From IMG/VR virus record IMGVR_UViG_3300025168_000010, positions 1-51,402 of that record: DNA of 51,402 bases. One strand, written 5' to 3'. Shown one piece after another: positions 1-51,402 of this stretch. The DNA is from a virus. A model generated the notes under the pieces. That model made no database searches. It was not told where the DNA came from and saw only the letters and a list, made by a program, of their open reading frames with translations. How positions within the stretch are numbered: the stretch's first letter is position 1; every line of letters starts with the position of its first letter. A program made the position numbers and the translations under genes.

Positions 1-127
1 CTAAACAAAGTGGGAGAAGGGAACAGTGCTCAATAAATACAAGGCAGAGTTGGTAGAGGTTGGCGTTGTTTCAAATGAAGCAGTGCTTAACCTAATCAAT
101 TCATTAAACCGTGGGCCTATATCTACA
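1..127. repeat. Terminal direct repeat, left copy (127 bp)
   Basis: These 127 bases are identical to positions 51276-51402; identity stops where the window ends. The copy includes the last codons of the gene ending at 51311, the ribosome binding site GGGAGAAGG and the start of the gene at 26. An exact overlap of 127 bases is what a de Bruijn assembler run at k=127 leaves at the ends of a circular contig, so this is probably an assembly overlap showing completeness rather than a physical terminal repeat. Confidence 0.95.
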
Positions 128-343
128 CTGGAAACACCTACGAGACTTGTGTGTGGTGCAGGGGTATCACCATTAGACGCTGGTAGGGCGGCACTAAGAG
201 AGGCTTCGACCTCGGTAGGGGGGTTAGATATCTCAAGTAAAACATACGACAGGATAGCGGTGCTGTCCCCAGTAGAGTTCATAGACCCAGACTTAATGAA
301 GTATGTCTGTATAGTTGTATGCCAACCTATTAGTGACCAGTAG
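26..343 (+). CDS. Hypothetical protein, 105 aa, GTG start
   Basis: The frame opens with GTG at 26, a few bases after the strong Shine-Dalgarno GGGAGAAGG. No in-frame ATG exists nearby. On the circle it overlaps the stop codon of the preceding gene (GTGCTCAATAA shared), so the two are probably translationally coupled. The protein is soluble, without a recognised domain or membrane segment, and has a Gly/Ala-rich middle. Its 3' end runs 14 bp into the convergent endolysin gene. Function unknown. Confidence 0.7.
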   Translation: MLNKYKAELVEVGVVSNEAVLNLINSLNRGPISTLETPTRLVCGAGVSPLDAGRAALREASTSVGGLDISSKTYDRIAVLSPVEFIDPDLMKYVCIVVCQPISDQ

Positions 344-1091
344 CCTTAAGCAGTGCGGCCTCGGTAAAGCGGCCACGTATCCCGTCCACAACAAGTCCAC
401 CATTCTTTCGTTGGAACATAGTCAGAGCGGTTCGGCTAAGCGTCCCCCATACACCATCAACGGGTATCCCGTAATCCAGTTCGTTCAATGCCATTTGCCA
501 ATCTTCTACTGAAGATAGAGACTTCAGTGCTGGGAGAAGTGAGGTCATGTTGTCGGCTAACGCTGATAATAGATCACCTGGACATTGAGTCGGACTAAAG
601 TTGTGATGTCCCCATAGACTATTAACGGAACAACCAAGCACATTATACAATGACGTAGGTATATACTTGTGCATGGTCTCACCTGTGAGGTGGCTCCATA
701 GTGTTAGCAGTGCGAGTAACTGGGCCATCGGCACTCCCGTATTACCTTCACTTCCGTAGTTACCAGAACATACAATAGCCAAGAAGTTCTTATTAGGTTG
801 TGTGTTTGGTATCGGGACACTGTGACCACCCTGAGAATGAGTGATACTCTCAAGGTCATTCGCCCAGTACACAGTCCCAGTCTTATCTATAAAGAAAGTA
901 TAGAGTAGGCCAGCGCAACCGTCCTTACATACATGGTTAGGTGACACATGATACTTGGCTACGTTCTCAATGTAAGACTCTGAAGCAGTATGGTGTATCA
1001 CTCCACCCTTGATATCCTTTACCTCTCTTCGATTAAACCTTTTAGTCTTATGAGTTGGTAATGAATCTCTTGAGTCTACAAACTTAAACAT
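330..1091 (-). CDS. Endolysin: N-acetylmuramoyl-L-alanine amidase with peptidoglycan-binding domain
   Basis: The protein would cut the amide bond between muramic acid and the stem peptide at the end of infection. The N-terminal domain (about residues 28-180) is of the Amidase_2/PGRP type: GVIHHTAS near residue 30 supplies a zinc histidine, and GHHNFSPTQCPGD near 160-172 supplies the second histidine and the cysteine ligand. Residues about 195-250 form a PG_binding_1-like repeat (DGVWGTLSRTALTMFQ). The start at 1091 (MFKFVDS, 253 aa) is preferred because TTGGGGAT precedes it. The frame stays open upstream to 1274, but that part lies in the structured leader and has no ribosome binding site. 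There is no signal peptide, so a holin would be needed; a candidate lies across the circle junction at 50706-50903. Confidence 0.9.
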   Translation of the reverse strand: MFKFVDSRDSLPTHKTKRFNRREVKDIKGGVIHHTASESYIENVAKYHVSPNHVCKDGCAGLLYTFFIDKTGTVYWANDLESITHSQGGHSVPIPNTQPNKNFLAIVCSGNYGSEGNTGVPMAQLLALLTLWSHLTGETMHKYIPTSLYNVLGCSVNSLWGHHNFSPTQCPGDLLSALADNMTSLLPALKSLSSVEDWQMALNELDYGIPVDGVWGTLSRTALTMFQRKNGGLVVDGIRGRFTEAALLKATGH

Positions 1092-1286
1092 ATAATCCCC
1101 AATGGTATACATGCGTATAATATAAATAGGGCTGCTGCGCAAGTCGCTTAGGCCAGAGCAAGCCGCGTGAGGCAAACCAGTGTGCGTCGGACTGATTTGC
1201 GGAAATCGTTTGACAGCCGATGGCTGCCGCGATACTTGCCGCTCGTCACGTCGATGTGATGCAACGAATCTCAATCAGGAGAACTT
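1092..1286 (+). promoter_or_regulatory. Divergent intergenic region and structured leader of the 1287 gene
   Basis: This 195-bp spacer separates the minus-strand endolysin from the plus-strand early genes. It holds an AT-rich stretch with a perfect TATAAT at 1116-1121. The rest is more GC-rich than its surroundings and foldable, for example CAGCC-GAT-GGCTG near 1217-1229 and TCACGTCGATGTGA near 1248. TTGACA at 1213-1218 resembles a -35 box, but only a weak GATACT follows about 15 bases later. A structured untranslated leader or small RNA is plausible. The element boundaries are not established. Confidence 0.45.
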
Positions 1287-2513
1287 ATGAACGCAGTAAA
1301 TGTACGAAGAGAAAGCCTTACACTAGACCCTAGAACTTTAGTTAACTACCGATTAGGTGCTAAAGGAGCAGTGCTTAGCAGTAAAGGATACAGCAAAAAC
1401 CTAGACAACCCTTTGCTTCTTAATCAAATTAGAACAATGATTAAGTCTGTCGAAGATAAACAAGAAGCCAAAGACCTTCAGCGTGAAGGAAGAATGCTTC
1501 AACTATCTATCGAGAACGGACGTGCTTATGGCACAGTGTTCTACCGTGACCGAGTAGATGAGAAGATGCCATTCACTAAGACAGCATTCCAACAACTACT
1601 TGGATATGTTGGTGGCGTTAACATGAATGATATGAAACATAACTGGGCAGTCAGTGACCGAGGAGACAAGATAACTTCAGCACTATACGCTCATTGTTCT
1701 ATCGACATAGAAGAAATCTTTATGGTTAGGACTATGCTACGACAGGGACAGCGAGTCATTCGTTCTGTTCATAAAGCAGGGCACAACAACTGCTACCAAC
1801 CATTCAGTCATCTTCAGTTAGTTGATGATCTTATTGCTGGCGCACCAGAGTTTGCAGATGCTCCCATCTTAGGCTTCCACTTAAATGATAATGGTGTACG
1901 ATTAACTCTTGCTTCACCAGAGATAGAGAACGGATACGTTGAACATCAAAACATCAATGGCATTGATGTAAACAAACCAGTCAAGACATTCTCTCTGGGC
2001 AACTCAGAGACAGGACAAGGTTCGCTACGTATTGACGGCGGCATTCATACTTGGGTTTGTTCTAACGGAATGTACTCATACAACAAAGAGTTCTCTAAGT
2101 CTACACCTCACCGTGGCAAGAGTGAGCGTCTAACTGGCTGGTTCACTGGAGCAATCGAAGATGTTCTTACTGCACAGCATGGTGTCTTAGATAGATACGA
2201 ACAGGCTTTGGATACTTACATTGATGATATCCATAGTTTCACACAGGAGATGTTCAAGCAAGCAGCAACCAAGTCGAGACATTCAATCGCAAACAACAAA
2301 GATATCATTAACGATATTAAGACATACGGCTTGTACGATGAGACTACACCGCAGAACAATAGCGTTGCACAAGTTTCACAGGCTGTTGCATTGATTGCAC
2401 AGAAGCAAGACTTTGCAGGTGAGAGATTGCTTGAAGAGATTGCTATGGATATACTATACAAGGGAACAAACATGGCTGTCGATGGACGAATCATCATGCC
2501 AGTTGAAGCCTAA
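1287..2513 (+). CDS. DUF932-like phage protein, 408 aa
   Basis: ATG at 1287 follows a clear AGGAG. The protein is soluble and uniform in composition. The central motif WVCSNGM (about residues 255-261), between a beta-rich half and a helical C-terminal half, resembles the CTNG-type motif of the DUF932 family (phage/plasmid-like protein family). That resemblance is by eye and the assignment is tentative; the biochemical role of the family is not settled. It is the largest gene of the early region, has a long structured leader, and is followed by a second foldable spacer. Both suggest regulated or high expression. Confidence 0.65.
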   Translation: MNAVNVRRESLTLDPRTLVNYRLGAKGAVLSSKGYSKNLDNPLLLNQIRTMIKSVEDKQEAKDLQREGRMLQLSIENGRAYGTVFYRDRVDEKMPFTKTAFQQLLGYVGGVNMNDMKHNWAVSDRGDKITSALYAHCSIDIEEIFMVRTMLRQGQRVIRSVHKAGHNNCYQPFSHLQLVDDLIAGAPEFADAPILGFHLNDNGVRLTLASPEIENGYVEHQNINGIDVNKPVKTFSLGNSETGQGSLRIDGGIHTWVCSNGMYSYNKEFSKSTPHRGKSERLTGWFTGAIEDVLTAQHGVLDRYEQALDTYIDDIHSFTQEMFKQAATKSRHSIANNKDIINDIKTYGLYDETTPQNNSVAQVSQAVALIAQKQDFAGERLLEEIAMDILYKGTNMAVDGRIIMPVEA

Positions 2514-2611
2514 CGAGTTGCGTCGATGAGCGGGGACGACCAGATAAACGTATTACCCGCCGAGTCGGTGAGAGGCCGACACCTTTAACAATCCAATTAA
2601 GGAGATGAATC
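2514..2611 (+). ncRNA. Possible structured RNA in the spacer between genes
   Basis: Two stacked hairpins can be drawn: GCGGG (2530-2534) with CCCGC (2556-2560), and GTCGG (2564-2568) with CCGAC (2576-2580). The second is followed by CACCTTT. The block is GC-richer than the AT-rich genes that follow. It could be an attenuator, a processing site or a small RNA; this is inference from foldability only. The last 17 bases before the next start (ACAATCCAATTAAGGAG) recur at 2889-2905. Confidence 0.35.
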
Positions 2612-2923
2612 ATGGGAATTAAATTTGAAGTCTGGGCTGAAATTGTAGAGTATGACGAGGAGGCTGACGATTATTTTCACGCGACAGGTGGTGTAATACT
2701 AGATTCAACATACTCATTTGAAGAGGCTAAAAAAATACGAGATAGTATAGTCAACCGAATGACAATAGACTCGGTAATAAAAAACTTAGAAGTTATCCGA
2801 GATGAGACACCGTGTCTTGACTCTGACGCAAAGCGTTGTGGTTGTGAGCGGTTTGATTATGTTCTCGATTTGCTGAGAGAAATTAAAGACAATCCAATTA
2901 AGGAGGTGAGTGATGACAGATAA
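2612..2923 (+). CDS. Hypothetical acidic protein, 103 aa
   Basis: ATG follows AATTAAGGAGATGAATC. The protein is acidic. A beta-rich N-terminal half (KFEVWAEIVEY) is followed by a helix and a C-terminal cysteine cluster (C68, C77, C79), which could bind a metal or be incidental. It overlaps the next gene by 11 bp. It is the first of a string of small overlapping orphan genes of the kind phages express early to act on host proteins. I do not recognise a family. Confidence 0.65.
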   Translation: MGIKFEVWAEIVEYDEEADDYFHATGGVILDSTYSFEEAKKIRDSIVNRMTIDSVIKNLEVIRDETPCLDSDAKRCGCERFDYVLDLLREIKDNPIKEVSDDR

Positions 2924-3182
2924 GTTTAATATTTCTTTAATAGCAGACGAAGTAAAAGAAACCGACGACCAGCCAATCAAGCATTGGGATATTCAATACA
3001 TGATCAGTTGTACGTTTCTAGGAACAAAGGAAGAAGCCCTAATCAAAGCAGAAGATGACGGCGAGTGGTTGTTCGATGAAGCAGAAGGCCAAGGAATGTG
3101 GCTTAAAGAATGTACGGTTTATTATAATGGTGAACCAGAGGAGTGGACGCTTAAGAATCATTTGGGGGTGGAAGATGACTGA
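2913..3182 (+). CDS. Hypothetical acidic protein, 89 aa
   Basis: A GTG at 2910 and an ATG at 2913 are both in frame. The ATG is chosen because AAGGAGG lies at the better distance. The upstream segment AATCCAATTAAGGAG repeats the initiation region of the preceding gene. The product is strongly acidic and Trp-rich (WDIQY, GEWLFDE, EEWTLKNH). It overlaps the previous gene by 11 bp and the next by 8 bp. No domain recognised. Confidence 0.65.
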   Translation: MTDKFNISLIADEVKETDDQPIKHWDIQYMISCTFLGTKEEALIKAEDDGEWLFDEAEGQGMWLKECTVYYNGEPEEWTLKNHLGVEDD

Positions 3183-3387
3183 TATTATTGTACACCACAT
3201 TGGTCACGATAACTCTTGGGCTTTTGTGGAAACTAAAGGGATAAGATTTGAGGTAGGCTTAACTCATGACGAGGACGGCTTATCATCTGTGACTTTCTCA
3301 CCAGTAGAACTGACTGAGGAGGACATGGATCTAATAGAGAATGAAGTAAATACAGAACCAGTAAAGGTGGAGGTGAGTGATGGGTGA
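3175..3387 (+). CDS. Hypothetical acidic protein, 70 aa
   Basis: The frame is open from 3055, but the start at 3175 (MTDIIVHHIG) follows GGGGGTGGAAG and overlaps the preceding stop in the manner of coupled phage genes. The product is acidic and predicted mostly beta with a C-terminal acidic helix. The 3' end carries the ribosome binding site of the next gene (AAGGTGGAGG). Function unknown. Confidence 0.6.
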   Translation: MTDIIVHHIGHDNSWAFVETKGIRFEVGLTHDEDGLSSVTFSPVELTEEDMDLIENEVNTEPVKVEVSDG

Positions 3388-3994
3388 TTTCAAATTAACT
3401 AATGACATAACAGATGCAGACAAAGTATTTCTTGTGTCAGAATACGTTCGCTTAATGGATAGGGAAACTCTCGAAGACGAGATGTATAATGAACTTGAAA
3501 TGAAAGGTGCGCTACATGATATTGAATATTATTTAGATAGTTATTGGTGGCGATTACTAGACAATACAGTCAAGGAGAGGAAAGAAATGGAGAACATATT
3601 CTGGATAGATGCGTTGTATGAGAAGTTAGGAATCTCAGTACGAGACAATCAATACTATGCAACAAGAAAAGATGGCACTAAACTTCGTGTCTATTGGCAT
3701 GGCAGTGATGCGCCTAATGCTCAGACCAAATTAGATATTGCAATACAAGGAGGCTACCATGAACGTGAACGTCCTGTAGAGGAAGACATTCCTGCTTGCT
3801 TAATGTCAAGGAACGGAGAGGTAGATATAACAGACAAAGAGTTTATAACTGAAGCGTTTGAGATAGCGTTCGGAGATGACGCAATCAACAGAGCCTTTTC
3901 AAAGCGAGAAGTGTTGGAAGAACTGATGGGCTTTAGTAAAACAGCGTTGCTGTATGATGATGATAAGGAGGAGTTCAATGCCAGAACTAAATGA
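3380..3994 (+). CDS. Hypothetical protein, 204 aa
   Basis: Start ATG at 3380 rather than the GTG at 3377, because AAGGTGGAGG is then well spaced. The product is an acidic, mostly helical soluble protein (FLVSEYVRLMDRETLEDEM at the N-terminus). It is the largest of the overlapping orphan genes in this part of the genome. No catalytic motif, membrane segment or known domain is visible. It overlaps the next gene by 17 bp. Confidence 0.65.
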   Translation: MGDFKLTNDITDADKVFLVSEYVRLMDRETLEDEMYNELEMKGALHDIEYYLDSYWWRLLDNTVKERKEMENIFWIDALYEKLGISVRDNQYYATRKDGTKLRVYWHGSDAPNAQTKLDIAIQGGYHERERPVEEDIPACLMSRNGEVDITDKEFITEAFEIAFGDDAINRAFSKREVLEELMGFSKTALLYDDDKEEFNARTK

Positions 3995-4223
3995 GTATAT
4001 CCTGCCTATCTACTGGGCTAGTTACATCATCAATGGTGATGCGACTGGGCTACGAGACGGGGAACAAGAAGAGATAGATGAATACTTCAAGAGCGTAGGT
4101 AGCCCCTACATTGTAAGCGTCGGAGATGAGTACTGGTTTGCTCATAGGAATGATGCGACCAAACTAGGTGGAGATGTTTGCTCTTACTATTCATTGAATG
4201 AGTCGGAGGCACTAGATGTGTAA
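3978..4223 (+). CDS. Hypothetical protein, 81 aa
   Basis: ATG at 3978 (MPELNEYILPIYW) follows AAGGAGGAG, which lies inside the end of the preceding gene. The longer frame from 3954 has no suitable binding site. The protein resembles small phage proteins with an aromatic N-terminal helix and a DEYWFAHRNDAT segment, but I do not recognise a family. It overlaps the next gene by 8 bp. Confidence 0.65.
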   Translation: MPELNEYILPIYWASYIINGDATGLRDGEQEEIDEYFKSVGSPYIVSVGDEYWFAHRNDATKLGGDVCSYYSLNESEALDV

Positions 4224-4410
4224 TCCAAAACTAGAAGAGAAAGAACTACCAGAGTCTAGGTACATTGTGACAGGTGTGACACGGACAGGACATAGGTTCA
4301 GAGTTGAGACAGAAAGTTTAATCCACGCATTAGGAATCAATCTTTGGAAGGGGACAGTATGGGAAATTGTTGAGGGACATAGAAAGAAAATCAGAACAGT
4401 ATCTAATTAA
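4216..4410 (+). CDS. Hypothetical protein, 64 aa
   Basis: ATG at 4216 follows GGAGG inside the preceding gene. The small basic protein has a beta-hairpin-like pattern (YIVTGVTRTGHRFRVETES). It is followed by AATTAAGGAG, the binding site of the next small gene. Function unknown. Confidence 0.6.
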   Translation: MCNPKLEEKELPESRYIVTGVTRTGHRFRVETESLIHALGINLWKGTVWEIVEGHRKKIRTVSN

Positions 4411-4419
4411 GGAGAACAC

Positions 4420-4539
4420 ATGGACGCAGTAACAACAGTAATAGTAGGGCTTGCAGCAATCCCTTTGCTTGGACTCATGGGAGTTAAGGCACTACCAATC
4501 ATAGCAATCTTGCTAATCACATTCATTTACTTAGACTAG
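4420..4539 (+). CDS. Small membrane protein, 39 aa
   Basis: A short frame with ATG at 4420 after AATTAAGGAG and stop TAG at 4537-4539. Almost the whole peptide is hydrophobic (TTVIVGLAAIPLLGLMGV, then LPIIAILLITFIYL), giving one or two transmembrane segments with very short tails. The next gene's binding site (TAGGAG) overlaps the stop codon. It may be a small inner-membrane effector; nothing more can be said. Confidence 0.6.
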   Translation: MDAVTTVIVGLAAIPLLGLMGVKALPIIAILLITFIYLD

Positions 4540-4548
4540 GAGTCAATC

Positions 4549-4956
4549 ATGAGAACAACACAAGAGTTAATCGGAATAACAATGACAGCACTGACAGCAT
4601 TGAGCAATCATATCAAGGAGAACACTCATCTATATGAGGACTTTGATGTTGCTATGGATAACCAGAAGGAGGCTAATGAAATCTCAGACGGAGAAGAGTT
4701 AGACGAACTAATCAAAGTAAACTCTTTAGATGTAGACGAACTTAACAAAGAGTTTCCACCTCAGCAGTACACTGATGGTCACGTACTAGAAGTAATGAAG
4801 GAACGTTTAGACAAACCAGAGGAAGGAAAGATCTATAGTCTACACAAACTTTCAGAGACTAAAGAGTGGAGCAAGTCTGAAGTTATCGAGGACGTTCAAT
4901 TGCATGACGTTGAGATGACTGAGGTAGATCTCGATGATCTGTTTAACGGACTTTAA
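4549..4956 (+). CDS. Hypothetical acidic protein, 135 aa
   Basis: ATG at 4549 follows TAGGAGTCAATC. The product is very acidic, helical and low in aromatics, with a run of Asp/Glu at the C-terminus (EVDLDDLFNGL). The last residues resemble the terminal tail of the 167-aa protein at 6541 (FDDLLAGL): both end in an acidic patch followed by a hydrophobic L-x-x-G-L. That could be a shared docking peptide. It is the last gene before the 435-bp non-coding block. Confidence 0.65.
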   Translation: MRTTQELIGITMTALTALSNHIKENTHLYEDFDVAMDNQKEANEISDGEELDELIKVNSLDVDELNKEFPPQQYTDGHVLEVMKERLDKPEEGKIYSLHKLSETKEWSKSEVIEDVQLHDVEMTEVDLDDLFNGL

Positions 4957-4971
4957 CCACTAGATAGAACA

Positions 4972-5037
4972 GTCATTCCCTGTAAGATAACTATGATCTT
5001 CTACTATAGATTAGAGTTAATACTTACAGGGAGTGAC
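4972..5037. repeat. Inverted repeat, 14 of 15 bp matching, 36-nt spacer
   Basis: GTCATTCCCTGTAAG at 4972-4986 is answered by CTTACAGGGAGTGAC at 5023-5037, with a single mismatch. The spacer is AT-rich and contains CTACTATAG. The arms lie just after the stop of the 135-aa gene. The stem lacks a U-tract, so it is not a normal terminator. Confidence 0.8.
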
Positions 5038-5173
5038 ACCCCACCTAAACGTTGTACTGCTAGGCACACAGTCTTAGCCTGGAACATTCATCTGAACAAC
5101 TGTTGAATCGTTGACAACAACATTTAGTTTGACTGATGCGCAAGGCCGCGTCGGAGTTGTCGGAATATTTTAA

Positions 5174-5252
5174 CGTCGGTTCGGTCGTCATATAGAACAT
5201 TCATTCTAATGTTTGTTCAAATGTTTCGTCGTCAGTTCGGTCGTCGTATAGA
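5174..5252. repeat. Pair of 23-bp direct repeats around a palindrome
   Basis: CGTCGGTTCGGTCGTCATAT at 5174 and CGTCAGTTCGGTCGTCGTAT at 5230 begin two 23-bp units that both continue AGA and differ at only two positions. The AT-rich stretch between them contains AACATT-cattct-AATGTT (5197-5214). This arrangement resembles iterons or paired protein-binding sites. Confidence 0.75.
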
Positions 5253-5322
5253 TACGATACGGAGTGGGATAGGAACTGACTCAGTTTCATTAGCAATGCT
5301 TACGCATTGAATTTAGCAGCAG

Positions 5323-5373
5323 TAACCTTCGCTCCGCTACGGTTCTTTCTTTTGTGTATTAATTAATAATACA
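5323..5373 (+). repeat. Early-region cassette, copy 1
   Basis: The cassette has two parts. TAACCTTCGCTCCGCTACGG, continuing TT (5323-5344), has complementary AACC/GGTT ends. After a T-rich gap comes the near-palindrome TGTATTAATTAATAATACA (5355-5373). The next gene starts 19 bases later. Copies 2 and 3 lie at 7341-7390 and 7970-8019, always just upstream of a small gene, so a promoter or operator role is likely. Confidence 0.85.
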
Positions 5374-5391
5374 TTTAACTAGGAGAGAAGA

Positions 5392-5661
5392 ATGCTAAGC
5401 AAAGAAACCATAGCAATACATGAACCCAATTTGAGTCTATCAGATTACCCTGACCAACTCAAAGTAACAGAGACCGCTGTTGATACAGAGACATACAATA
5501 AGATGAGGTATAAAGCGCGACGTGCTGGCATGTTGCAAGATGTACACGCATCTTATGAGTACTTCGTATCAACAGGTAAGTCACCATCATTAGCAGCCTA
5601 CCTTGCATTAGCAGAGTGGGAACTTGCTACCATCCCGAACCTAAACAAAGGAGATAAGTAA
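5392..5661 (+). CDS. Hypothetical protein, 89 aa
   Basis: ATG at 5392 follows AGGAGAGAAGA. It is the first gene behind cassette copy 1. The sequence has a helical C-terminal half (SYEYFVSTGKSPSLAAYLAL), reminiscent of small phage proteins but of no family I can name. The stop TAA shares its last base with the ATG of the next gene. Confidence 0.65.
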   Translation: MLSKETIAIHEPNLSLSDYPDQLKVTETAVDTETYNKMRYKARRAGMLQDVHASYEYFVSTGKSPSLAAYLALAEWELATIPNLNKGDK

Positions 5662-6143
5662 TGGAAGAAGTCACAGACCTAATGGGAATCACAGGTGAAA
5701 CTACTGTAGAAGAGGAGGTAAAAGTTGAAGTCACAATCGAATACAATGAAGTCAATATATATAAAGATGTAGAAGTTCAAGCAGAAATTCAACTAGGCTG
5801 GGAAGAAGTTAAGGAACACATCCTTGATGGTATTCATTTCAAGGACTACCCAAGTGTACAAATGGTTCTCATGCAATGGGCAGCCGACGTCGCTGTGTCC
5901 TACATGTCATTCATGACAGAAGCGAAAGACCAGGAATACATGAACGTCAAAGGAGAACTGAGAGACACAGTGGCTTCATTCTCTAGGGTTCAAGGACAAC
6001 TACTAGATCTACGACAACAAGTCGTGGGTTCATCACCGTCATTTACACCAGAGGAAGTACTAGAACGCCTCAAGGAAATGACGAACAATTCAGATAAGTA
6101 CGAAGCAATGGTGCTGAGTGCTACACAACAAGACAAGGAGTAA
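5661..6143 (+). CDS. Hypothetical acidic protein, 160 aa
   Basis: ATG at 5661 overlaps the preceding stop (TAATG) and is preceded by AAAGGAGATAAG. The N-terminal third is acidic and Val/Glu-rich with a beta-strand pattern. The C-terminal half is helical and probably coiled (VASFSRVQGQLLDLRQQVV, then EEVLERLKEMTNNSDKYEAM). Function unknown. The next gene follows 3 bases after the stop. Confidence 0.65.
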   Translation: MEEVTDLMGITGETTVEEEVKVEVTIEYNEVNIYKDVEVQAEIQLGWEEVKEHILDGIHFKDYPSVQMVLMQWAADVAVSYMSFMTEAKDQEYMNVKGELRDTVASFSRVQGQLLDLRQQVVGSSPSFTPEEVLERLKEMTNNSDKYEAMVLSATQQDKE

Positions 6144-6146
6144 GAC

Positions 6147-6449
6147 ATGTGGAAATTAAAGACACCCACAAGGGAAGCAATCTTCAATTCATTAAAGCCA
6201 GCATTAGTAGTTGTTGTACAAGAAAAAGAAGAGATGATTACAACAATCAAAATGAATAAGTTCAGCAGCCGTAAAAGTAACTACCTATCATGGGAAGTTA
6301 GTTACATGCTCGACAACGAAACATCTAAAGTGGTAAAAGAACACGCCGACTCTTACAACAGCAGATCATCATACGTTTTTGAAGTAAACGTCCATGATGT
6401 CAGATCGAAGCATGGAATGACAGACGAAAGTCATCCAAAACCAGAGTAA
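6147..6449 (+). CDS. Hypothetical protein, 100 aa
   Basis: ATG at 6147 follows CAAGGAGTAAGAC, which includes the previous stop. The protein is basic at its start and beta-rich (YLSWEVSYMLDNETSKVV). No domain recognised. A GGACA/TGTCC hairpin with a T-rich tail begins 15 bases after the stop, so this gene probably closes the unit started by cassette copy 1. Confidence 0.65.
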   Translation: MWKLKTPTREAIFNSLKPALVVVVQEKEEMITTIKMNKFSSRKSNYLSWEVSYMLDNETSKVVKEHADSYNSRSSYVFEVNVHDVRSKHGMTDESHPKPE

Positions 6450-6463
6450 GTTACCAGTGCTTT

Positions 6464-6495
6464 GGACATCGGCTCACGCAGTCGGTGTCCTTTGT
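6464..6495 (+). terminator. Probable Rho-independent terminator
   Basis: GGACATCGG at 6464 pairs with TCGGTGTCC ending at 6490 (GGACA/TGTCC plus an inner CG pair), followed by TTTGTT. A second small hairpin, TCTGCT-aatttc-AGCAGA, follows at 6496-6513. The U-tract is short, so read-through is possible. Confidence 0.55.
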
Positions 6496-6540
6496 TCTGC
6501 TAATTTCAGCAGAGAGATAGAAACTAACTAGGAGATAAAC

Positions 6541-7044
6541 ATGTCAGACATCGTAACAGAACTAAACAACTACGTAACAATCCGTTCATTCGAGAATGCT
6601 AAAGGAGAGACAGTCAAGTACATAGCAGGCCCAGACCTTAAGTCAGCCAAGCCTAACAACTTACTACGCGCTATGATTGAAAAAGGAATCACAGCAAAAG
6701 AACTTCTTCAGATGGTAGAGACACCAAAGAAGACAGCAAGTAAAGGGCGAGCAGTTGGTAACGCTGTAGGTATCCAGCCAGTAGTAGACAAACTCAAGTC
6801 ACTACCAGAGAGTAAGCAAATCGTATTGCTATCACGCTTAAGTGAAGAGCAAGCACGACTCGTTGACCTTAACCTACGAGGCAAGAAAGGTTCTAACAGT
6901 GGACCAAAGATGAATCCAGTCAAAGTCCTAAGTACTATACTTAACAGTCTCGGACTTGAGTACCAAGTCACGCCAGACCTGGAGATGATTAAGGTCGGGC
7001 TAGAATCAGACCTTTACTTCGACGACCTACTCGCAGGACTTTAA
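6541..7044 (+). CDS. Hypothetical protein, 167 aa
   Basis: ATG at 6541 follows CTAGGAGATAAAC. The protein is mixed-charge, mostly helical and soluble, with a basic Gly/Ser linker (LRGKKGSNSGPK, about residues 116-127) between two domains. It ends with an acidic tail YFDDLLAGL similar in character to the end of the 135-aa protein at 4549. No family recognised. A weak hairpin, GCGGA-atcata-TCCGC (7059-7074), follows. Confidence 0.65.
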   Translation: MSDIVTELNNYVTIRSFENAKGETVKYIAGPDLKSAKPNNLLRAMIEKGITAKELLQMVETPKKTASKGRAVGNAVGIQPVVDKLKSLPESKQIVLLSRLSEEQARLVDLNLRGKKGSNSGPKMNPVKVLSTILNSLGLEYQVTPDLEMIKVGLESDLYFDDLLAGL

Positions 7045-7122
7045 GTTGGACTTCCTATGCGGAATCATATCCGCCGTAGTCTTAAGTATCATAGTATCGC
7101 CGTACATTAGAGAGGTAATGAG

Positions 7123-7284
7123 ATGAGTATATCACTAGAGAAAAGCAAGGCATCAGTAGAAAAGAAACGCGCAACCAAAGCAGAGAAGCGACAGGCAAAG
7201 CGCGAAGGTCGTTCCATCAAGCAACAACTAGAGATAGCACATGCAGGATGGTTAGCACAACTGCGAACAATCTCTAAACAATAG
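7123..7284 (+). CDS. Small highly basic protein, 53 aa
   Basis: ATG at 7123 follows AGAGAGGTAATGAG. The peptide is lysine- and arginine-rich with a long amphipathic helix (KASVEKKRATKAEKRQAKRE) and a C-terminal aromatic segment (AGWLAQLRTI). Such small basic phage proteins often bind nucleic acid, but that is inference. A strong terminator starts 12 bases after the stop, which supports a real transcribed gene. Confidence 0.65.
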   Translation: MSISLEKSKASVEKKRATKAEKRQAKREGRSIKQQLEIAHAGWLAQLRTISKQ

Positions 7285-7296
7285 ACACATAACTAA

Positions 7297-7332
7297 GGGT
7301 CGAGATCAGCAATGGTCTCGGCCTTTTTTTTT
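7297..7332 (+). terminator. Rho-independent terminator
   Basis: GGTCGAGA pairs with TCTCGGCC around an AGCAAT-containing loop, followed by nine T residues. It lies directly before cassette copy 2, so it isolates that unit from upstream transcription. Confidence 0.9.
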
Positions 7333-7340
7333 AACCGCAG

Positions 7341-7390
7341 TAACCTTCGCTCCGCTACGGTTTCATTTTTTTTGTATTAATTAAGATACA
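7341..7390 (+). repeat. Early-region cassette, copy 2
   Basis: The hairpin-like TAACC...GGTT element (7341-7362) is identical to copy 1 over 22 bases. A T-rich gap and the palindrome TGTATTAATTAAGATACA (7373-7390) follow. The next gene starts 17 bases downstream with a GGAG binding site between. The position directly after a terminator strongly suggests that the cassette contains a promoter. Confidence 0.85.
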
Positions 7391-7406
7391 TTTATAGGAG
7401 TCAATC

Positions 7407-7661
7407 ATGACAACAAAGACAGCAAAGAGAAGAGTAAAAGCAGAACAAACAACAACCCTAACAAACGCAGTAAGAGGACTGGAGTTCACAGTAATCAGAG
7501 GCAACGAGATGGCCACGCTCAAGACAAGAAGCGGGACATACCAACTCAAACAATCAAGTTACGACCGCCGGTTGTACAAAGGATGCGCTAACGCATACGA
7601 TGTAGAGATGAGAATAGAAGCAGGACAGATGGAACTATCATACAAACCAACAGTAAACTAG
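7407..7661 (+). CDS. Hypothetical basic protein, 84 aa
   Basis: ATG at 7407 follows TATAGGAGTCAATC. The N-terminus is lysine/arginine-rich (TTKTAKRRVKAEQ), followed by a beta-rich body (LEFTVIRGNEMATLKTRSGT). It could be a small nucleic-acid-binding protein; no family is recognised. It is first in the short unit between cassette copy 2 and the terminator at 7899. Confidence 0.65.
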   Translation: MTTKTAKRRVKAEQTTTLTNAVRGLEFTVIRGNEMATLKTRSGTYQLKQSSYDRRLYKGCANAYDVEMRIEAGQMELSYKPTVN

Positions 7662-7672
7662 GAGATAAGACA

Positions 7673-7894
7673 ATGAAAGATCAAACCAAACCAAGCGCAA
7701 TGACATCACAACCGACCGTCATCGAAGCCTTACACAGTCAACTAGAGGAAGCCAACGACACCCTCAAGCGATGGGAGAACAAAGCGATCACAGACATCGC
7801 AATCGGGAAGCCCAACACAACCGCTTGCCGAATCTGGAACAAAGCAAGCGCAAGGCGCAAAGCAATACTACTCGCCCTAGAAGCAAGGCAGTAA
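7673..7894 (+). CDS. Hypothetical helical protein, 73 aa
   Basis: ATG at 7673 follows CTAGGAGATAAGACA, 11 bases after the previous stop. The central part is a predicted coiled coil (VIEALHSQLEEANDTLKRWE) and the end is a basic helix (NKASARRKAILLALEARQ). A strong terminator starts 5 bases after the stop. Function unknown. Confidence 0.65.
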   Translation: MKDQTKPSAMTSQPTVIEALHSQLEEANDTLKRWENKAITDIAIGKPNTTACRIWNKASARRKAILLALEARQ

Positions 7895-7898
7895 CTGC

Positions 7899-7931
7899 AA
7901 GGCGGGTATCGAAAGGTACCTGCCTTTTTTT
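7899..7931 (+). terminator. Rho-independent terminator
   Basis: AAGGCGGGTA pairs with TACCTGCCTT around a GAAA-type loop, followed by a run of T. TTTTTTTATGTC after this stem is repeated after the terminator at 8251, another sign that the small units were copied. Confidence 0.9.
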
Positions 7932-7969
7932 ATGTCAACACATACCGTTAGCAACAAACAACAGAACGA

Positions 7970-8019
7970 TAACCTTCGCTCCGCTACGGTTAATGGTTTT
8001 GTGTATTAATTAAGATACA
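7970..8019 (+). repeat. Early-region cassette, copy 3
   Basis: TAACC...GGTTA (7970-7992) carries the same 22-base core as copies 1 and 2. TGTATTAATTAAGATACA (8002-8019) is identical to copy 2. The next gene begins 19 bases downstream after CATAGGAG. It again sits just after a terminator. Confidence 0.85.
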
Positions 8020-8037
8020 TTTACATAGGAGCATTCA

Positions 8038-8244
8038 ATGCTTAAATTTAAACTAAACTTCTTACGCCTTAGTCTAAAACAAAAGGGATGGAGCAGCCTC
8101 TCCACTCTCCTTAATGTTTTACCTATAGATCACCGTGGTTTGTTTGGACTTGGAGCACCTCATTGGTACTTCAAAGCCGACTCATACCTAAACAATAAGC
8201 GGTGGAAGGTACAAGATGAAATGTGGGTCTTGCTAGACTCATAA
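8038..8244 (+). CDS. Hypothetical protein, 68 aa
   Basis: ATG at 8038 follows CATAGGAGCATTCA. The small basic protein has an amphipathic N-terminal helix (LKFKLNFLRLSLKQKGW) and a Trp/Tyr-rich C-terminal half. It forms a single-gene unit between cassette copy 3 and the terminator at 8251. No family recognised. Confidence 0.6.
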   Translation: MLKFKLNFLRLSLKQKGWSSLSTLLNVLPIDHRGLFGLGAPHWYFKADSYLNNKRWKVQDEMWVLLDS

Positions 8245-8250
8245 GCAATC

Positions 8251-8278
8251 AGCGGCACCAAACGGTGTCGCTTTTTTT
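8251..8278 (+). terminator. Rho-independent terminator
   Basis: AGCGGCACC pairs with GGTGTCGCT (one mismatch) around AAAC, followed by seven T. It ends the early plus-strand region before a 630-bp gap. Confidence 0.9.
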
Positions 8279-8912
8279 ATGTCGGCGTGTAACCTTGGCG
8301 CAGTACTTGAAGAGATGTTTGCTTAAGGTAATGAAACGTAATGCGTACTTGAGAGAGTAAGAGATGATGAGAAGAAGAAGGGTATCCAAACCAGAGCAGT
8401 CTATTCCATGTAGTTCAATGGTACTACCAACGCTCATGTACACAAACTCGTAAACTCTTTGTACCTTAACGTCTCCTCCTACCGCTCATTACACTCGATG
8501 CATCGTTCCATTCACTAGGTCGGAGCCTTCATTAGCCGTTAGTTAGCAAGGGTTCCTGCACAACATTGAGTTAGTTATCCCCCCCCGTATCGTATTCTAT
8601 ATATAGAAATATCATCCCCTCAAAAAATTTTTCTGGATACGACATATCGTCTTTTTTTACAGCAATAGCTAGGACTTGTCTCAAGTGATACCTGATGAAA
8701 CGTTGTGACCCTCTATCTTACCTTCTACTCTAGCTTCTCCTATCTAGGGATAGTCGTAGCGAATAGCTTTACCTTAGTAACGTCTCGAAGCTTCGTTATA
8801 AGTAAGTAGGCAAACAAAACATGCACTGTTTCTGTGAATCTGTCAAGGTAGGTTTGACAACTTATTTGTAAATGGGTTACCCGTAGTCCATAATCCACAT
8901 AGAGAGGTCTAA
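8279..8912. other. 634-bp gap without a convincing gene
   Basis: No frame here combines a good start with coding character. A 29-codon plus-strand frame at 8364-8453 has a weak AGAGAG site, and the minus-strand frames overlap the terminator or the next gene. The gap contains a run of eight C (8579-8586), the perfect palindrome TTCTATATATAGAA (8595-8608), CAAAAAATTTTTC, a T7 run near 8653, and TGTCAA (8841-8846) answered by TTGACA (8854-8859). It is T/C-rich on the plus strand. It could hold promoters, an origin or a packaging site. I cannot assign a function. Confidence 0.5.
8841..8859. promoter_or_regulatory. TGTCAA/TTGACA inverted repeat upstream of the phosphoesterase gene
   Basis: Six-base perfect arms separated by 7 bases. 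TTGACA could also act as a -35 box, but only TTACCC stands 17 bases further on. The half-site TGTCA/TGACA recurs before the genes at 13216 and 13808, so a shared regulator is possible. Confidence 0.4.
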
Positions 8913-10373
8913 ATGAGTAGCGAATGGTCTGAACTCCTTGAGCAGCTAAGCTCTGATCGTCTAAAATCCTCACTTCGTGAGTCTAAGTACAGCCGGCTAT
9001 GGCAGTGGTACGGTGAAGAAAGTGGGATGAACTCAAACGAGTTTAAGGAGTTCTGCCTTTGGGCACGACGGCAGTTAAACGTCAAGCGAGAACGCGGTAA
9101 CTCGCCTGCCCCGCAGCCAGTTGCTGTAGTAGAAACCAGTTACGCTCATGAGGCTGGGTACTATTACGATGAGACTAAAGACCTATACATAGTACACCTG
9201 CAATCGAAGAAGATGCCTATGTCTATCCCTGGAGACATGTGGCGGTCTATGAAACTGGCCTACTCTAACTGGGACGGCGCTCCATCTAGTGTAAATGAAC
9301 TCTCTCGTAAGTTCGGATTGGCTAGGAATACGGTTACTGAGTTGTTTAGGGCTATGGGAACTACCCATGATTCCTCCCCGTGGTCGGATGAAGAGCTACA
9401 TTCCACTGACGAGCGGGATCTAGTAGAGGATTTGCTACGTGCAAAGGAAGAAAGGGTACTTGTTAAGGCAGAACGGAAGGAATACCGGCGAATTAAGAAG
9501 GATGCAGAGTCATTTAGACGGCTAGACCTACTAGCAAGTCGTATATCGGGCCGGTTTGCGGAGTCTGCGCCTGATTACGAGGTGCCATTGCTTGATTTGC
9601 CGCCTGCCAAGGAGGAGTATGCACTAGTTATCTCCCCAACCGACTTTCATTGGGGCAAGAGGGGTACAAACTACAACCGTAAAATAGCTCAAGAGCGATT
9701 ATTCGACGTATCAAAGGGGCTTTTAGCCCGTGTAGCCGCTGCTGGGGCACCAAGTAAGATCATTGTGGCCCTAGGTGGGGACGGATTGCACATTGATAAC
9801 GCCCAATCCACAACTACACACGGTACTCCACAAGATTGTGACGGCTCACCGGAAGATATTGCGTGGTCATACGTCATGATGTGCCGTGATTACATAGATA
9901 TGGTACGTCAGTTCGCTCCTGTGGAGCTATTTGTGATTCCTGGTAACCATGACCGGTACTCAGCGACACTTATCCGGGCTGCTTTAGCAGGTTGGTTCTC
10001 TACGGTAGACGATGTTGACGTTCATACGTCCCTCAGTAACCGCCAATACATAATATACGGCAATAGTCTCATCACATTCCTTCACGGAGACGTAGGAAAA
10101 GTAAAAGACTGGCCAGCAATCATAGCCGGAGAGGTGCCAGCACTGTGGGGACTAACTGAATGGCGATTCATTTTCACAGGACACTTCCATACAGAGCGTG
10201 AGTTGCCCACATACGGCAACGTAACGGTGTACAGGATGCCAAGTTTAGCAGGAAATGATGCATGGCACGAAAGAAAGGGTTACAAGTCTCGTAAGGCTTT
10301 GGTCGGGTACATGGTATCCCTCGACCGTGGGGTCATTGGACAACATGCAGAACCGGTTCTAGAGGATATTTAA
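8913..10373 (+). CDS. Metallophosphoesterase with N-terminal helix-turn-helix domain, 486 aa
   Basis: The C-terminal half is a calcineurin-like phosphoesterase with all metal-binding motifs in order: TDFHWG (D244, H246), LGGDG (288-291), GNHDR (344-348), HGD (391-393) and TGHFH (422-426). Residues about 122-150 (SVNELSRKFGLARNTVTELF) look like a helix-turn-helix, joined by a charged helical linker (165-205). Proteins of this build occur in many tailed phages near the terminase and are often labelled DNA repair exonuclease-like. The substrate here is not known; a DNA-directed nuclease is the likeliest role. ATG at 8913 follows AGAGAGG. It begins the plus-strand block up to 11473. Confidence 0.85.
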   Translation: MSSEWSELLEQLSSDRLKSSLRESKYSRLWQWYGEESGMNSNEFKEFCLWARRQLNVKRERGNSPAPQPVAVVETSYAHEAGYYYDETKDLYIVHLQSKKMPMSIPGDMWRSMKLAYSNWDGAPSSVNELSRKFGLARNTVTELFRAMGTTHDSSPWSDEELHSTDERDLVEDLLRAKEERVLVKAERKEYRRIKKDAESFRRLDLLASRISGRFAESAPDYEVPLLDLPPAKEEYALVISPTDFHWGKRGTNYNRKIAQERLFDVSKGLLARVAAAGAPSKIIVALGGDGLHIDNAQSTTTHGTPQDCDGSPEDIAWSYVMMCRDYIDMVRQFAPVELFVIPGNHDRYSATLIRAALAGWFSTVDDVDVHTSLSNRQYIIYGNSLITFLHGDVGKVKDWPAIIAGEVPALWGLTEWRFIFTGHFHTERELPTYGNVTVYRMPSLAGNDAWHERKGYKSRKALVGYMVSLDRGVIGQHAEPVLEDI

Positions 10374-10374
10374 T

Positions 10375-10791
10375 ATGGCAGACGCAGAAAAAGAAATCGA
10401 AGGCAAGGGATACAAGAGCCTAGAGCCTTGGGAAGTTAAGATGATCCTGATGGACGCACCGCGAGGTGGTGACCCTAAAGCAATACTTGATGACTACATC
10501 AAAACAGTTTCTGCTGAAGAGGCTATGACTAAAAAAGTTTTAGACGAAGCAGCGGCAAGTAAGAAAGTTCCCGATCCTACACTAGAAGAATTTGATGCCA
10601 GCCTCGCTAAATCACAGACGAAAACACAAGAGCAAGGCGATAAGTATCGGATAGACGAGAACCAGACCCTTTCTGAAATCGCACAGATGTATAAGACTAC
10701 TGCTGAAGCTATCGCTAAGCACAACAAGATTGCAGACCCTAACAAAGTTAAGGTCGGTCAAGTCTTAGACATGAGTCCATTTAACCCATAA
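10375..10791 (+). CDS. LysM-domain protein, 138 aa
   Basis: ATG at 10375 follows the previous stop by one base. The N-terminal part is an acidic helical region. Residues about 90-134 form one LysM repeat (YRIDENQTLSEIAQMYKTTA, then NKVKVGQVLDM), a fold that normally binds N-acetylglucosamine polymers. There is no signal peptide or catalytic domain, so it is not an ordinary lysin. LysM is also used in phage virion assembly proteins, and the position next to the packaging genes makes a structural role plausible. Confidence 0.75.
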   Translation: MADAEKEIEGKGYKSLEPWEVKMILMDAPRGGDPKAILDDYIKTVSAEEAMTKKVLDEAAASKKVPDPTLEEFDASLAKSQTKTQEQGDKYRIDENQTLSEIAQMYKTTAEAIAKHNKIADPNKVKVGQVLDMSPFNP

Positions 10792-10806
10792 TCGTAGAGA
10801 GTAATC

Positions 10807-10917
10807 ATGCCAAATATGCACCATCCTAAGCACAATAAAACCATGAAAAAGAAAACAGCGCCAACTATGGCTAAAAAGAAAGCAGCGCCGAAGAAGCCTA
10901 AGAACAAAGGCTACTAA
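10807..10917 (+). CDS. Small lysine-rich protein, 36 aa
   Basis: A short frame with ATG at 10807 after AGAGAGTAATC. It is composed mostly of Lys, Pro, Ala and His (MHHPKHN, then KKKTAPTMAKKKAAPKKPK), like the tails of histone-like proteins. Its stop shares one base with the next start (TAATG), supporting coupled translation. It may bind nucleic acid by charge alone. Confidence 0.55.
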   Translation: MPNMHHPKHNKTMKKKTAPTMAKKKAAPKKPKNKGY

Positions 10918-11222
10918 TGGCCAAGAAGCTAAGCGCTAGTGCTCGTGCTGGGATTTTTATCCGGGCAGGTGTAGAAGGGTGCAACAAACCTAAGCGTACT
11001 CCCAGCCATCCGACGAAGAGCCATATCGTTGTAGCCTGCGAAGGCGGCAAAATAAAGACTATTCGTTTTGGTGAGCAAGGAGCTAAGACTGCGGGTAAGC
11101 CCAAAGAGGGCGAGTCCGAGAAGATGAAAAAGAAACGTGCCTCATTCAAAGCCCGACATGCAAAAAACATAAAGAAGGGCAAGATGAGCGCAGCTTACTG
11201 GGCAAATAAAGAAAAATGGTAG
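10917..11222 (+). CDS. Conserved phage protein (DUF6321-like), 101 aa
   Basis: A very basic protein. The C-terminal segment RASFKARHAKNIKKGKMSAA, continuing YWANKEKW, is a signature I recognise from a widespread family of small phage proteins, probably DUF6321; the family name is from memory and tentative. The N-terminal half has C23 and C41 in short beta segments. The start overlaps the preceding stop, and the end overlaps the next gene (ATGGTAG). Function unknown; nucleic-acid binding is plausible. Confidence 0.7.
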   Translation: MAKKLSASARAGIFIRAGVEGCNKPKRTPSHPTKSHIVVACEGGKIKTIRFGEQGAKTAGKPKEGESEKMKKKRASFKARHAKNIKKGKMSAAYWANKEKW

Positions 11223-11473
11223 ATACAGAATCAAAGATCCTTCTCCTTGAACCTAGAGAACAGTTTGACGCAGCCTTTGTGGGCTACGTTGACCGCTTTG
11301 GGCAACAAACAATCGCTTGCTACGACCATGAAAAGGTTATTGAGACCTTTAAAAGTCAAGGCATGTCCGATGATGAAGCACGAGAGTTCTTCTCGTACAA
11401 CACTATCGGGGCTTGGGCTGGAGAGGGGACACCCTGCTTCCTTTTTAGCTCTTCGCCTCCTGATTTGCTCTAG
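11216..11473 (+). CDS. Conserved phage hypothetical protein, 85 aa
   Basis: ATG at 11216 overlaps the end of the preceding gene by 7 bp. The pattern FDAAFVGYVDRFG ... YDHEKVIETF ... MSDDEAREFFSYN ... GAWAGEGTPCF matches a small family common near terminase or polymerase genes in diverse phages. Its function is not known to me. The 3' end overlaps the convergent minus-strand gene by 29 bp. Confidence 0.7.
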   Translation: MVDTESKILLLEPREQFDAAFVGYVDRFGQQTIACYDHEKVIETFKSQGMSDDEAREFFSYNTIGAWAGEGTPCFLFSSSPPDLL

Positions 11474-11597
11474 TCGCAGAAGAATAAACCCCTACCCACA
11501 CGCCGTTAGAATCCCAAAGATGGAATCCTAGCAGCCGAAGACCTGTTGGCGTTATCCAAGTTCCTTGCCAGATAAGACTGCTTGCGTATTGGTTCAT
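11445..11597 (-). CDS. Hypothetical protein, 50 aa
   Basis: The minus-strand frame stays open back to 11711, but the start at 11597 (MNQYASSLIW) overlaps the stop of the upstream membrane-protein gene as ATGA and lies after GGAG. The short protein is Trp/Gly-rich with a beta pattern (GLRLLGFHLWDSNGVWVGVY). Function unknown. Confidence 0.5.
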   Translation of the reverse strand: MNQYASSLIWQGTWITPTGLRLLGFHLWDSNGVWVGVYSSATRANQEAKS

Positions 11598-11743
11598 GCT
11601 GCTCCGCTTCTGAATATAAGAATGCTGTAGGTTACTAGAGTTGCTACAAGGGCACCGTAGCACGTACCGAGGATCATACCCAAAGTAAAGGCCCCAAACT
11701 CGCGGGTCCACCCTTTAACGTTTTGTACGAGTTCGTAAGCCAT
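11594..11743 (-). CDS. Small membrane protein, 49 aa
   Basis: ATG at 11743 follows ACAAGGATGGCT, inside the end of the zinc-ribbon gene. One long hydrophobic helix (FGAFTLGMILGTCYGALVAT, continuing LVTYSILIF) is flanked by a short N-terminal and a basic C-terminal tail. Overlapping ATGA with the next gene suggests a coupled pair. It might be a pinholin- or spanin-sized protein, but the location gives no firm clue. Confidence 0.6.
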   Translation of the reverse strand: MAYELVQNVKGWTREFGAFTLGMILGTCYGALVATLVTYSILIFRSGAA

Positions 11744-11912
11744 AGCCATCCTTGTACCAGCCGCCGCCTTTTAAGACAAAGCTACCGATGCTAATCTGCT
11801 TCTCCACCTGTTCATTGCGACAAGAAGGGCAGGCAGGCGCAGCCTGGCGTAGCTTCATTAGCTTCTGGAATCGTTCATCGCATTCTGGGCATAGGTATTC
11901 GTAGATAGGCAT
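11715..11912 (-). CDS. FmdB-type zinc-ribbon protein, 65 aa
   Basis: The start MPIYEYLCPECD is the signature of the FmdB-like putative regulatory zinc-ribbon family. C8, C11, C28 and C31 form two CxxC knuckles, and the C-terminal GGGWYKDGYG also fits. ATG at 11912 shares a base with the stop of the upstream 55-aa gene (TAATG). A longer TTG-started frame to 11945 is less likely. Phages carry such ribbons near terminase or head genes; the target is unknown. Confidence 0.8.
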   Translation of the reverse strand: MPIYEYLCPECDERFQKLMKLRQAAPACPSCRNEQVEKQISIGSFVLKGGGWYKDGYGLRTRTKR

Positions 11913-12079
11913 TACATCAATGGTCCCGGCTGGTCGTCTTGCCAAGCCTTAAATAAAATTTTCTCTTGCTTGCTTTCGGGTAAACCCTCAAGCGAAGACT
12001 CCTCTACGAGATAATGAGCCAAGGCTTTCTGGTCCTTCGATAGGTCTTTATAGCTTTTTGGTTTCTTATTCTTAGCCAT
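11912..12079 (-). CDS. Hypothetical protein, 55 aa
   Basis: ATG at 12079 follows GTAGGTAAGC. A charged helical peptide (AKNKKPKSYKDLSKDQKALA, then an acidic helix and FKAWQDDQPGPLM). The stop overlaps the start of the zinc-ribbon gene by one base. It could be a small partner of that protein. No family recognised. Confidence 0.6.
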   Translation of the reverse strand: MAKNKKPKSYKDLSKDQKALAHYLVEESSLEGLPESKQEKILFKAWQDDQPGPLM

Positions 12080-12085
12080 GCTTAC

Positions 12086-12466
12086 CTACGCAGATATATA
12101 GATTCCGACAGCAACGTTACTTGCTGGGTTAGTTGGGGTAAAGGCTGCTGCTGCAAAGTTAGTAGCCCCTGCCATGCAGATCCCGGTACCGAAGACCATG
12201 TTTCTTGGGAAGATGTAGTGCTTTGACGTTCCTGCTGGACAGAAAAGAACGGAATGTGGCTTCGTTGTGCCGAAAGTAACAGAGCCTGTGAGGTTCCATA
12301 GGTACAAGTAGAAGCCTGAGCTAGTATTCTTCTTGTTGTCTATGAAGATCTGTTGCACATTTGCGGCACCGCTGTTGATATTGTCTTCAACCGTAGAGTT
12401 TACATCTGTATCTCGGATAAGTTTAGCGACACTGCTTGTCGAAAAAGAGGAGGTTATAACTGCCAT
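12086..12466 (-). CDS. Beta-rich virion-type protein, 126 aa (paralogue of the 12476 gene)
   Basis: ATG at 12466 follows CTAGGAGTAAGAA. After a variable N-terminus the protein shows alternating beta segments: IFIDNKKNTSSGFYLYLWN, GTTKPHSVLFCPAGTS, and FPRNMVFGTGICMAGATNFA. The same order (a GTT-P motif, PAGT or PSGT, then a p-x-g-i-x-f-x-x-G-i segment) occurs in the neighbouring 120-aa protein, so the two look like diverged copies. This pattern is common in unannotated phage proteins and suggests a capsid-decoration or tail accessory fold. This is inference. Confidence 0.65.
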   Translation of the reverse strand: MAVITSSFSTSSVAKLIRDTDVNSTVEDNINSGAANVQQIFIDNKKNTSSGFYLYLWNLTGSVTFGTTKPHSVLFCPAGTSKHYIFPRNMVFGTGICMAGATNFAAAAFTPTNPASNVAVGIYISA

Positions 12467-12475
12467 TTCTTACTC

Positions 12476-12838
12476 CTAGGTTGTGTATAGATATAAGGTT
12501 GATGTTGCGCCGTAGCCACCAGAACTAGCAGGGTCTGCGTCTGTGCTAGTAGCATTGTAAGAAATACCGCTAGTGAATGGGATCCCTTCGGGTACATTCA
12601 GCGAAAACGTAGTTCCGGACGGCACAATAAAGGCCATCTTTGGTACAGTTGTTCCGGCTACAGCACTGGCTGAGTCGTAGAATCGCAGAAAGAGGTTACC
12701 GGCACCAGCAACAAGCTCAAACCCATACAACACGCCTGACCCGCCAGTAACATCTGAAACCATAGTGTTAGATACAGCGGTATCATGCGTGAGTGCATAC
12801 GCCGTAAATATTCTATTTTTGCCCGTCTTAAGTGCCAT
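12476..12838 (-). CDS. Beta-rich virion-type protein, 120 aa (paralogue of the 12086 gene)
   Basis: ATG at 12838 follows GTGAGGTGAGAG. Core segments are YGFELVAGAGNLFLRFYDSA, GTTVPKMAFIVPSGTTFSL, and VPEGIPFTSGISYNAT. They align by eye with those of the next gene downstream. No transmembrane segment is present. It is probably a small structural protein, encoded on the strand opposite to the main virion operon. Confidence 0.65.
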   Translation of the reverse strand: MALKTGKNRIFTAYALTHDTAVSNTMVSDVTGGSGVLYGFELVAGAGNLFLRFYDSASAVAGTTVPKMAFIVPSGTTFSLNVPEGIPFTSGISYNATSTDADPASSGGYGATSTLYLYTT

Positions 12839-12849
12839 CTCTCACCTCA

Positions 12850-13128
12850 CTATACTTGCTGTTTGACTACTGCTTTTTTAGCAAACTCTAATGCTTGCAT
12901 CTGTTTATTATGAAGTTGTTGGCTCTGAGTGTTTAGTTTTGCTAACGCTTGCTGGTAGTGAGTTCGCTTAACCTGGCGCTCCTTCGCAGACATAGCCTCT
13001 TTAACGCCACCATACTTTTTGATCTCTTCACCAGTGGGCAGATCTTCCACAGTAACGCCCGGCTTAGTCTCTAATAAAACGTCAGGGCTAACTTGCGCTG
13101 CATACTTCGTACTGTTGTCCATAGCCAT
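12850..13128 (-). CDS. Hypothetical helical protein, 92 aa
   Basis: The frame extends to 13173, but GGAGAGG stands 6 bases before ATG 13128 (MAMDNSTKYAAQVSPD), so this start is preferred. The C-terminal 50 residues form a Gln/Lys/Ala-rich helix or coiled coil (KRTHYQQALAKLNTQSQQLH). Function unknown. It is the first gene of the minus-strand cluster running down to 11445. Confidence 0.6.
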   Translation of the reverse strand: MAMDNSTKYAAQVSPDVLLETKPGVTVEDLPTGEEIKKYGGVKEAMSAKERQVKRTHYQQALAKLNTQSQQLHNKQMQALEFAKKAVVKQQV

Positions 13129-13198
13129 ACCAAACCTCTCCAGAGGACTATAACCCACTACAGCCATTTGCAAAAACTACTGTTTCTCACTACAAGAC

Positions 13199-13216
13199 TT
13201 GTCAGGGGGTTGACAA
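13199..13216. promoter_or_regulatory. TTGTCA/TGACAA inverted repeat enclosing a ribosome binding site
   Basis: TTGTCA at 13199-13204 and TGACAA at 13211-13216 are perfect inverted arms. The GGGGGT between them is the Shine-Dalgarno sequence of the gene that starts at 13216. As RNA it could hide the binding site in a hairpin. As DNA it could be an operator. Confidence 0.45.
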
Positions 13217-13473
13217 TGGACAACATTAGCAATTGGGTAGAGTCGTTATCAGATAAAGATCTTGCTTTTCTTCAGTTATGTGTAGAAGATGAGACCAAAA
13301 AAAGAAGGCCACGCAAAAAGCGCCGCCTTAGTGAGAGAACTATTTCAATGATAGAAGACTTACGTATGTATTCGCCACGAATAGTGGCTCAAAAGCACAA
13401 GGTATCACGCCAATATGCTTATGAGATCTGCAAACGGTACGATATACCGCCTGTTAATCGACGGCATCTGTAA
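13216..13473 (+). CDS. Helix-turn-helix DNA-binding protein, 85 aa
   Basis: The start MDNISNWVES at 13216 is chosen because AGGGGG precedes it; the frame stays open further upstream only through non-coding sequence. Residues 27-38 are a basic patch (KKRRPRKKRRLS). Residues about 43-75 (ISMIEDLR ... RIVAQKHKVSRQYAYEICKR) have the shape of a helix-turn-helix of the resolvase/sigma-region-4 type. It could be a small regulator or, given its place before the terminase, a DNA-recognition (small terminase) subunit. Its 3' end overlaps the convergent gene by 20 bp. Confidence 0.65.
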   Translation: MDNISNWVESLSDKDLAFLQLCVEDETKKRRPRKKRRLSERTISMIEDLRMYSPRIVAQKHKVSRQYAYEICKRYDIPPVNRRHL

Positions 13474-13741
13474 CGAAAAACCCAAGGTTGGGTACAAAGG
13501 TATACTCTTTACCCATCGTAGTAACAACGGCAGAACTTCCGCGAGAACACCTTATTCCTATTGAATTTTTTGCTACAACTAATTCGCGGTAGCTTTCAAA
13601 CTCTAGTTCAGCCTCTTGCCCATGAGTAACTACTTTCATCCTAAACAATTTTGCCTTAGACTTCCGTGTACTTTTAGTATCTTCTGTAGCTTTTACAGTC
13701 TCTGCTGCCCAAGGTGGGTCAATTTTCTTTGCTTTAGCCAT
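13454..13741 (-). CDS. Hypothetical protein, 95 aa
   Basis: ATG at 13741 follows GGAGAGCGCA; the ATG at 13753 has no such site. The N-terminus is basic and Lys/Ala-rich. The C-terminal 60 residues are beta-rich (FRMKVVTHGQEAELEFESYR, then KEYTFVPNLGFFVT). It lies back to back with the start of the virion operon. Function unknown. Confidence 0.6.
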   Translation of the reverse strand: MAKAKKIDPPWAAETVKATEDTKSTRKSKAKLFRMKVVTHGQEAELEFESYRELVVAKNSIGIRCSRGSSAVVTTMGKEYTFVPNLGFFVTDAVD

Positions 13742-13778
13742 TGCGCTCTCCATGTTACTCTTATAGTTAGTACATATC

Positions 13779-13791
13779 TGTCATGCTGACA
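13779..13791. promoter_or_regulatory. TGTCA-tgc-TGACA palindrome before the virion operon
   Basis: A perfect palindrome with 5-bp arms and a 3-bp spacer, 17 bases before the first virion-operon gene. TATAGT at 13762-13767 may be a -10 box for that operon, with no convincing -35. The half-sites match those at 8841 and 13199. Confidence 0.4.
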
Positions 13792-13807
13792 AGTAATAGG
13801 AGAAGAC

Positions 13808-14116
13808 ATGCCGCGCAAGAAGAAGGTCGAAGAAAGAGTCCCCCTGTTAGACGAACGCTTTAGCCTAGATAGCTACGAAGGCATACTAGGTAGCCTACGA
13901 ATCGTGGCAGAAGGGATCGCAGACGAATCTCTCAAGAGAGATAAGGCAGATCTTCTGCTAAAAGTTTTAAGTTCTGCAAGAATGACAATTACAGAAAAGC
14001 GAAAGACTTCCGTTCTCGACAATAAGGCAGTTTCCCCCGACCCTATTGCTGGGGCCTCCGTCAAAGTTAACTCTAGTGGGCCATTCGCGGTATACTCGAC
14101 CTCAGATAAACAATGA
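13808..14116 (+). CDS. Candidate small terminase subunit, 102 aa
   Basis: ATG at 13808 follows AATAGGAGAAGAC. The product is a charged helical protein with a basic N-terminus (PRKKKVEERV) and a C-terminal disordered tail. Its ATGA overlap with the large terminase gene and its size suit a small terminase subunit, which would select DNA for packaging. No diagnostic helix-turn-helix is obvious, so the assignment rests on position. The 13216 product is an alternative. Confidence 0.45.
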   Translation: MPRKKKVEERVPLLDERFSLDSYEGILGSLRIVAEGIADESLKRDKADLLLKVLSSARMTITEKRKTSVLDNKAVSPDPIAGASVKVNSSGPFAVYSTSDKQ

Positions 14117-15750
14117 TCGTAATGCCAAGTGATCCGGAGTTTTGGAATCCGGAAAAGTTCCTGCCGATGCTTAGTGTAAGAACTAAGAGTGGGGCGATAA
14201 AACCATTTGAGCTTTGGTCTCACCAGCGGATACTGAGCGCAGCCGTAGTTAGGTGTTACCAAGAAAACAAGTGGCTGTGCCACGTAAAACCTCGACAGGA
14301 AGGAAGCTCTACGTTCTTCACGGGGGTTCTATTTCAGCACGTTGCGTTTAGATCAGGTTGCTATGCAGGGATTGTGGCTCACAAAAGGGAAGTATCTGAG
14401 AAACTTGCACGTATTGCTATACGTTTCCACCAAACATGCCCAAAGCCTATACGACCGTACCGGACTCCGGGGCTAAAAAGAACTCTGGAGATACCTAGAG
14501 ACGACGGTGGCGACAGCTTGCTTACTTGCGCATCAATTAAGGATGATGAGCCACTGCGTGGCGATACCGCTCAGGTGGTATTAGCAACAGAGATTAGTTC
14601 TTGGAAAGGCAGGGCCGGAGAAGACGCTTGGACCTCAGTGCTAAACGCAGTGCCTGAAGATGGTGGCATTATATTTGGGGAAAGCACTCCCAAGTACTAC
14701 GGAGATCAGTTGCATAAAGTCTTTGAGGACTCTAAAAGAGCAGGTTCAAAGTGGCTTTCTGTCTTTATACCTTGGACGTTTGTAGAGGAGTACTCTAGGG
14801 AGCCAGCTAAGGGGTGGAAGCCTAGACCAGAAATCCTAGACTATGCAAACAAGAACAAACTGACACCTGCACAGGCTCATTGGATGCAAGCAGTCGGCCT
14901 ACCTAAGTGTCGTAACAATATATCTAAGTTTCAAGCAGAGTATCCTATCAACGAGCTTGATTGCTTCGGCCTTGCCGGAGATCCTGTGTTTAATAGTGAG
15001 AAACTTATGGGAGTTCTCCAGGCTATGGATGGAGCCACTGGGATCGCGAGTGAAAGTAAAGAACTTGAGATATTCAAAGAGCCAAACCGTGACCACAGAT
15101 ACATTATTGCGGTAGACCCTGCATCATCTTGGTCTAAAAAGGATAAGTTTGGTGTAGAAGTATTAGACCTGTTTACCTGTGAGCAGGTCGCAGAGTATGA
15201 AGGGCATATAGATGCCTACAGTATGGCAAAGATGCTTGCTGAACTCGGAGCAAAGTACAATAAAGCGACTATATACGTAGAGGCCAACGGAGTTGGTGAT
15301 GCTTTGTTAAGTCATTTGCTTGCGCCATCTATCGCATACAACATGGTATACCATCGGCAATCGACAAACCCATTAAACAGAAGTGGTGGGTCTTCTCTTG
15401 TTCCTGGTTGGTGGGCATCGTCAGCAACAAAGTCTGCTGCAATAAGTTTCTTGCAAGAACTAATACAAGATGATTCAATAGTTATACATTCTCAACGTCT
15501 GCTAAGGCAGTTAATTCAGTACCGTGGGCAATGGGATAAACTTTCCCGCGATGCCGAGGGTGGTCACTATGACCTTACAGCAGCCTTTGCTTTGTCTGCT
15601 TGGGCGTATAGAAACGAGGTTAAGAGGGGGCATACACGTATGCGCCAAACAGAAAGTAGCATTCGCAAGGCTGCTTGGGACAGGCTATTAGAACGACTAG
15701 AGGGTTCTTCCGAAAGCGATTGGAACAATCGTTGGGGTAAACACAAGTGA
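14113..15750 (+). CDS. terL: Large terminase subunit (packaging ATPase-nuclease), 545 aa
   Basis: It would power DNA translocation into the procapsid and cut the concatemer. The ATPase domain has an atypical Walker A RQEGSST (61-67) in place of the usual GKS/T, and a Walker B hydrophobic run ending in E160 (VVLATEIS). GESTPKYYG may be the coupling motif. The RNase-H-like nuclease domain shows IIAVDPASSW (D335), YVEANGVGDA and a late acidic DLTAAFAL. The length is normal for the family. The start at 14113 overlaps the upstream stop (ATGA); ATG 14122 is possible too. Confidence 0.92.
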   Translation: MIVMPSDPEFWNPEKFLPMLSVRTKSGAIKPFELWSHQRILSAAVVRCYQENKWLCHVKPRQEGSSTFFTGVLFQHVAFRSGCYAGIVAHKREVSEKLARIAIRFHQTCPKPIRPYRTPGLKRTLEIPRDDGGDSLLTCASIKDDEPLRGDTAQVVLATEISSWKGRAGEDAWTSVLNAVPEDGGIIFGESTPKYYGDQLHKVFEDSKRAGSKWLSVFIPWTFVEEYSREPAKGWKPRPEILDYANKNKLTPAQAHWMQAVGLPKCRNNISKFQAEYPINELDCFGLAGDPVFNSEKLMGVLQAMDGATGIASESKELEIFKEPNRDHRYIIAVDPASSWSKKDKFGVEVLDLFTCEQVAEYEGHIDAYSMAKMLAELGAKYNKATIYVEANGVGDALLSHLLAPSIAYNMVYHRQSTNPLNRSGGSSLVPGWWASSATKSAAISFLQELIQDDSIVIHSQRLLRQLIQYRGQWDKLSRDAEGGHYDLTAAFALSAWAYRNEVKRGHTRMRQTESSIRKAAWDRLLERLEGSSESDWNNRWGKHK

Positions 15751-15757
15751 GGTAGGC

Positions 15758-17557
15758 ATGGCTAACGACAGTACTGACGCATTTAGTCCACAGGACGACA
15801 GCAAGGAAGACAAGGCACGTAGAAGAATGCTGGCTCTTGTACAGCAGACTGAGAAGTGGTTTGAGAGTAACATTGCAGAAGAAGCAATGCGGAACCTTGC
15901 GTACTACCGTGGCAAGTTCTGGGCTGGAGATGGATACGCCACTAACAAAAAGATTCGCAGTTACGCTGCTCAAAAGAATGAGATCTTCCCTATCATTGAT
16001 ACCATAGTTTCAACCTTGGCTATGGACCTGCCACAAGTTGAGGCATTAGATCAACGAGCGCGTACAGCAGATGCTCCTACCAGAGCAACCGACGCAACTG
16101 TACAAGGCCGCAGAATCTCTGCTGTCATGAACTGGTTTGCAGAAGAAGATGAACTGGACTCAGTTGTTCAAGAACTTGTACTACATGCGCTCCTCTTTAG
16201 AAGTTCAGTCGTAAAAGTATCATGGTCTAGTTCTTTAGGGCGACCTGTCTGGCGAACAAAACTACCTTGGGAAGTGCATTTTGACCCGATGGCTAAGAGA
16301 ATATCTGATGCAGCTTGGTGCTTTGAGAAGTTTACTATCCACATTGATGACCTAAAGTCTCGCATCAAATCAAAAGTTTACGGTAAAGTGAAGAAGGATA
16401 TTAAGGCAGACGCCTATCCGCGAACACTAATTGACCAGTACGACAAAGACTTAGACTCTAAGCAGGAGCAATTAAAAAGCCTTGGCTTAAAAGAGTACAT
16501 CGGTCTGGTCGAGTTCTGGGACTTCCGTAGCGGAAAGCTTTTCCACTTACATCCACCGACGGGACAAGTCCTGATGGAAACAACGATCCCTTACGGCAGG
16601 CCCTACGAGGCACTTGTGTTCCACAACGGTGTTGGTCGAATTGATGGCATTCCAGATGTGACTTTGATTGCAGAAATGCAACGAGACATCAACGAATTAG
16701 TTAGCGCACGTCGTGAGATTGTATCTCGACTACCCAAAAGAATGCTGATTGATGCCTCCTTGTTCCGCTCTGAAGATGAGTTCTCTCGCTTTAAGAACTC
16801 CCGGACTTGGGAACCACAGATGGTGCAGAAGCCTGTGGATGGAAAAATAGCAGATCGTGTATTCGTTACTCCAAGTATGGATACTACTTTTGACTTTAAC
16901 AGAACGTTAGAAGATGAAGTTCAAGGTGTTCGTCGCATCGTCGGTGAGGCTGACTACCAACGTGGTGTTGTTAAAAACATTCGGACAGCAGCAGAAGTAG
17001 ATGCTTTACGGGGATCTATCGAGGGTCGTGTCAATATCCGAATGAGAAAGTTGGTTCGTGCTGTAAAGGCTATGTTCGAGCTAGGCCAAGCGGTAACTCG
17101 ATGGGCAACCTTAAATCCTGATGACTCCCTCATTGATTTCGATAGACTAGCAAAGCACACACAGGTTGATGTGTCTGGAGCAGTGCTTGCCAAAGACTTT
17201 GCAGAAGGAACTCTCAAGTTCCGTTTACTCCCTTTCTCTCCTTTAATGGAAGACAAGCACACTCGAAGGGACTCCTTATCACAGTTACTACCTACTCTTT
17301 TGGGCAGCCCACTAATGGAACACCTGGACGGAAAGGAACTTGCTAAAGAGATTATTGAGCTGTATGGCTGGAGGCCATCCATTATGAAGCCGGAGAAGAC
17401 TGGCCTACCAACAGATAAAGAACTTGGTGTAATGGAAGCAAAAATGCAAGCCCCAGCGCCTGAAGAAGCTGCTGCAATGGCCCCTGAAGCTGGTGCTCCA
17501 GTTGATGAGGCTATGCCTGCCGGGTTAGAGCAAGCCTTATCACCACTTGGACAGTAG
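15758..17557 (+). CDS. Portal protein, 599 aa
   Basis: ATG at 15758 follows GTGAGGTAGGC, 7 bases after the terminase stop. The protein forms the dodecameric DNA channel at one capsid vertex. The N-terminal helices plus YYRGKFW, PIIDTIVSTLAMDLPQVE, and the mid-domain LPWEVHFDPMAKRISDAAWC match phage portal proteins. The long helix around 300-330 (EMQRDINELVSARREIVSRL) suits the stem/clip region. The C-terminus is Ala/Pro-rich and probably disordered. The position right after the terminase agrees. Confidence 0.88.
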   Translation: MANDSTDAFSPQDDSKEDKARRRMLALVQQTEKWFESNIAEEAMRNLAYYRGKFWAGDGYATNKKIRSYAAQKNEIFPIIDTIVSTLAMDLPQVEALDQRARTADAPTRATDATVQGRRISAVMNWFAEEDELDSVVQELVLHALLFRSSVVKVSWSSSLGRPVWRTKLPWEVHFDPMAKRISDAAWCFEKFTIHIDDLKSRIKSKVYGKVKKDIKADAYPRTLIDQYDKDLDSKQEQLKSLGLKEYIGLVEFWDFRSGKLFHLHPPTGQVLMETTIPYGRPYEALVFHNGVGRIDGIPDVTLIAEMQRDINELVSARREIVSRLPKRMLIDASLFRSEDEFSRFKNSRTWEPQMVQKPVDGKIADRVFVTPSMDTTFDFNRTLEDEVQGVRRIVGEADYQRGVVKNIRTAAEVDALRGSIEGRVNIRMRKLVRAVKAMFELGQAVTRWATLNPDDSLIDFDRLAKHTQVDVSGAVLAKDFAEGTLKFRLLPFSPLMEDKHTRRDSLSQLLPTLLGSPLMEHLDGKELAKEIIELYGWRPSIMKPEKTGLPTDKELGVMEAKMQAPAPEEAAAMAPEAGAPVDEAMPAGLEQALSPLGQ

Positions 17558-17566
17558 GAGACTTAG

Positions 17567-18025
17567 ATGAAATTCAAAGAATTAGCAGGTAAAGCTGGCA
17601 AAGGGCACGAAGGTGCAGTAAAAATCTTTCTTATGATGCTGCCTAAAGGCGGTATGCCAGAAGGCATGGAGCCACAAGAGTACGCTTCTGAGGTTTCTAA
17701 CGATGAAGAGTTTGAAGACTACGATGTAGAGGAAGACTCTTTTTTCGAGTATCTTGGCGTAACTGAAGAGGAAGTCGAGGATGACGACCCAGAGGTTGAC
17801 GAGCAAGGCACAGGCTTTCAAGACTTAAAGCTTAAAAAATCAATTTATGATTGTATGATGCCGCTTGAACTTCCTGAAGACGCTGTTAAAGCAATTTGCA
17901 GTGCTGTATACGACGGCATTGTTGGTGGAAAGATTTTCCCTCGCCTTGAAAAAGGTCAAAAGAAGGCATACAGCAGCGACGACGAAGCCGATACGCACAA
18001 CGAAGAAGAGGAATCCGACTACTAA
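17567..18025 (+). CDS. Hypothetical very acidic protein, 152 aa
   Basis: ATG at 17567 follows TAGGAGACTTAG. Two short ordered regions (residues 1-30 and 88-125) are separated by a stretch dominated by Asp and Glu (EEFEDYDVEEDSFFEY, TEEEVEDDDPEVDE). Another acidic tail ends the protein. Such proteins between portal and capsid may act as assembly chaperones or scaffold accessories. The stop shares a base with the next ATG. Confidence 0.65.
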   Translation: MKFKELAGKAGKGHEGAVKIFLMMLPKGGMPEGMEPQEYASEVSNDEEFEDYDVEEDSFFEYLGVTEEEVEDDDPEVDEQGTGFQDLKLKKSIYDCMMPLELPEDAVKAICSAVYDGIVGGKIFPRLEKGQKKAYSSDDEADTHNEEEESDY

Positions 18026-18564
18026 TGCCTTTGTATAATTACACATGCACTGACGGTCATACATTTGAAGAGCTAGTTCGGGGACGTAACGTCGATGTAA
18101 TATCTTGCATCGTAGACAACTGTACATGCATGGCCAACCGCTCTACGGTTTACGCAGTTACAACTATAGGTCCTGTGTTTGAGCACATGGAAGCACATAA
18201 TAATAGCCTACTTAGTAAAAGGCAAAGAAAAGCAGGCATGGAATTAAGGTCTGCAAAAGACGTTCAAATGATGCAGGAGAAGCTTGGGCTGCGCCCAGTC
18301 GATCCCAAAAGTCGAGAAGGAAGAGACTTATTGGAAAGGCAAATGGACGACAGTCGTGATATTGCTAAGGTGCATGATAAAGATGGCCGAACAGCAGCGG
18401 TTGATTATGTATATAAAACTGAAATGACTAGAAATACAGGATGGACAGATGGCCAGTACAGCAATTGGAAATCAAGCAACGATGCCGCAACCACCGCCGC
18501 AAAGTCAGGGAGGGTCGACCTCTCCGCAGCTAAGCGAAGAGCAGATTCAAAACCTTCCTCTTGA
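18025..18564 (+). CDS. Zinc-ribbon head-region protein, 179 aa
   Basis: ATG at 18025 overlaps the previous stop (TAATG). The N-terminus MPLYNYTCTDGHTFEELV is FmdB-like (compare the 65-aa protein at 11715), with C8, C28, C33 and C35 as possible metal ligands in a diverged second knuckle. The rest is a charged helical extension (LEKL-type and RDLLERQMDD). The last 116 bp are also used by the next gene in another frame. Confidence 0.65.
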   Translation: MPLYNYTCTDGHTFEELVRGRNVDVISCIVDNCTCMANRSTVYAVTTIGPVFEHMEAHNNSLLSKRQRKAGMELRSAKDVQMMQEKLGLRPVDPKSREGRDLLERQMDDSRDIAKVHDKDGRTAAVDYVYKTEMTRNTGWTDGQYSNWKSSNDAATTAAKSGRVDLSAAKRRADSKPSS

Positions 18565-18997
18565 AGAACTAGAGGCATTAGTTTTTCAGAGGGCATCAGA
18601 ACTACAAGCAGCAATGGGAGGAGGGGCTATGGAAGAAGAAGGAATGGCAGCACCAACAGAAGGAATGGCAGCACCAGCACCAGAGGCTGGAGCGGGGATG
18701 ATGGACCCAGCTATGGTTATGGCAGCAACATCTCTACTTGTAGAAGCAGGCTTACTGACCCAAGCAACAGACCAACTTACACCAGAAGTAGTAGCAGCAC
18801 TCCAATCTCTAGTTGACAAGATACGTCCAGGGCTTTATGACTTGACCGTACCAGAAGAACTGATGGAGGTTATCAATGGACTCGCAAACGGAACAATTGG
18901 ACTCGACGTTGGAGGAGACGCAGCAGCCCTCGGAGCAGGACCAGACGCAGGAGCAGGCCCAGCCGGACCTGCCGGAGCAGCCGGACCTCTCCTCTAA
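18449..18997 (+). CDS. Ala/Pro/Gly-rich head-region protein, 182 aa, overlapping both neighbours
   Basis: ATG at 18449 follows CAGGATGGACAG. The frame overlaps the upstream gene by 116 bp and the downstream gene by 122 bp; all three are in different frames. The N-terminal third is Pro/Gln/Ser-rich. Residues about 60-85 contain repeated EGMAAPTEGMAAPAPEAGAG. A central hydrophobic helical region (MVMAATSLLVEAGLL) and a Gly/Ala-rich tail follow. It resembles disordered scaffold-associated proteins. Function unknown. Confidence 0.6.
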   Translation: MASTAIGNQATMPQPPPQSQGGSTSPQLSEEQIQNLPLEELEALVFQRASELQAAMGGGAMEEEGMAAPTEGMAAPAPEAGAGMMDPAMVMAATSLLVEAGLLTQATDQLTPEVVAALQSLVDKIRPGLYDLTVPEELMEVINGLANGTIGLDVGGDAAALGAGPDAGAGPAGPAGAAGPLL

Positions 18998-19784
18998 TGA
19001 AGCGCCTACATCTGAAGATAGTGAAGACACTGTTAAAGCTGATGAAGTTGATAGTGAAAGCGTTGTTGAAGCAGGAGGAGAAGAGCAAGGAACTTCCGAA
19101 GAAGTAGAACCTGAAGCTCCTACGGAAGTAGAACCAGTAGCAACCGAGGCTGTAGAGTACGGAACTCTACAAGACGTAGCGGTTGCTCTAGACTCCATGT
19201 CTCCAGAGATTCGTGCACATGTTGAGCCAGTAATGAATCTGATTCAAACGGCACACGAAGATTACAAAGCCGCTGTTGACAAATACGAAGTTGCAAGAAA
19301 AGAACTTCAAGAGTTTGCTACAGAGATGAAAGACTTCGGTGTAGAGTCTGAAGAGGTGGTTCAACGGTTTGAAACACAGCAGAAGCAAATTAGAGTATTA
19401 AACAGTGCATGTGTTGATACAACATGGACAGCATTCTCTAGATTGCATCCAGAGTACTCTGGGCAAACAGAAAAAACTAAAACTATTTTTAGTGATGTTG
19501 TAGCGTCAATGTTGAACAAATTTCCCGGAGAATCAACACTTGACAAACTGGAAGAAGCATACAAGTACGCTCAGTATACTTCAGGAGAAACTGCGGCTAA
19601 GGCCCCCAAAGTAGAAGCCAAGAAGGAGGCTCCTGCTCCAGAGAAGGCTGCTCCTCCTGTAAACATTAACAGTAAGCAACAAGCACTTGTCACCGATGGG
19701 TCTAATCCCCTCTCTAACCCAGTGCTTGATGTTGACGACATGTCCTGGAACGAGATACTAAACCGTCATCTCCACTTGTTGTAA
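18876..19784 (+). CDS. Scaffold-like protein, 302 aa
   Basis: ATG at 18876 has a strong GGAGG site inside the preceding gene. The first 95 residues are extremely acidic and Gln-rich (EETQQPSEQDQTQEQAQPDL). A long helical coiled region follows (about 100-190: HEDYKAAVDKYEVARKELQE), then an Ala/Lys/Pro linker and a conserved-looking C-terminal end. Acidic N-terminus, coiled coil and position directly before the capsid gene are typical of phage scaffolding proteins. Confidence 0.7.
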   Translation: MDSQTEQLDSTLEETQQPSEQDQTQEQAQPDLPEQPDLSSNEAPTSEDSEDTVKADEVDSESVVEAGGEEQGTSEEVEPEAPTEVEPVATEAVEYGTLQDVAVALDSMSPEIRAHVEPVMNLIQTAHEDYKAAVDKYEVARKELQEFATEMKDFGVESEEVVQRFETQQKQIRVLNSACVDTTWTAFSRLHPEYSGQTEKTKTIFSDVVASMLNKFPGESTLDKLEEAYKYAQYTSGETAAKAPKVEAKKEAPAPEKAAPPVNINSKQQALVTDGSNPLSNPVLDVDDMSWNEILNRHLHLL

Positions 19785-19821
19785 TAGTCGTGGGGATGTT
19801 TAATAAACTTAGGAGTTTTAA

Positions 19822-20913
19822 ATGGCCCTGTTAGAGTACGCAAGTTTTACAGTACCCGATGTCGTCAAGAAGTCAGTGGTATCTTTCTATAACCAAGACC
19901 CGCTTCTGCAAGCATTGCAGTCTCGCCATAAAGTCAAACGTTCTGGTGGCACTGAAGTTCGCATCCGTCGTGTTAAGTCAGCTCACTCACAAGTGACTGA
20001 GATCAACGCAACGAACATGAGCGTTCCTCTTTCAAAGACTGAGACTTTCGGCACACTCACAGGTGATTGGGCACGTTACATCAAGCCTATCATCCTTCCT
20101 CACTACGACCGTGATCGTATGCAGAGCAAAGAAGATCGTGCCAACTGGGTACGTGATACTACTGAAGCTGCAATGATGAGCCTTAAGAACGACGTTCTTC
20201 GTCGTTTATACGTTGGCGACCCAACTACAATAGCACTTTCTGGAATGGGAAGCTTGAACGGTCACTACGGTAACGGTACTTCTGCTGGTTTTGAGCGTGG
20301 CGCACTTGAGTTTAATACTCCTGGCGACCAAGCCACTTCGCCTAATAGCTACCTTGGCCAAGCTCGTGCAAACGATGCTACTGACCATGTGAACAACTGG
20401 CACAACCAGTACGTTCGTATGGGTACCGGTATCGGAACTGACTTTCTTAAAGCTGCTGAAGAAGTTAAAATTACTGCTGACAGCTTTGCAGACGATTCTG
20501 AGGGTATCTCTCTCGGTATCTTAAGCATTGCTGATCAAGTCGCTCTTGGTGAAGAAGTACGTTCTTACCCAGGTGGTTCTAGCAACGCTGCTGCAATCAT
20601 GTACACACCAGAAGATATCAAAGCTGGTAAAGCACATCCCACAGTCTGGATGGTTGGCGGCGTTCGCTACTACAGCAACCGCTGGATGGCTACCGGAACT
20701 TCAACAACTGGCATGGGTGGCGAAATAGGTGCATGTTACCTTCTCAACCCAAACCAGATTGAGTACTGGGTCAATGCTAACAACGATTTCCGTGTAACTA
20801 AGTTCACTGATCATCTCGCAACTTCTAACCAAGATGCAGACATCGGTTACATCATCATGGAATCACAATTCGCTATCCCTAACCTAATGGCTAATGGCTG
20901 CGTGAGCCGCTAA
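19822..20913 (+). CDS. Major capsid protein, 363 aa
   Basis: ATG at 19822 follows TTAGGAGTTTTAA. The length, the abundance of preferred codons, and the position between scaffold-like and decoration-like genes identify it as the main shell protein. The N-terminal arm (VVSFYNQDPLLQAL) and the beta-strand patterns near ATGTSTTGMGGEIGACYLLN fit an HK97-like fold, which I infer rather than see. Codon use is smoother here than in the neighbouring genes, as expected for the most abundant product. Confidence 0.85.
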   Translation: MALLEYASFTVPDVVKKSVVSFYNQDPLLQALQSRHKVKRSGGTEVRIRRVKSAHSQVTEINATNMSVPLSKTETFGTLTGDWARYIKPIILPHYDRDRMQSKEDRANWVRDTTEAAMMSLKNDVLRRLYVGDPTTIALSGMGSLNGHYGNGTSAGFERGALEFNTPGDQATSPNSYLGQARANDATDHVNNWHNQYVRMGTGIGTDFLKAAEEVKITADSFADDSEGISLGILSIADQVALGEEVRSYPGGSSNAAAIMYTPEDIKAGKAHPTVWMVGGVRYYSNRWMATGTSTTGMGGEIGACYLLNPNQIEYWVNANNDFRVTKFTDHLATSNQDADIGYIIMESQFAIPNLMANGCVSR

Positions 20914-20923
20914 GGAGTTTGAC

Positions 20924-21397
20924 ATGATTGGATCTGATATTTTCTTAAGTGAAGTGAGTACTACCAGTACGGAGCAACTTGCTCCTATGGGGACTGTACG
21001 CGCTTATATTGATACAACCTACGGCTTTCAACAGTACCGCATGGTACTAGCGACTATCGCGCTGGATGCAAACGTAGTGGTGGAATACTCTGACGGGCTA
21101 ACCTCCGCAGGGGTTAAGGCATCTGCCGCTGGTCTCTCCGCTGTAAACATCGCTGGGATCACGCAAAACGCGATCCCAGTTGGTCAATACGGTTGGGTCT
21201 GCTGCTCAGGAACCTGTGTAGTCACTGCTGCTGCTGATGTCGCCGCTGGCGCTGCCGCTGTAACCGTTGGCACCGATGGCCATGTTGATGATACTGCGAT
21301 CACAACCATAGAGGATGCTATCATCGGTGTCTTCCCAGCCATCATTGATGTCTCAGTACTTGCGACTGGACCGATCCGTCTGTCTGGCCTTCTGTAG
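20924..21397 (+). CDS. Probable capsid decoration or head-stabilising protein, 157 aa
   Basis: ATG at 20924 follows TAAGGAGTTTGAC, 10 bases after the capsid stop. The protein is beta-rich and Ala/Val/Gly-rich (VDISVLATGP-type strands, CSGTCVVTAAADVAAGAAAV). Placement right behind the capsid gene with equally strong initiation suggests a protein made in similar amounts. It may be a trimeric decoration protein; this is inference. Confidence 0.65.
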   Translation: MIGSDIFLSEVSTTSTEQLAPMGTVRAYIDTTYGFQQYRMVLATIALDANVVVEYSDGLTSAGVKASAAGLSAVNIAGITQNAIPVGQYGWVCCSGTCVVTAAADVAAGAAAVTVGTDGHVDDTAITTIEDAIIGVFPAIIDVSVLATGPIRLSGLL

Positions 21398-21411
21398 CCA
21401 ATAACTTAGTG

Positions 21412-21425
21412 GGGGCTTCGGCCCC
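21412..21425 (+). terminator. GGGGC-TTCG-GCCCC hairpin after the capsid genes
   Basis: A perfect 5-bp GC stem with the very stable TTCG tetraloop, 15 bases after the decoration-like gene. The following bases TGCTTCTTT are only partly T-rich. It may attenuate transcription or protect the 3' end of capsid mRNA rather than stop transcription completely. Confidence 0.6.
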
Positions 21426-21443
21426 TGCTTCTTTGGAGGCTTA

Positions 21444-21842
21444 ATGCCAAGACCTATTAAGTACGCTACTGTTGGTTCACATAGTCTATCTAATACTGCT
21501 TCTGTAAGTGGTGCTCTAGTGGGTGATGGCTCTACTGGTTCTGCAACTCCTGGCGGGAGATGTCGTCTGGCTTCTTTGGAAGTCACCATATCAGGTGGAA
21601 GCCTTGCTTCTGCGGGGTCTGTACCCCAAATCTACCTAGCGAAAGACTCTGCTGGACTACATCCGATTACAGATTCATCTGTGGTCGGTAAGATAGGAAT
21701 CGCTGCCGGAAACGCTGGTGGAGTTTCAGTTAGGCTTGAGCAAGATGCCTACATTGAAGGTTCTGTCTACGCTGTAGCGAAGCTTGCTAGTGGGAAAACC
21801 GGGACTGGCGTATGGAAATTAACATTCGTACAAGGCGGCTAG
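21444..21842 (+). CDS. Beta-rich virion protein, 132 aa
   Basis: ATG at 21444 follows TTTGGAGGCTTA. The protein is Gly/Ser/Ala-rich with regular beta segments (RLASLEVTISGGSLASAGSV, VSVRLEQDAYIEGSVYAV). It could be a second decoration protein or a head-fibre protein. It is bounded by hairpins on both sides, forming its own small transcriptional step between capsid and tail genes. Confidence 0.6.
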   Translation: MPRPIKYATVGSHSLSNTASVSGALVGDGSTGSATPGGRCRLASLEVTISGGSLASAGSVPQIYLAKDSAGLHPITDSSVVGKIGIAAGNAGGVSVRLEQDAYIEGSVYAVAKLASGKTGTGVWKLTFVQGG

Positions 21843-21866
21843 TTTGAACTGAGTATTACTCAGACG

Positions 21867-21901
21867 AGGCTTCCGCGTTACAATACACGGGAGCCTTTTT
21901 T
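21867..21901 (+). terminator. Rho-independent terminator
   Basis: AGGCTTCCG (21867-21875) pairs with CGGGAGCCT (21888-21896) with one G-T wobble, followed by six T. A small CTGAGT-att-ACTCAG hairpin stands just before it. It separates head genes from tail genes, giving stepped expression. Confidence 0.85.
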
Positions 21902-21916
21902 ATTAGGGAGAGAGAG

Positions 21917-23416
21917 ATGGATTTAGCTGGTCTTAGATCACAAGTTATGGCTGTAACGGGGTACCCAGAGAGGGGTACAGTTGGCCAACAACGACTTAAC
22001 ACAGCTATAAACTACTCTTTGCGCCAGTTGTGGCGTGAGATGCCAGAATCTTTAATGAAGGAAGAGTTCCGTTTTAGACTTGAGCCGCCTGTAAGTATCA
22101 ATACTATTTCAGTTATTTCCGCTGACCCGCTAACAATGACTGTCGATAGTGGGACTACTTCGTTAACGTCATCCACCTTTGCTACTGATGGTACACTGGT
22201 AGCCCGTTGGCTTGAGGTAAAGACTGGCTCTCGGTACGTTTACCGACGGGTCAAAGACGTATACTATGCGTCTTCTACATGGTACATCGTCATGGACAAG
22301 CCGTGGGAAAACACTAGTGATACTGGATTGACATACAGGATCTTCACAAAAGAGTACCCATACCCATCTGATGTACAGAAGATTCGCAAGGTTATGTATG
22401 ACCCTGAGAACTCTAGTCACAAGATCACCTACTCATTGCTTGCTGATGAACTCTATGAGTGGCGACTGGGGCATGGTTTCAGAGACACTGGCGTACCACA
22501 ACGTGCTGCCAGAGGAGACTTCTTCACTCTACCGTCACCGCATTATAAACCAGCAGTAAGCTCTTTATCGCAAGATGCTAGAAAGTGGGGGTACAACGGA
22601 GTTTCTGAAGACTTAGACTACGGACCAGCGGGAACGTTTAGCTACAAAGTAATGCACGTATGGGGAAGGCGACCACTGCTTGACCCTAGCCACCATCGAC
22701 CATCTACTCCAGGATCAGGAGGAACACTTGCTCCATTCTATATGTCATCTCCGTCAGAGGCATCTGATCAAATCACAACCACTTGGGGTGGTGGTGCAAT
22801 ACAAATAACTACTCCAGATGTCGATTATATGAGCGGGTACGCACACGACACCTCGTCAGCCACAAAGTCCTACCAGCATAACGGAGTAGAGAAGTGGATA
22901 TTTAGAGCACGTCATGCAGCAACAACAGGATCAACCAATCACCCAGATGTTGAAACCGATGGAATCTACTACCTATGGAAGGTAGTAAAAGGATGGCAAG
23001 CAACAAGTACATCGGAGACTTTCGATGTGGGTCAGTCAGACCCTGTAGATAAAACTGTGCCCTTAAAGGACGTACACGGCCATTTTCACATCCGATTCGA
23101 CTCTTACCCTGAATCATCTGTTGATATGCTCATGAGCGTCATTAGAAGGCCAGATACGCTTAAGTATGACACAGACGTATCACGGGTACCACCAGAATGT
23201 TATGGGGCATTAGTAGACCTTACATGCTCATACTTAGTAGGACGTAGAGATGGAGAACCTAAACGGGAAAGTTACTACTTCGGCAGGTATCTTGCAGAGG
23301 TTGACCGACTACGTGGACTCTACACCTTCTCTGGCTTTCAGAATCCCGCTTTCGGGCCGGGTCTCGGTACTGGTGCGAGTGACGAGGGTCGCAATTACGA
23401 AGTCAAAGAAGGCTAG
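21917..23416 (+). CDS. Tail-tube/adaptor-like protein, 499 aa
   Basis: ATG at 21917 follows AGGGAGAGAG. The N-terminal 45 residues (LRSQVMAVTGYPERGTVGQQ, then a helix with NYSLRQLWREMPES) resemble head-tail adaptor or tubular-A proteins of short-tailed phages, in which such helices pack against the portal. A large beta-rich insertion (about 60-420) follows, then a helical end (CYGALVDLTCSYLVGRR). The product is longer than T7 gp11-type proteins. Assigned by order and pattern. Confidence 0.6.
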   Translation: MDLAGLRSQVMAVTGYPERGTVGQQRLNTAINYSLRQLWREMPESLMKEEFRFRLEPPVSINTISVISADPLTMTVDSGTTSLTSSTFATDGTLVARWLEVKTGSRYVYRRVKDVYYASSTWYIVMDKPWENTSDTGLTYRIFTKEYPYPSDVQKIRKVMYDPENSSHKITYSLLADELYEWRLGHGFRDTGVPQRAARGDFFTLPSPHYKPAVSSLSQDARKWGYNGVSEDLDYGPAGTFSYKVMHVWGRRPLLDPSHHRPSTPGSGGTLAPFYMSSPSEASDQITTTWGGGAIQITTPDVDYMSGYAHDTSSATKSYQHNGVEKWIFRARHAATTGSTNHPDVETDGIYYLWKVVKGWQATSTSETFDVGQSDPVDKTVPLKDVHGHFHIRFDSYPESSVDMLMSVIRRPDTLKYDTDVSRVPPECYGALVDLTCSYLVGRRDGEPKRESYYFGRYLAEVDRLRGLYTFSGFQNPAFGPGLGTGASDEGRNYEVKEG

Positions 23417-23418
23417 TC

Positions 23419-25593
23419 GTGTTTAAAGATTACGCTGCAAAGGCTATTACAGCCAAAGTTATGAGTGAAGTCCCTATTTCGGATGGGGATAAGGCTTATA
23501 GGATTATTAACTTTGATGTAGACCAGCAGGGCTTTCTTAACTTTAACTTTAGGCTTATGCCGCTTATACCCGACGAGTGGAACCCTCCACCGGCTGTAGT
23601 TATTGGAGCGCCAAGCCCCCCATCAGCATTTTCAGGAGTAATTGGTTTTGCGCAAGGTCTATTTGATGGAGGAGTTCGTCCTGAACTGTTGTTTCTTACT
23701 ACTAGTGGTGTTTTTCGTTACACTCCTTGGCTTAGAGAAAGTGGCTCATCTGGCAATAGGGGCCTTGAAGAGCAATTTACGCATGTAAACCGTACAACAT
23801 GGACCGCTAAAAGCGTTAAACCGCAAGATGAACAAAGATTCCCACCACAAAGTGTTCAAATTGGGGACAGGATATACTTCAACTTTGGAGATGGTGGAAC
23901 TACTTGGGTATGGAACGGATGGAAACTGCGTCCATTTGGATTTACAGCAGCGCCAGCCTCTCCTGCTGTATTTGGTCCGAGTGGAGATGCCACCGACGCT
24001 GCCTCTACTGGCTTTTCTGTGCAAGGAAGAATCGGTACACTAACTTCAAATCAGCTTTTAGACACTAATCCCACAACAACGGTTGTAAAAGGATCGCATG
24101 GAGTAAAAGAAGGCGAGTGGAAGTACTCTGTTGCCTTTGAAAACGAAGATGGTGCGTACTCTCAAAGCTCCCCACTTAGCAATAGCGTTACTTTAGATGC
24201 AGCAACAACATCAACGACTTCTGACTCTGAAGTTTATCGACGTGCTTTCTGGATAAAAGATATTCCGCTTGGTCCCATCGGGACTGTTGCTAGAATCTTA
24301 ATTAGAACGCCCGATATACGGAACGCTACCATCGCTGGTGGTGACCACAGGCCACGTTTCCTTACAAGGATACCCAATAATCTATCTGAAGAGTGGATAG
24401 ACAGTACCCCAGATGGAGAACTTGGTTCACCTTGGGATGACCGAGAGGCTGTGCCTATAGGGACGTACCTAATGGAATCATTTGCAGGTTCTTTGTTCTT
24501 AATGAGGACGGATAGCCACCCATACAGAGTATGGTGGTCGGAACAGACATCTCTGTTTGGCTCAACGCCAGAGAGTTTTATGAGGAATCATTACCTCGAT
24601 GTAAGCCCTGCAACTGGCGGGATTACAGGCAGTCAGGCTGTGCTGTCTAGCAGTGGAGACACAGCATCTCCGACACTTCTAGTGTTTAAAGAAAAAGGAA
24701 CACACTTTATAGCAGGGTCTTACCCAGATTTCAAAGTTGGTACGTTGCATAAGCAAGCAGGATGCGCGGGTCCGTCTCTAGTACAGTCTGCCCCAGATGG
24801 CACAGTCGTTTGGTACGGAAACGGTTCCTTTTGGGGCTTCGTTCCAGAGAAAGGACAGATTGTAGATATTGGAAAGCCGATCAAAAAGAGACTTTCTCGC
24901 ATCAACCACCGGTCTGCAAGGAAAGGAGTCTCCTGGGTAGACCCGAACGCAGGGGAACTGGTGTTTGCCCTGCCAACAGATGACTCTAATGTTCCGGATA
25001 CTCAGTTTATCTGGGACCACAGGTTCACAGGCTGGAGAGTCAAGGAAGACCTTACGGTAAAGGCAGCATTACCTCTTATAGATTCAGATATCATACTGAT
25101 AAGCGGTAACTACACTTCACCAGACGGAAAAGCAATCGGTGAGAACGTATATGCCTACGGCAATTCATACACAGGATACTCTGTATCTAGCCCCACAGCG
25201 GTTTACCAAAGCGGTTGGGCATCTATGGGAGAAATTGGACCTACCATGCACACACTATCAAATGTAAACGACCTCATAGTCATCTTAAAAGAATCTTGCT
25301 CAGGGACTGCAACTGTTTCCAGTTACCAAGACTGGGATGCAGATAACAGTATTGAATCAGGAACCATATCTACTGCTCACCCAGAAAATGACGACATCCC
25401 ATACTACGATGCAGCAAATTATGACACAGATGTATACCGAGAATTACGGACATATTCTGACCGCGTTGCTCTCAGCATAGCTTCTGCCTCTGTTTTCCAA
25501 GTCAAGATTGAATCAAGCAATCCAATCTCTCTTTTAACGCTAGACGTATACGGACCGATGGTCGCATACCCTGGCGGGAGGACTCCTCAGTAA
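23419..25593 (+). CDS. Tail nozzle/tubular-B-like protein, 724 aa
   Basis: GTG at 23419 follows AGAAGGCTAGTC. It is an all-beta protein whose repeating blades contain GDRIYFNFGDGGTTWVWNGW, PYRVWWSEQTSLFG, and VVWYGNGSFWGFVPEKG, the rhythm of a beta-propeller. Short-tailed phages carry propeller-containing nozzle proteins in exactly this position after the adaptor. The stop TAA shares a base with the next start. Confidence 0.65.
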   Translation: MFKDYAAKAITAKVMSEVPISDGDKAYRIINFDVDQQGFLNFNFRLMPLIPDEWNPPPAVVIGAPSPPSAFSGVIGFAQGLFDGGVRPELLFLTTSGVFRYTPWLRESGSSGNRGLEEQFTHVNRTTWTAKSVKPQDEQRFPPQSVQIGDRIYFNFGDGGTTWVWNGWKLRPFGFTAAPASPAVFGPSGDATDAASTGFSVQGRIGTLTSNQLLDTNPTTTVVKGSHGVKEGEWKYSVAFENEDGAYSQSSPLSNSVTLDAATTSTTSDSEVYRRAFWIKDIPLGPIGTVARILIRTPDIRNATIAGGDHRPRFLTRIPNNLSEEWIDSTPDGELGSPWDDREAVPIGTYLMESFAGSLFLMRTDSHPYRVWWSEQTSLFGSTPESFMRNHYLDVSPATGGITGSQAVLSSSGDTASPTLLVFKEKGTHFIAGSYPDFKVGTLHKQAGCAGPSLVQSAPDGTVVWYGNGSFWGFVPEKGQIVDIGKPIKKRLSRINHRSARKGVSWVDPNAGELVFALPTDDSNVPDTQFIWDHRFTGWRVKEDLTVKAALPLIDSDIILISGNYTSPDGKAIGENVYAYGNSYTGYSVSSPTAVYQSGWASMGEIGPTMHTLSNVNDLIVILKESCSGTATVSSYQDWDADNSIESGTISTAHPENDDIPYYDAANYDTDVYRELRTYSDRVALSIASASVFQVKIESSNPISLLTLDVYGPMVAYPGGRTPQ

Positions 25594-26387
25594 TGTCTAC
25601 CTATCTACCTAAAGGGCTAAAGTCTGGTGCGGTAATAGACCCAGATGAGTTGGGAGATGAGTTCATTAGAGCATCTAAAGTTGCCTCTGACACAACTCAA
25701 AACCAGTGGAGTGACGCATCATTCCAAGATGCAACAAACTCTAAGATTAATCTGCTTAAAGCAGGCACTGGAGTTATTGCAACTGAGGTAAGTCAGGCCG
25801 CCCTTCTACGCACAGGAGGGACTCCGGGATGGGGAAACGATCCGGGGCAGGCCCCAGACCTCACTGTGGCATCAGGCTCTGCCGAACTGTACCATATCCC
25901 CTACAACAGCGGGTTCTCAACGATCACAGGCACACAGGATATGGAAATAAATTGGACATCCAAATATCCAGAACTAGTCTTAGTTGCGTTCTCATACCAA
26001 GGTATCCGTAAAAGGTATACAGATTTTGATGTTTACAACTCAGGGAGCGACCATGTTTTCCCACAAACTCAAATCAGGATATCATTAAACGGAGGCACTA
26101 TCATTGGGACAGGTGCTTACGACCACCCCCATGACGGTGCCCTGCGTGGGCAAGGGATGCAAAATCGCCCTGTTCGCACGACTACATTAGGGATGACACT
26201 AGTGCCGCCAGGGTCACATTCTGTTATCGCAGAAGCAGCGCAACCACAAGCCTACGGAACGGCGTTAGGTGGAAGTAGTGCTGGAAGCGTAACTGCTTTT
26301 GACAACCCTCCAGACGAAGGTGTTTGCATAGGACACCGTACTCTTATACTTTTGCGTTTTCCAAAAGGAAAGCTTATCGGAGGATAG
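25593..26387 (+). CDS. Beta-rich tail or surface protein, 264 aa
   Basis: ATG at 25593 overlaps the previous stop. A helical N-terminal 75 residues precedes a beta-rich body (AELYHIPYNSGFSTITGTQD, RTTTLGMTLVPPGSHSVIAE) that ends in the strand TLILLRFPKG. The next two proteins have the same size and also end in a short hydrophobic strand, suggesting three similar jelly-roll-like modules. Probably tail spike or receptor-binding related; not proven. Confidence 0.55.
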   Translation: MSTYLPKGLKSGAVIDPDELGDEFIRASKVASDTTQNQWSDASFQDATNSKINLLKAGTGVIATEVSQAALLRTGGTPGWGNDPGQAPDLTVASGSAELYHIPYNSGFSTITGTQDMEINWTSKYPELVLVAFSYQGIRKRYTDFDVYNSGSDHVFPQTQIRISLNGGTIIGTGAYDHPHDGALRGQGMQNRPVRTTTLGMTLVPPGSHSVIAEAAQPQAYGTALGGSSAGSVTAFDNPPDEGVCIGHRTLILLRFPKGKLIGG

Positions 26388-27119
26388 ATGGCTGTATCAA
26401 AACCTACTTCTGGCTCTACCATTACGCCAACTAGCGTTACGGATATGTACGACTCTGTGAAAGATGTCGTAAATGCTGTTCCTGTTTCTTCTGTCGGAGA
26501 GTCAGCGTTTGGACCGCATGTTTTACCGTCTTGCATCCCAAACCTAGTAGGGACAACTACTTCTGGAGCAGTTAACTCTGCTGTCGCAACAGCAGACGCT
26601 GTTACTATAACCAAAGCTTCTCATAACGTAATGTTGCTAGAATCAGAAGGAGATGTCGTAACATCTACCCCGTGGGCAACAGTAGTCGAAATCACTAAAA
26701 GTGGTGGATACGTGCTTCCCCCATGCAAAGTTTTAGTGATGTTTGATGCTAGAATCTCTAATATTGTCAAGGCGCACACCGCTGACGACCAGATAGGGCA
26801 AGCATGGTTTTCTGTCTACTATACAGCTAATTACGGGGCATCTGACGTAACTGAATGGGAAACTAGAAATATGGGAATGGTGTTTACTGCACCCAGCATA
26901 TCTTCGGATTCAACATTGTTAGCGTCAAGCACAATTGAAGAGCCAGTTTCTTGCTGGTTTTTGATAGACAAGTCAGCTCTGACTGAAAACTGGACTTTAG
27001 TTAACATCAAAGCCGTTGGCGCTGTTGGGACAGGGGCACAAGCCCTTTCGAGAAGACCGACGAGCGTGACGTTCACAAGTGCGAACCTCTCATTTATTGC
27101 TTTGCATAAGGATTCATAA
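26388..27119 (+). CDS. Beta-rich tail or surface protein, 243 aa
   Basis: ATG follows GGAGGATAG directly after the previous stop. A Thr/Ser/Val-rich N-terminus precedes beta segments (YVLPPCKVLVMFDARISNIV, SCWFLIDKSALTENWTLVNI) and a final strand LSFIALHKDS. It is the second of three adjacent, equally sized beta proteins. Function unknown; a virion surface component is likely from context. Confidence 0.55.
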   Translation: MAVSKPTSGSTITPTSVTDMYDSVKDVVNAVPVSSVGESAFGPHVLPSCIPNLVGTTTSGAVNSAVATADAVTITKASHNVMLLESEGDVVTSTPWATVVEITKSGGYVLPPCKVLVMFDARISNIVKAHTADDQIGQAWFSVYYTANYGASDVTEWETRNMGMVFTAPSISSDSTLLASSTIEEPVSCWFLIDKSALTENWTLVNIKAVGAVGTGAQALSRRPTSVTFTSANLSFIALHKDS

Positions 27120-27835
27120 TGCCAACTATTCCTGATATGCCCATAGCATCTGGTAGCAACGTGTCTTTAGACACGATCTATGACTTTGGATTATTTAACC
27201 CAGAGGTCACACCAGATACATTAGAGATACTAAACGGTGGACTAGACTCAGAGAACTTTGCTGGAGGAGATGGCTCTATCACTCCTAGAATGTGTCAGTT
27301 CGGCTCGTTTGCAATCGGTTACTTTTCTGGCTTTACTCGAACAGACAAGATTTACGCACGACAAATGTCTACAGATTTGTCTGGGAACTCGAACCAAAAG
27401 CACGTCCACACACAACTATCTGCATCGATACACATACCGTGGGCACCTTCTGCTTTGATATTTGGGTATCAAGGTTGGTTTCAGCAAGACGCTACAGTAT
27501 GGGATCTGAATGGCACTCCTGTTACTGAGGACTGGACATTAAAACTTTATCGAAGAGACTCTAATGGGACGGACGGAGAGGTCGTAGGGACAAGGGCTAG
27601 TTTACCTTGGGGCCGAGTTACGGATGATGCGCCTACTGCATCTGTAAGTGATGCCGCTGGAGAGCAACAACAATTTTCCTGGCGTTACGTCAATAAACAC
27701 AAAACAATTACAAACGCTGCCGCAGGCTTTCATGAGTTTGAGTTGCAGGTTTTTACAAGCAACAAGGCTCCCGATAGGGAGATCGCTAAACTTAAGACCA
27801 TCATAGGTGGGTTTTTCGTGTTAGCAATACGTTAG
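27119..27835 (+). CDS. Beta-rich tail or surface protein, 238 aa
   Basis: The start ATG shares a base with the preceding stop (TAATG). Segments such as QLSASIHIPWAPSALIFGYQ and GFHEFELQVFTSNKAPDREI and the final GGFFVLAIR strand suggest a jelly-roll-like domain with an extended N-terminus. It is the third of the beta-protein series and the last gene before the ejection-protein block. Confidence 0.55.
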   Translation: MPTIPDMPIASGSNVSLDTIYDFGLFNPEVTPDTLEILNGGLDSENFAGGDGSITPRMCQFGSFAIGYFSGFTRTDKIYARQMSTDLSGNSNQKHVHTQLSASIHIPWAPSALIFGYQGWFQQDATVWDLNGTPVTEDWTLKLYRRDSNGTDGEVVGTRASLPWGRVTDDAPTASVSDAAGEQQQFSWRYVNKHKTITNAAAGFHEFELQVFTSNKAPDREIAKLKTIIGGFFVLAIR

Positions 27836-27844
27836 GAGTTTGTC

Positions 27845-28387
27845 ATGAGTTGGTCTGGAGCAACAGCAGGTGCAATAACAGGAGCACAAATAGGGTCTGC
27901 AATACTTCCGGGTTGGGGAACCGCTATCGGCGCTGGGCTAGGTGGCTTGGGTGGATGGTTTACGACAAGAAGAACTGGAGCAGAGAAATCACTAGAGGAT
28001 TTCTATGCGCAGTTAGGTCAAGGCATGTCTCCAGAACAGGCTGCACAAGAAAAATCTATTGCAGCAAGTAAGGCAGAAGCAGCAGAGGCAGAGAATAGAG
28101 CGAAACTAATTAAACGTGGTGGAGCCAGCACGAGCGGTATCGCTTCGGCTAATGCACTGCAAGCAGCGCAATTGGCCAGACTCGCTAAGACTGAGGGTGA
28201 AGGCAAACTAGCGAAAGAGCAAGCCGAGCGAAGTTTACAAATGAAAATTGCAGGGATGCAGGGAACGGCTTCTATTGAACAGCAAAAGAGACTGGACAAA
28301 GAAAAGGCTGCGAATCTGCTTCTTACTTCAGATATAGGCACAGATACTTTAAGTACTTTGGGCGAGAACCTTTCACAGATAGGATAA
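27845..28387 (+). CDS. Ejection (internal virion) protein, gp14-like, 180 aa
   Basis: ATG at 27845 follows TAGGAGTTTGTC. The first 40 residues are a Gly/Ala membrane-active segment with GxxxG steps (GAITGAQIGSAILPGWGTAI, GAGLGGLGGW). A long Ala/Glu/Lys helix follows (AAEAENRAKLIK, AKEQAERSLQMKIAGMQ). This build matches the small ejection proteins of short-tailed phages that enter the host envelope first. The three genes downstream extend the set. Confidence 0.7.
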   Translation: MSWSGATAGAITGAQIGSAILPGWGTAIGAGLGGLGGWFTTRRTGAEKSLEDFYAQLGQGMSPEQAAQEKSIAASKAEAAEAENRAKLIKRGGASTSGIASANALQAAQLARLAKTEGEGKLAKEQAERSLQMKIAGMQGTASIEQQKRLDKEKAANLLLTSDIGTDTLSTLGENLSQIG

Positions 28388-28393
28388 CTGACA

Positions 28394-30469
28394 ATGGCTA
28401 CCCCAAAAACAGCAGGCTTTGGCGCAGGTTTATTCGGAAACAGCAAAACCTCTACAAGCCAACCAGGAACGTTTCCTCTAGGTGTTGGTGGCGGCATTGC
28501 TCAGATGATCGCTTCTCGTCGGGAAGGCCAGTATGCCTTCATGTCTCCTGCTCAACAGACTGCAATGCGCAATGAATTAGAGCTGAGTCTAGATGAGTTA
28601 GACAAGGTGGAGCACGAATGGCGGTTGGGTCTAGTTAAAGACAAAGACTCTAAGTGGGACAAGTTGTTCGAACTGTATAAGGCAAAAGCAGATATTGCAA
28701 AGGCTGCTGGCCAGCAGGCGATAATGAAGCAGGGGACTCTAGTGGGTGCGCTCGGCGTGATGGGTGTTGACCCTTTCTCTGCGGCGATAGTGGGTAACGA
28801 TGTGAACACGATTGATGGGGTTCTCAAGCTAACCACGGGAGTAGGCACCGCAATGACAGGACTTATCCCGACGGGAGGGTTTGATAAAGCCGCTGTAAGG
28901 GAGTTCCAGAAGTCAGGCGACAACCGGGCGAAGGCGCAGTGGATTTCCCAAAAGATTGGCAAGCCAATTGAGGCGTTTGCTGATCAGGCTAGAGACTACG
29001 GCAGCAGGATTCAGGTGGCTGGAGGATACGGGAGGCTGGCTACTACAGCGATGGTCCAGAGACAGGTTGGAAATCTGGTAACCAGTGATCTCTCAAAGTT
29101 CCTTCTTAATGCGATGCCAGACAGCACCGTTCAAGAACGGCTAGAAGTACAGCGTATCTTTATGGAAAAGCATGTAAGTAAGGGTAATGCAGACTGGGGC
29201 AAGACGGATACCGATGCTGTCATGAACGATAGAACAGATCTGGATAAGCAAGTAACACAAAAAATTCGTAGCTCCGATTACGTTCATGATTACATGAAAA
29301 GGGCCGGTGGCTTCGATCAAGGGACAGACGATGCCGAAGAACTTGAAAGGATTCTCAATCTCCCTCCGGATGACCCCACTAGCCCCATGAGCGACGTGGT
29401 GCCGCCTGATTACATGGTAAATAGAAGGGCCACTCTTGAGGCCCAGTTAGCCAGACTAGAGTGGAGTGACCCTTACGCAGACCAAGTTATACGTGTCGCT
29501 GAATTGGAAGGCTTTGACCAGTACAAGGCAGCACTAGGAATAAAAGGTACCAGCTACGAGTCAAACCGTAAAGCAGCTATGATCTTGGCTAAAGATCCGG
29601 GAGCAGCAACTGCCGCTTTCAAGTTTTACAAGCAAGCAAAGCTTAATGGTGTTCCTGAAGCAAAACTAGATGTAATGTACCGTCAGTACCTCGTAAAGAG
29701 TGGGGCACCAGAAGGGGGCCTGTTCGGTAAAAAGTTCGACTCGGAAAGTGTCAGACGTGCAACTCTAGCAGGGATGTCACCTAGTGAAGTCACAAGTATC
29801 GGAGCAACCATTGGTAACTATCTAGAGACGGGTGAGTTCCAGTACATAAAGCCTCCTTTTGCTACCAGATACCAAGAGTTCAAAGACTCTTTGATAGAAA
29901 AGTACGCAGACGAAACTAATGCTGAAGCCAAAACACTTCTTATGGAAGTCGATGTTGCTGCTTGGTTGGGTAAGCAAGATGCAGCCGAGCTTGATTCCGA
30001 CGAAGGTGCTGGTGTTATCTCTACAATCGAGAATGAAACCACCAAGGCTGTTCAGTGGCATAACAATATGCGATCTCTAGCCGAAGGCGGCGGGGGAGTA
30101 AGGTTTAAAGACGAGCAAGAACTTCTCTCTGAAGACCTTAAGCACTGGGAGGAAGTATCTGGCGTTGACACCTCTGAAAAAGCAGAGGCTGCTCGGAAGG
30201 CAGCAAGAGCCGTCGCTGCTGACTTGGGTGGTGAACGGCCAGAAGGAGTGATGCCAACGTCAGGGGAAGCACAAGAAGCATCAGAGACATTCGGTGTAGA
30301 GCCTGAACCACCTGTAACTGCTGAAACTGATACTCCAGTAAACAAGGGTGATAGCAAGGCAGAGGCTAAACGTAAGGCTATATCAAGAAACTTAGGCTTG
30401 AGGCCTGTGGTAGACGACTCTGAGGCAGAAGAAGCGAAGAGGCTCAAAATATCTAACAATCTTTTCTAG
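28394..30469 (+). CDS. Large helical ejection-type protein, 691 aa
   Basis: ATG at 28394 has a weak binding site, 6 bases after the previous stop. A Gly-rich start (GFGAGLFGNS) precedes a long helical body and a disordered acidic/Pro-rich C-terminal tail from about residue 590. No enzymatic motif was found. By place and composition it matches the middle ejection protein of podovirus-like phages (compare T7 gp15), which lines the transit conduit. Assigned from context. Confidence 0.6.
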   Translation: MATPKTAGFGAGLFGNSKTSTSQPGTFPLGVGGGIAQMIASRREGQYAFMSPAQQTAMRNELELSLDELDKVEHEWRLGLVKDKDSKWDKLFELYKAKADIAKAAGQQAIMKQGTLVGALGVMGVDPFSAAIVGNDVNTIDGVLKLTTGVGTAMTGLIPTGGFDKAAVREFQKSGDNRAKAQWISQKIGKPIEAFADQARDYGSRIQVAGGYGRLATTAMVQRQVGNLVTSDLSKFLLNAMPDSTVQERLEVQRIFMEKHVSKGNADWGKTDTDAVMNDRTDLDKQVTQKIRSSDYVHDYMKRAGGFDQGTDDAEELERILNLPPDDPTSPMSDVVPPDYMVNRRATLEAQLARLEWSDPYADQVIRVAELEGFDQYKAALGIKGTSYESNRKAAMILAKDPGAATAAFKFYKQAKLNGVPEAKLDVMYRQYLVKSGAPEGGLFGKKFDSESVRRATLAGMSPSEVTSIGATIGNYLETGEFQYIKPPFATRYQEFKDSLIEKYADETNAEAKTLLMEVDVAAWLGKQDAAELDSDEGAGVISTIENETTKAVQWHNNMRSLAEGGGGVRFKDEQELLSEDLKHWEEVSGVDTSEKAEAARKAARAVAADLGGERPEGVMPTSGEAQEASETFGVEPEPPVTAETDTPVNKGDSKAEAKRKAISRNLGLRPVVDDSEAEEAKRLKISNNLF

Positions 30470-30485
30470 AAGTAAGGACTAAAAA

Positions 30486-31241
30486 ATGGCAGATAAATCA
30501 TTTCCCCACACAATGGCTGACGGGACAGTAGCCAAAGTTACGTTCAAAGGCGATACAGCATTTGTTGATGGCACAAAGATGAATGCGGCTGACTCGGCGA
30601 CGTTGCTTAGTATGTACGCAGAGCCAACTGTTGCATCCGGCCTTTCCCAACGAGCACTATCAGATATAGTCGGACCAGCTATTGCTGAGGCAGCAGAGAG
30701 GGACAAAGGAAAGATCATTGCTCTAAAGAGACTTTACCAGTTTGGCAGTAAGCCGACATACGCTGGGGGCGAAAAGCCGGGGATGTTTTCCGGCGGTGGG
30801 TTGCCTGAGAAATGGGACGCATCTGAAGATCCAAGATTTGCTCGTTACAAGGCGAGGCTGCAAACGGCTGATAACGTCCCCGATTCCATACGATTATTTA
30901 GTGATATGGTTGCCGATAAAAACCCTGCTGTCTCTGCGTTTGCTATGGATCGGTTAGACCTCCTTACCAACATTATCTATCGTGGCGGTAACGAAACCGA
31001 TGGGGTTCCGGGGGTCAGCACTAAAGCAGGGGCCGGTGGCTCCATTATAGGAAACAAAGAATGGTGGACCTCACCCGGAGGTATGCACATAAGCCTTACT
31101 CCAGAAAAAGGTTCTTTGCAGCACAGGGCGGCCTCTGCGCAGCATGGCGCTAAAGGTGCTGATGAGCTTGAGAGGCAGAAAAAGAAAGCAAAAGAACAGT
31201 ACGAAAGCCCAGAACCTGAAAAAGAAACCTACGAACTGTAG
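30486..31241 (+). CDS. Probable internal virion protein, 251 aa
   Basis: ATG at 30486 follows AAGTAAGGACTAAAAA. The N-terminus has a compact beta-hairpin pattern (TMADGTVAKVTFKGDTAFVD). A helical middle and a Lys/Glu-rich tail (ADELERQKKKAKEQYESPEP) follow. No catalytic signature is visible. It lies between the two big internal proteins, so co-packaging or assembly with the 3,399-aa protein is likely. Confidence 0.55.
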   Translation: MADKSFPHTMADGTVAKVTFKGDTAFVDGTKMNAADSATLLSMYAEPTVASGLSQRALSDIVGPAIAEAAERDKGKIIALKRLYQFGSKPTYAGGEKPGMFSGGGLPEKWDASEDPRFARYKARLQTADNVPDSIRLFSDMVADKNPAVSAFAMDRLDLLTNIIYRGGNETDGVPGVSTKAGAGGSIIGNKEWWTSPGGMHISLTPEKGSLQHRAASAQHGAKGADELERQKKKAKEQYESPEPEKETYEL

Positions 31242-31256
31242 CCCCCAGAGGAACTA

Positions 31257-34200
31257 ATGGCCGAGGAAGAAGGCAATAAACAAGCTGCTATCTCTTCAGA
31301 TGAAGGGATAAATCAAAAGCAGTGGTTGAACGATGCTGACTTGGGTGCTCCACAGCTGCCCAGTCTGCTTTCGGACGAACAGAAGGCTCGCCTTACCGAC
31401 CCTAAACAAACTTACCATAAGGATAAGGCTGCTGGGCGCAACCTCCGAGCCACTGAACCACGGTACCATCCTGCAAGTTGGAGGGAACTCGGTGGGAGCA
31501 TGTTGTCCACTCCTGAGAGACGGGAGGAAGCATCAGACGCCTATAAACTGGCTGAGCTATATCCTGAGCACAGAGACTTCTACATGGAGATTGCTGGTGC
31601 TAACGCTATCGGCCAACGAGACCTTCTAACATTTGAGGACATAGAAGAAGCAGAGTCTCCGTCTATCTGGGAAAACATAGGGACAGCCTTAGAGCCATTC
31701 CTAACCCCACAACGGATGCTTTGGTACTCTGGACTTAAGTTAGGAGAACTTCTTCCAGATCCCGGCAGTATGTTCGGTGACGCTGTGCAAGATGTTGTTG
31801 GTGTAATCGGGGCACCGTTCTTATTCGCTACAACAGGTATCTTAGAGGCTGGGCCTATGGCCTATGAAAGCCTATTCGGAGAGGGGGAGACGCAACGGGA
31901 TGATCACTTCTCAAGTGGGAAACCGCCAGCAGAGGAGCTGGCTTTAACGTTTAGAGATATGGTTGAGAATCTTTATGGAGATGTTTCTACAGGAGAACTA
32001 GCGGCTAAGGCCGAGGCAAACATGAGACCTTGGCTCTGGGGCGACTGGAGTACTGCACCTGCTCCGACGGGAACGTCGATTCTCGACTCAATGATGTCCT
32101 ACGAGGAAGCAGAGTACCTGTCGCAAAAAGGAGAAACCCGACAGTTAAGAAAGTTTGGGGACTGGATGAGTAGCGACACTGGTCGCATGGTGATGGGTCT
32201 TTCAATGGAGCTAATCGCAGATCCTCTCTGGTTCACTGGCCCTATTGGTAAAGGCGGTAACGTTGTTGCGCATGGCGATAAACTGGTTCGCGTAAGCAAA
32301 GTTTTAACGAAAACAGCAGGGAAGCTGCGCACACTAAACCCTAAGTACTCTAAGAATGACTTTACTCATTCGTTGATCCATCTTGTTGAAGGAACTGACG
32401 AGCAAATAAAAACAGCAGAGCTGTTGCTAAGTAACCATAGTGCAATGGCGAGAACTCAAATAAAAGCTCTTAACAGGGAAGCAGAGCTTGCAAAGAATGC
32501 TTTAAAGACAGACAACCCAGAAGACCTCAGAAAGGCAGTCAGGGCTATTGCAGACGAAAAGATAGACGCACAGAAAACAATAAGCGCCCACCATGAGATA
32601 CTAGCCACAAAGGGTGCCAAAGAAAGAGGGAAGCTTTTTGCTCAGCAAGAAACTGAAAAGATTAGGCTTATAGCCAGTGACCCTGCTAAGGCTAAAGTAT
32701 GGCTTAACCGTCAGGTAAGAGACCTTCCAAGGCGAGCTAAGGTGTACCAAGGTCTTTCGGACGATATTGGAAAGATAGTGGGAGATATCTCTGATGCGAG
32801 AAAGTTAGGCGGCAAAGCAGGCAAGAAAGCACTTTCTAAGTTTGCAGGAAAAGGTGGCAGGTGGGCGGTACATATCCCGCTTACAACCAAGCATGGCTTC
32901 CTTTTAGAGAAGGGAGCATTTGAGTCTGTAACCGAACTTATGCGTAAGGTTGGCCCAATTGATAACATGATGGATAACTTCGCTGTATCCGCTTTGAATA
33001 ATACAGTAAAAGTAGCAAGAGAAGCATCTCCAAATATATCAACGCTCGATGCGCTTGGTGGTAGCCAAGCAAAACTTGCAGCATACACCATGATGAATGC
33101 CACACAAAGTCTAGCCCTTATCCCCTTGGCTAGTTGGGATGTGTTTAGACGCGCTTTGGGTACTAGGTACTTACAGCCCATGACTCAATCCCTCCACCTA
33201 AGAGGGGCTTCTGAGAGTGGGTTCTTACCGGTACTCGGTGCAGGTACAAAAACCATCCAGCGCATAAAGAAGGTTCACCCGAAGGTATGGGAGCAGTACC
33301 AAGAAGGTCTTACCAAGATGATGGAGGGCTACACTGGGCTTGAGACACAACTAAGAGGTAGAATCCTTAGACTGTTTAAACTAGCAGGTCAAACAGCAGA
33401 TACACGTCGGAAGAAGTCAGCAGCGGAAGTTGCTCGCCTCACTGCGTTGCGTGGCAGGTCGACTGATCCTGTACGGATAGCAGAACTAAACTTTGAAATT
33501 GACAGAGCAAAGATGTGGGGGAACACTAAAGAGTACACAATTAAGAACATCATGAATGAAGCCGGTTCCGCTTTGGAGGAAGGCGCAGGTAAACTCGAAA
33601 AGCTATCTGACGACGCTCTTGAGGTCGGCAAGGGTGCTAGAGCCATCATTGATGCAATCCTTAACGACCCAACAATCAAAGCAGGAAAGCTAGAAGTAGA
33701 GCAAGCACTTGTGGCTATGGCTCGCCTTGCAAAAGGCAGCAATATAGAAAAAACAAGGATTCTTGGAGACTTAAAACTTATAGAAGAAAAACTTTCTACT
33801 ATGAATCTAGCAAAAGAGGTTGCTACACGTAAGATGCGCAGGGCTTACACTGCCCGATTAGCAGAACTTCGCTCTGCCACAAAAGTAATTGAAACAATAA
33901 GGCCAGAGGCTCTTACCTCCGCGATTCAAAGGATGATTGAAACCCCAGAGAGTCCAGCAGATCTGCTCAATGACTTTGTAAGGATCTTTGGAACTGAGGA
34001 GGCGGCACGTTCTGTACTTCGTAGTACAGCAATAGCGATGGGTAACAACAATGAAGCCACCGCTATGCGGATGTTCGCTGAAAAAATTGCAGGTGACTTA
34101 CCGACTGAAGTTATAAAGGATTCAGAGAAATTAAGAGAAGCGATTGGTCGTGGAATCAAAGACTACCTTTCTAGCCTGAAATCAGAGTCTGCTAGACTAC

Positions 34201-37200
34201 ACAACTCATGGGTGCAAGGCAGCTCTAAAACTAAAATTGGGCAAAGGGAGTTCTTCCCTGGAATGAAGTCTGATGACTTCGATGACCTTGCAAACTCTCT
34301 CATTGAAAGGGAGATTTTATCTTGGAAGGTCTTAGTCCCATCGAGTGAACGAGCAGCGTTTGAGAAGTGGGCCAGCAGAGGCCAAGTCCAAGAAGAAAAC
34401 ATACTAGCCATATTGGATAAAAGGGCACCTATTGTTAGCGCAGGAAGTGAACACTGGCAAGATGCTTTTGGTTTCTACAGCAGGGCTAAAGCATTAGAGC
34501 AAGTGAAGGTAACGGCTAGGAAGTGGGCCTCCTCCACAGATAAAGTCTCTGACATCCAACGACAAGTGCTACCGATTGCGAGTAGGGGGTCCAAGGAGGA
34601 GATGTACCGTGTTGCAGATGCCGCTGTAGCGGAGGGTGCTACCGTCTCAGATAGGTACATTGAACCTTCTCGCTGGCGCAGAAAGCCTAAGCCTAAGCCA
34701 GAGCCAAAGCATGTGCCTGTGCAGGCTATCCCAGATAAAGATTTATATGTCCCAACTCCAGAAGAGTTGGCCGCTGAGTTGGAGTTTGAAACTAATCTTT
34801 TAGCCCTTAGAGACAAGTTTACCAGAGTCTTTGATGACAAGAAAGTAGATAACAGCAAGTTTTTAGAGTCTTTAGGTTTAACAAAGAACGAACTACAAGA
34901 TCTAATGACCGACCTGTATGGTAAAAGCCATTTAAAGTCTTTGGCTGCAAAAGAGACACTGCGGAAAATCTTTAGAGAAAAAGCTGTCATACAGCCTCCT
35001 GGTCTTAGTACCAAAAAAATTGACGTAGACTTTGATCTTATTGCGCAAGACCCAAACCTAAGCGTTGCGGCTGTACAAAAGAAAGTAGGAGAGAGTGCAG
35101 AAATACAAATAGGACGCGCTCTGTTTAGAGATTCAGATTCTACAATTGTAGAAACAACAATACTAACTCCGAGCACCCCGCCTAAAAAGCGTATTACTGA
35201 CAAAGAGTTTATAGAAAAACAGTACAAAATTACGGGTAATCGCAAACTATTCAAATTAGAAAAAGGTGATGAATACCTACCAGACCCAGTACTTGACTTG
35301 CTGGATGAAATCGGAGACGTGCCCGTCTTTGTTCACGACGGTAAGTACCGACTTACTGGGCGTAGTTCGCTTGCACTTGAACATTGGCCCAAACCAAAGC
35401 CAACAGAATCCATATACTATTTCCCGAAACAAGAAGGGCCACCAGGCTATAATTTCCTAAAGGGTGAAGCTACTCCTGTGGCTGGTAGGCCAGTTGACCT
35501 TGGGGTCAAAGATGGTAGAGAATACTTTGTATTCAAACAAGTCTACAATTCCAAATCAAAACAAGGTGCCCTAAAGCAAGGTGACGAGGTAACCGGTCTT
35601 CATGGCGGTATAGACGATATAGAGAAAGGCCCATTAATGGAGTCTGGCTTTTCTGGCGCAGCGAAAGGAGAGGCAGAGGGTGTCCATGTTCGTATCATCC
35701 ATCGTGGGGAGGATCTAGAAGAACAGCTTATGGTTCCTATCCTAAACAAAAAAGAAAAGTTGCAACCGGGATACGGGACCGGAATCCACTACGTGCAAGT
35801 AAGAAGTAAAGAAGAACAGGTTGCAGCAGTAGAAATATCTGGGATGATCAGAGCCGGGAGGGAGCGTCTTGCGAGAAAGCGTTTTGAGAAGGGGCCAAAC
35901 TTTGCGGAGTATCAGAAAGTTACCGGCGAACTAAACGATCAGCGAGTTATCTTACAAAGCAACATACAGAAGAAGATAGATCAGCTAGAGAAAGCTCTCT
36001 CAAAGCTAGAGCGGAGCAGGGCTGGGGCACTAAGAGCAAGCTTGGCTGACCGGCCTGCTATCTATAAACGAATAGATGGTAAAGAAAAAGAGATTAATTT
36101 AAAGCTTAAGCCTCTGCTCGCTAACAAAAGAAAGTTTGTTGAAAAAAAGATAACCCCATTGGAAGGAAGGCTCAGTACGCTTAAGCCGCCTCCAGTTGCC
36201 GCAGGCAAGTCGACAGAAAATGGTGTCCTTCAGGTTGTTGGCCACGAAGTTGAAATTAGCTCTATGCTAGAAAGGCAGTTCTTTGTCTATATGGACAAGA
36301 GCACCAACAACTGGCATGTAGTAGACACTACTACCGGAGCTAGGGTATCACAAGGCCACAACTCTAATAGCGCAGTATCCGCAGCCAACCACCTCATCGA
36401 GGAAGAGGGCAGGATAAGCTACTTCAACAAACTTGATGGAAGCCCTAGTTTGTGGGGCTTTGGAGAAAAGCAGGTCAAAAAGGTCTTCACTGGGAAACCG
36501 GAGTGGCGTGTAAAAGATGTTGCATCAGGTCTTACACGCGGCAAAGGCCCGACTAGAGAAGCAGCGATAGATGCCGCAAAGAATAAAACGAACTCCAAGT
36601 TCGATTCGTATGTAGCCCAAGAACAAGCAAAGCCAAACTACAGGCCAGTGCTTAGAGAAGTTAGCCGTGAAGAGCAGGCCAAACTTCCTTGGCAACTTTA
36701 TCTTGAACAATCAGGCAAGCCCCACGGGAATCTCTGGGGTGGGAAAGTTGCTTTGGCAAGGACGAAAGAGCGAACTGGCAAAGCATTAATGCCTATTACT
36801 AAGGAAAGGATTAAGGAAGCACAAGAACTTGGTGCCACGTTTATACTTGGAAACACCAAGCATCTTGACCGCCAACTTGCTTTGTTCTTAGATGAAATCG
36901 GCGCAAACTACACAGTATACCATGCTGGAGATGTACCAATCGTTACTCGCCCAGTGGCTAGGCTTGAGTCTAAAACTTTGGAAGCGATAGAGTCAGCATC
37001 CCCACGAAGGCCATTCTCTAGGTATCTCCTTGATGAGTTGCGTGTCCCAGAGAAGCCTAAGCGCCCACCTCTAAACGAGTTCCCTGAACCTGTCTCAGCG
37101 TTTAACCCTATGGTGAAGCGCAAGGTTTACCGAGAAGATGGTGGCCAAGTAGTTGATGTTGCCAAGGTGGTAGACGATCTTGACCCTGCGGTTAAATTCA

Positions 37201-40200
37201 AGTTAGAAAAAGCAACTGAAAGAGCAGCAAGTGGAATAGATAAACTGTTGCCTTCCTTCCAAAAAGAGTTCTCAGTCTTTAAGGAAGCCAATATCAAGGA
37301 TATGAATCCTAGATTATACAATACGACCCCTACTCCTGATGGTTTACTTTTCTCCGTATTAGAAACCTTGAAGAAACTTTCTGGTCCAAGTCGCAGGAAT
37401 CCATTCCCCGATATGGACAGTCTTTCCGACCTCGAACTCTTACTCAGAGACCTTGACTCTTTTTCTTCTGGACTAGGGAAACAGTTCAAAGCCAGTGATT
37501 CTTTGTCGAAGAAAATACGAGCCGCCAGTAAGAAACTTAACCAAGTCAAGAACGCTACAGGTGGCAAGAAACATGGGCCATTGGGCCTGTTCCACGACGA
37601 GTTCGTACAGATTTTAAAAGGTCTTACTATTGGTGGCAAGCAAGGCTCCGCAACAATTAAAATTGCACTACGCAAACTACAAAGAAAGTATGGTAAGGAT
37701 CTGAAGTTAGCCCTACCTAGGCATGGAGAAGCAATACGCAGACCATTGGGACCAAGCCTGTTCGATTCAGCATCAGTAGCTCGTAGAATACGTCAACTTG
37801 ATGATGATACCGTCTTGGAGACCCTAGCATCACTAGTTGTAAAAGACGGTATTAGCGATGCTAAGATGAGAGGCTTGCTGAAGAACATTTATAAGAAGTC
37901 TAATGCGCGTAAGACGTTATCGCAGGCTACAGAAGAGACCTTACTAGCAGATATGACAAAGGTTAAGTCCGACCTACTTGAGGTTTCAAGGGTCAAGTTT
38001 GGTGTATCCAGTAAGACTGGAAAGTTTTCAAGAGGCGATATCGCAACGAAGATCTTTGCTGATGTAAGGAAAGAAAACAAACTTATTACCGATAAGCACA
38101 ACAAATTAACCGATGAGTACCTTGGTAAAATGAAGGAACTCCGCACTGCTTTGAATAAGAATATTGAACCTAAGACTATCGGTGACCGAACCAGAAAAGG
38201 TTGGGAGAACAGGCTGTGGAACCAGTTTAGTGCTCTGTCAACAAAGCATGGGCTATCAAACCAAGACCAGTTGTTTGCAGCATTTTCTGTTCTAAGCGAA
38301 ATGCCTCGCAATATCTCACCAGACATGATGAAAAACCTTACAAGCAAGTACCCTAACGTCATTGGCCGACGCTTTGGTGACATAGAGAAAGACCTTGCTC
38401 CTGTAATGGAAGAGTTAGAGAGTCTAATTAAGTTCTATGAACTAGAGTACTCCGATAGAATTTGGGATATTGTCCGTAGCCCAGAGACTATGATGGAGCG
38501 TTGGGGGGTGCTGGACTTTGTTCCGCACACGTTCCATGCTGGGACAGATGAAGTCTCTTTACAGTTAAGTATGGCTGGGAAGTCACAACTCGGAAGCGGT
38601 AAGGGTATACATGAGATGTTCTTCCGTCAGATGGACGCAGCAAAGGGTCGTAAGATCGCTGGCTCCATCAATGAGATCAATGCCTTTAACCATGCAAAAG
38701 AAGGTGCTGTTGACTTGATCAACCTTGAGCCTGCTCTGCTGTGGGGCAGGTATGCACAAGTAAACCATGCTTTAACCAACGATACCTTTATACAAACACT
38801 TATCTCAACGGGCGTTATACGCGGTCTTCGCAGTGGCGATGCCACCATAGCCAAAGACTACGGTATTAGCCTTACTCGTGGGGACGGTCTTGCTAAGACT
38901 GCCGATGAGATTGCGTTGGAACTAGACATGGTGCCTCTCTTTGACCGGTCTGTCCAGACTGAAGAGATGAACAGGTTTATGATGCTCACGCTTGACGATC
39001 TCCTGAACACCTACGCAACGTCTCCCGGAAAGGTTGGACACCAAGAAGTATCAAAAGCTCTTGAGCAAGTTGCTGACTCCCTGCAAGAAGCGTCAAAAGA
39101 AAAGGGTTTCGCTAACTGGATGAACACATCCAAGAATATAAATGCTTTGCGCAAACTTGAGCAGACATCTCTTAGGCTAAGGGCTGCACAGGCGGCAGAG
39201 GGTGCAGACTTATTCAATCCTCGTAAACGTTACGACGAATTACTTAAGCCTGAACTGGCTAATCAAGTAGCAAAGTGGGATGCGACAGAAGGTATAAAAC
39301 TAAACAATGCTCTACCTGATGATGAGTTTAATGCAGCTAGAAAGATAGCGTTATCCAAGTTAGACACGCAGGTCTCACGTAAAATATGGGATGATGTCTC
39401 TGCGGAAATGAACGCACTCCGCTCGAAGTACACTCCGAATGCACCTAAGACACAGGGTATGCATCTGTCAGCATACTATGACCCAAAGGCGGGGCTGTGG
39501 GAAATGTACATGCCAAGGGGTGTCCACCAGAGCATGAAAGAAGTCATTAACATGGACCCTAGATCACATGGGCTTGTCGGTAGAGGATTAGAAAAGTTTA
39601 ATAACTGGTGGAAGACCCGTGTTACCGTCATTGCGATTGCGTTCTCTACACGTAACTGGGGTGCAAACAATGTTTCTATGGCCTTTGATCTCGGCCCTCT
39701 GGGAGTACTTAATCCTAAAACACACATGCAAGGTCTTAAGTTATCCAACGCAGTCCGGTTCTACGACGAGTTTGGCAGTTTAGAAAAAGCATCAAGGGCA
39801 GCAAAGAAAGCCCTCCCTAGCGATGCTACACTCTCAGAAAAAGCAAAGCATGCCGCCTTACAAAGTGGCTTTAGATTCGGTGGGCTGCAAGGTCTACTAG
39901 ACAATGGTGTTCAGTTAACAGACGACCTATGGATGCCTATTGATGAACTAATGGAGCGCATGACTCGTACTGGTGTAGTCAGTCCAGCCTATACCCAAGT
40001 GGTTGACATTAACGCTATGGAACAAGCAATGTCTCACATGCATTTGCATGGTGGTGCTCTTGCTGATGGGACGACAGCCGCTAAACTTAAGAAGTACGCC
40101 TCGAACATTGAGGATGCAGTGCTCGTTACCGTTCCTACCATGATGACTGGCGGTGTGCCTGTCGCTATGTCCAAGAAGGTTGGTGCAGAGTTTGCCCGTG

Positions 40201-41456
40201 GTGTTGAAAACCAGTCTCGTATATTCAACTTCCTTTCTAACATTAAGAAAACAAACAACTGGGACGATTCGGTAGCACATGTAAACAAGTTCTTGTTTAA
40301 CTATGGTGACCTGACCCAGACTCAGAAGCGTTGGATGCGTTTGATTCTGCCGTGGTTTACTTGGAACCAAAAGAACTTTATACTACAGGCAGACTTGATG
40401 CAAAAGTCTCCTGCGCTGTTCTCCTCATTCCATAAAATGATGAGTGACGGGCTACCACAAGTAATGGCTGCAAGCCAAGCCGAGGCTGCTGGTGAGAGGT
40501 TTGTAAACTATGACCCACTCTCCAAAGAAAGGTTGAAAACTCGCGAGACCCACTCGATGCACACCATCCAAATGCCACTGCCTTCTCTTGAAAACTTTGG
40601 TCTTGGAAATGTATCCGTTCCTGTATTTAAGCGAGGAAAGAAAGGTGTTATGCCTTGGCAGTCGTTTGACATGCAGTGGGGCAAACTAGGTAAAGACTAC
40701 TTCCCAAGATTGAAGAACGCACACGTTCAAGGTTTTGGTCTCCCACAAGAAGCGTTTATAAACAACCTCTCACTGCTAATGACTGGAGCAGATGTTCGTA
40801 ACTGGCCTTGGCTTCCGCTTCCAGGGGACTTGGGTAAACAACAAAGGGCACGTTCTTTTGCATCTCGTAGCCGTTGGATTCGTATGGCTGGAGAAACTCA
40901 TGCTCTTATACGTCTCGCAGCAGAGATCGGCTCTGGTCAGCATACTTACTTTAACAAACCAATAAATGAACTTACTGATGGCAGGCTACTCTCTGAGACA
41001 ATCAACGGTATCCGGCAGGTCCCATTTGTTGGAGATACGATGGGCGACATCCTGTCTCAACGTGTAGGTATGAAAGGGTATACTGTCTACGACAAGTGGA
41101 GTGGAAACTGGAAGGAGTTTATCCGTGTTGATGGCGCAGCCAATCACTCGCTCGGACAACTTCCTTGGTCACGTACACTACGCGATGCGGCAGCAATGAC
41201 GGATCAATTCCTAATGAGTCGGCTTATTCCTTGGGAGGCGTTGGCAGCAGAAGGAATATCTCCTCAAGATTTTGGTGAGGTTCCTGTGCTATGGAGCGCC
41301 CTAGATGCCTTAAGTGGTGTCCGTATTATGCAGACAGACCCTGATTTGATGAGGTCATACGCTGACATCAGAACAGAAAAGCAGTTACAGAAGTATCTGG
41401 AAAGTAGAGGTTTGCTCAAGTCTTTCCAAAATTCCTACATACCATACAAATACTAG
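31257..41456 (+). CDS. Giant internal/ejection virion protein, 3,399 aa
   Basis: One uninterrupted frame of 10.2 kb, starting at ATG 31257 after GAGGAACTA. The protein is mostly helical and Lys/Ala/Leu-rich. Coiled segments include about residues 1565-1640 (QKKIDQLEKALSKLER). A Rossmann/SLOG-like stretch near 1840-1890 (ELGATFILGNTKHLDRQ, then IGANYTVYHAGD) resembles a module seen in other giant phage polyproteins. In the last quarter, KWWK-type, FSTRNWGANNVSMAF and, near 3010-3040, FNYGDLTQTQKRWMRLILPW, continuing FTWNQKN, recall conserved segments of very large T7 gp16-like ejection proteins. I found no transglycosylase, protease or T7/N4-type RNA polymerase catalytic motif by eye. Confidence 0.75.
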   Translation: MAEEEGNKQAAISSDEGINQKQWLNDADLGAPQLPSLLSDEQKARLTDPKQTYHKDKAAGRNLRATEPRYHPASWRELGGSMLSTPERREEASDAYKLAELYPEHRDFYMEIAGANAIGQRDLLTFEDIEEAESPSIWENIGTALEPFLTPQRMLWYSGLKLGELLPDPGSMFGDAVQDVVGVIGAPFLFATTGILEAGPMAYESLFGEGETQRDDHFSSGKPPAEELALTFRDMVENLYGDVSTGELAAKAEANMRPWLWGDWSTAPAPTGTSILDSMMSYEEAEYLSQKGETRQLRKFGDWMSSDTGRMVMGLSMELIADPLWFTGPIGKGGNVVAHGDKLVRVSKVLTKTAGKLRTLNPKYSKNDFTHSLIHLVEGTDEQIKTAELLLSNHSAMARTQIKALNREAELAKNALKTDNPEDLRKAVRAIADEKIDAQKTISAHHEILATKGAKERGKLFAQQETEKIRLIASDPAKAKVWLNRQVRDLPRRAKVYQGLSDDIGKIVGDISDARKLGGKAGKKALSKFAGKGGRWAVHIPLTTKHGFLLEKGAFESVTELMRKVGPIDNMMDNFAVSALNNTVKVAREASPNISTLDALGGSQAKLAAYTMMNATQSLALIPLASWDVFRRALGTRYLQPMTQSLHLRGASESGFLPVLGAGTKTIQRIKKVHPKVWEQYQEGLTKMMEGYTGLETQLRGRILRLFKLAGQTADTRRKKSAAEVARLTALRGRSTDPVRIAELNFEIDRAKMWGNTKEYTIKNIMNEAGSALEEGAGKLEKLSDDALEVGKGARAIIDAILNDPTIKAGKLEVEQALVAMARLAKGSNIEKTRILGDLKLIEEKLSTMNLAKEVATRKMRRAYTARLAELRSATKVIETIRPEALTSAIQRMIETPESPADLLNDFVRIFGTEEAARSVLRSTAIAMGNNNEATAMRMFAEKIAGDLPTEVIKDSEKLREAIGRGIKDYLSSLKSESARLHNSWVQGSSKTKIGQREFFPGMKSDDFDDLANSLIEREILSWKVLVPSSERAAFEKWASRGQVQEENILAILDKRAPIVSAGSEHWQDAFGFYSRAKALEQVKVTARKWASSTDKVSDIQRQVLPIASRGSKEEMYRVADAAVAEGATVSDRYIEPSRWRRKPKPKPEPKHVPVQAIPDKDLYVPTPEELAAELEFETNLLALRDKFTRVFDDKKVDNSKFLESLGLTKNELQDLMTDLYGKSHLKSLAAKETLRKIFREKAVIQPPGLSTKKIDVDFDLIAQDPNLSVAAVQKKVGESAEIQIGRALFRDSDSTIVETTILTPSTPPKKRITDKEFIEKQYKITGNRKLFKLEKGDEYLPDPVLDLLDEIGDVPVFVHDGKYRLTGRSSLALEHWPKPKPTESIYYFPKQEGPPGYNFLKGEATPVAGRPVDLGVKDGREYFVFKQVYNSKSKQGALKQGDEVTGLHGGIDDIEKGPLMESGFSGAAKGEAEGVHVRIIHRGEDLEEQLMVPILNKKEKLQPGYGTGIHYVQVRSKEEQVAAVEISGMIRAGRERLARKRFEKGPNFAEYQKVTGELNDQRVILQSNIQKKIDQLEKALSKLERSRAGALRASLADRPAIYKRIDGKEKEINLKLKPLLANKRKFVEKKITPLEGRLSTLKPPPVAAGKSTENGVLQVVGHEVEISSMLERQFFVYMDKSTNNWHVVDTTTGARVSQGHNSNSAVSAANHLIEEEGRISYFNKLDGSPSLWGFGEKQVKKVFTGKPEWRVKDVASGLTRGKGPTREAAIDAAKNKTNSKFDSYVAQEQAKPNYRPVLREVSREEQAKLPWQLYLEQSGKPHGNLWGGKVALARTKERTGKALMPITKERIKEAQELGATFILGNTKHLDRQLALFLDEIGANYTVYHAGDVPIVTRPVARLESKTLEAIESASPRRPFSRYLLDELRVPEKPKRPPLNEFPEPVSAFNPMVKRKVYREDGGQVVDVAKVVDDLDPAVKFKLEKATERAASGIDKLLPSFQKEFSVFKEANIKDMNPRLYNTTPTPDGLLFSVLETLKKLSGPSRRNPFPDMDSLSDLELLLRDLDSFSSGLGKQFKASDSLSKKIRAASKKLNQVKNATGGKKHGPLGLFHDEFVQILKGLTIGGKQGSATIKIALRKLQRKYGKDLKLALPRHGEAIRRPLGPSLFDSASVARRIRQLDDDTVLETLASLVVKDGISDAKMRGLLKNIYKKSNARKTLSQATEETLLADMTKVKSDLLEVSRVKFGVSSKTGKFSRGDIATKIFADVRKENKLITDKHNKLTDEYLGKMKELRTALNKNIEPKTIGDRTRKGWENRLWNQFSALSTKHGLSNQDQLFAAFSVLSEMPRNISPDMMKNLTSKYPNVIGRRFGDIEKDLAPVMEELESLIKFYELEYSDRIWDIVRSPETMMERWGVLDFVPHTFHAGTDEVSLQLSMAGKSQLGSGKGIHEMFFRQMDAAKGRKIAGSINEINAFNHAKEGAVDLINLEPALLWGRYAQVNHALTNDTFIQTLISTGVIRGLRSGDATIAKDYGISLTRGDGLAKTADEIALELDMVPLFDRSVQTEEMNRFMMLTLDDLLNTYATSPGKVGHQEVSKALEQVADSLQEASKEKGFANWMNTSKNINALRKLEQTSLRLRAAQAAEGADLFNPRKRYDELLKPELANQVAKWDATEGIKLNNALPDDEFNAARKIALSKLDTQVSRKIWDDVSAEMNALRSKYTPNAPKTQGMHLSAYYDPKAGLWEMYMPRGVHQSMKEVINMDPRSHGLVGRGLEKFNNWWKTRVTVIAIAFSTRNWGANNVSMAFDLGPLGVLNPKTHMQGLKLSNAVRFYDEFGSLEKASRAAKKALPSDATLSEKAKHAALQSGFRFGGLQGLLDNGVQLTDDLWMPIDELMERMTRTGVVSPAYTQVVDINAMEQAMSHMHLHGGALADGTTAAKLKKYASNIEDAVLVTVPTMMTGGVPVAMSKKVGAEFARGVENQSRIFNFLSNIKKTNNWDDSVAHVNKFLFNYGDLTQTQKRWMRLILPWFTWNQKNFILQADLMQKSPALFSSFHKMMSDGLPQVMAASQAEAAGERFVNYDPLSKERLKTRETHSMHTIQMPLPSLENFGLGNVSVPVFKRGKKGVMPWQSFDMQWGKLGKDYFPRLKNAHVQGFGLPQEAFINNLSLLMTGADVRNWPWLPLPGDLGKQQRARSFASRSRWIRMAGETHALIRLAAEIGSGQHTYFNKPINELTDGRLLSETINGIRQVPFVGDTMGDILSQRVGMKGYTVYDKWSGNWKEFIRVDGAANHSLGQLPWSRTLRDAAAMTDQFLMSRLIPWEALAAEGISPQDFGEVPVLWSALDALSGVRIMQTDPDLMRSYADIRTEKQLQKYLESRGLLKSFQNSYIPYKY

Positions 41457-41468
41457 GATCAGAAGACA

Positions 41469-41765
41469 ATGGAAGGCTACGGAACTACAATAGCAATAAG
41501 CGCCCAAGCGGTGTCTTTGATCCTGTTCGGAGTCCTAGGCTTCTTTCTGAAGAGACTTGTAAATCAGGTGGATACAATGGAGAACAAAGCAACAAAGGTA
41601 AGACTAGTAGTAGACAAAGAGATGGCCTCTATCAGAGAAGATGTTGTGCGACTTGAAGCAAACAGCAGCAACTTCGGTGCTTCACTAACAGAAGTCAAAA
41701 CAAAACTGGACGCTCTCAGCGAGAACATCCAGTGGATTCGTGAGAAGTTGGCAAGCAAACCTTAA
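41469..41765 (+). CDS. Single-pass membrane protein with coiled coil, 98 aa
   Basis: ATG at 41469 follows CTAGGATCAGAAGACA. Residues about 8-30 are a transmembrane helix (AISAQAVSLILFGVLGFFLK). The remainder is a heptad-patterned helix (EMASIREDVVRLEANSSNFG). It may be a spanin-like or XhlA-like lysis accessory, or a membrane anchor for the ejection machinery. Its stop shares TTAA with the stop of the convergent primase gene. Confidence 0.65.
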   Translation: MEGYGTTIAISAQAVSLILFGVLGFFLKRLVNQVDTMENKATKVRLVVDKEMASIREDVVRLEANSSNFGASLTEVKTKLDALSENIQWIREKLASKP

Positions 41766-43411
41766 CGGGCTGCTATCCTACGTTGTAACTCTAACCGTCT
41801 CTTCTGCATCTCTAGCCTATCACTGCCTTCCTGACTGGGCAGTTCCTTAGAAAGATGCCTCATCTCTATCCGAGATACTATCCTCCCAAGAGTCTTCTCC
41901 GGCTCGTCGTGTCCTGTTCCCATTGCAATCTTATGGAGTTTAGGCTGTAATGATTCAGCCGCTTTCCTTGCAACAGTATGGGCTGGCTCACCAGACAGTA
42001 GGCTTTCTATAGCCTCGCGTTCTTCTTCCCCATAGATCCAGTCTAAGTTTAATAACTTCTTAGCCTTTGAAGCCATGCCTTCGTTCTTCATCAGGATACC
42101 TGCTAAAGCCAACGCTAGTGGGTCGTGTGGCTTCGATGTAGTCATCTGTGGCTCAGTAGGCGCTGGCTGTCCTACAAGGCGCTTAAGGGCCATGTACGGG
42201 ACACTAAGGATGTCTGAGACCTGACGCAGAACAACGTCCCTAGCAATCAAAGGATACGAACGGATTACAGGTATCGCCTCATCTACTGCTGCTTGCCTAC
42301 CATGTGGAGACCTGTCATGCTTTCTGGACAGAGTGCGTAACCATGTTCCGAGTAGTGGCTCCGCTTCTTCTATCCTAGCTAGTATCTCTTTCATGGAGTT
42401 TGAACCGACGTAATCAGCAGGGTCCATACCATCAGGCAGGCTTACTGTAAGAGAATCAATGTTACTCTTTGCAAGGATAGGCAAAGCCTTAGATGCTGCA
42501 CGTCTACCAGCATCGTCAGAGTCAAAGAAGCACAATGCTTTGTCTGTTAGTTTAGAGAACAGTTTCACATGGTCCTTGGTTAACGCTGTACCACAGGAGG
42601 CAACTGCTTCTGTAATCTCTGCTTGATGCAAGGCAATCACGTCGAAGTAGCCCTCAACAAGAATGACCCTATTCCATTCTCGAATAGCAGGGATGGCTTG
42701 GCTTAATCCAAAAAGGATTGAGGACTTGTTGTATAGTGTCGTCTCTTTACCATTGATGTACTTGGCCTTGGCTGTACCTGATATGTCTCTGCCAGCAAAA
42801 GATACCAACTGCCCTATCTTATTACGGATAGGGAAGATGATTCGATTAGCAAAGACACAGGATGGAGAGCCAAAACTAACACGGAGTATCCCTGCGCTAA
42901 CCGCTGCATCTACAAGGTTATGATCTCTTAGTGACTGGACTATTCCTTCCGATGAAGATGGGCAATAGCCTACCTCCCACCTGCGAATACTCTCCTTACT
43001 TACTTGTCTTTGCTTTAAGTATGCTACTGCATCTGGATGAGATGCCGCATGGCTAAAGTAATGTTGCGCTACATTAAGCGCCTTCTTCATGTCTTCCTTA
43101 GCCTTGTGTGCTGCGTCGTCGAGGTCTGTTTCAATCTCAATGTTAAACCTATCAGCAACATACTGGACAGCATCAATGAACCCTAGTCCCTCTAGCTTCA
43201 TGGGTATGGTGAAGATGTCACCACTGGCACCACAGCCATGACAGTAGAACACGCCACGGTTAGCCTCAACATGTAGGCTTGGAGTCTTCTCTCCGTGGAA
43301 AGGGCAGACAACAAAGATCTCCCCACTTTGCTTTTTTACCTTGGCATAGTCGCCAAACAACTCCACGATATTCGAGGATTTACGTACAGTTTCGATTACA
43401 TAGTCATTCAT
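41762..43411 (-). CDS. dnaG: DnaG-type primase, 549 aa
   Basis: It would make RNA primers for lagging-strand synthesis. The CHC2 zinc finger is intact (VVCPFHGEKTPSL ... FYCHGCGASGD; C36, H39, C57, C60). The catalytic core follows (YLKQRQVSKESIRRWEVGYC, then FPIRNKIGQLVSFAGRDISG) with the TOPRIM motifs LVEGYFDVIAL and CFFDSDDAGRRAA. The C-terminal 150 residues may bind the helicase. ATG 43411 is chosen over the in-frame GTG 43417, which sits on the AGGAG site itself. It is last in the replication operon. Confidence 0.92.
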   Translation of the reverse strand: MNDYVIETVRKSSNIVELFGDYAKVKKQSGEIFVVCPFHGEKTPSLHVEANRGVFYCHGCGASGDIFTIPMKLEGLGFIDAVQYVADRFNIEIETDLDDAAHKAKEDMKKALNVAQHYFSHAASHPDAVAYLKQRQVSKESIRRWEVGYCPSSSEGIVQSLRDHNLVDAAVSAGILRVSFGSPSCVFANRIIFPIRNKIGQLVSFAGRDISGTAKAKYINGKETTLYNKSSILFGLSQAIPAIREWNRVILVEGYFDVIALHQAEITEAVASCGTALTKDHVKLFSKLTDKALCFFDSDDAGRRAASKALPILAKSNIDSLTVSLPDGMDPADYVGSNSMKEILARIEEAEPLLGTWLRTLSRKHDRSPHGRQAAVDEAIPVIRSYPLIARDVVLRQVSDILSVPYMALKRLVGQPAPTEPQMTTSKPHDPLALALAGILMKNEGMASKAKKLLNLDWIYGEEEREAIESLLSGEPAHTVARKAAESLQPKLHKIAMGTGHDEPEKTLGRIVSRIEMRHLSKELPSQEGSDRLEMQKRRLELQRRIAAR

Positions 43412-43450
43412 ATTCACTCCTAATTGAGAAAGTTATTTAAGCACAGTACT

Positions 43451-43936
43451 CTAGAATAGTCCGGCGAGGTATGCCGATGCGACCCAAAGTGCATCAGCCT
43501 CATTATCATCTTGTAATTGCCACCCTTCTTCCTGCCATCTCGCCAATGCAGAAGAAATCATAAGTTCTTTTGGGGCATTTCCTTTACCAGTTGCATGTCT
43601 TTTTATTGTCCCAACTGGGATGCTAACATAAGGATGTTTGTCCAGTTCAAGTACGGATTGAAGTGTTGCCATCAGTCCACCATAGATGTGTGCAGCAGTG
43701 ACACCACGGTGTCTCCGTACCTCTTCAAAGGCTACATGGATACTGTACTGGTCACGGTTGTTAAACAAGTCTCTAAGTTTGTTGGCAAACCTAACGTATC
43801 TCATGCCGCCACCTTCATGTCTCTGGGTTGCAAAGTCCCAAGTTCCAGAGTCTACACGAGTTCCGTCAGGTCTTAGTACTGCCCACCCACACTTCGTACC
43901 TAGGTCCAGACCGACAACGTATTCTACTTCTTTCAT
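43451..43936 (-). CDS. RuvC-like Holliday junction resolvase, 161 aa
   Basis: The start MKEVEYVVGLDLGTKCG at 43936 follows GCGGAGGTAGA and overlaps the upstream stop (ATGA). Acidic catalytic residues of the RuvC/RNase H fold are present: D11 in GLDLG, the glutamate pair in VAFEEVRRHRG, and DDNEADALWVA near the C-terminus. It would resolve branched recombination intermediates before packaging. The length is typical of phage RuvC-like resolvases. Confidence 0.88.
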   Translation of the reverse strand: MKEVEYVVGLDLGTKCGWAVLRPDGTRVDSGTWDFATQRHEGGGMRYVRFANKLRDLFNNRDQYSIHVAFEEVRRHRGVTAAHIYGGLMATLQSVLELDKHPYVSIPVGTIKRHATGKGNAPKELMISSALARWQEEGWQLQDDNEADALWVASAYLAGLF

Positions 43937-44268
43937 TCTACCTCCGCTTTCCCCCCTCTGATTCTGGCTGGTGACCACCACCAGGACTCATTGAAGTCTC
44001 CATCTTTTGATGGGATTACTTCATCAAAGGAAGATATCCATTCGTTAATGTGAAACCTTGTAGGTGGGAACATTCCCTTCACCCTACCGTCTGGGCATCG
44101 AATGCCAGACAACCAATCATAAATGCAACTTATCTCTGTCCTGCAACCAGTGTTGACATAGATGCTGTGCTGCATAGCGGATACACTAGCAAGGTGCCTC
44201 TTAATTTCTAAGAGACGTTTCCTTGCTAGTGTATTGCTTCTTACGTGACCTCTACTCGAAGTAGTCAT
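43933..44268 (-). CDS. Hypothetical protein containing a long inverted repeat, 111 aa
   Basis: ATG at 44268 lies within the end of the upstream gene and has only a weak binding site. An alternative start, MQHSIYVNTGC, lies at 44175. Residues about 12-30 are encoded by a 54-nt hairpin described separately. If the later start is used, this hairpin becomes a leader instead. The C-terminal half is Trp-rich (FHINEWISSF, ESWWWSPARI). Its stop overlaps the resolvase start. No family recognised. Confidence 0.55.
   Translation of the reverse strand: MTTSSRGHVRSNTLARKRLLEIKRHLASVSAMQHSIYVNTGCRTEISCIYDWLSGIRCPDGRVKGMFPPTRFHINEWISSFDEVIPSKDGDFNESWWWSPARIRGGKAEVE
44181..44234. repeat. Perfect 14-bp inverted repeat with inner hairpin
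   Basis: ATACACTAGCAAGG at 44181-44194 pairs perfectly with CCTTGCTAGTGTAT at 44221-44234. A second stem, CTCTTA (44198-44203) with TAAGAG (44209-44214), lies inside it. The whole 54-nt element can form a stable stem or cruciform. It sits in the first third of the 44268 frame or just upstream of its alternative start. Confidence 0.9.
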
Positions 44269-44488
44269 TGTCTACTGCAAGCCAACGTATAGTCTCATCT
44301 TCATCTACAAAGATGACACCCTTTAGTTTGCCAGTTGAGTCATGAATCATACGAGGAGTATGGTCATACTTTATAAGGCTGATGCTGTGCTTGATGATAG
44401 TCCTGTCCCAAGGTATCGTAACGTATGGGGCAATCGTATCATCTTCACCTTCAAAGCCTACTATCTCATCACTTCCAGTCATTGCCAT
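44252..44488 (-). CDS. Hypothetical protein, 78 aa
   Basis: The frame is open back to 44704, but that part is antisense-free overlap with the SSB tail. ATG 44488, preceded by GGAAGCGGTA, is more likely (44482 is also possible). It then overlaps the SSB gene by about 20 bp. The small acidic beta-rich protein has segments IVGFEGEDDTIAPYVTIPWD and KLKGVIFVDEDETIRWLAV. Function unknown; location suggests a replication accessory. Confidence 0.55.
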   Translation of the reverse strand: MAMTGSDEIVGFEGEDDTIAPYVTIPWDRTIIKHSISLIKYDHTPRMIHDSTGKLKGVIFVDEDETIRWLAVDNDYFE

Positions 44489-44945
44489 TACCGCTTCCGT
44501 AGCCGGAATCAGATACGCCACTGCTAGATGGCGCAGGGTTTCCAGTATCCACTGGTCCATGTCCTGAGCCGACCGGAGGACGGGTTCCACCAGAGGAGTC
44601 GCCTGACCCCACTCCTTGACTGTGGAAGTTTTGCCCAATACCTTCTGCACTAACTTTCTCGACATTGAACGCAGTAAGCGATGAGTAGTATGCCGCTTGC
44701 CCATTCTTTTCTACCTTACGTGTGGTGTACTTACCTTGACACATAACAAGTTGTCCACTGCGACAGTTACGAACGTTGTCCTTAGCCCTATCACCCCAGA
44801 TCTGAACGGTGTGATACGCATCGTAACGAGTACCGTTGCTTGTTTCCCATGTCTTAACCCTAAGATTAAGGACGCTCTTCTGACCGACCTGACGCTCTTC
44901 TGGTTCTGCTGCTAGTTCGCCAATTATTAAACAGTTGTTAATCAT
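44469..44945 (-). CDS. ssb: Single-stranded DNA-binding protein, 158 aa
   Basis: The OB fold is recognisable from NNCLIIGELAAEPEERQVGQ, the variant LNLRVKTWE and TVQIWGDRAKDNVRNC. A Gly/Ser/Pro-rich linker (about 105-150) leads to a short end, SGNGNDWK. The usual bacterial acidic tip DDDIPF, which recruits host partners, is missing, so the phage SSB may not dock to host SSB partners in the standard way. ATG at 44945 follows AGGAGAATGAG, one base after the nuclease stop. Confidence 0.88.
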   Translation of the reverse strand: MINNCLIIGELAAEPEERQVGQKSVLNLRVKTWETSNGTRYDAYHTVQIWGDRAKDNVRNCRSGQLVMCQGKYTTRKVEKNGQAAYYSSLTAFNVEKVSAEGIGQNFHSQGVGSGDSSGGTRPPVGSGHGPVDTGNPAPSSSGVSDSGYGSGNGNDWK

Positions 44946-44946
44946 C

Positions 44947-45951
44947 TCATTCTCCTACGAATAGTTTTATCTTGGTGCTTTTCTGGTAAAAACCTGACGA
45001 GGAGGGTTCCTCGTAGGCTGAAGGCCAACACGTCTTCCAATGTGAGCACCAGTCACATGGGAATCTGAGTTGTCCTTTTGTGGCTTTCGCCGTTGATGGT
45101 TTAAATGGTTTTGCTATCTCCTCTGGTGATTGTGATTCTATGACTTCTCTCAAACGTGTAACGATCTGGTCCTTGACGATGGCATCGCCTTTAACCCAAT
45201 GGCCTACAATGGGACTTGCTTTAGCCCAAGAGCCATCCTCTCTAACGATACCATCCTTGACGGTAACGTTCTTACCTAGTGCTAGGACGTAAGTCCAGTT
45301 GTATTCCTTACCAGTCATCTGCGTCTTAGCCATTTGATAGGCTTGTGTCTGGTAGTTGTACAGGTCTTCAGGACTCAATCCGTTCTGGCGGAAACGCTTG
45401 AAGCCATAGTCACTCATTGACTTGATCTCAAGTATAGCGTCTACCATAGCGAACTCGCCTAAATCTCCACGGTAGAGAGGAAGTTGCATCGTTCCATCTG
45501 GATGACCTGCAACCTTAGCGGTCCTATCATCACTAAGTGGAATCTCTAAGCATACTCTTTCTTGAGCGAGACCTGTGTTACTTATGGTGATAGTATTGAT
45601 GTGGTCCGTAGCATCATGCAATGCAGCAACCATAAGCATCTCAATGATATCCCCTACAGCGAATACGATAGGAGAACTCTCATCAGGAACAAAGCCATTA
45701 GGTTTGTAATGATGGTAGTCATAGGCTAATGCTCGTTGGCATTTGCCAGCAGAACTCAAACGCAATGAACCAGTTGGTCCGTTCCTTGGTTCTTCTAGTT
45801 GCCTGACTAGTACCTTGCCTAGTTCCGCTGTATCATAGTTAGTTGTTATTGGTTTGTTCTGTCTTAGCCTCGCCAGAACTATAGCCGCCAAGTCTGGCAT
45901 CCATACTCCTCGTTCAACCTCAACCCACATCCCGTCTTTATCGACTTCCAT
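44947..45951 (-). CDS. Cas4/RecB-like PD-(D/E)XK nuclease with likely iron-sulfur cluster, 334 aa
   Basis: The nuclease core is seen as GHPDG (H150, D152), LEIKS (E175, K177) and QTQAYQ (from Q201). C71 (GKCQRAL) and the C-terminal trio FPCDWCSHWKTC (C299, C302, C308) together make the four cysteines typical of Cas4 and AddB-type clusters. In phages such enzymes generate 3' single strands for an annealing protein, and the Rad52-like gene lies two genes upstream. Start ATG 45951 follows AGGAGGTACAG and overlaps the OB-protein gene by 14 bp. Confidence 0.85.
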   Translation of the reverse strand: MEVDKDGMWVEVERGVWMPDLAAIVLARLRQNKPITTNYDTAELGKVLVRQLEEPRNGPTGSLRLSSAGKCQRALAYDYHHYKPNGFVPDESSPIVFAVGDIIEMLMVAALHDATDHINTITISNTGLAQERVCLEIPLSDDRTAKVAGHPDGTMQLPLYRGDLGEFAMVDAILEIKSMSDYGFKRFRQNGLSPEDLYNYQTQAYQMAKTQMTGKEYNWTYVLALGKNVTVKDGIVREDGSWAKASPIVGHWVKGDAIVKDQIVTRLREVIESQSPEEIAKPFKPSTAKATKGQLRFPCDWCSHWKTCWPSAYEEPSSSGFYQKSTKIKLFVGE

Positions 45952-46261
45952 CTGTACCTCCTAGTGGTTCTTCATCAGTTAAGAAAACCTTGTCTGCAAT
46001 AAGAACAGTGTTCCTACCCTCAGACCCAAGCCTTCCTGTCACATGTACTACTTCTCCCTGACCTTCTTTTGCAAGCATCACAGCATTGTTACCGAACGCA
46101 AGCATTCTAATATAAGTATCGAACTTAGCCTTCTCTAGACTAGGGTTCCTAAGAACAACTCGAACCTTCTTCCCACTGGATACAGAGGGGCCGCAGTCGT
46201 CAACCTCTGTGACTAAACCACAGAAGTTAACAGAGTTTGGATATTGATTTTTAAAGCCCAT
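45938..46261 (-). CDS. Second OB-fold SSB-like protein, 107 aa
   Basis: ATG at 46261 follows AGGGAGAACTA. The strands VNFCGLVTEVDDCGPS, KVRVVLRNPS, TYIRMLAFGNNAVML and GEVVHVTGRLGSEGRN have the order of an OB-fold single-strand-binding domain. It lacks the long acidic tail of true SSB. Together with the SSB at 44945 this gives two OB proteins in one operon. It may assist the annealing protein rather than replication. Confidence 0.7.
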   Translation of the reverse strand: MGFKNQYPNSVNFCGLVTEVDDCGPSVSSGKKVRVVLRNPSLEKAKFDTYIRMLAFGNNAVMLAKEGQGEVVHVTGRLGSEGRNTVLIADKVFLTDEEPLGGTDGSR

Positions 46262-46270
46262 TAGTTCTCC

Positions 46271-47086
46271 CTAAAATGGAATGTCACTGTTGCCTGCATC
46301 GGCAAAGTACTGGTTAACTTTCTCTTTAAGAGTTCCATCCTCGTACCACTTCACAGCGGTATGAGATGCTATCTTCACTTGCTTATCTGAAGCATCGTTC
46401 GGGTGAGCAACACCCTTCCCAGTAAACTTATCGTCTTTAAAGGGAGCGGTTGCTGCCTCAATAACAGAGAGTAGTTGATCTTGGACACCCAACTTGGAAC
46501 CAATAACCTTAAACCTTGCAAGCCTACGCTGTCTTGGAGACTCTATATGGCGAACAGAATCATCTATTGATAGTAGGTGCCCTTGCACTTCTCGTATAGA
46601 TGGAGCAACACAGTATCCACCCTTTGTCCATACTAACCTTTCTTCAGGCACACCACTTGGTTTGTTCTGACTTGGCTTTGCATATGTTCTTCCGAGTTCG
46701 TAAAGGTGTCTACCCATTCCCCAGAGGACAGCAGATCGTTTGATTGCTCCTGAGATTCCTCCCTTCTCTGCTTCAACCTTAGTGTCTCCGGCTCCATCCC
46801 ACTTCCAGACCCACTCTCCAGCGATCTTAATGCCGATGCCGCCGAGAGTCTTACTGCCCTCAACTCGTATTTGTATTTGCCAGTTGGCTGGTCCCACCAC
46901 ATCATCGAGTCTCTCCTGTATACATCTACTATCAAGATAAGCCAATAGTTGAGCACTGCCATTCTTAGTCATTGATTGAACTCTCCAGTAAACCTCCTCA
47001 TCTACAAAAGGCCGTCTCAACCTAGACAATATTGATTCCATGTTTCTGCCATCAATTTGTTGTGGCCACTTTTTACTTGCTGTCAT
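46271..47086 (-). CDS. Rad52/Rad22-family single-strand annealing protein, 271 aa
   Basis: The N-terminal 140 residues fit the Rad52/22 domain: YLDSRCIQERLDDVVGPANW, GIGIKIAGEWVWKWDGAGDT, then the signature KGGISGAIKRSAVLWGMGRH, continuing LYEL. The C-terminal part is variable and ends in the acidic tip DAGNSDIPF, close to the SSB-type DDDIPF peptide. That suggests docking to host SSB-binding partners, while the phage SSB itself lacks such a tip. ATG 47086 follows GAGGAGTAAGT. Confidence 0.85.
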   Translation of the reverse strand: MTASKKWPQQIDGRNMESILSRLRRPFVDEEVYWRVQSMTKNGSAQLLAYLDSRCIQERLDDVVGPANWQIQIRVEGSKTLGGIGIKIAGEWVWKWDGAGDTKVEAEKGGISGAIKRSAVLWGMGRHLYELGRTYAKPSQNKPSGVPEERLVWTKGGYCVAPSIREVQGHLLSIDDSVRHIESPRQRRLARFKVIGSKLGVQDQLLSVIEAATAPFKDDKFTGKGVAHPNDASDKQVKIASHTAVKWYEDGTLKEKVNQYFADAGNSDIPF

Positions 47087-47097
47087 ACTTACTCCTC

Positions 47098-47166
47098 GGT
47101 GGTTAACGCCACCATCGTGCTGTGTTGATAGCCCACGGCTATCGTTGTGTCAAGGAGAATCCGCAA
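47098..47166 (+). promoter_or_regulatory. Hairpin-rich leader of the inserted plus-strand gene
   Basis: GGTGG-ttaacg-CCACC (47098-47113) and the perfect GATAGCC-cac-GGCTATC (47128-47144) lie between the back-to-back start of the annealing gene and the start at 47167. AAGGAG at 47152 is the binding site. The hairpins may act on either strand: as leader for the plus gene or in the mRNA of the minus operon. Confidence 0.5.
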
Positions 47167-47571
47167 ATGAGAGGCAAAACCAACCCACGGATCCGCTACT
47201 CCCGACCCGGAAATCGAGCCGAGCGATACCTCTACCGAGGTACCAACCGCTACACTCTGTTGAGTGAGTGGAAGAAAAGAACTGCTTGTAGAATAGGTAG
47301 GAAGAAAAGAAGTATCTTCGTTATCAAAGAAGCAATAGGTATACTTGAAACCTGTGCTGAAGAACTCTCTGTCTCCTTTAAGGAGATCACATCTGCTACC
47401 TTGGACATATACTTCAGAAGAAGGATGAAGAATAACTTCCCTATCTTCTTTGAGTACAAGAACTCTATCCATTCTATCGTTCAAGAATGGTACCATGAGA
47501 ACATGGAACTTGAGATCGAGGTAAACATCAACAGGATTGATGAAGACCTTATCTCTGAACTTAAAGGTTAA
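47167..47571 (+). CDS. Hypothetical basic protein, 134 aa, opposite to the replication operon
   Basis: ATG at 47167 follows AAGGAGAATCCGCAA. Residues 1-60 are very basic (RGKTNPRIRYSRPGNRAERY, WKKRTACRIGRKKRS). Residues 60-134 form regular helices (VIKEAIGILETCAEELSVSF, SIHSIVQEWYHENMELEIEV). A DNA-binding role is suggested by charge. The opposing frame lacks a binding site and shows no protein-like pattern. The stop shares TTAA with the helicase stop. This gene interrupts the minus-strand operon, so it may have been inserted or be separately regulated. Confidence 0.65.
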   Translation: MRGKTNPRIRYSRPGNRAERYLYRGTNRYTLLSEWKKRTACRIGRKKRSIFVIKEAIGILETCAEELSVSFKEITSATLDIYFRRRMKNNFPIFFEYKNSIHSIVQEWYHENMELEIEVNINRIDEDLISELKG

Positions 47572-48968
47572 GACCATGATGGAGGCCAAGCACCGTTCCA
47601 CCAAGAAGGCACAGGCTCTTCTGTATCGTACACCCTACCCCAAGCAGTCTGAAGCACAAGGTCAACATCTTTCCTTGCTGCCTCCCTCGCTGCTAGGCTT
47701 ATCAGTTGAACAGGTTGGAACATAGTGGAAAGGTCATCGTCTGTGTAGTGTTCAGATGATGCTGCTTTTTTAGGTGGAGCATAATAGAACGGACGATAGA
47801 TACCAAAGGCAAGTCCGGCATCTTGTAAGAACTTATCTGAACCACGGAAGTCACTAGGATTAGGTACTCCCTTCTTACCATTCTCTAACCGTGTATCTAA
47901 TGTTCGATTGAACTGGGCAAGGGCTACAATAGCAACACGTTCTTCTTTAGCAACTTGCCTAACAGCATCAGCAATAGAGTCTAAGCGAGTACGCTCATCT
48001 TGCTTTCTTCCATACCCTGTCAGTAGTTGGATGTAGTCTATCCATATTACCTCACAGCCATGCACTCTCTTCATTTGTCTAATGCTAGATGCAACCATAT
48101 CAATGTTTCTAGATGCAGAGTCAACATGTATAGGCATCCTGGAGACTTCTTCTAAGCCCCACCTGAAGACATCTTTGTCATCGTCGTTACCATGAAGAGC
48201 CTCACGTAGAGAGACGCCTCCAAAGTAAGCGGCAAGTCTATAGGCAAGTTGTTTACTTCCCATCTCTACGGAAATGATTCCTTGTGGTATCCCAGCAATA
48301 GCACCCTTAGCAGCAGCAGCAAGCATGAACGATGTCTTACCCATCTTAGTTCTACCACCAATGTAAGTAGGCAATCCTCTTGGCCAGCCTAGGTAGTGCT
48401 TATCAAAACTAGGCATACCACTAGGAACGAACTCACTAATAGAACTATCTCCACTACACATGCCATCAAAGGATTCGGCTGCCTCACTGATGACATTAGC
48501 CGCTGACATGATAGCACCGATAGACTTAGTTCCATTCTTTTCAAGAACCATCTTCTCAGCGTATGCCCTGATCTCCTCTACTGATTCAGTGCCATCTACT
48601 ATCTTGTTCTTTATATCTTCAACAGAAGTCATCAGTCCTCTAAGGACTGAGCAGTCATAGATTACTTTAGCATAGGCTGGTAACTTAGAATCAATTACAG
48701 CATTGTCTCCCAATGAATGTAGGTACTGAATTGAGCCATACCTATCTTCACATTGTTGTTCCCCTTCCTTTTCTATCAGCACATGTAGACTTACTGGTTC
48801 ATTGGAAGATACTTGTTTCTGTATCCATTCGTACAGAAGTCCATGACCAGTAGAACTGAAGTCATCTTTAGATAGGATACCTTCTACAAGGTCTAGGCCT
48901 ATACCTTCTCCAAGTATTAGTGAGCCTAATACTATTCTCTCTGTTTCACTAGGGTACAATTGATTCAT
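47568..48968 (-). CDS. dnaB: DnaB-type replicative helicase, 466 aa
   Basis: The N-terminal domain (about 1-110) begins with PSETERIVLGSLILGEGIGL as in DnaB. The RecA-like domain holds Walker A IGGRTKMGKTSF (about 203-214), Walker B VIWIDYIQLL, and later LAQFNRTLDTRLENGK and SDFRGSDKFLQDAG motifs. It unwinds the fork and recruits the operon's primase. ATG 48968 follows ATAAGGAGAAATAAAAG. It is the first gene of the minus-strand replication operon. Confidence 0.92.
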   Translation of the reverse strand: MNQLYPSETERIVLGSLILGEGIGLDLVEGILSKDDFSSTGHGLLYEWIQKQVSSNEPVSLHVLIEKEGEQQCEDRYGSIQYLHSLGDNAVIDSKLPAYAKVIYDCSVLRGLMTSVEDIKNKIVDGTESVEEIRAYAEKMVLEKNGTKSIGAIMSAANVISEAAESFDGMCSGDSSISEFVPSGMPSFDKHYLGWPRGLPTYIGGRTKMGKTSFMLAAAAKGAIAGIPQGIISVEMGSKQLAYRLAAYFGGVSLREALHGNDDDKDVFRWGLEEVSRMPIHVDSASRNIDMVASSIRQMKRVHGCEVIWIDYIQLLTGYGRKQDERTRLDSIADAVRQVAKEERVAIVALAQFNRTLDTRLENGKKGVPNPSDFRGSDKFLQDAGLAFGIYRPFYYAPPKKAASSEHYTDDDLSTMFQPVQLISLAAREAARKDVDLVLQTAWGRVYDTEEPVPSWWNGAWPPSWS

Positions 48969-49170
48969 CTTTTATTTCTCCTTATTGAGATTGTAAGTAT
49001 AATTATAAGTAATAACGTTTCAGTAGTATAAGTACTGAAGTATAAGGTACTGTTGCTACGTTTCAGTATATAGCATAGTAGGTACGAAGTACCGTAGCAA
49101 CGCTTCGTTATGCGAGTGGTTCTTGACAGCGGCTAAGCCACCGGTTATCGGCCTGTGCAGGAGGTGTCAA
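48969..49170. promoter_or_regulatory. Divergent control region with nested palindromes
   Basis: This region separates the helicase operon (minus) from the HTH gene (plus). TTCAGTA-gtataag-TACTGAA (49019-49039) is perfect. GTTGCTACG (49052-49060) pairs with CGTAGCAAC (49093-49101) and encloses GGTAC-GAA-GTACC (49081-49093). ACGTTTCAGTA occurs twice (49015 and 49058), and GTATAAG(G)TACTG is tandem at 49026 and 49040. TATAAT in both orientations near 49000 may be the -10 of the helicase operon. TTGACA at 49123 and TGTCAA at 49165 flank the HTH gene's binding site. Confidence 0.65.
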
Positions 49171-49518
49171 ATGAAAAATGCAGAAATCGCAAAAAGGCAG
49201 GTTGGACCGTTGCTTTTGGCCGGACAGATTTTGTCCGCTTGGAGGGGTGGGGTGTCGGTGTCACAGCGAGCAATGGCGAGACGACTAGGGGTGAAGCAGC
49301 CTACATGGAGGAACGTAGAGTTAGGAGTAAAGCCTCCTGGAAGAGTTCTATTTATCAGAATGATATTGCTTTTAAGGCTAAAGAAAAAGCAAATCACTAC
49401 GTTGAGTACACTGTATCACTACTACGATATAGGATTAGACGCAGGTGACAAGGAGATAACAGACATACTCTGTGCCTTTGACTTGAATCCAACAGACCTA
49501 GGAGACCTACTACAGTGA
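49171..49518 (+). CDS. XRE-like helix-turn-helix regulator, 115 aa
   Basis: The start MKNAEIAKRQVG at 49171 follows GCAGGAGGTGTCAA. A helix-turn-helix of the XRE/Cro kind lies at about residues 18-55 (GQILSAWRGGVSVSQRAMAR, continuing RLGVKQPTWRNVELG). The C-terminal helices may dimerise. It faces the replication operon across a palindrome-rich control region and is the natural candidate to bind it. The GTGA overlap couples it to the next gene. Confidence 0.7.
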   Translation: MKNAEIAKRQVGPLLLAGQILSAWRGGVSVSQRAMARRLGVKQPTWRNVELGVKPPGRVLFIRMILLLRLKKKQITTLSTLYHYYDIGLDAGDKEITDILCAFDLNPTDLGDLLQ

Positions 49519-50396
49519 GGGACACTATAGTAGCAACCAAGGCTTTCTCTAAGGGCAACGTAAAGAGTACGGACTTCGGGTATTACATCGCAAACTACTC
49601 CTTCATTAAAGATGGTAGGCAAAGAAAGAAGTACGTCATCAATCTAGGAACTGTAATGCTTGGTACACAGCCTTACTTCCTAGGAGTATGTAAGGGAGAG
49701 AGGTTTATCTTCCTCGGACTCAACGGTAAGGTATGGAGAATACCTGCGAAACTACTAAAGAATAATGTAGTTGTGCCGACAACTACAGACTTGGACGCGC
49801 TGCGTTCGTGGGCAGATACAGTATCTCACCGGATAGTAGAGACCTTATCTCCTAAGTTATCAATGAGGATAACAAAGGAAACTAACCGTAGGTACAACCT
49901 AATGGTCAAGGCTCTAGTTGGTAAGCGGATAGAGGAAGCAGCGGTGCTTGGCTTCGATAGAAGTTACGCCTACTACGCTGAGTACATAAACAGGAACTGG
50001 CAGAAGGTAGACCTAGTAAGCCCAAGGTTCCCTACCTTAAAACACGCGCTGCATGTGTCCCTTATGCTCGCCCTACCAGCAGAGACAGCAGGTACTCTAA
50101 TCGAGATAGGTGCGCTCAGTGAGTTCAGGTGTCCGTTGATAAGCAAGGACATAGGTATGTCTATCTATCAGCAAGCAGTCCAGTTGTTATCTCGCCTGTG
50201 TCCAGAGTGGTGGAACAACGGCGCTTTAACTCAATGGGAATACATAGGTAGTCTTGATGACTTGTTGTACAAACAGTACGCGAACATAGTCATCAATGCT
50301 TACAACCAACAAGTTGATCTGCCCACTGCGGCAGGTGCGGTGAGGTCGGATCCGCTGGCTTCACATAATAGAAGAGCAATAGAGTTTGAAGAATAG
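49515..50396 (+). CDS. Hypothetical protein, 293 aa
   Basis: GTG at 49515 overlaps the stop of the HTH gene (GTGA), with AGGAG 11 bases before. The N-terminal 100 residues are beta-rich (KKYVINLGTVMLGTQPYFLG, GERFIFLGLNGKVWRIPAKL). The rest is helical, including a possible helix-turn-helix-like AAVLGFDRSYAYYAEY. No catalytic motif is visible. Coupling to a regulator suggests a joint role in control or replication. Function unknown. Confidence 0.65.
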   Translation: MRDTIVATKAFSKGNVKSTDFGYYIANYSFIKDGRQRKKYVINLGTVMLGTQPYFLGVCKGERFIFLGLNGKVWRIPAKLLKNNVVVPTTTDLDALRSWADTVSHRIVETLSPKLSMRITKETNRRYNLMVKALVGKRIEEAAVLGFDRSYAYYAEYINRNWQKVDLVSPRFPTLKHALHVSLMLALPAETAGTLIEIGALSEFRCPLISKDIGMSIYQQAVQLLSRLCPEWWNNGALTQWEYIGSLDDLLYKQYANIVINAYNQQVDLPTAAGAVRSDPLASHNRRAIEFEE

Positions 50397-50405
50397 GGAG
50401 TGCTT

Positions 50406-50702
50406 ATGTTTAAAAAGAAAAGACTTACACCAGAAGAGTTCGTTACTGCGTGGCAACTAGCGGAGTCAATTGATTTCTTCTGTGAGAATACAGGAATGAA
50501 GAGAGGCTCGGCAGTGGTACGTGCTTCCTACTACCGCAAGAGGGGGATCAACTTAAAGAAGTTCCCTCGTGGTCCTAAAGGAAAGAAGTGCCTAGATGTA
50601 GAACTGCTGAACCAACTCATCTCTGCGTCTACTGGGGCAGTAGTCGTTACTGATGATGATGGCTCAGCAGATTCTATCTGGACAGAATCTCCGTTCTGCT
50701 AA
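50406..50702 (+). CDS. Hypothetical basic protein, possibly DNA-binding, 98 aa
   Basis: ATG 50406 is preferred over GTG 50400, because GGGAG at 50396-50400 would overlap the latter. A basic start (FKKKRLTPEEFVTAW) precedes a helix-turn-helix-like pattern at about 15-45 (QLAESIDFFCENTGMKRGSA, then SYYRKRGINLK). The C-terminal third is acidic and polar. It resembles small phage transcription or replication accessory proteins by pattern only. It ends 3 bases before the convergent holin-like gene. Confidence 0.6.
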   Translation: MFKKKRLTPEEFVTAWQLAESIDFFCENTGMKRGSAVVRASYYRKRGINLKKFPRGPKGKKCLDVELLNQLISASTGAVVVTDDDGSADSIWTESPFC

Positions 50703-50705
50703 CAG

Positions 50706-50903
50706 TTACTCTGAGAGTGCTGCTTGTCCGTCGGTGTATGCTTGACCAAGGATATAACTAACGATAACCGTGGTTGAAGCGTACAGTGCTGACGCTGGGT
50801 CAATGACACCTGACATTGTTTCAAGAGCGATAGGTGTCAATGCACCTATAACTGCCATCCAAAACTTACGACTAATTACTTTTACTTTAATCTCTTCCCA
50901 CAT
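50706..50903 (-). CDS. Holin-like small membrane protein, 65 aa
   Basis: ATG at 50903 follows CTAGGAGGTAGTA. A short charged N-terminus, then two hydrophobic segments (FWMAVIGALTPIALETM and SALYASTTVIVSYILGQAY) around the turn SGVIDPA, and a polar end. Two-helix small proteins of this kind are common phage holins, which would release the unsecreted endolysin. On the circle, the endolysin lies less than 900 bp away on the same strand. Confidence 0.6.
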   Translation of the reverse strand: MWEEIKVKVISRKFWMAVIGALTPIALETMSGVIDPASALYASTTVIVSYILGQAYTDGQAALSE

Positions 50904-50969
50904 TACTACCTCCTAGTAAGGATGTTCTCGATAACATGACAAAGAAATATTACAAGTTGGAGCCTGACA

Positions 50970-51083
50970 ATGAGACAGAATAAGCCAGACCCTTACGCGT
51001 GGGCACTTGCGTGGTGCATCGTTATATACATTGTGATTTACTTTGTTGGTGGACCTTATACGAAGTATATAAATATTTCATAG
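50970..51083 (+). CDS. Small membrane protein, 37 aa
   Basis: ATG at 50970 follows GTTGGAGCCTGACA. The peptide has a short polar head (RQNKPDPYAW) and one transmembrane helix (ALAWCIVIYIVIYFVG) with a basic tail. It might be a second holin-region protein. It is followed after 12 bases by the next small gene. Length is too short for family assignment. Confidence 0.55.
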   Translation: MRQNKPDPYAWALAWCIVIYIVIYFVGGPYTKYINIS

Positions 51084-51095
51084 TGGTTGGAAGTT

Positions 51096-51311
51096 ATGCC
51101 GAAGATAGTCAGAACATTCACGGGTTGGCAGTTAATGGATATACAAATGTCTTTGCACATTGGTCTGCTCCCGAACAGACAGAAGCCAGTCCTTTACGCT
51201 ATGGACGAGGACGAAAAGATTACAGCACTCGCTGTGTTCTCAGACGACAAGGCGGTCGCGCTTGCCCGAATGCTCCTAAACAAAGTGGGAGAAGGGAACA
51301 GTGCTCAATAA
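51096..51311 (+). CDS. Hypothetical protein, 71 aa
   Basis: ATG at 51096 (MPKIVRTFTGWQL) is preferred over the TTG at 51087; GGTTGGAAG is a moderate binding site. A small mixed alpha/beta protein (KPVLYAMDEDEKITALAVFS, then an Ala-rich helix). The end overlaps the start of the 105-aa gene described at 26, so the two are coupled across the circle junction. Confidence 0.6.
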   Translation: MPKIVRTFTGWQLMDIQMSLHIGLLPNRQKPVLYAMDEDEKITALAVFSDDKAVALARMLLNKVGEGNSAQ

Positions 51312-51402
51312 ATACAAGGCAGAGTTGGTAGAGGTTGGCGTTGTTTCAAATGAAGCAGTGCTTAACCTAATCAATTCATTAAACCGTGGGCCTATATCTA
51401 CA
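51276..51402. repeat. Terminal direct repeat, right copy (127 bp)
   Basis: Exact copy of positions 1-127. Joining the two removes the duplication and gives a 51,275-bp circle in which no gene is broken. Confidence 0.95.
51301..51402 (+). CDS. Repeated start of the 105-aa gene (partial copy)
   Basis: GTG at 51301 and the following 34 codons duplicate the beginning of the gene at 26 because of the terminal overlap. It is not an independent gene. Confidence 0.9.
   Translation, partial: MLNKYKAELVEVGVVSNEAVLNLINSLNRGPIST

Follow-up and report, generated by a model that had tools for sequence, protein, structure and literature searches.

The virion RNA polymerase of phage N4, gp50, consists of an N-terminal injection region, a middle polymerase, and a C-terminal encapsidation region (PMC5512222), and the N4 relative DEV encodes a giant of 3,398 aa at the same place in its block of ejection genes (PMC10925440). 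N4-like virion RNA polymerases contain no cysteine (Cys), and passage through the tail or periplasm has been proposed as the reason (PMC2784036, PMC3715699). The ejection series of N4 comprises gp52, gp51, and gp50 (150, 644, and 3,500 aa), and that of T7 comprises gp14, gp15, and gp16 (196, 747, and 1,318 aa). Polyvalent proteins of phages and conjugative elements, described by Iyer et al. in 2017 (PMC5512222), carry unrelated modules in one chain among virion genes. Here, we analyze a window of 51,402 bases, a complete IMG/VR record comprising the whole contig, in which a single gene encodes a protein of 3,399 aa, comparable in size to N4 gp50, as an earlier note on this DNA had pointed out. 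We think it likely that this giant is an ejection protein of the gp16/N4 gp50 type with a swappable payload of the polyvalent kind. What is new is an exchangeable middle, and no polymerase, within a known kind of ejection protein.

The giant gene and its neighbors

The giant ORF begins with an ATG that has a GAGG a few bases 5' of it and runs to its stop codon with zero internal stops (Table 1), in agreement with the single 10.2-kb frame reported by the earlier note. It takes up 10,200 of the 51,402 bases (19.8%), and because the record has no end repeats, the earlier figure of one fifth applies to the record as such and would hold for the genome only with a contig close to full length. A homologue of 3,491 aa in contig L001 aligns over the whole length at 57–60% identity, with differences at codon positions 1, 2, and 3 of 0.33/0.23/0.58 in the N-terminal arm, 0.43/0.32/0.63 in the middle, and 0.25/0.14/0.55 in the C-terminal arm. 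In each of the parts, third positions are much more variable than second ones, which indicates coding constraint throughout the giant. Further homologues of 3,354, 3,730, 4,276, 2,731, 2,708, and at least 2,661 aa share the same two end regions; among other phage contigs, six keep the frame open at 2,708–4,276 aa, and a seventh has a copy cut by its contig end. The end-to-end homologue, the codon-position pattern, and the six additional open frames rule out an assembly or frame artefact that would divide the ORF into several genes; the giant gene is one real gene with its own family.

The giant is the last of four consecutive block genes encoding 180, 691, 251, and 3,399 aa, located after the head and tail genes. 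The genes 5' of the block encode a terminase (PHROG 2), a P22-like portal, a protein at the scaffold position, and the major head protein, followed by tail-type genes. As in T7, N4, and P22, a small membrane-type protein, a tunnel-type protein of ~650–750 aa, and a very large protein are encoded consecutively, and relatives have similar series of 216/725/187/3,730, 193/655/4,276, 225/676/2,731, and 204/749/2,708 aa. The start of the 180-aa protein is a glycine-rich segment. The slot of the 251-aa protein holds a protein of 187–323 aa in close relatives and is absent in L021, L027, and L040. The giant closes the virion operon here, save for the 98-aa gene that follows it, as the earlier note had stated; this does not extend to L027, L040, and L041, where tail-type genes come after the giant.

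Outside the block, the gene at the scaffold position starts about 120–190 bases before the end of the preceding frame in three of three phages compared (the window, L006, and L023). An opposite-strand replication block (window 41762–48968, − strand) encodes a DnaG-type primase, an SSB, a Rad52-like annealing protein, and a DnaB helicase. Near the end of contig G007 (L023:17508–18420), Cys/His/Thr-rich low-complexity frames look foreign or chimeric.

Table 1 Positions of the features discussed (window coordinates unless a locus is named)
Feature	Position	Strand	Residues	Description
180-aa protein	27845–28387	+	180 aa	Gly-rich, 0 Cys; place of gp14/N4 gp52 in the block
691-aa protein	28394–30469	+	691 aa	0 Cys; place of gp15/N4 gp51, candidate for a periplasmic tunnel
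251-aa protein	30486–31241	+	251 aa	0 Cys
Giant ORF	31257–41456	+	3,399 aa	0 Cys; predicted ejection protein (gp16/N4 gp50 type) with a putative payload slot
N-terminal arm	31257–34703	+	aa 1–1149	Kept in 8/8 family members
Middle	34704–37256	+	aa 1150–2000	Putative payload slot; opens at the linker KPKPKPEPK
Two beta-beta-alpha repeats	36279–36587	+	aa 1675–1718 and 1746–1777	DUF2188-like, sub-threshold
SLOG/Rossmann-like stretch	36687–36932	+	aa 1811–1892	Weak
C-terminal arm	37257–41453	+	aa 2001–3399	Best conserved part; mostly helical by prediction (low confidence)
Family signature	40185–40400	+	aa 2977–3048	ENQSRIFNF...KFLFNYGDLTQTQKRWMRLILPWFTWNQKN
98-aa protein	41469–41765	+	98 aa	0 Cys; membrane-type segment, possibly holin-like or accessory; MEGYGTTIAISAQAVSLILFGVLGFFLKRL
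Scaffold-position overlap, window	18449–18997/18876–19784			
Scaffold-position overlap, L006	11375–12031/11847–12779			
Scaffold-position overlap, L023	5873–6823/6666–7286			

Two conserved arms around a variable middle

Pairwise comparison splits the giant into an N-terminal arm (N-arm), a middle, and a C-terminal arm (C-arm). The window giant (P0001) shows 41% and 51% identity to its relative P0005 (L025) in the arms and not a single match in the middle. The N-arm contains a hydrophobic Gly-rich stretch (aa 172–201, nt 31770–31859) and the motif ELIADPLWF (aa 318–326), which shares a short DPLxY/W motif with the first membrane region of T7 gp16 (GAGVDPLSY), a lead only, as the profile comparison with T7 gp16 fails (hhalign, probability 0.1–0.2%). 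The C-arm signature follows the pattern KFLFNYGDLT..QK..MR...P.FTW..KN..LQ. With a six-sequence profile, hhalign finds this signature in a 1,023-aa protein of L029 (97% probability), which is the sole link to annotated phages, and more weakly in a 1,106-aa protein of podophage ctEqG8 (56%) and the 1,743-aa gp37 of phage Shocker (15%). The earlier note had seen gp16-like segments near residues 3010–3040: indeed, no motif of the family is better conserved than aa 3010–3044, a stretch common to ejection-type proteins of actinobacterial podophages, and it is the homology to T7 gp16 that fails.

Sequence searches of the whole giant against Pfam, PHROGs, and the PDB give no domain above cut-off, tblastn with the giant or its pieces finds nothing in annotated phage genomes, and a scan of genome contigs reveals no prophage relative. 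Profile searches of the N-arm, the C-arm, and the 691-aa partner against the PDB return only chance-level matches. By blastp, hmmsearch --max, and hhalign, the arms have no detectable homology to the ejection proteins of T7, P22, and N4, nor does the giant to T7 gp16, P22 gp16, N4 gp50, or gp33–gp35 of Roseobacter phage CRP-7, the isolate whose terminase gives the best E-value (25% identity). AlphaFold models of the C-arm (six sequences, mean pLDDT 42.5) and of the middle (two sequences, mean pLDDT 42.8) are unusable; at a pLDDT of about 42, they offer no fold evidence, and the structure prediction that the earlier note had proposed as a check is too poor to define a role.

One short match bears on whether the giant could instead be an external tail protein, such as a fiber, tape measure, or adhesion protein. 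The family phrog_19395, labeled 'tail fiber', matches aa 2977–3063 (1.8e-5), and a position ahead of tail-type genes, as seen in L027, L040, and L041, would fit such a role. However, the match covers only 87 residues, the C-arm is predicted (at low confidence) to be mostly helical instead of beta-rich, the portal is P22-like, and Cys is missing from the whole block, a trait of ejection proteins that most tail and spike proteins lack. We regard an external tail protein as improbable, and the label was discarded, the family being loosely named and the match only 87 residues long.

The middle is common only to the nearest relative, and its identity to L001 is down to 0.45. Among all 28 pairs of family members, the middles are unrelated except in P0001/P0002 and P0006/Q040 (L040), apart from a zincin match of 155 aa that links P0005 with P0003. 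The beta-beta-alpha repeats match DUF2188 below cut-off (E 0.0077) and phrog_7408 at 1e-4. For the Rossmann/SLOG module that the earlier note placed near residues 1840–1890, we find a SLOG-like motif and an alpha-beta-alpha-beta arrangement at pLDDT 50–60 within aa 1811–1892; the stretch has no Pfam or PDB match and its motif, GNTKHLD, looks degenerate, which leaves the module a weak lead.

Relatives carry other modules at this position, named here from motifs, with Pfam scores below threshold. P0005 has two HExxH zincins, P0003 has one zincin and a second, doubtful HExxH motif, P0004 has a GNAT-like stretch, a polyvalent-type stretch, and a zincin, and P0006 and Q040 have an HNHP motif. A profile built from the four zincin stretches matches N4 gp50 at residues 2221–2335 and 2627–2728, in order (E 1.7e-6, small set), and the first of these matches overlaps the N4 metallopeptidase (MPTase) region described by Iyer et al. 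(PMC5512222). The payload pool of the family thus overlaps that of N4, although the arms have no detectable match. In the P0004 middle (L021:4223–7045), RGKGLGKWLYEEAI is GNAT-like (E 0.003, below cut-off), HVGELQSDIHKAGGKGGYG..PDAPFKTNW appears polyvalent-type by eye, and HEMGH occurs with EETFARAFERF.

The exchange of the middle third in related phages suggests an interchangeable payload slot. If the giant is an ejection protein, the middle could still be purely structural, a fast-evolving spacer or a tunnel or tape segment with no effector role in the host. No enzyme family is recognized in the P0001 middle, which is predicted to contain linkers and a helical hairpin, and the low identity to L001 fits a spacer. 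Yet the same position in relatives has catalytic-type motifs (HExxH zincins, one GNAT-like stretch, HNHP), the zincin of relatives is related to that of the N4 virion RNA polymerase, and second codon positions of the middle are under tighter constraint than third ones, so within the ejection reading we hold a purely structural middle to be rather unlikely.

Cysteine depletion of the block and of podovirus ejection proteins

The four-gene block contains no Cys in 4,521 aa; 27–37 are expected from the Cys frequency of the other genes, and a Cys-free block has a chance of 2e-12 to 5e-17. Across the eight proteins of the giant family, there is one Cys in 26,350 aa. As controls, T7 gp15 and gp16, N4 gp50–gp52, and P22 gp7, gp20, and gp16 have zero Cys each, and T7 gp14 has one. 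In SP6, P-SSP7, Sf6, epsilon15, and LUZ19, the ejection proteins, chosen by annotation or position, have 7 Cys in 11,085 aa versus 113 in 14,182 aa for other virion proteins, a 12-fold difference; the weakest control is epsilon15, with 5 Cys across four ejection proteins. Pooled over the eight podoviruses (NC_001604, NC_008720, NC_002371, NC_004831, NC_006882, NC_005344, NC_004775, and NC_010326; ejection genes at loci L032–L034 and L048–L052), ejection proteins have 8 Cys in 18,949 aa, compared with about 0.8% in the remaining virion proteins of five of these phages, and the gp15/gp16-class proteins mostly have none.

Nearly all Cys-free ORFs of at least 600 aa in the loci fetched belong to ejection blocks. 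The exceptions are an 846-aa protein of L006 and CRP-7 gp51, a Cys-free protein of 1,166 aa annotated as 'putative tail structural protein' that has no known ejection role; a few capsid, scaffold, and needle proteins are likewise Cys-free. Cys depletion is an empirical marker, calibrated on podoviruses and outside the formal definition of ejection proteins. The depletion across eight podoviruses suggests a more general rule for ejection proteins, and the marker may offer a simple calibrated way to spot ejected proteins among unannotated virion genes from sequence. The word 'cysteine' is absent from an ejection-protein review and from the N4 and DEV structural preprints, and in the literature consulted we found a Cys-free description only for the N4-like polymerase.

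Genes 35–38 of Microbacterium phage Shocker (L030:3188–11135) form a Cys-free run of 244, 417, 1,743, and 233 aa. The Shocker host is Gram-positive, so Cys loss may not depend on an outer membrane.

Relation to the N4 polymerase and proposed delivery

The giant shares with the N4 type a length of ~3,400 aa, the absence of Cys, and a place in the ejection block, and this likeness to gp50 in size, block order, and composition, together with a record in which a search found no separate T7-type RNA polymerase, would be expected of an N4-type virion RNA polymerase that had diverged past recognition. PF00940 has no match in the records of the family; in controls, it found CRP-7 and N4 RNAPII, and the N4 virion enzyme only at E 0.007. 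Because this profile is weak for virion RNA polymerases, the catalytic motifs were used instead. N4 gp50 has the T/DxxGR motif (TRVGR, at 1417) and motif B, RxxxK...YG (RGIAKNPLTITIYG, at 1663), and neither has a counterpart in P0001 or P0002, which bears out the earlier note's failure to see polymerase motifs. Neither the arms nor the whole chain match N4 gp50, and the 850-aa middle is variable within the family where a polymerase would be conserved. A divergent polymerase was rejected on the missing motifs and the non-conserved middle, and we assign it only a very slight chance.

By block, size, and composition, the giant would work like T7 gp16 or N4 gp50, and by homology it belongs to neither. 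The earlier note's idea of a multi-domain chain delivered to the host gains a more definite form from gene order, protein sizes, the Cys-free block, and conserved arms around a variable middle: the giant gene would belong to a short-tailed phage and encode its largest ejection (pilot) protein, probably packed in the virion and delivered into the bacterium before the DNA enters. It may be packaged within the capsid, as T7 gp16 and N4 gp50 are, and exit via the tail before the DNA together with its 180-, 691-, and 251-aa block partners. The giant and these partners could then help build a conduit across the cell envelope, with the hydrophobic Gly-rich stretch of the N-arm touching the membrane, and the block-wide loss of Cys may prevent disulfide trapping of partly unfolded chains in transit. 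The two arms would serve as the packaging and ejection chassis, and the middle as the payload slot. In the window giant this slot contains the beta-beta-alpha repeats and the SLOG-like stretch, and in relatives it contains zincin, GNAT-like, or HNHP modules; early in infection, such payloads would act on their substrate inside the host cell.

More tentatively, the family may represent a natural interchangeable delivery chassis, in which Cys-free arms carry any middle into the host and anti-host or anti-defense payloads are swapped, with the N4 virion RNA polymerase as a parallel whose payload is a polymerase; we find this conceivable, at somewhat less than even odds. The fixed arms and exchanged middle give names to the parts, the arms being the putative carrier and the middles candidates for functions in first-minute host takeover or anti-defense. 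The arrangement bears on how podoviruses pass megadalton protein complexes through a ~35-Å channel and on the effectors that accompany their DNA (PMC12633501, PMC10925440).

Compared with N4 gp50 and its relatives in the Schitoviridae (DEV gp71, 3,398 aa), the giant is alike in size, in its place as the giant of an ejection block, and in having no Cys, and it also resembles gp50 in N-terminal hydrophobic stretches, a middle that is functional in gp50, a long C-terminal region, and a zincin common to its relatives; unlike gp50, the window giant has no polymerase motifs, detectable arm homology, or zincin. T7 gp16 (with gp14 and gp15) and P22 gp16 (with gp7 and gp20) are similar in block order, relative sizes, and Cys absence, but the giant is 2.6 to 5.6 times longer, has no profile match to them, and has no transglycosylase signature; the lytic transglycosylase signature is absent from the block as a whole, and the E37 motif of T7 gp16 was recovered as a positive control. 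Like polyvalent proteins, the giant family would combine several unrelated modules in one chain encoded among virion genes, and relatives of the giant bear zincin, GNAT-like, and HNHP motifs and an LPD-like stretch; in contrast to polyvalent proteins, the modules are flanked by two long conserved arms, and P0001 has no named domain above cut-off. The Shocker gp37, ctEqG8, and L029 proteins share the C-arm signature, Cys-free neighbors, and DPLTW/DPTTY, but they are one half to one third as long as the giant and have no comparable middle.

In CRP-7, the virion block likewise ends with 3,826 aa of Cys-free protein, but this is divided among three separate genes with no sequence similarity to the giant, and CRP-7 has its own T7-type RNA polymerase. 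The three products, gp33–gp35 (L002:7860–19368), are unannotated, measure 1,235, 1,368, and 1,223 aa, and contain zero Cys; the N-terminus of gp35 appears lysozyme-like by eye.
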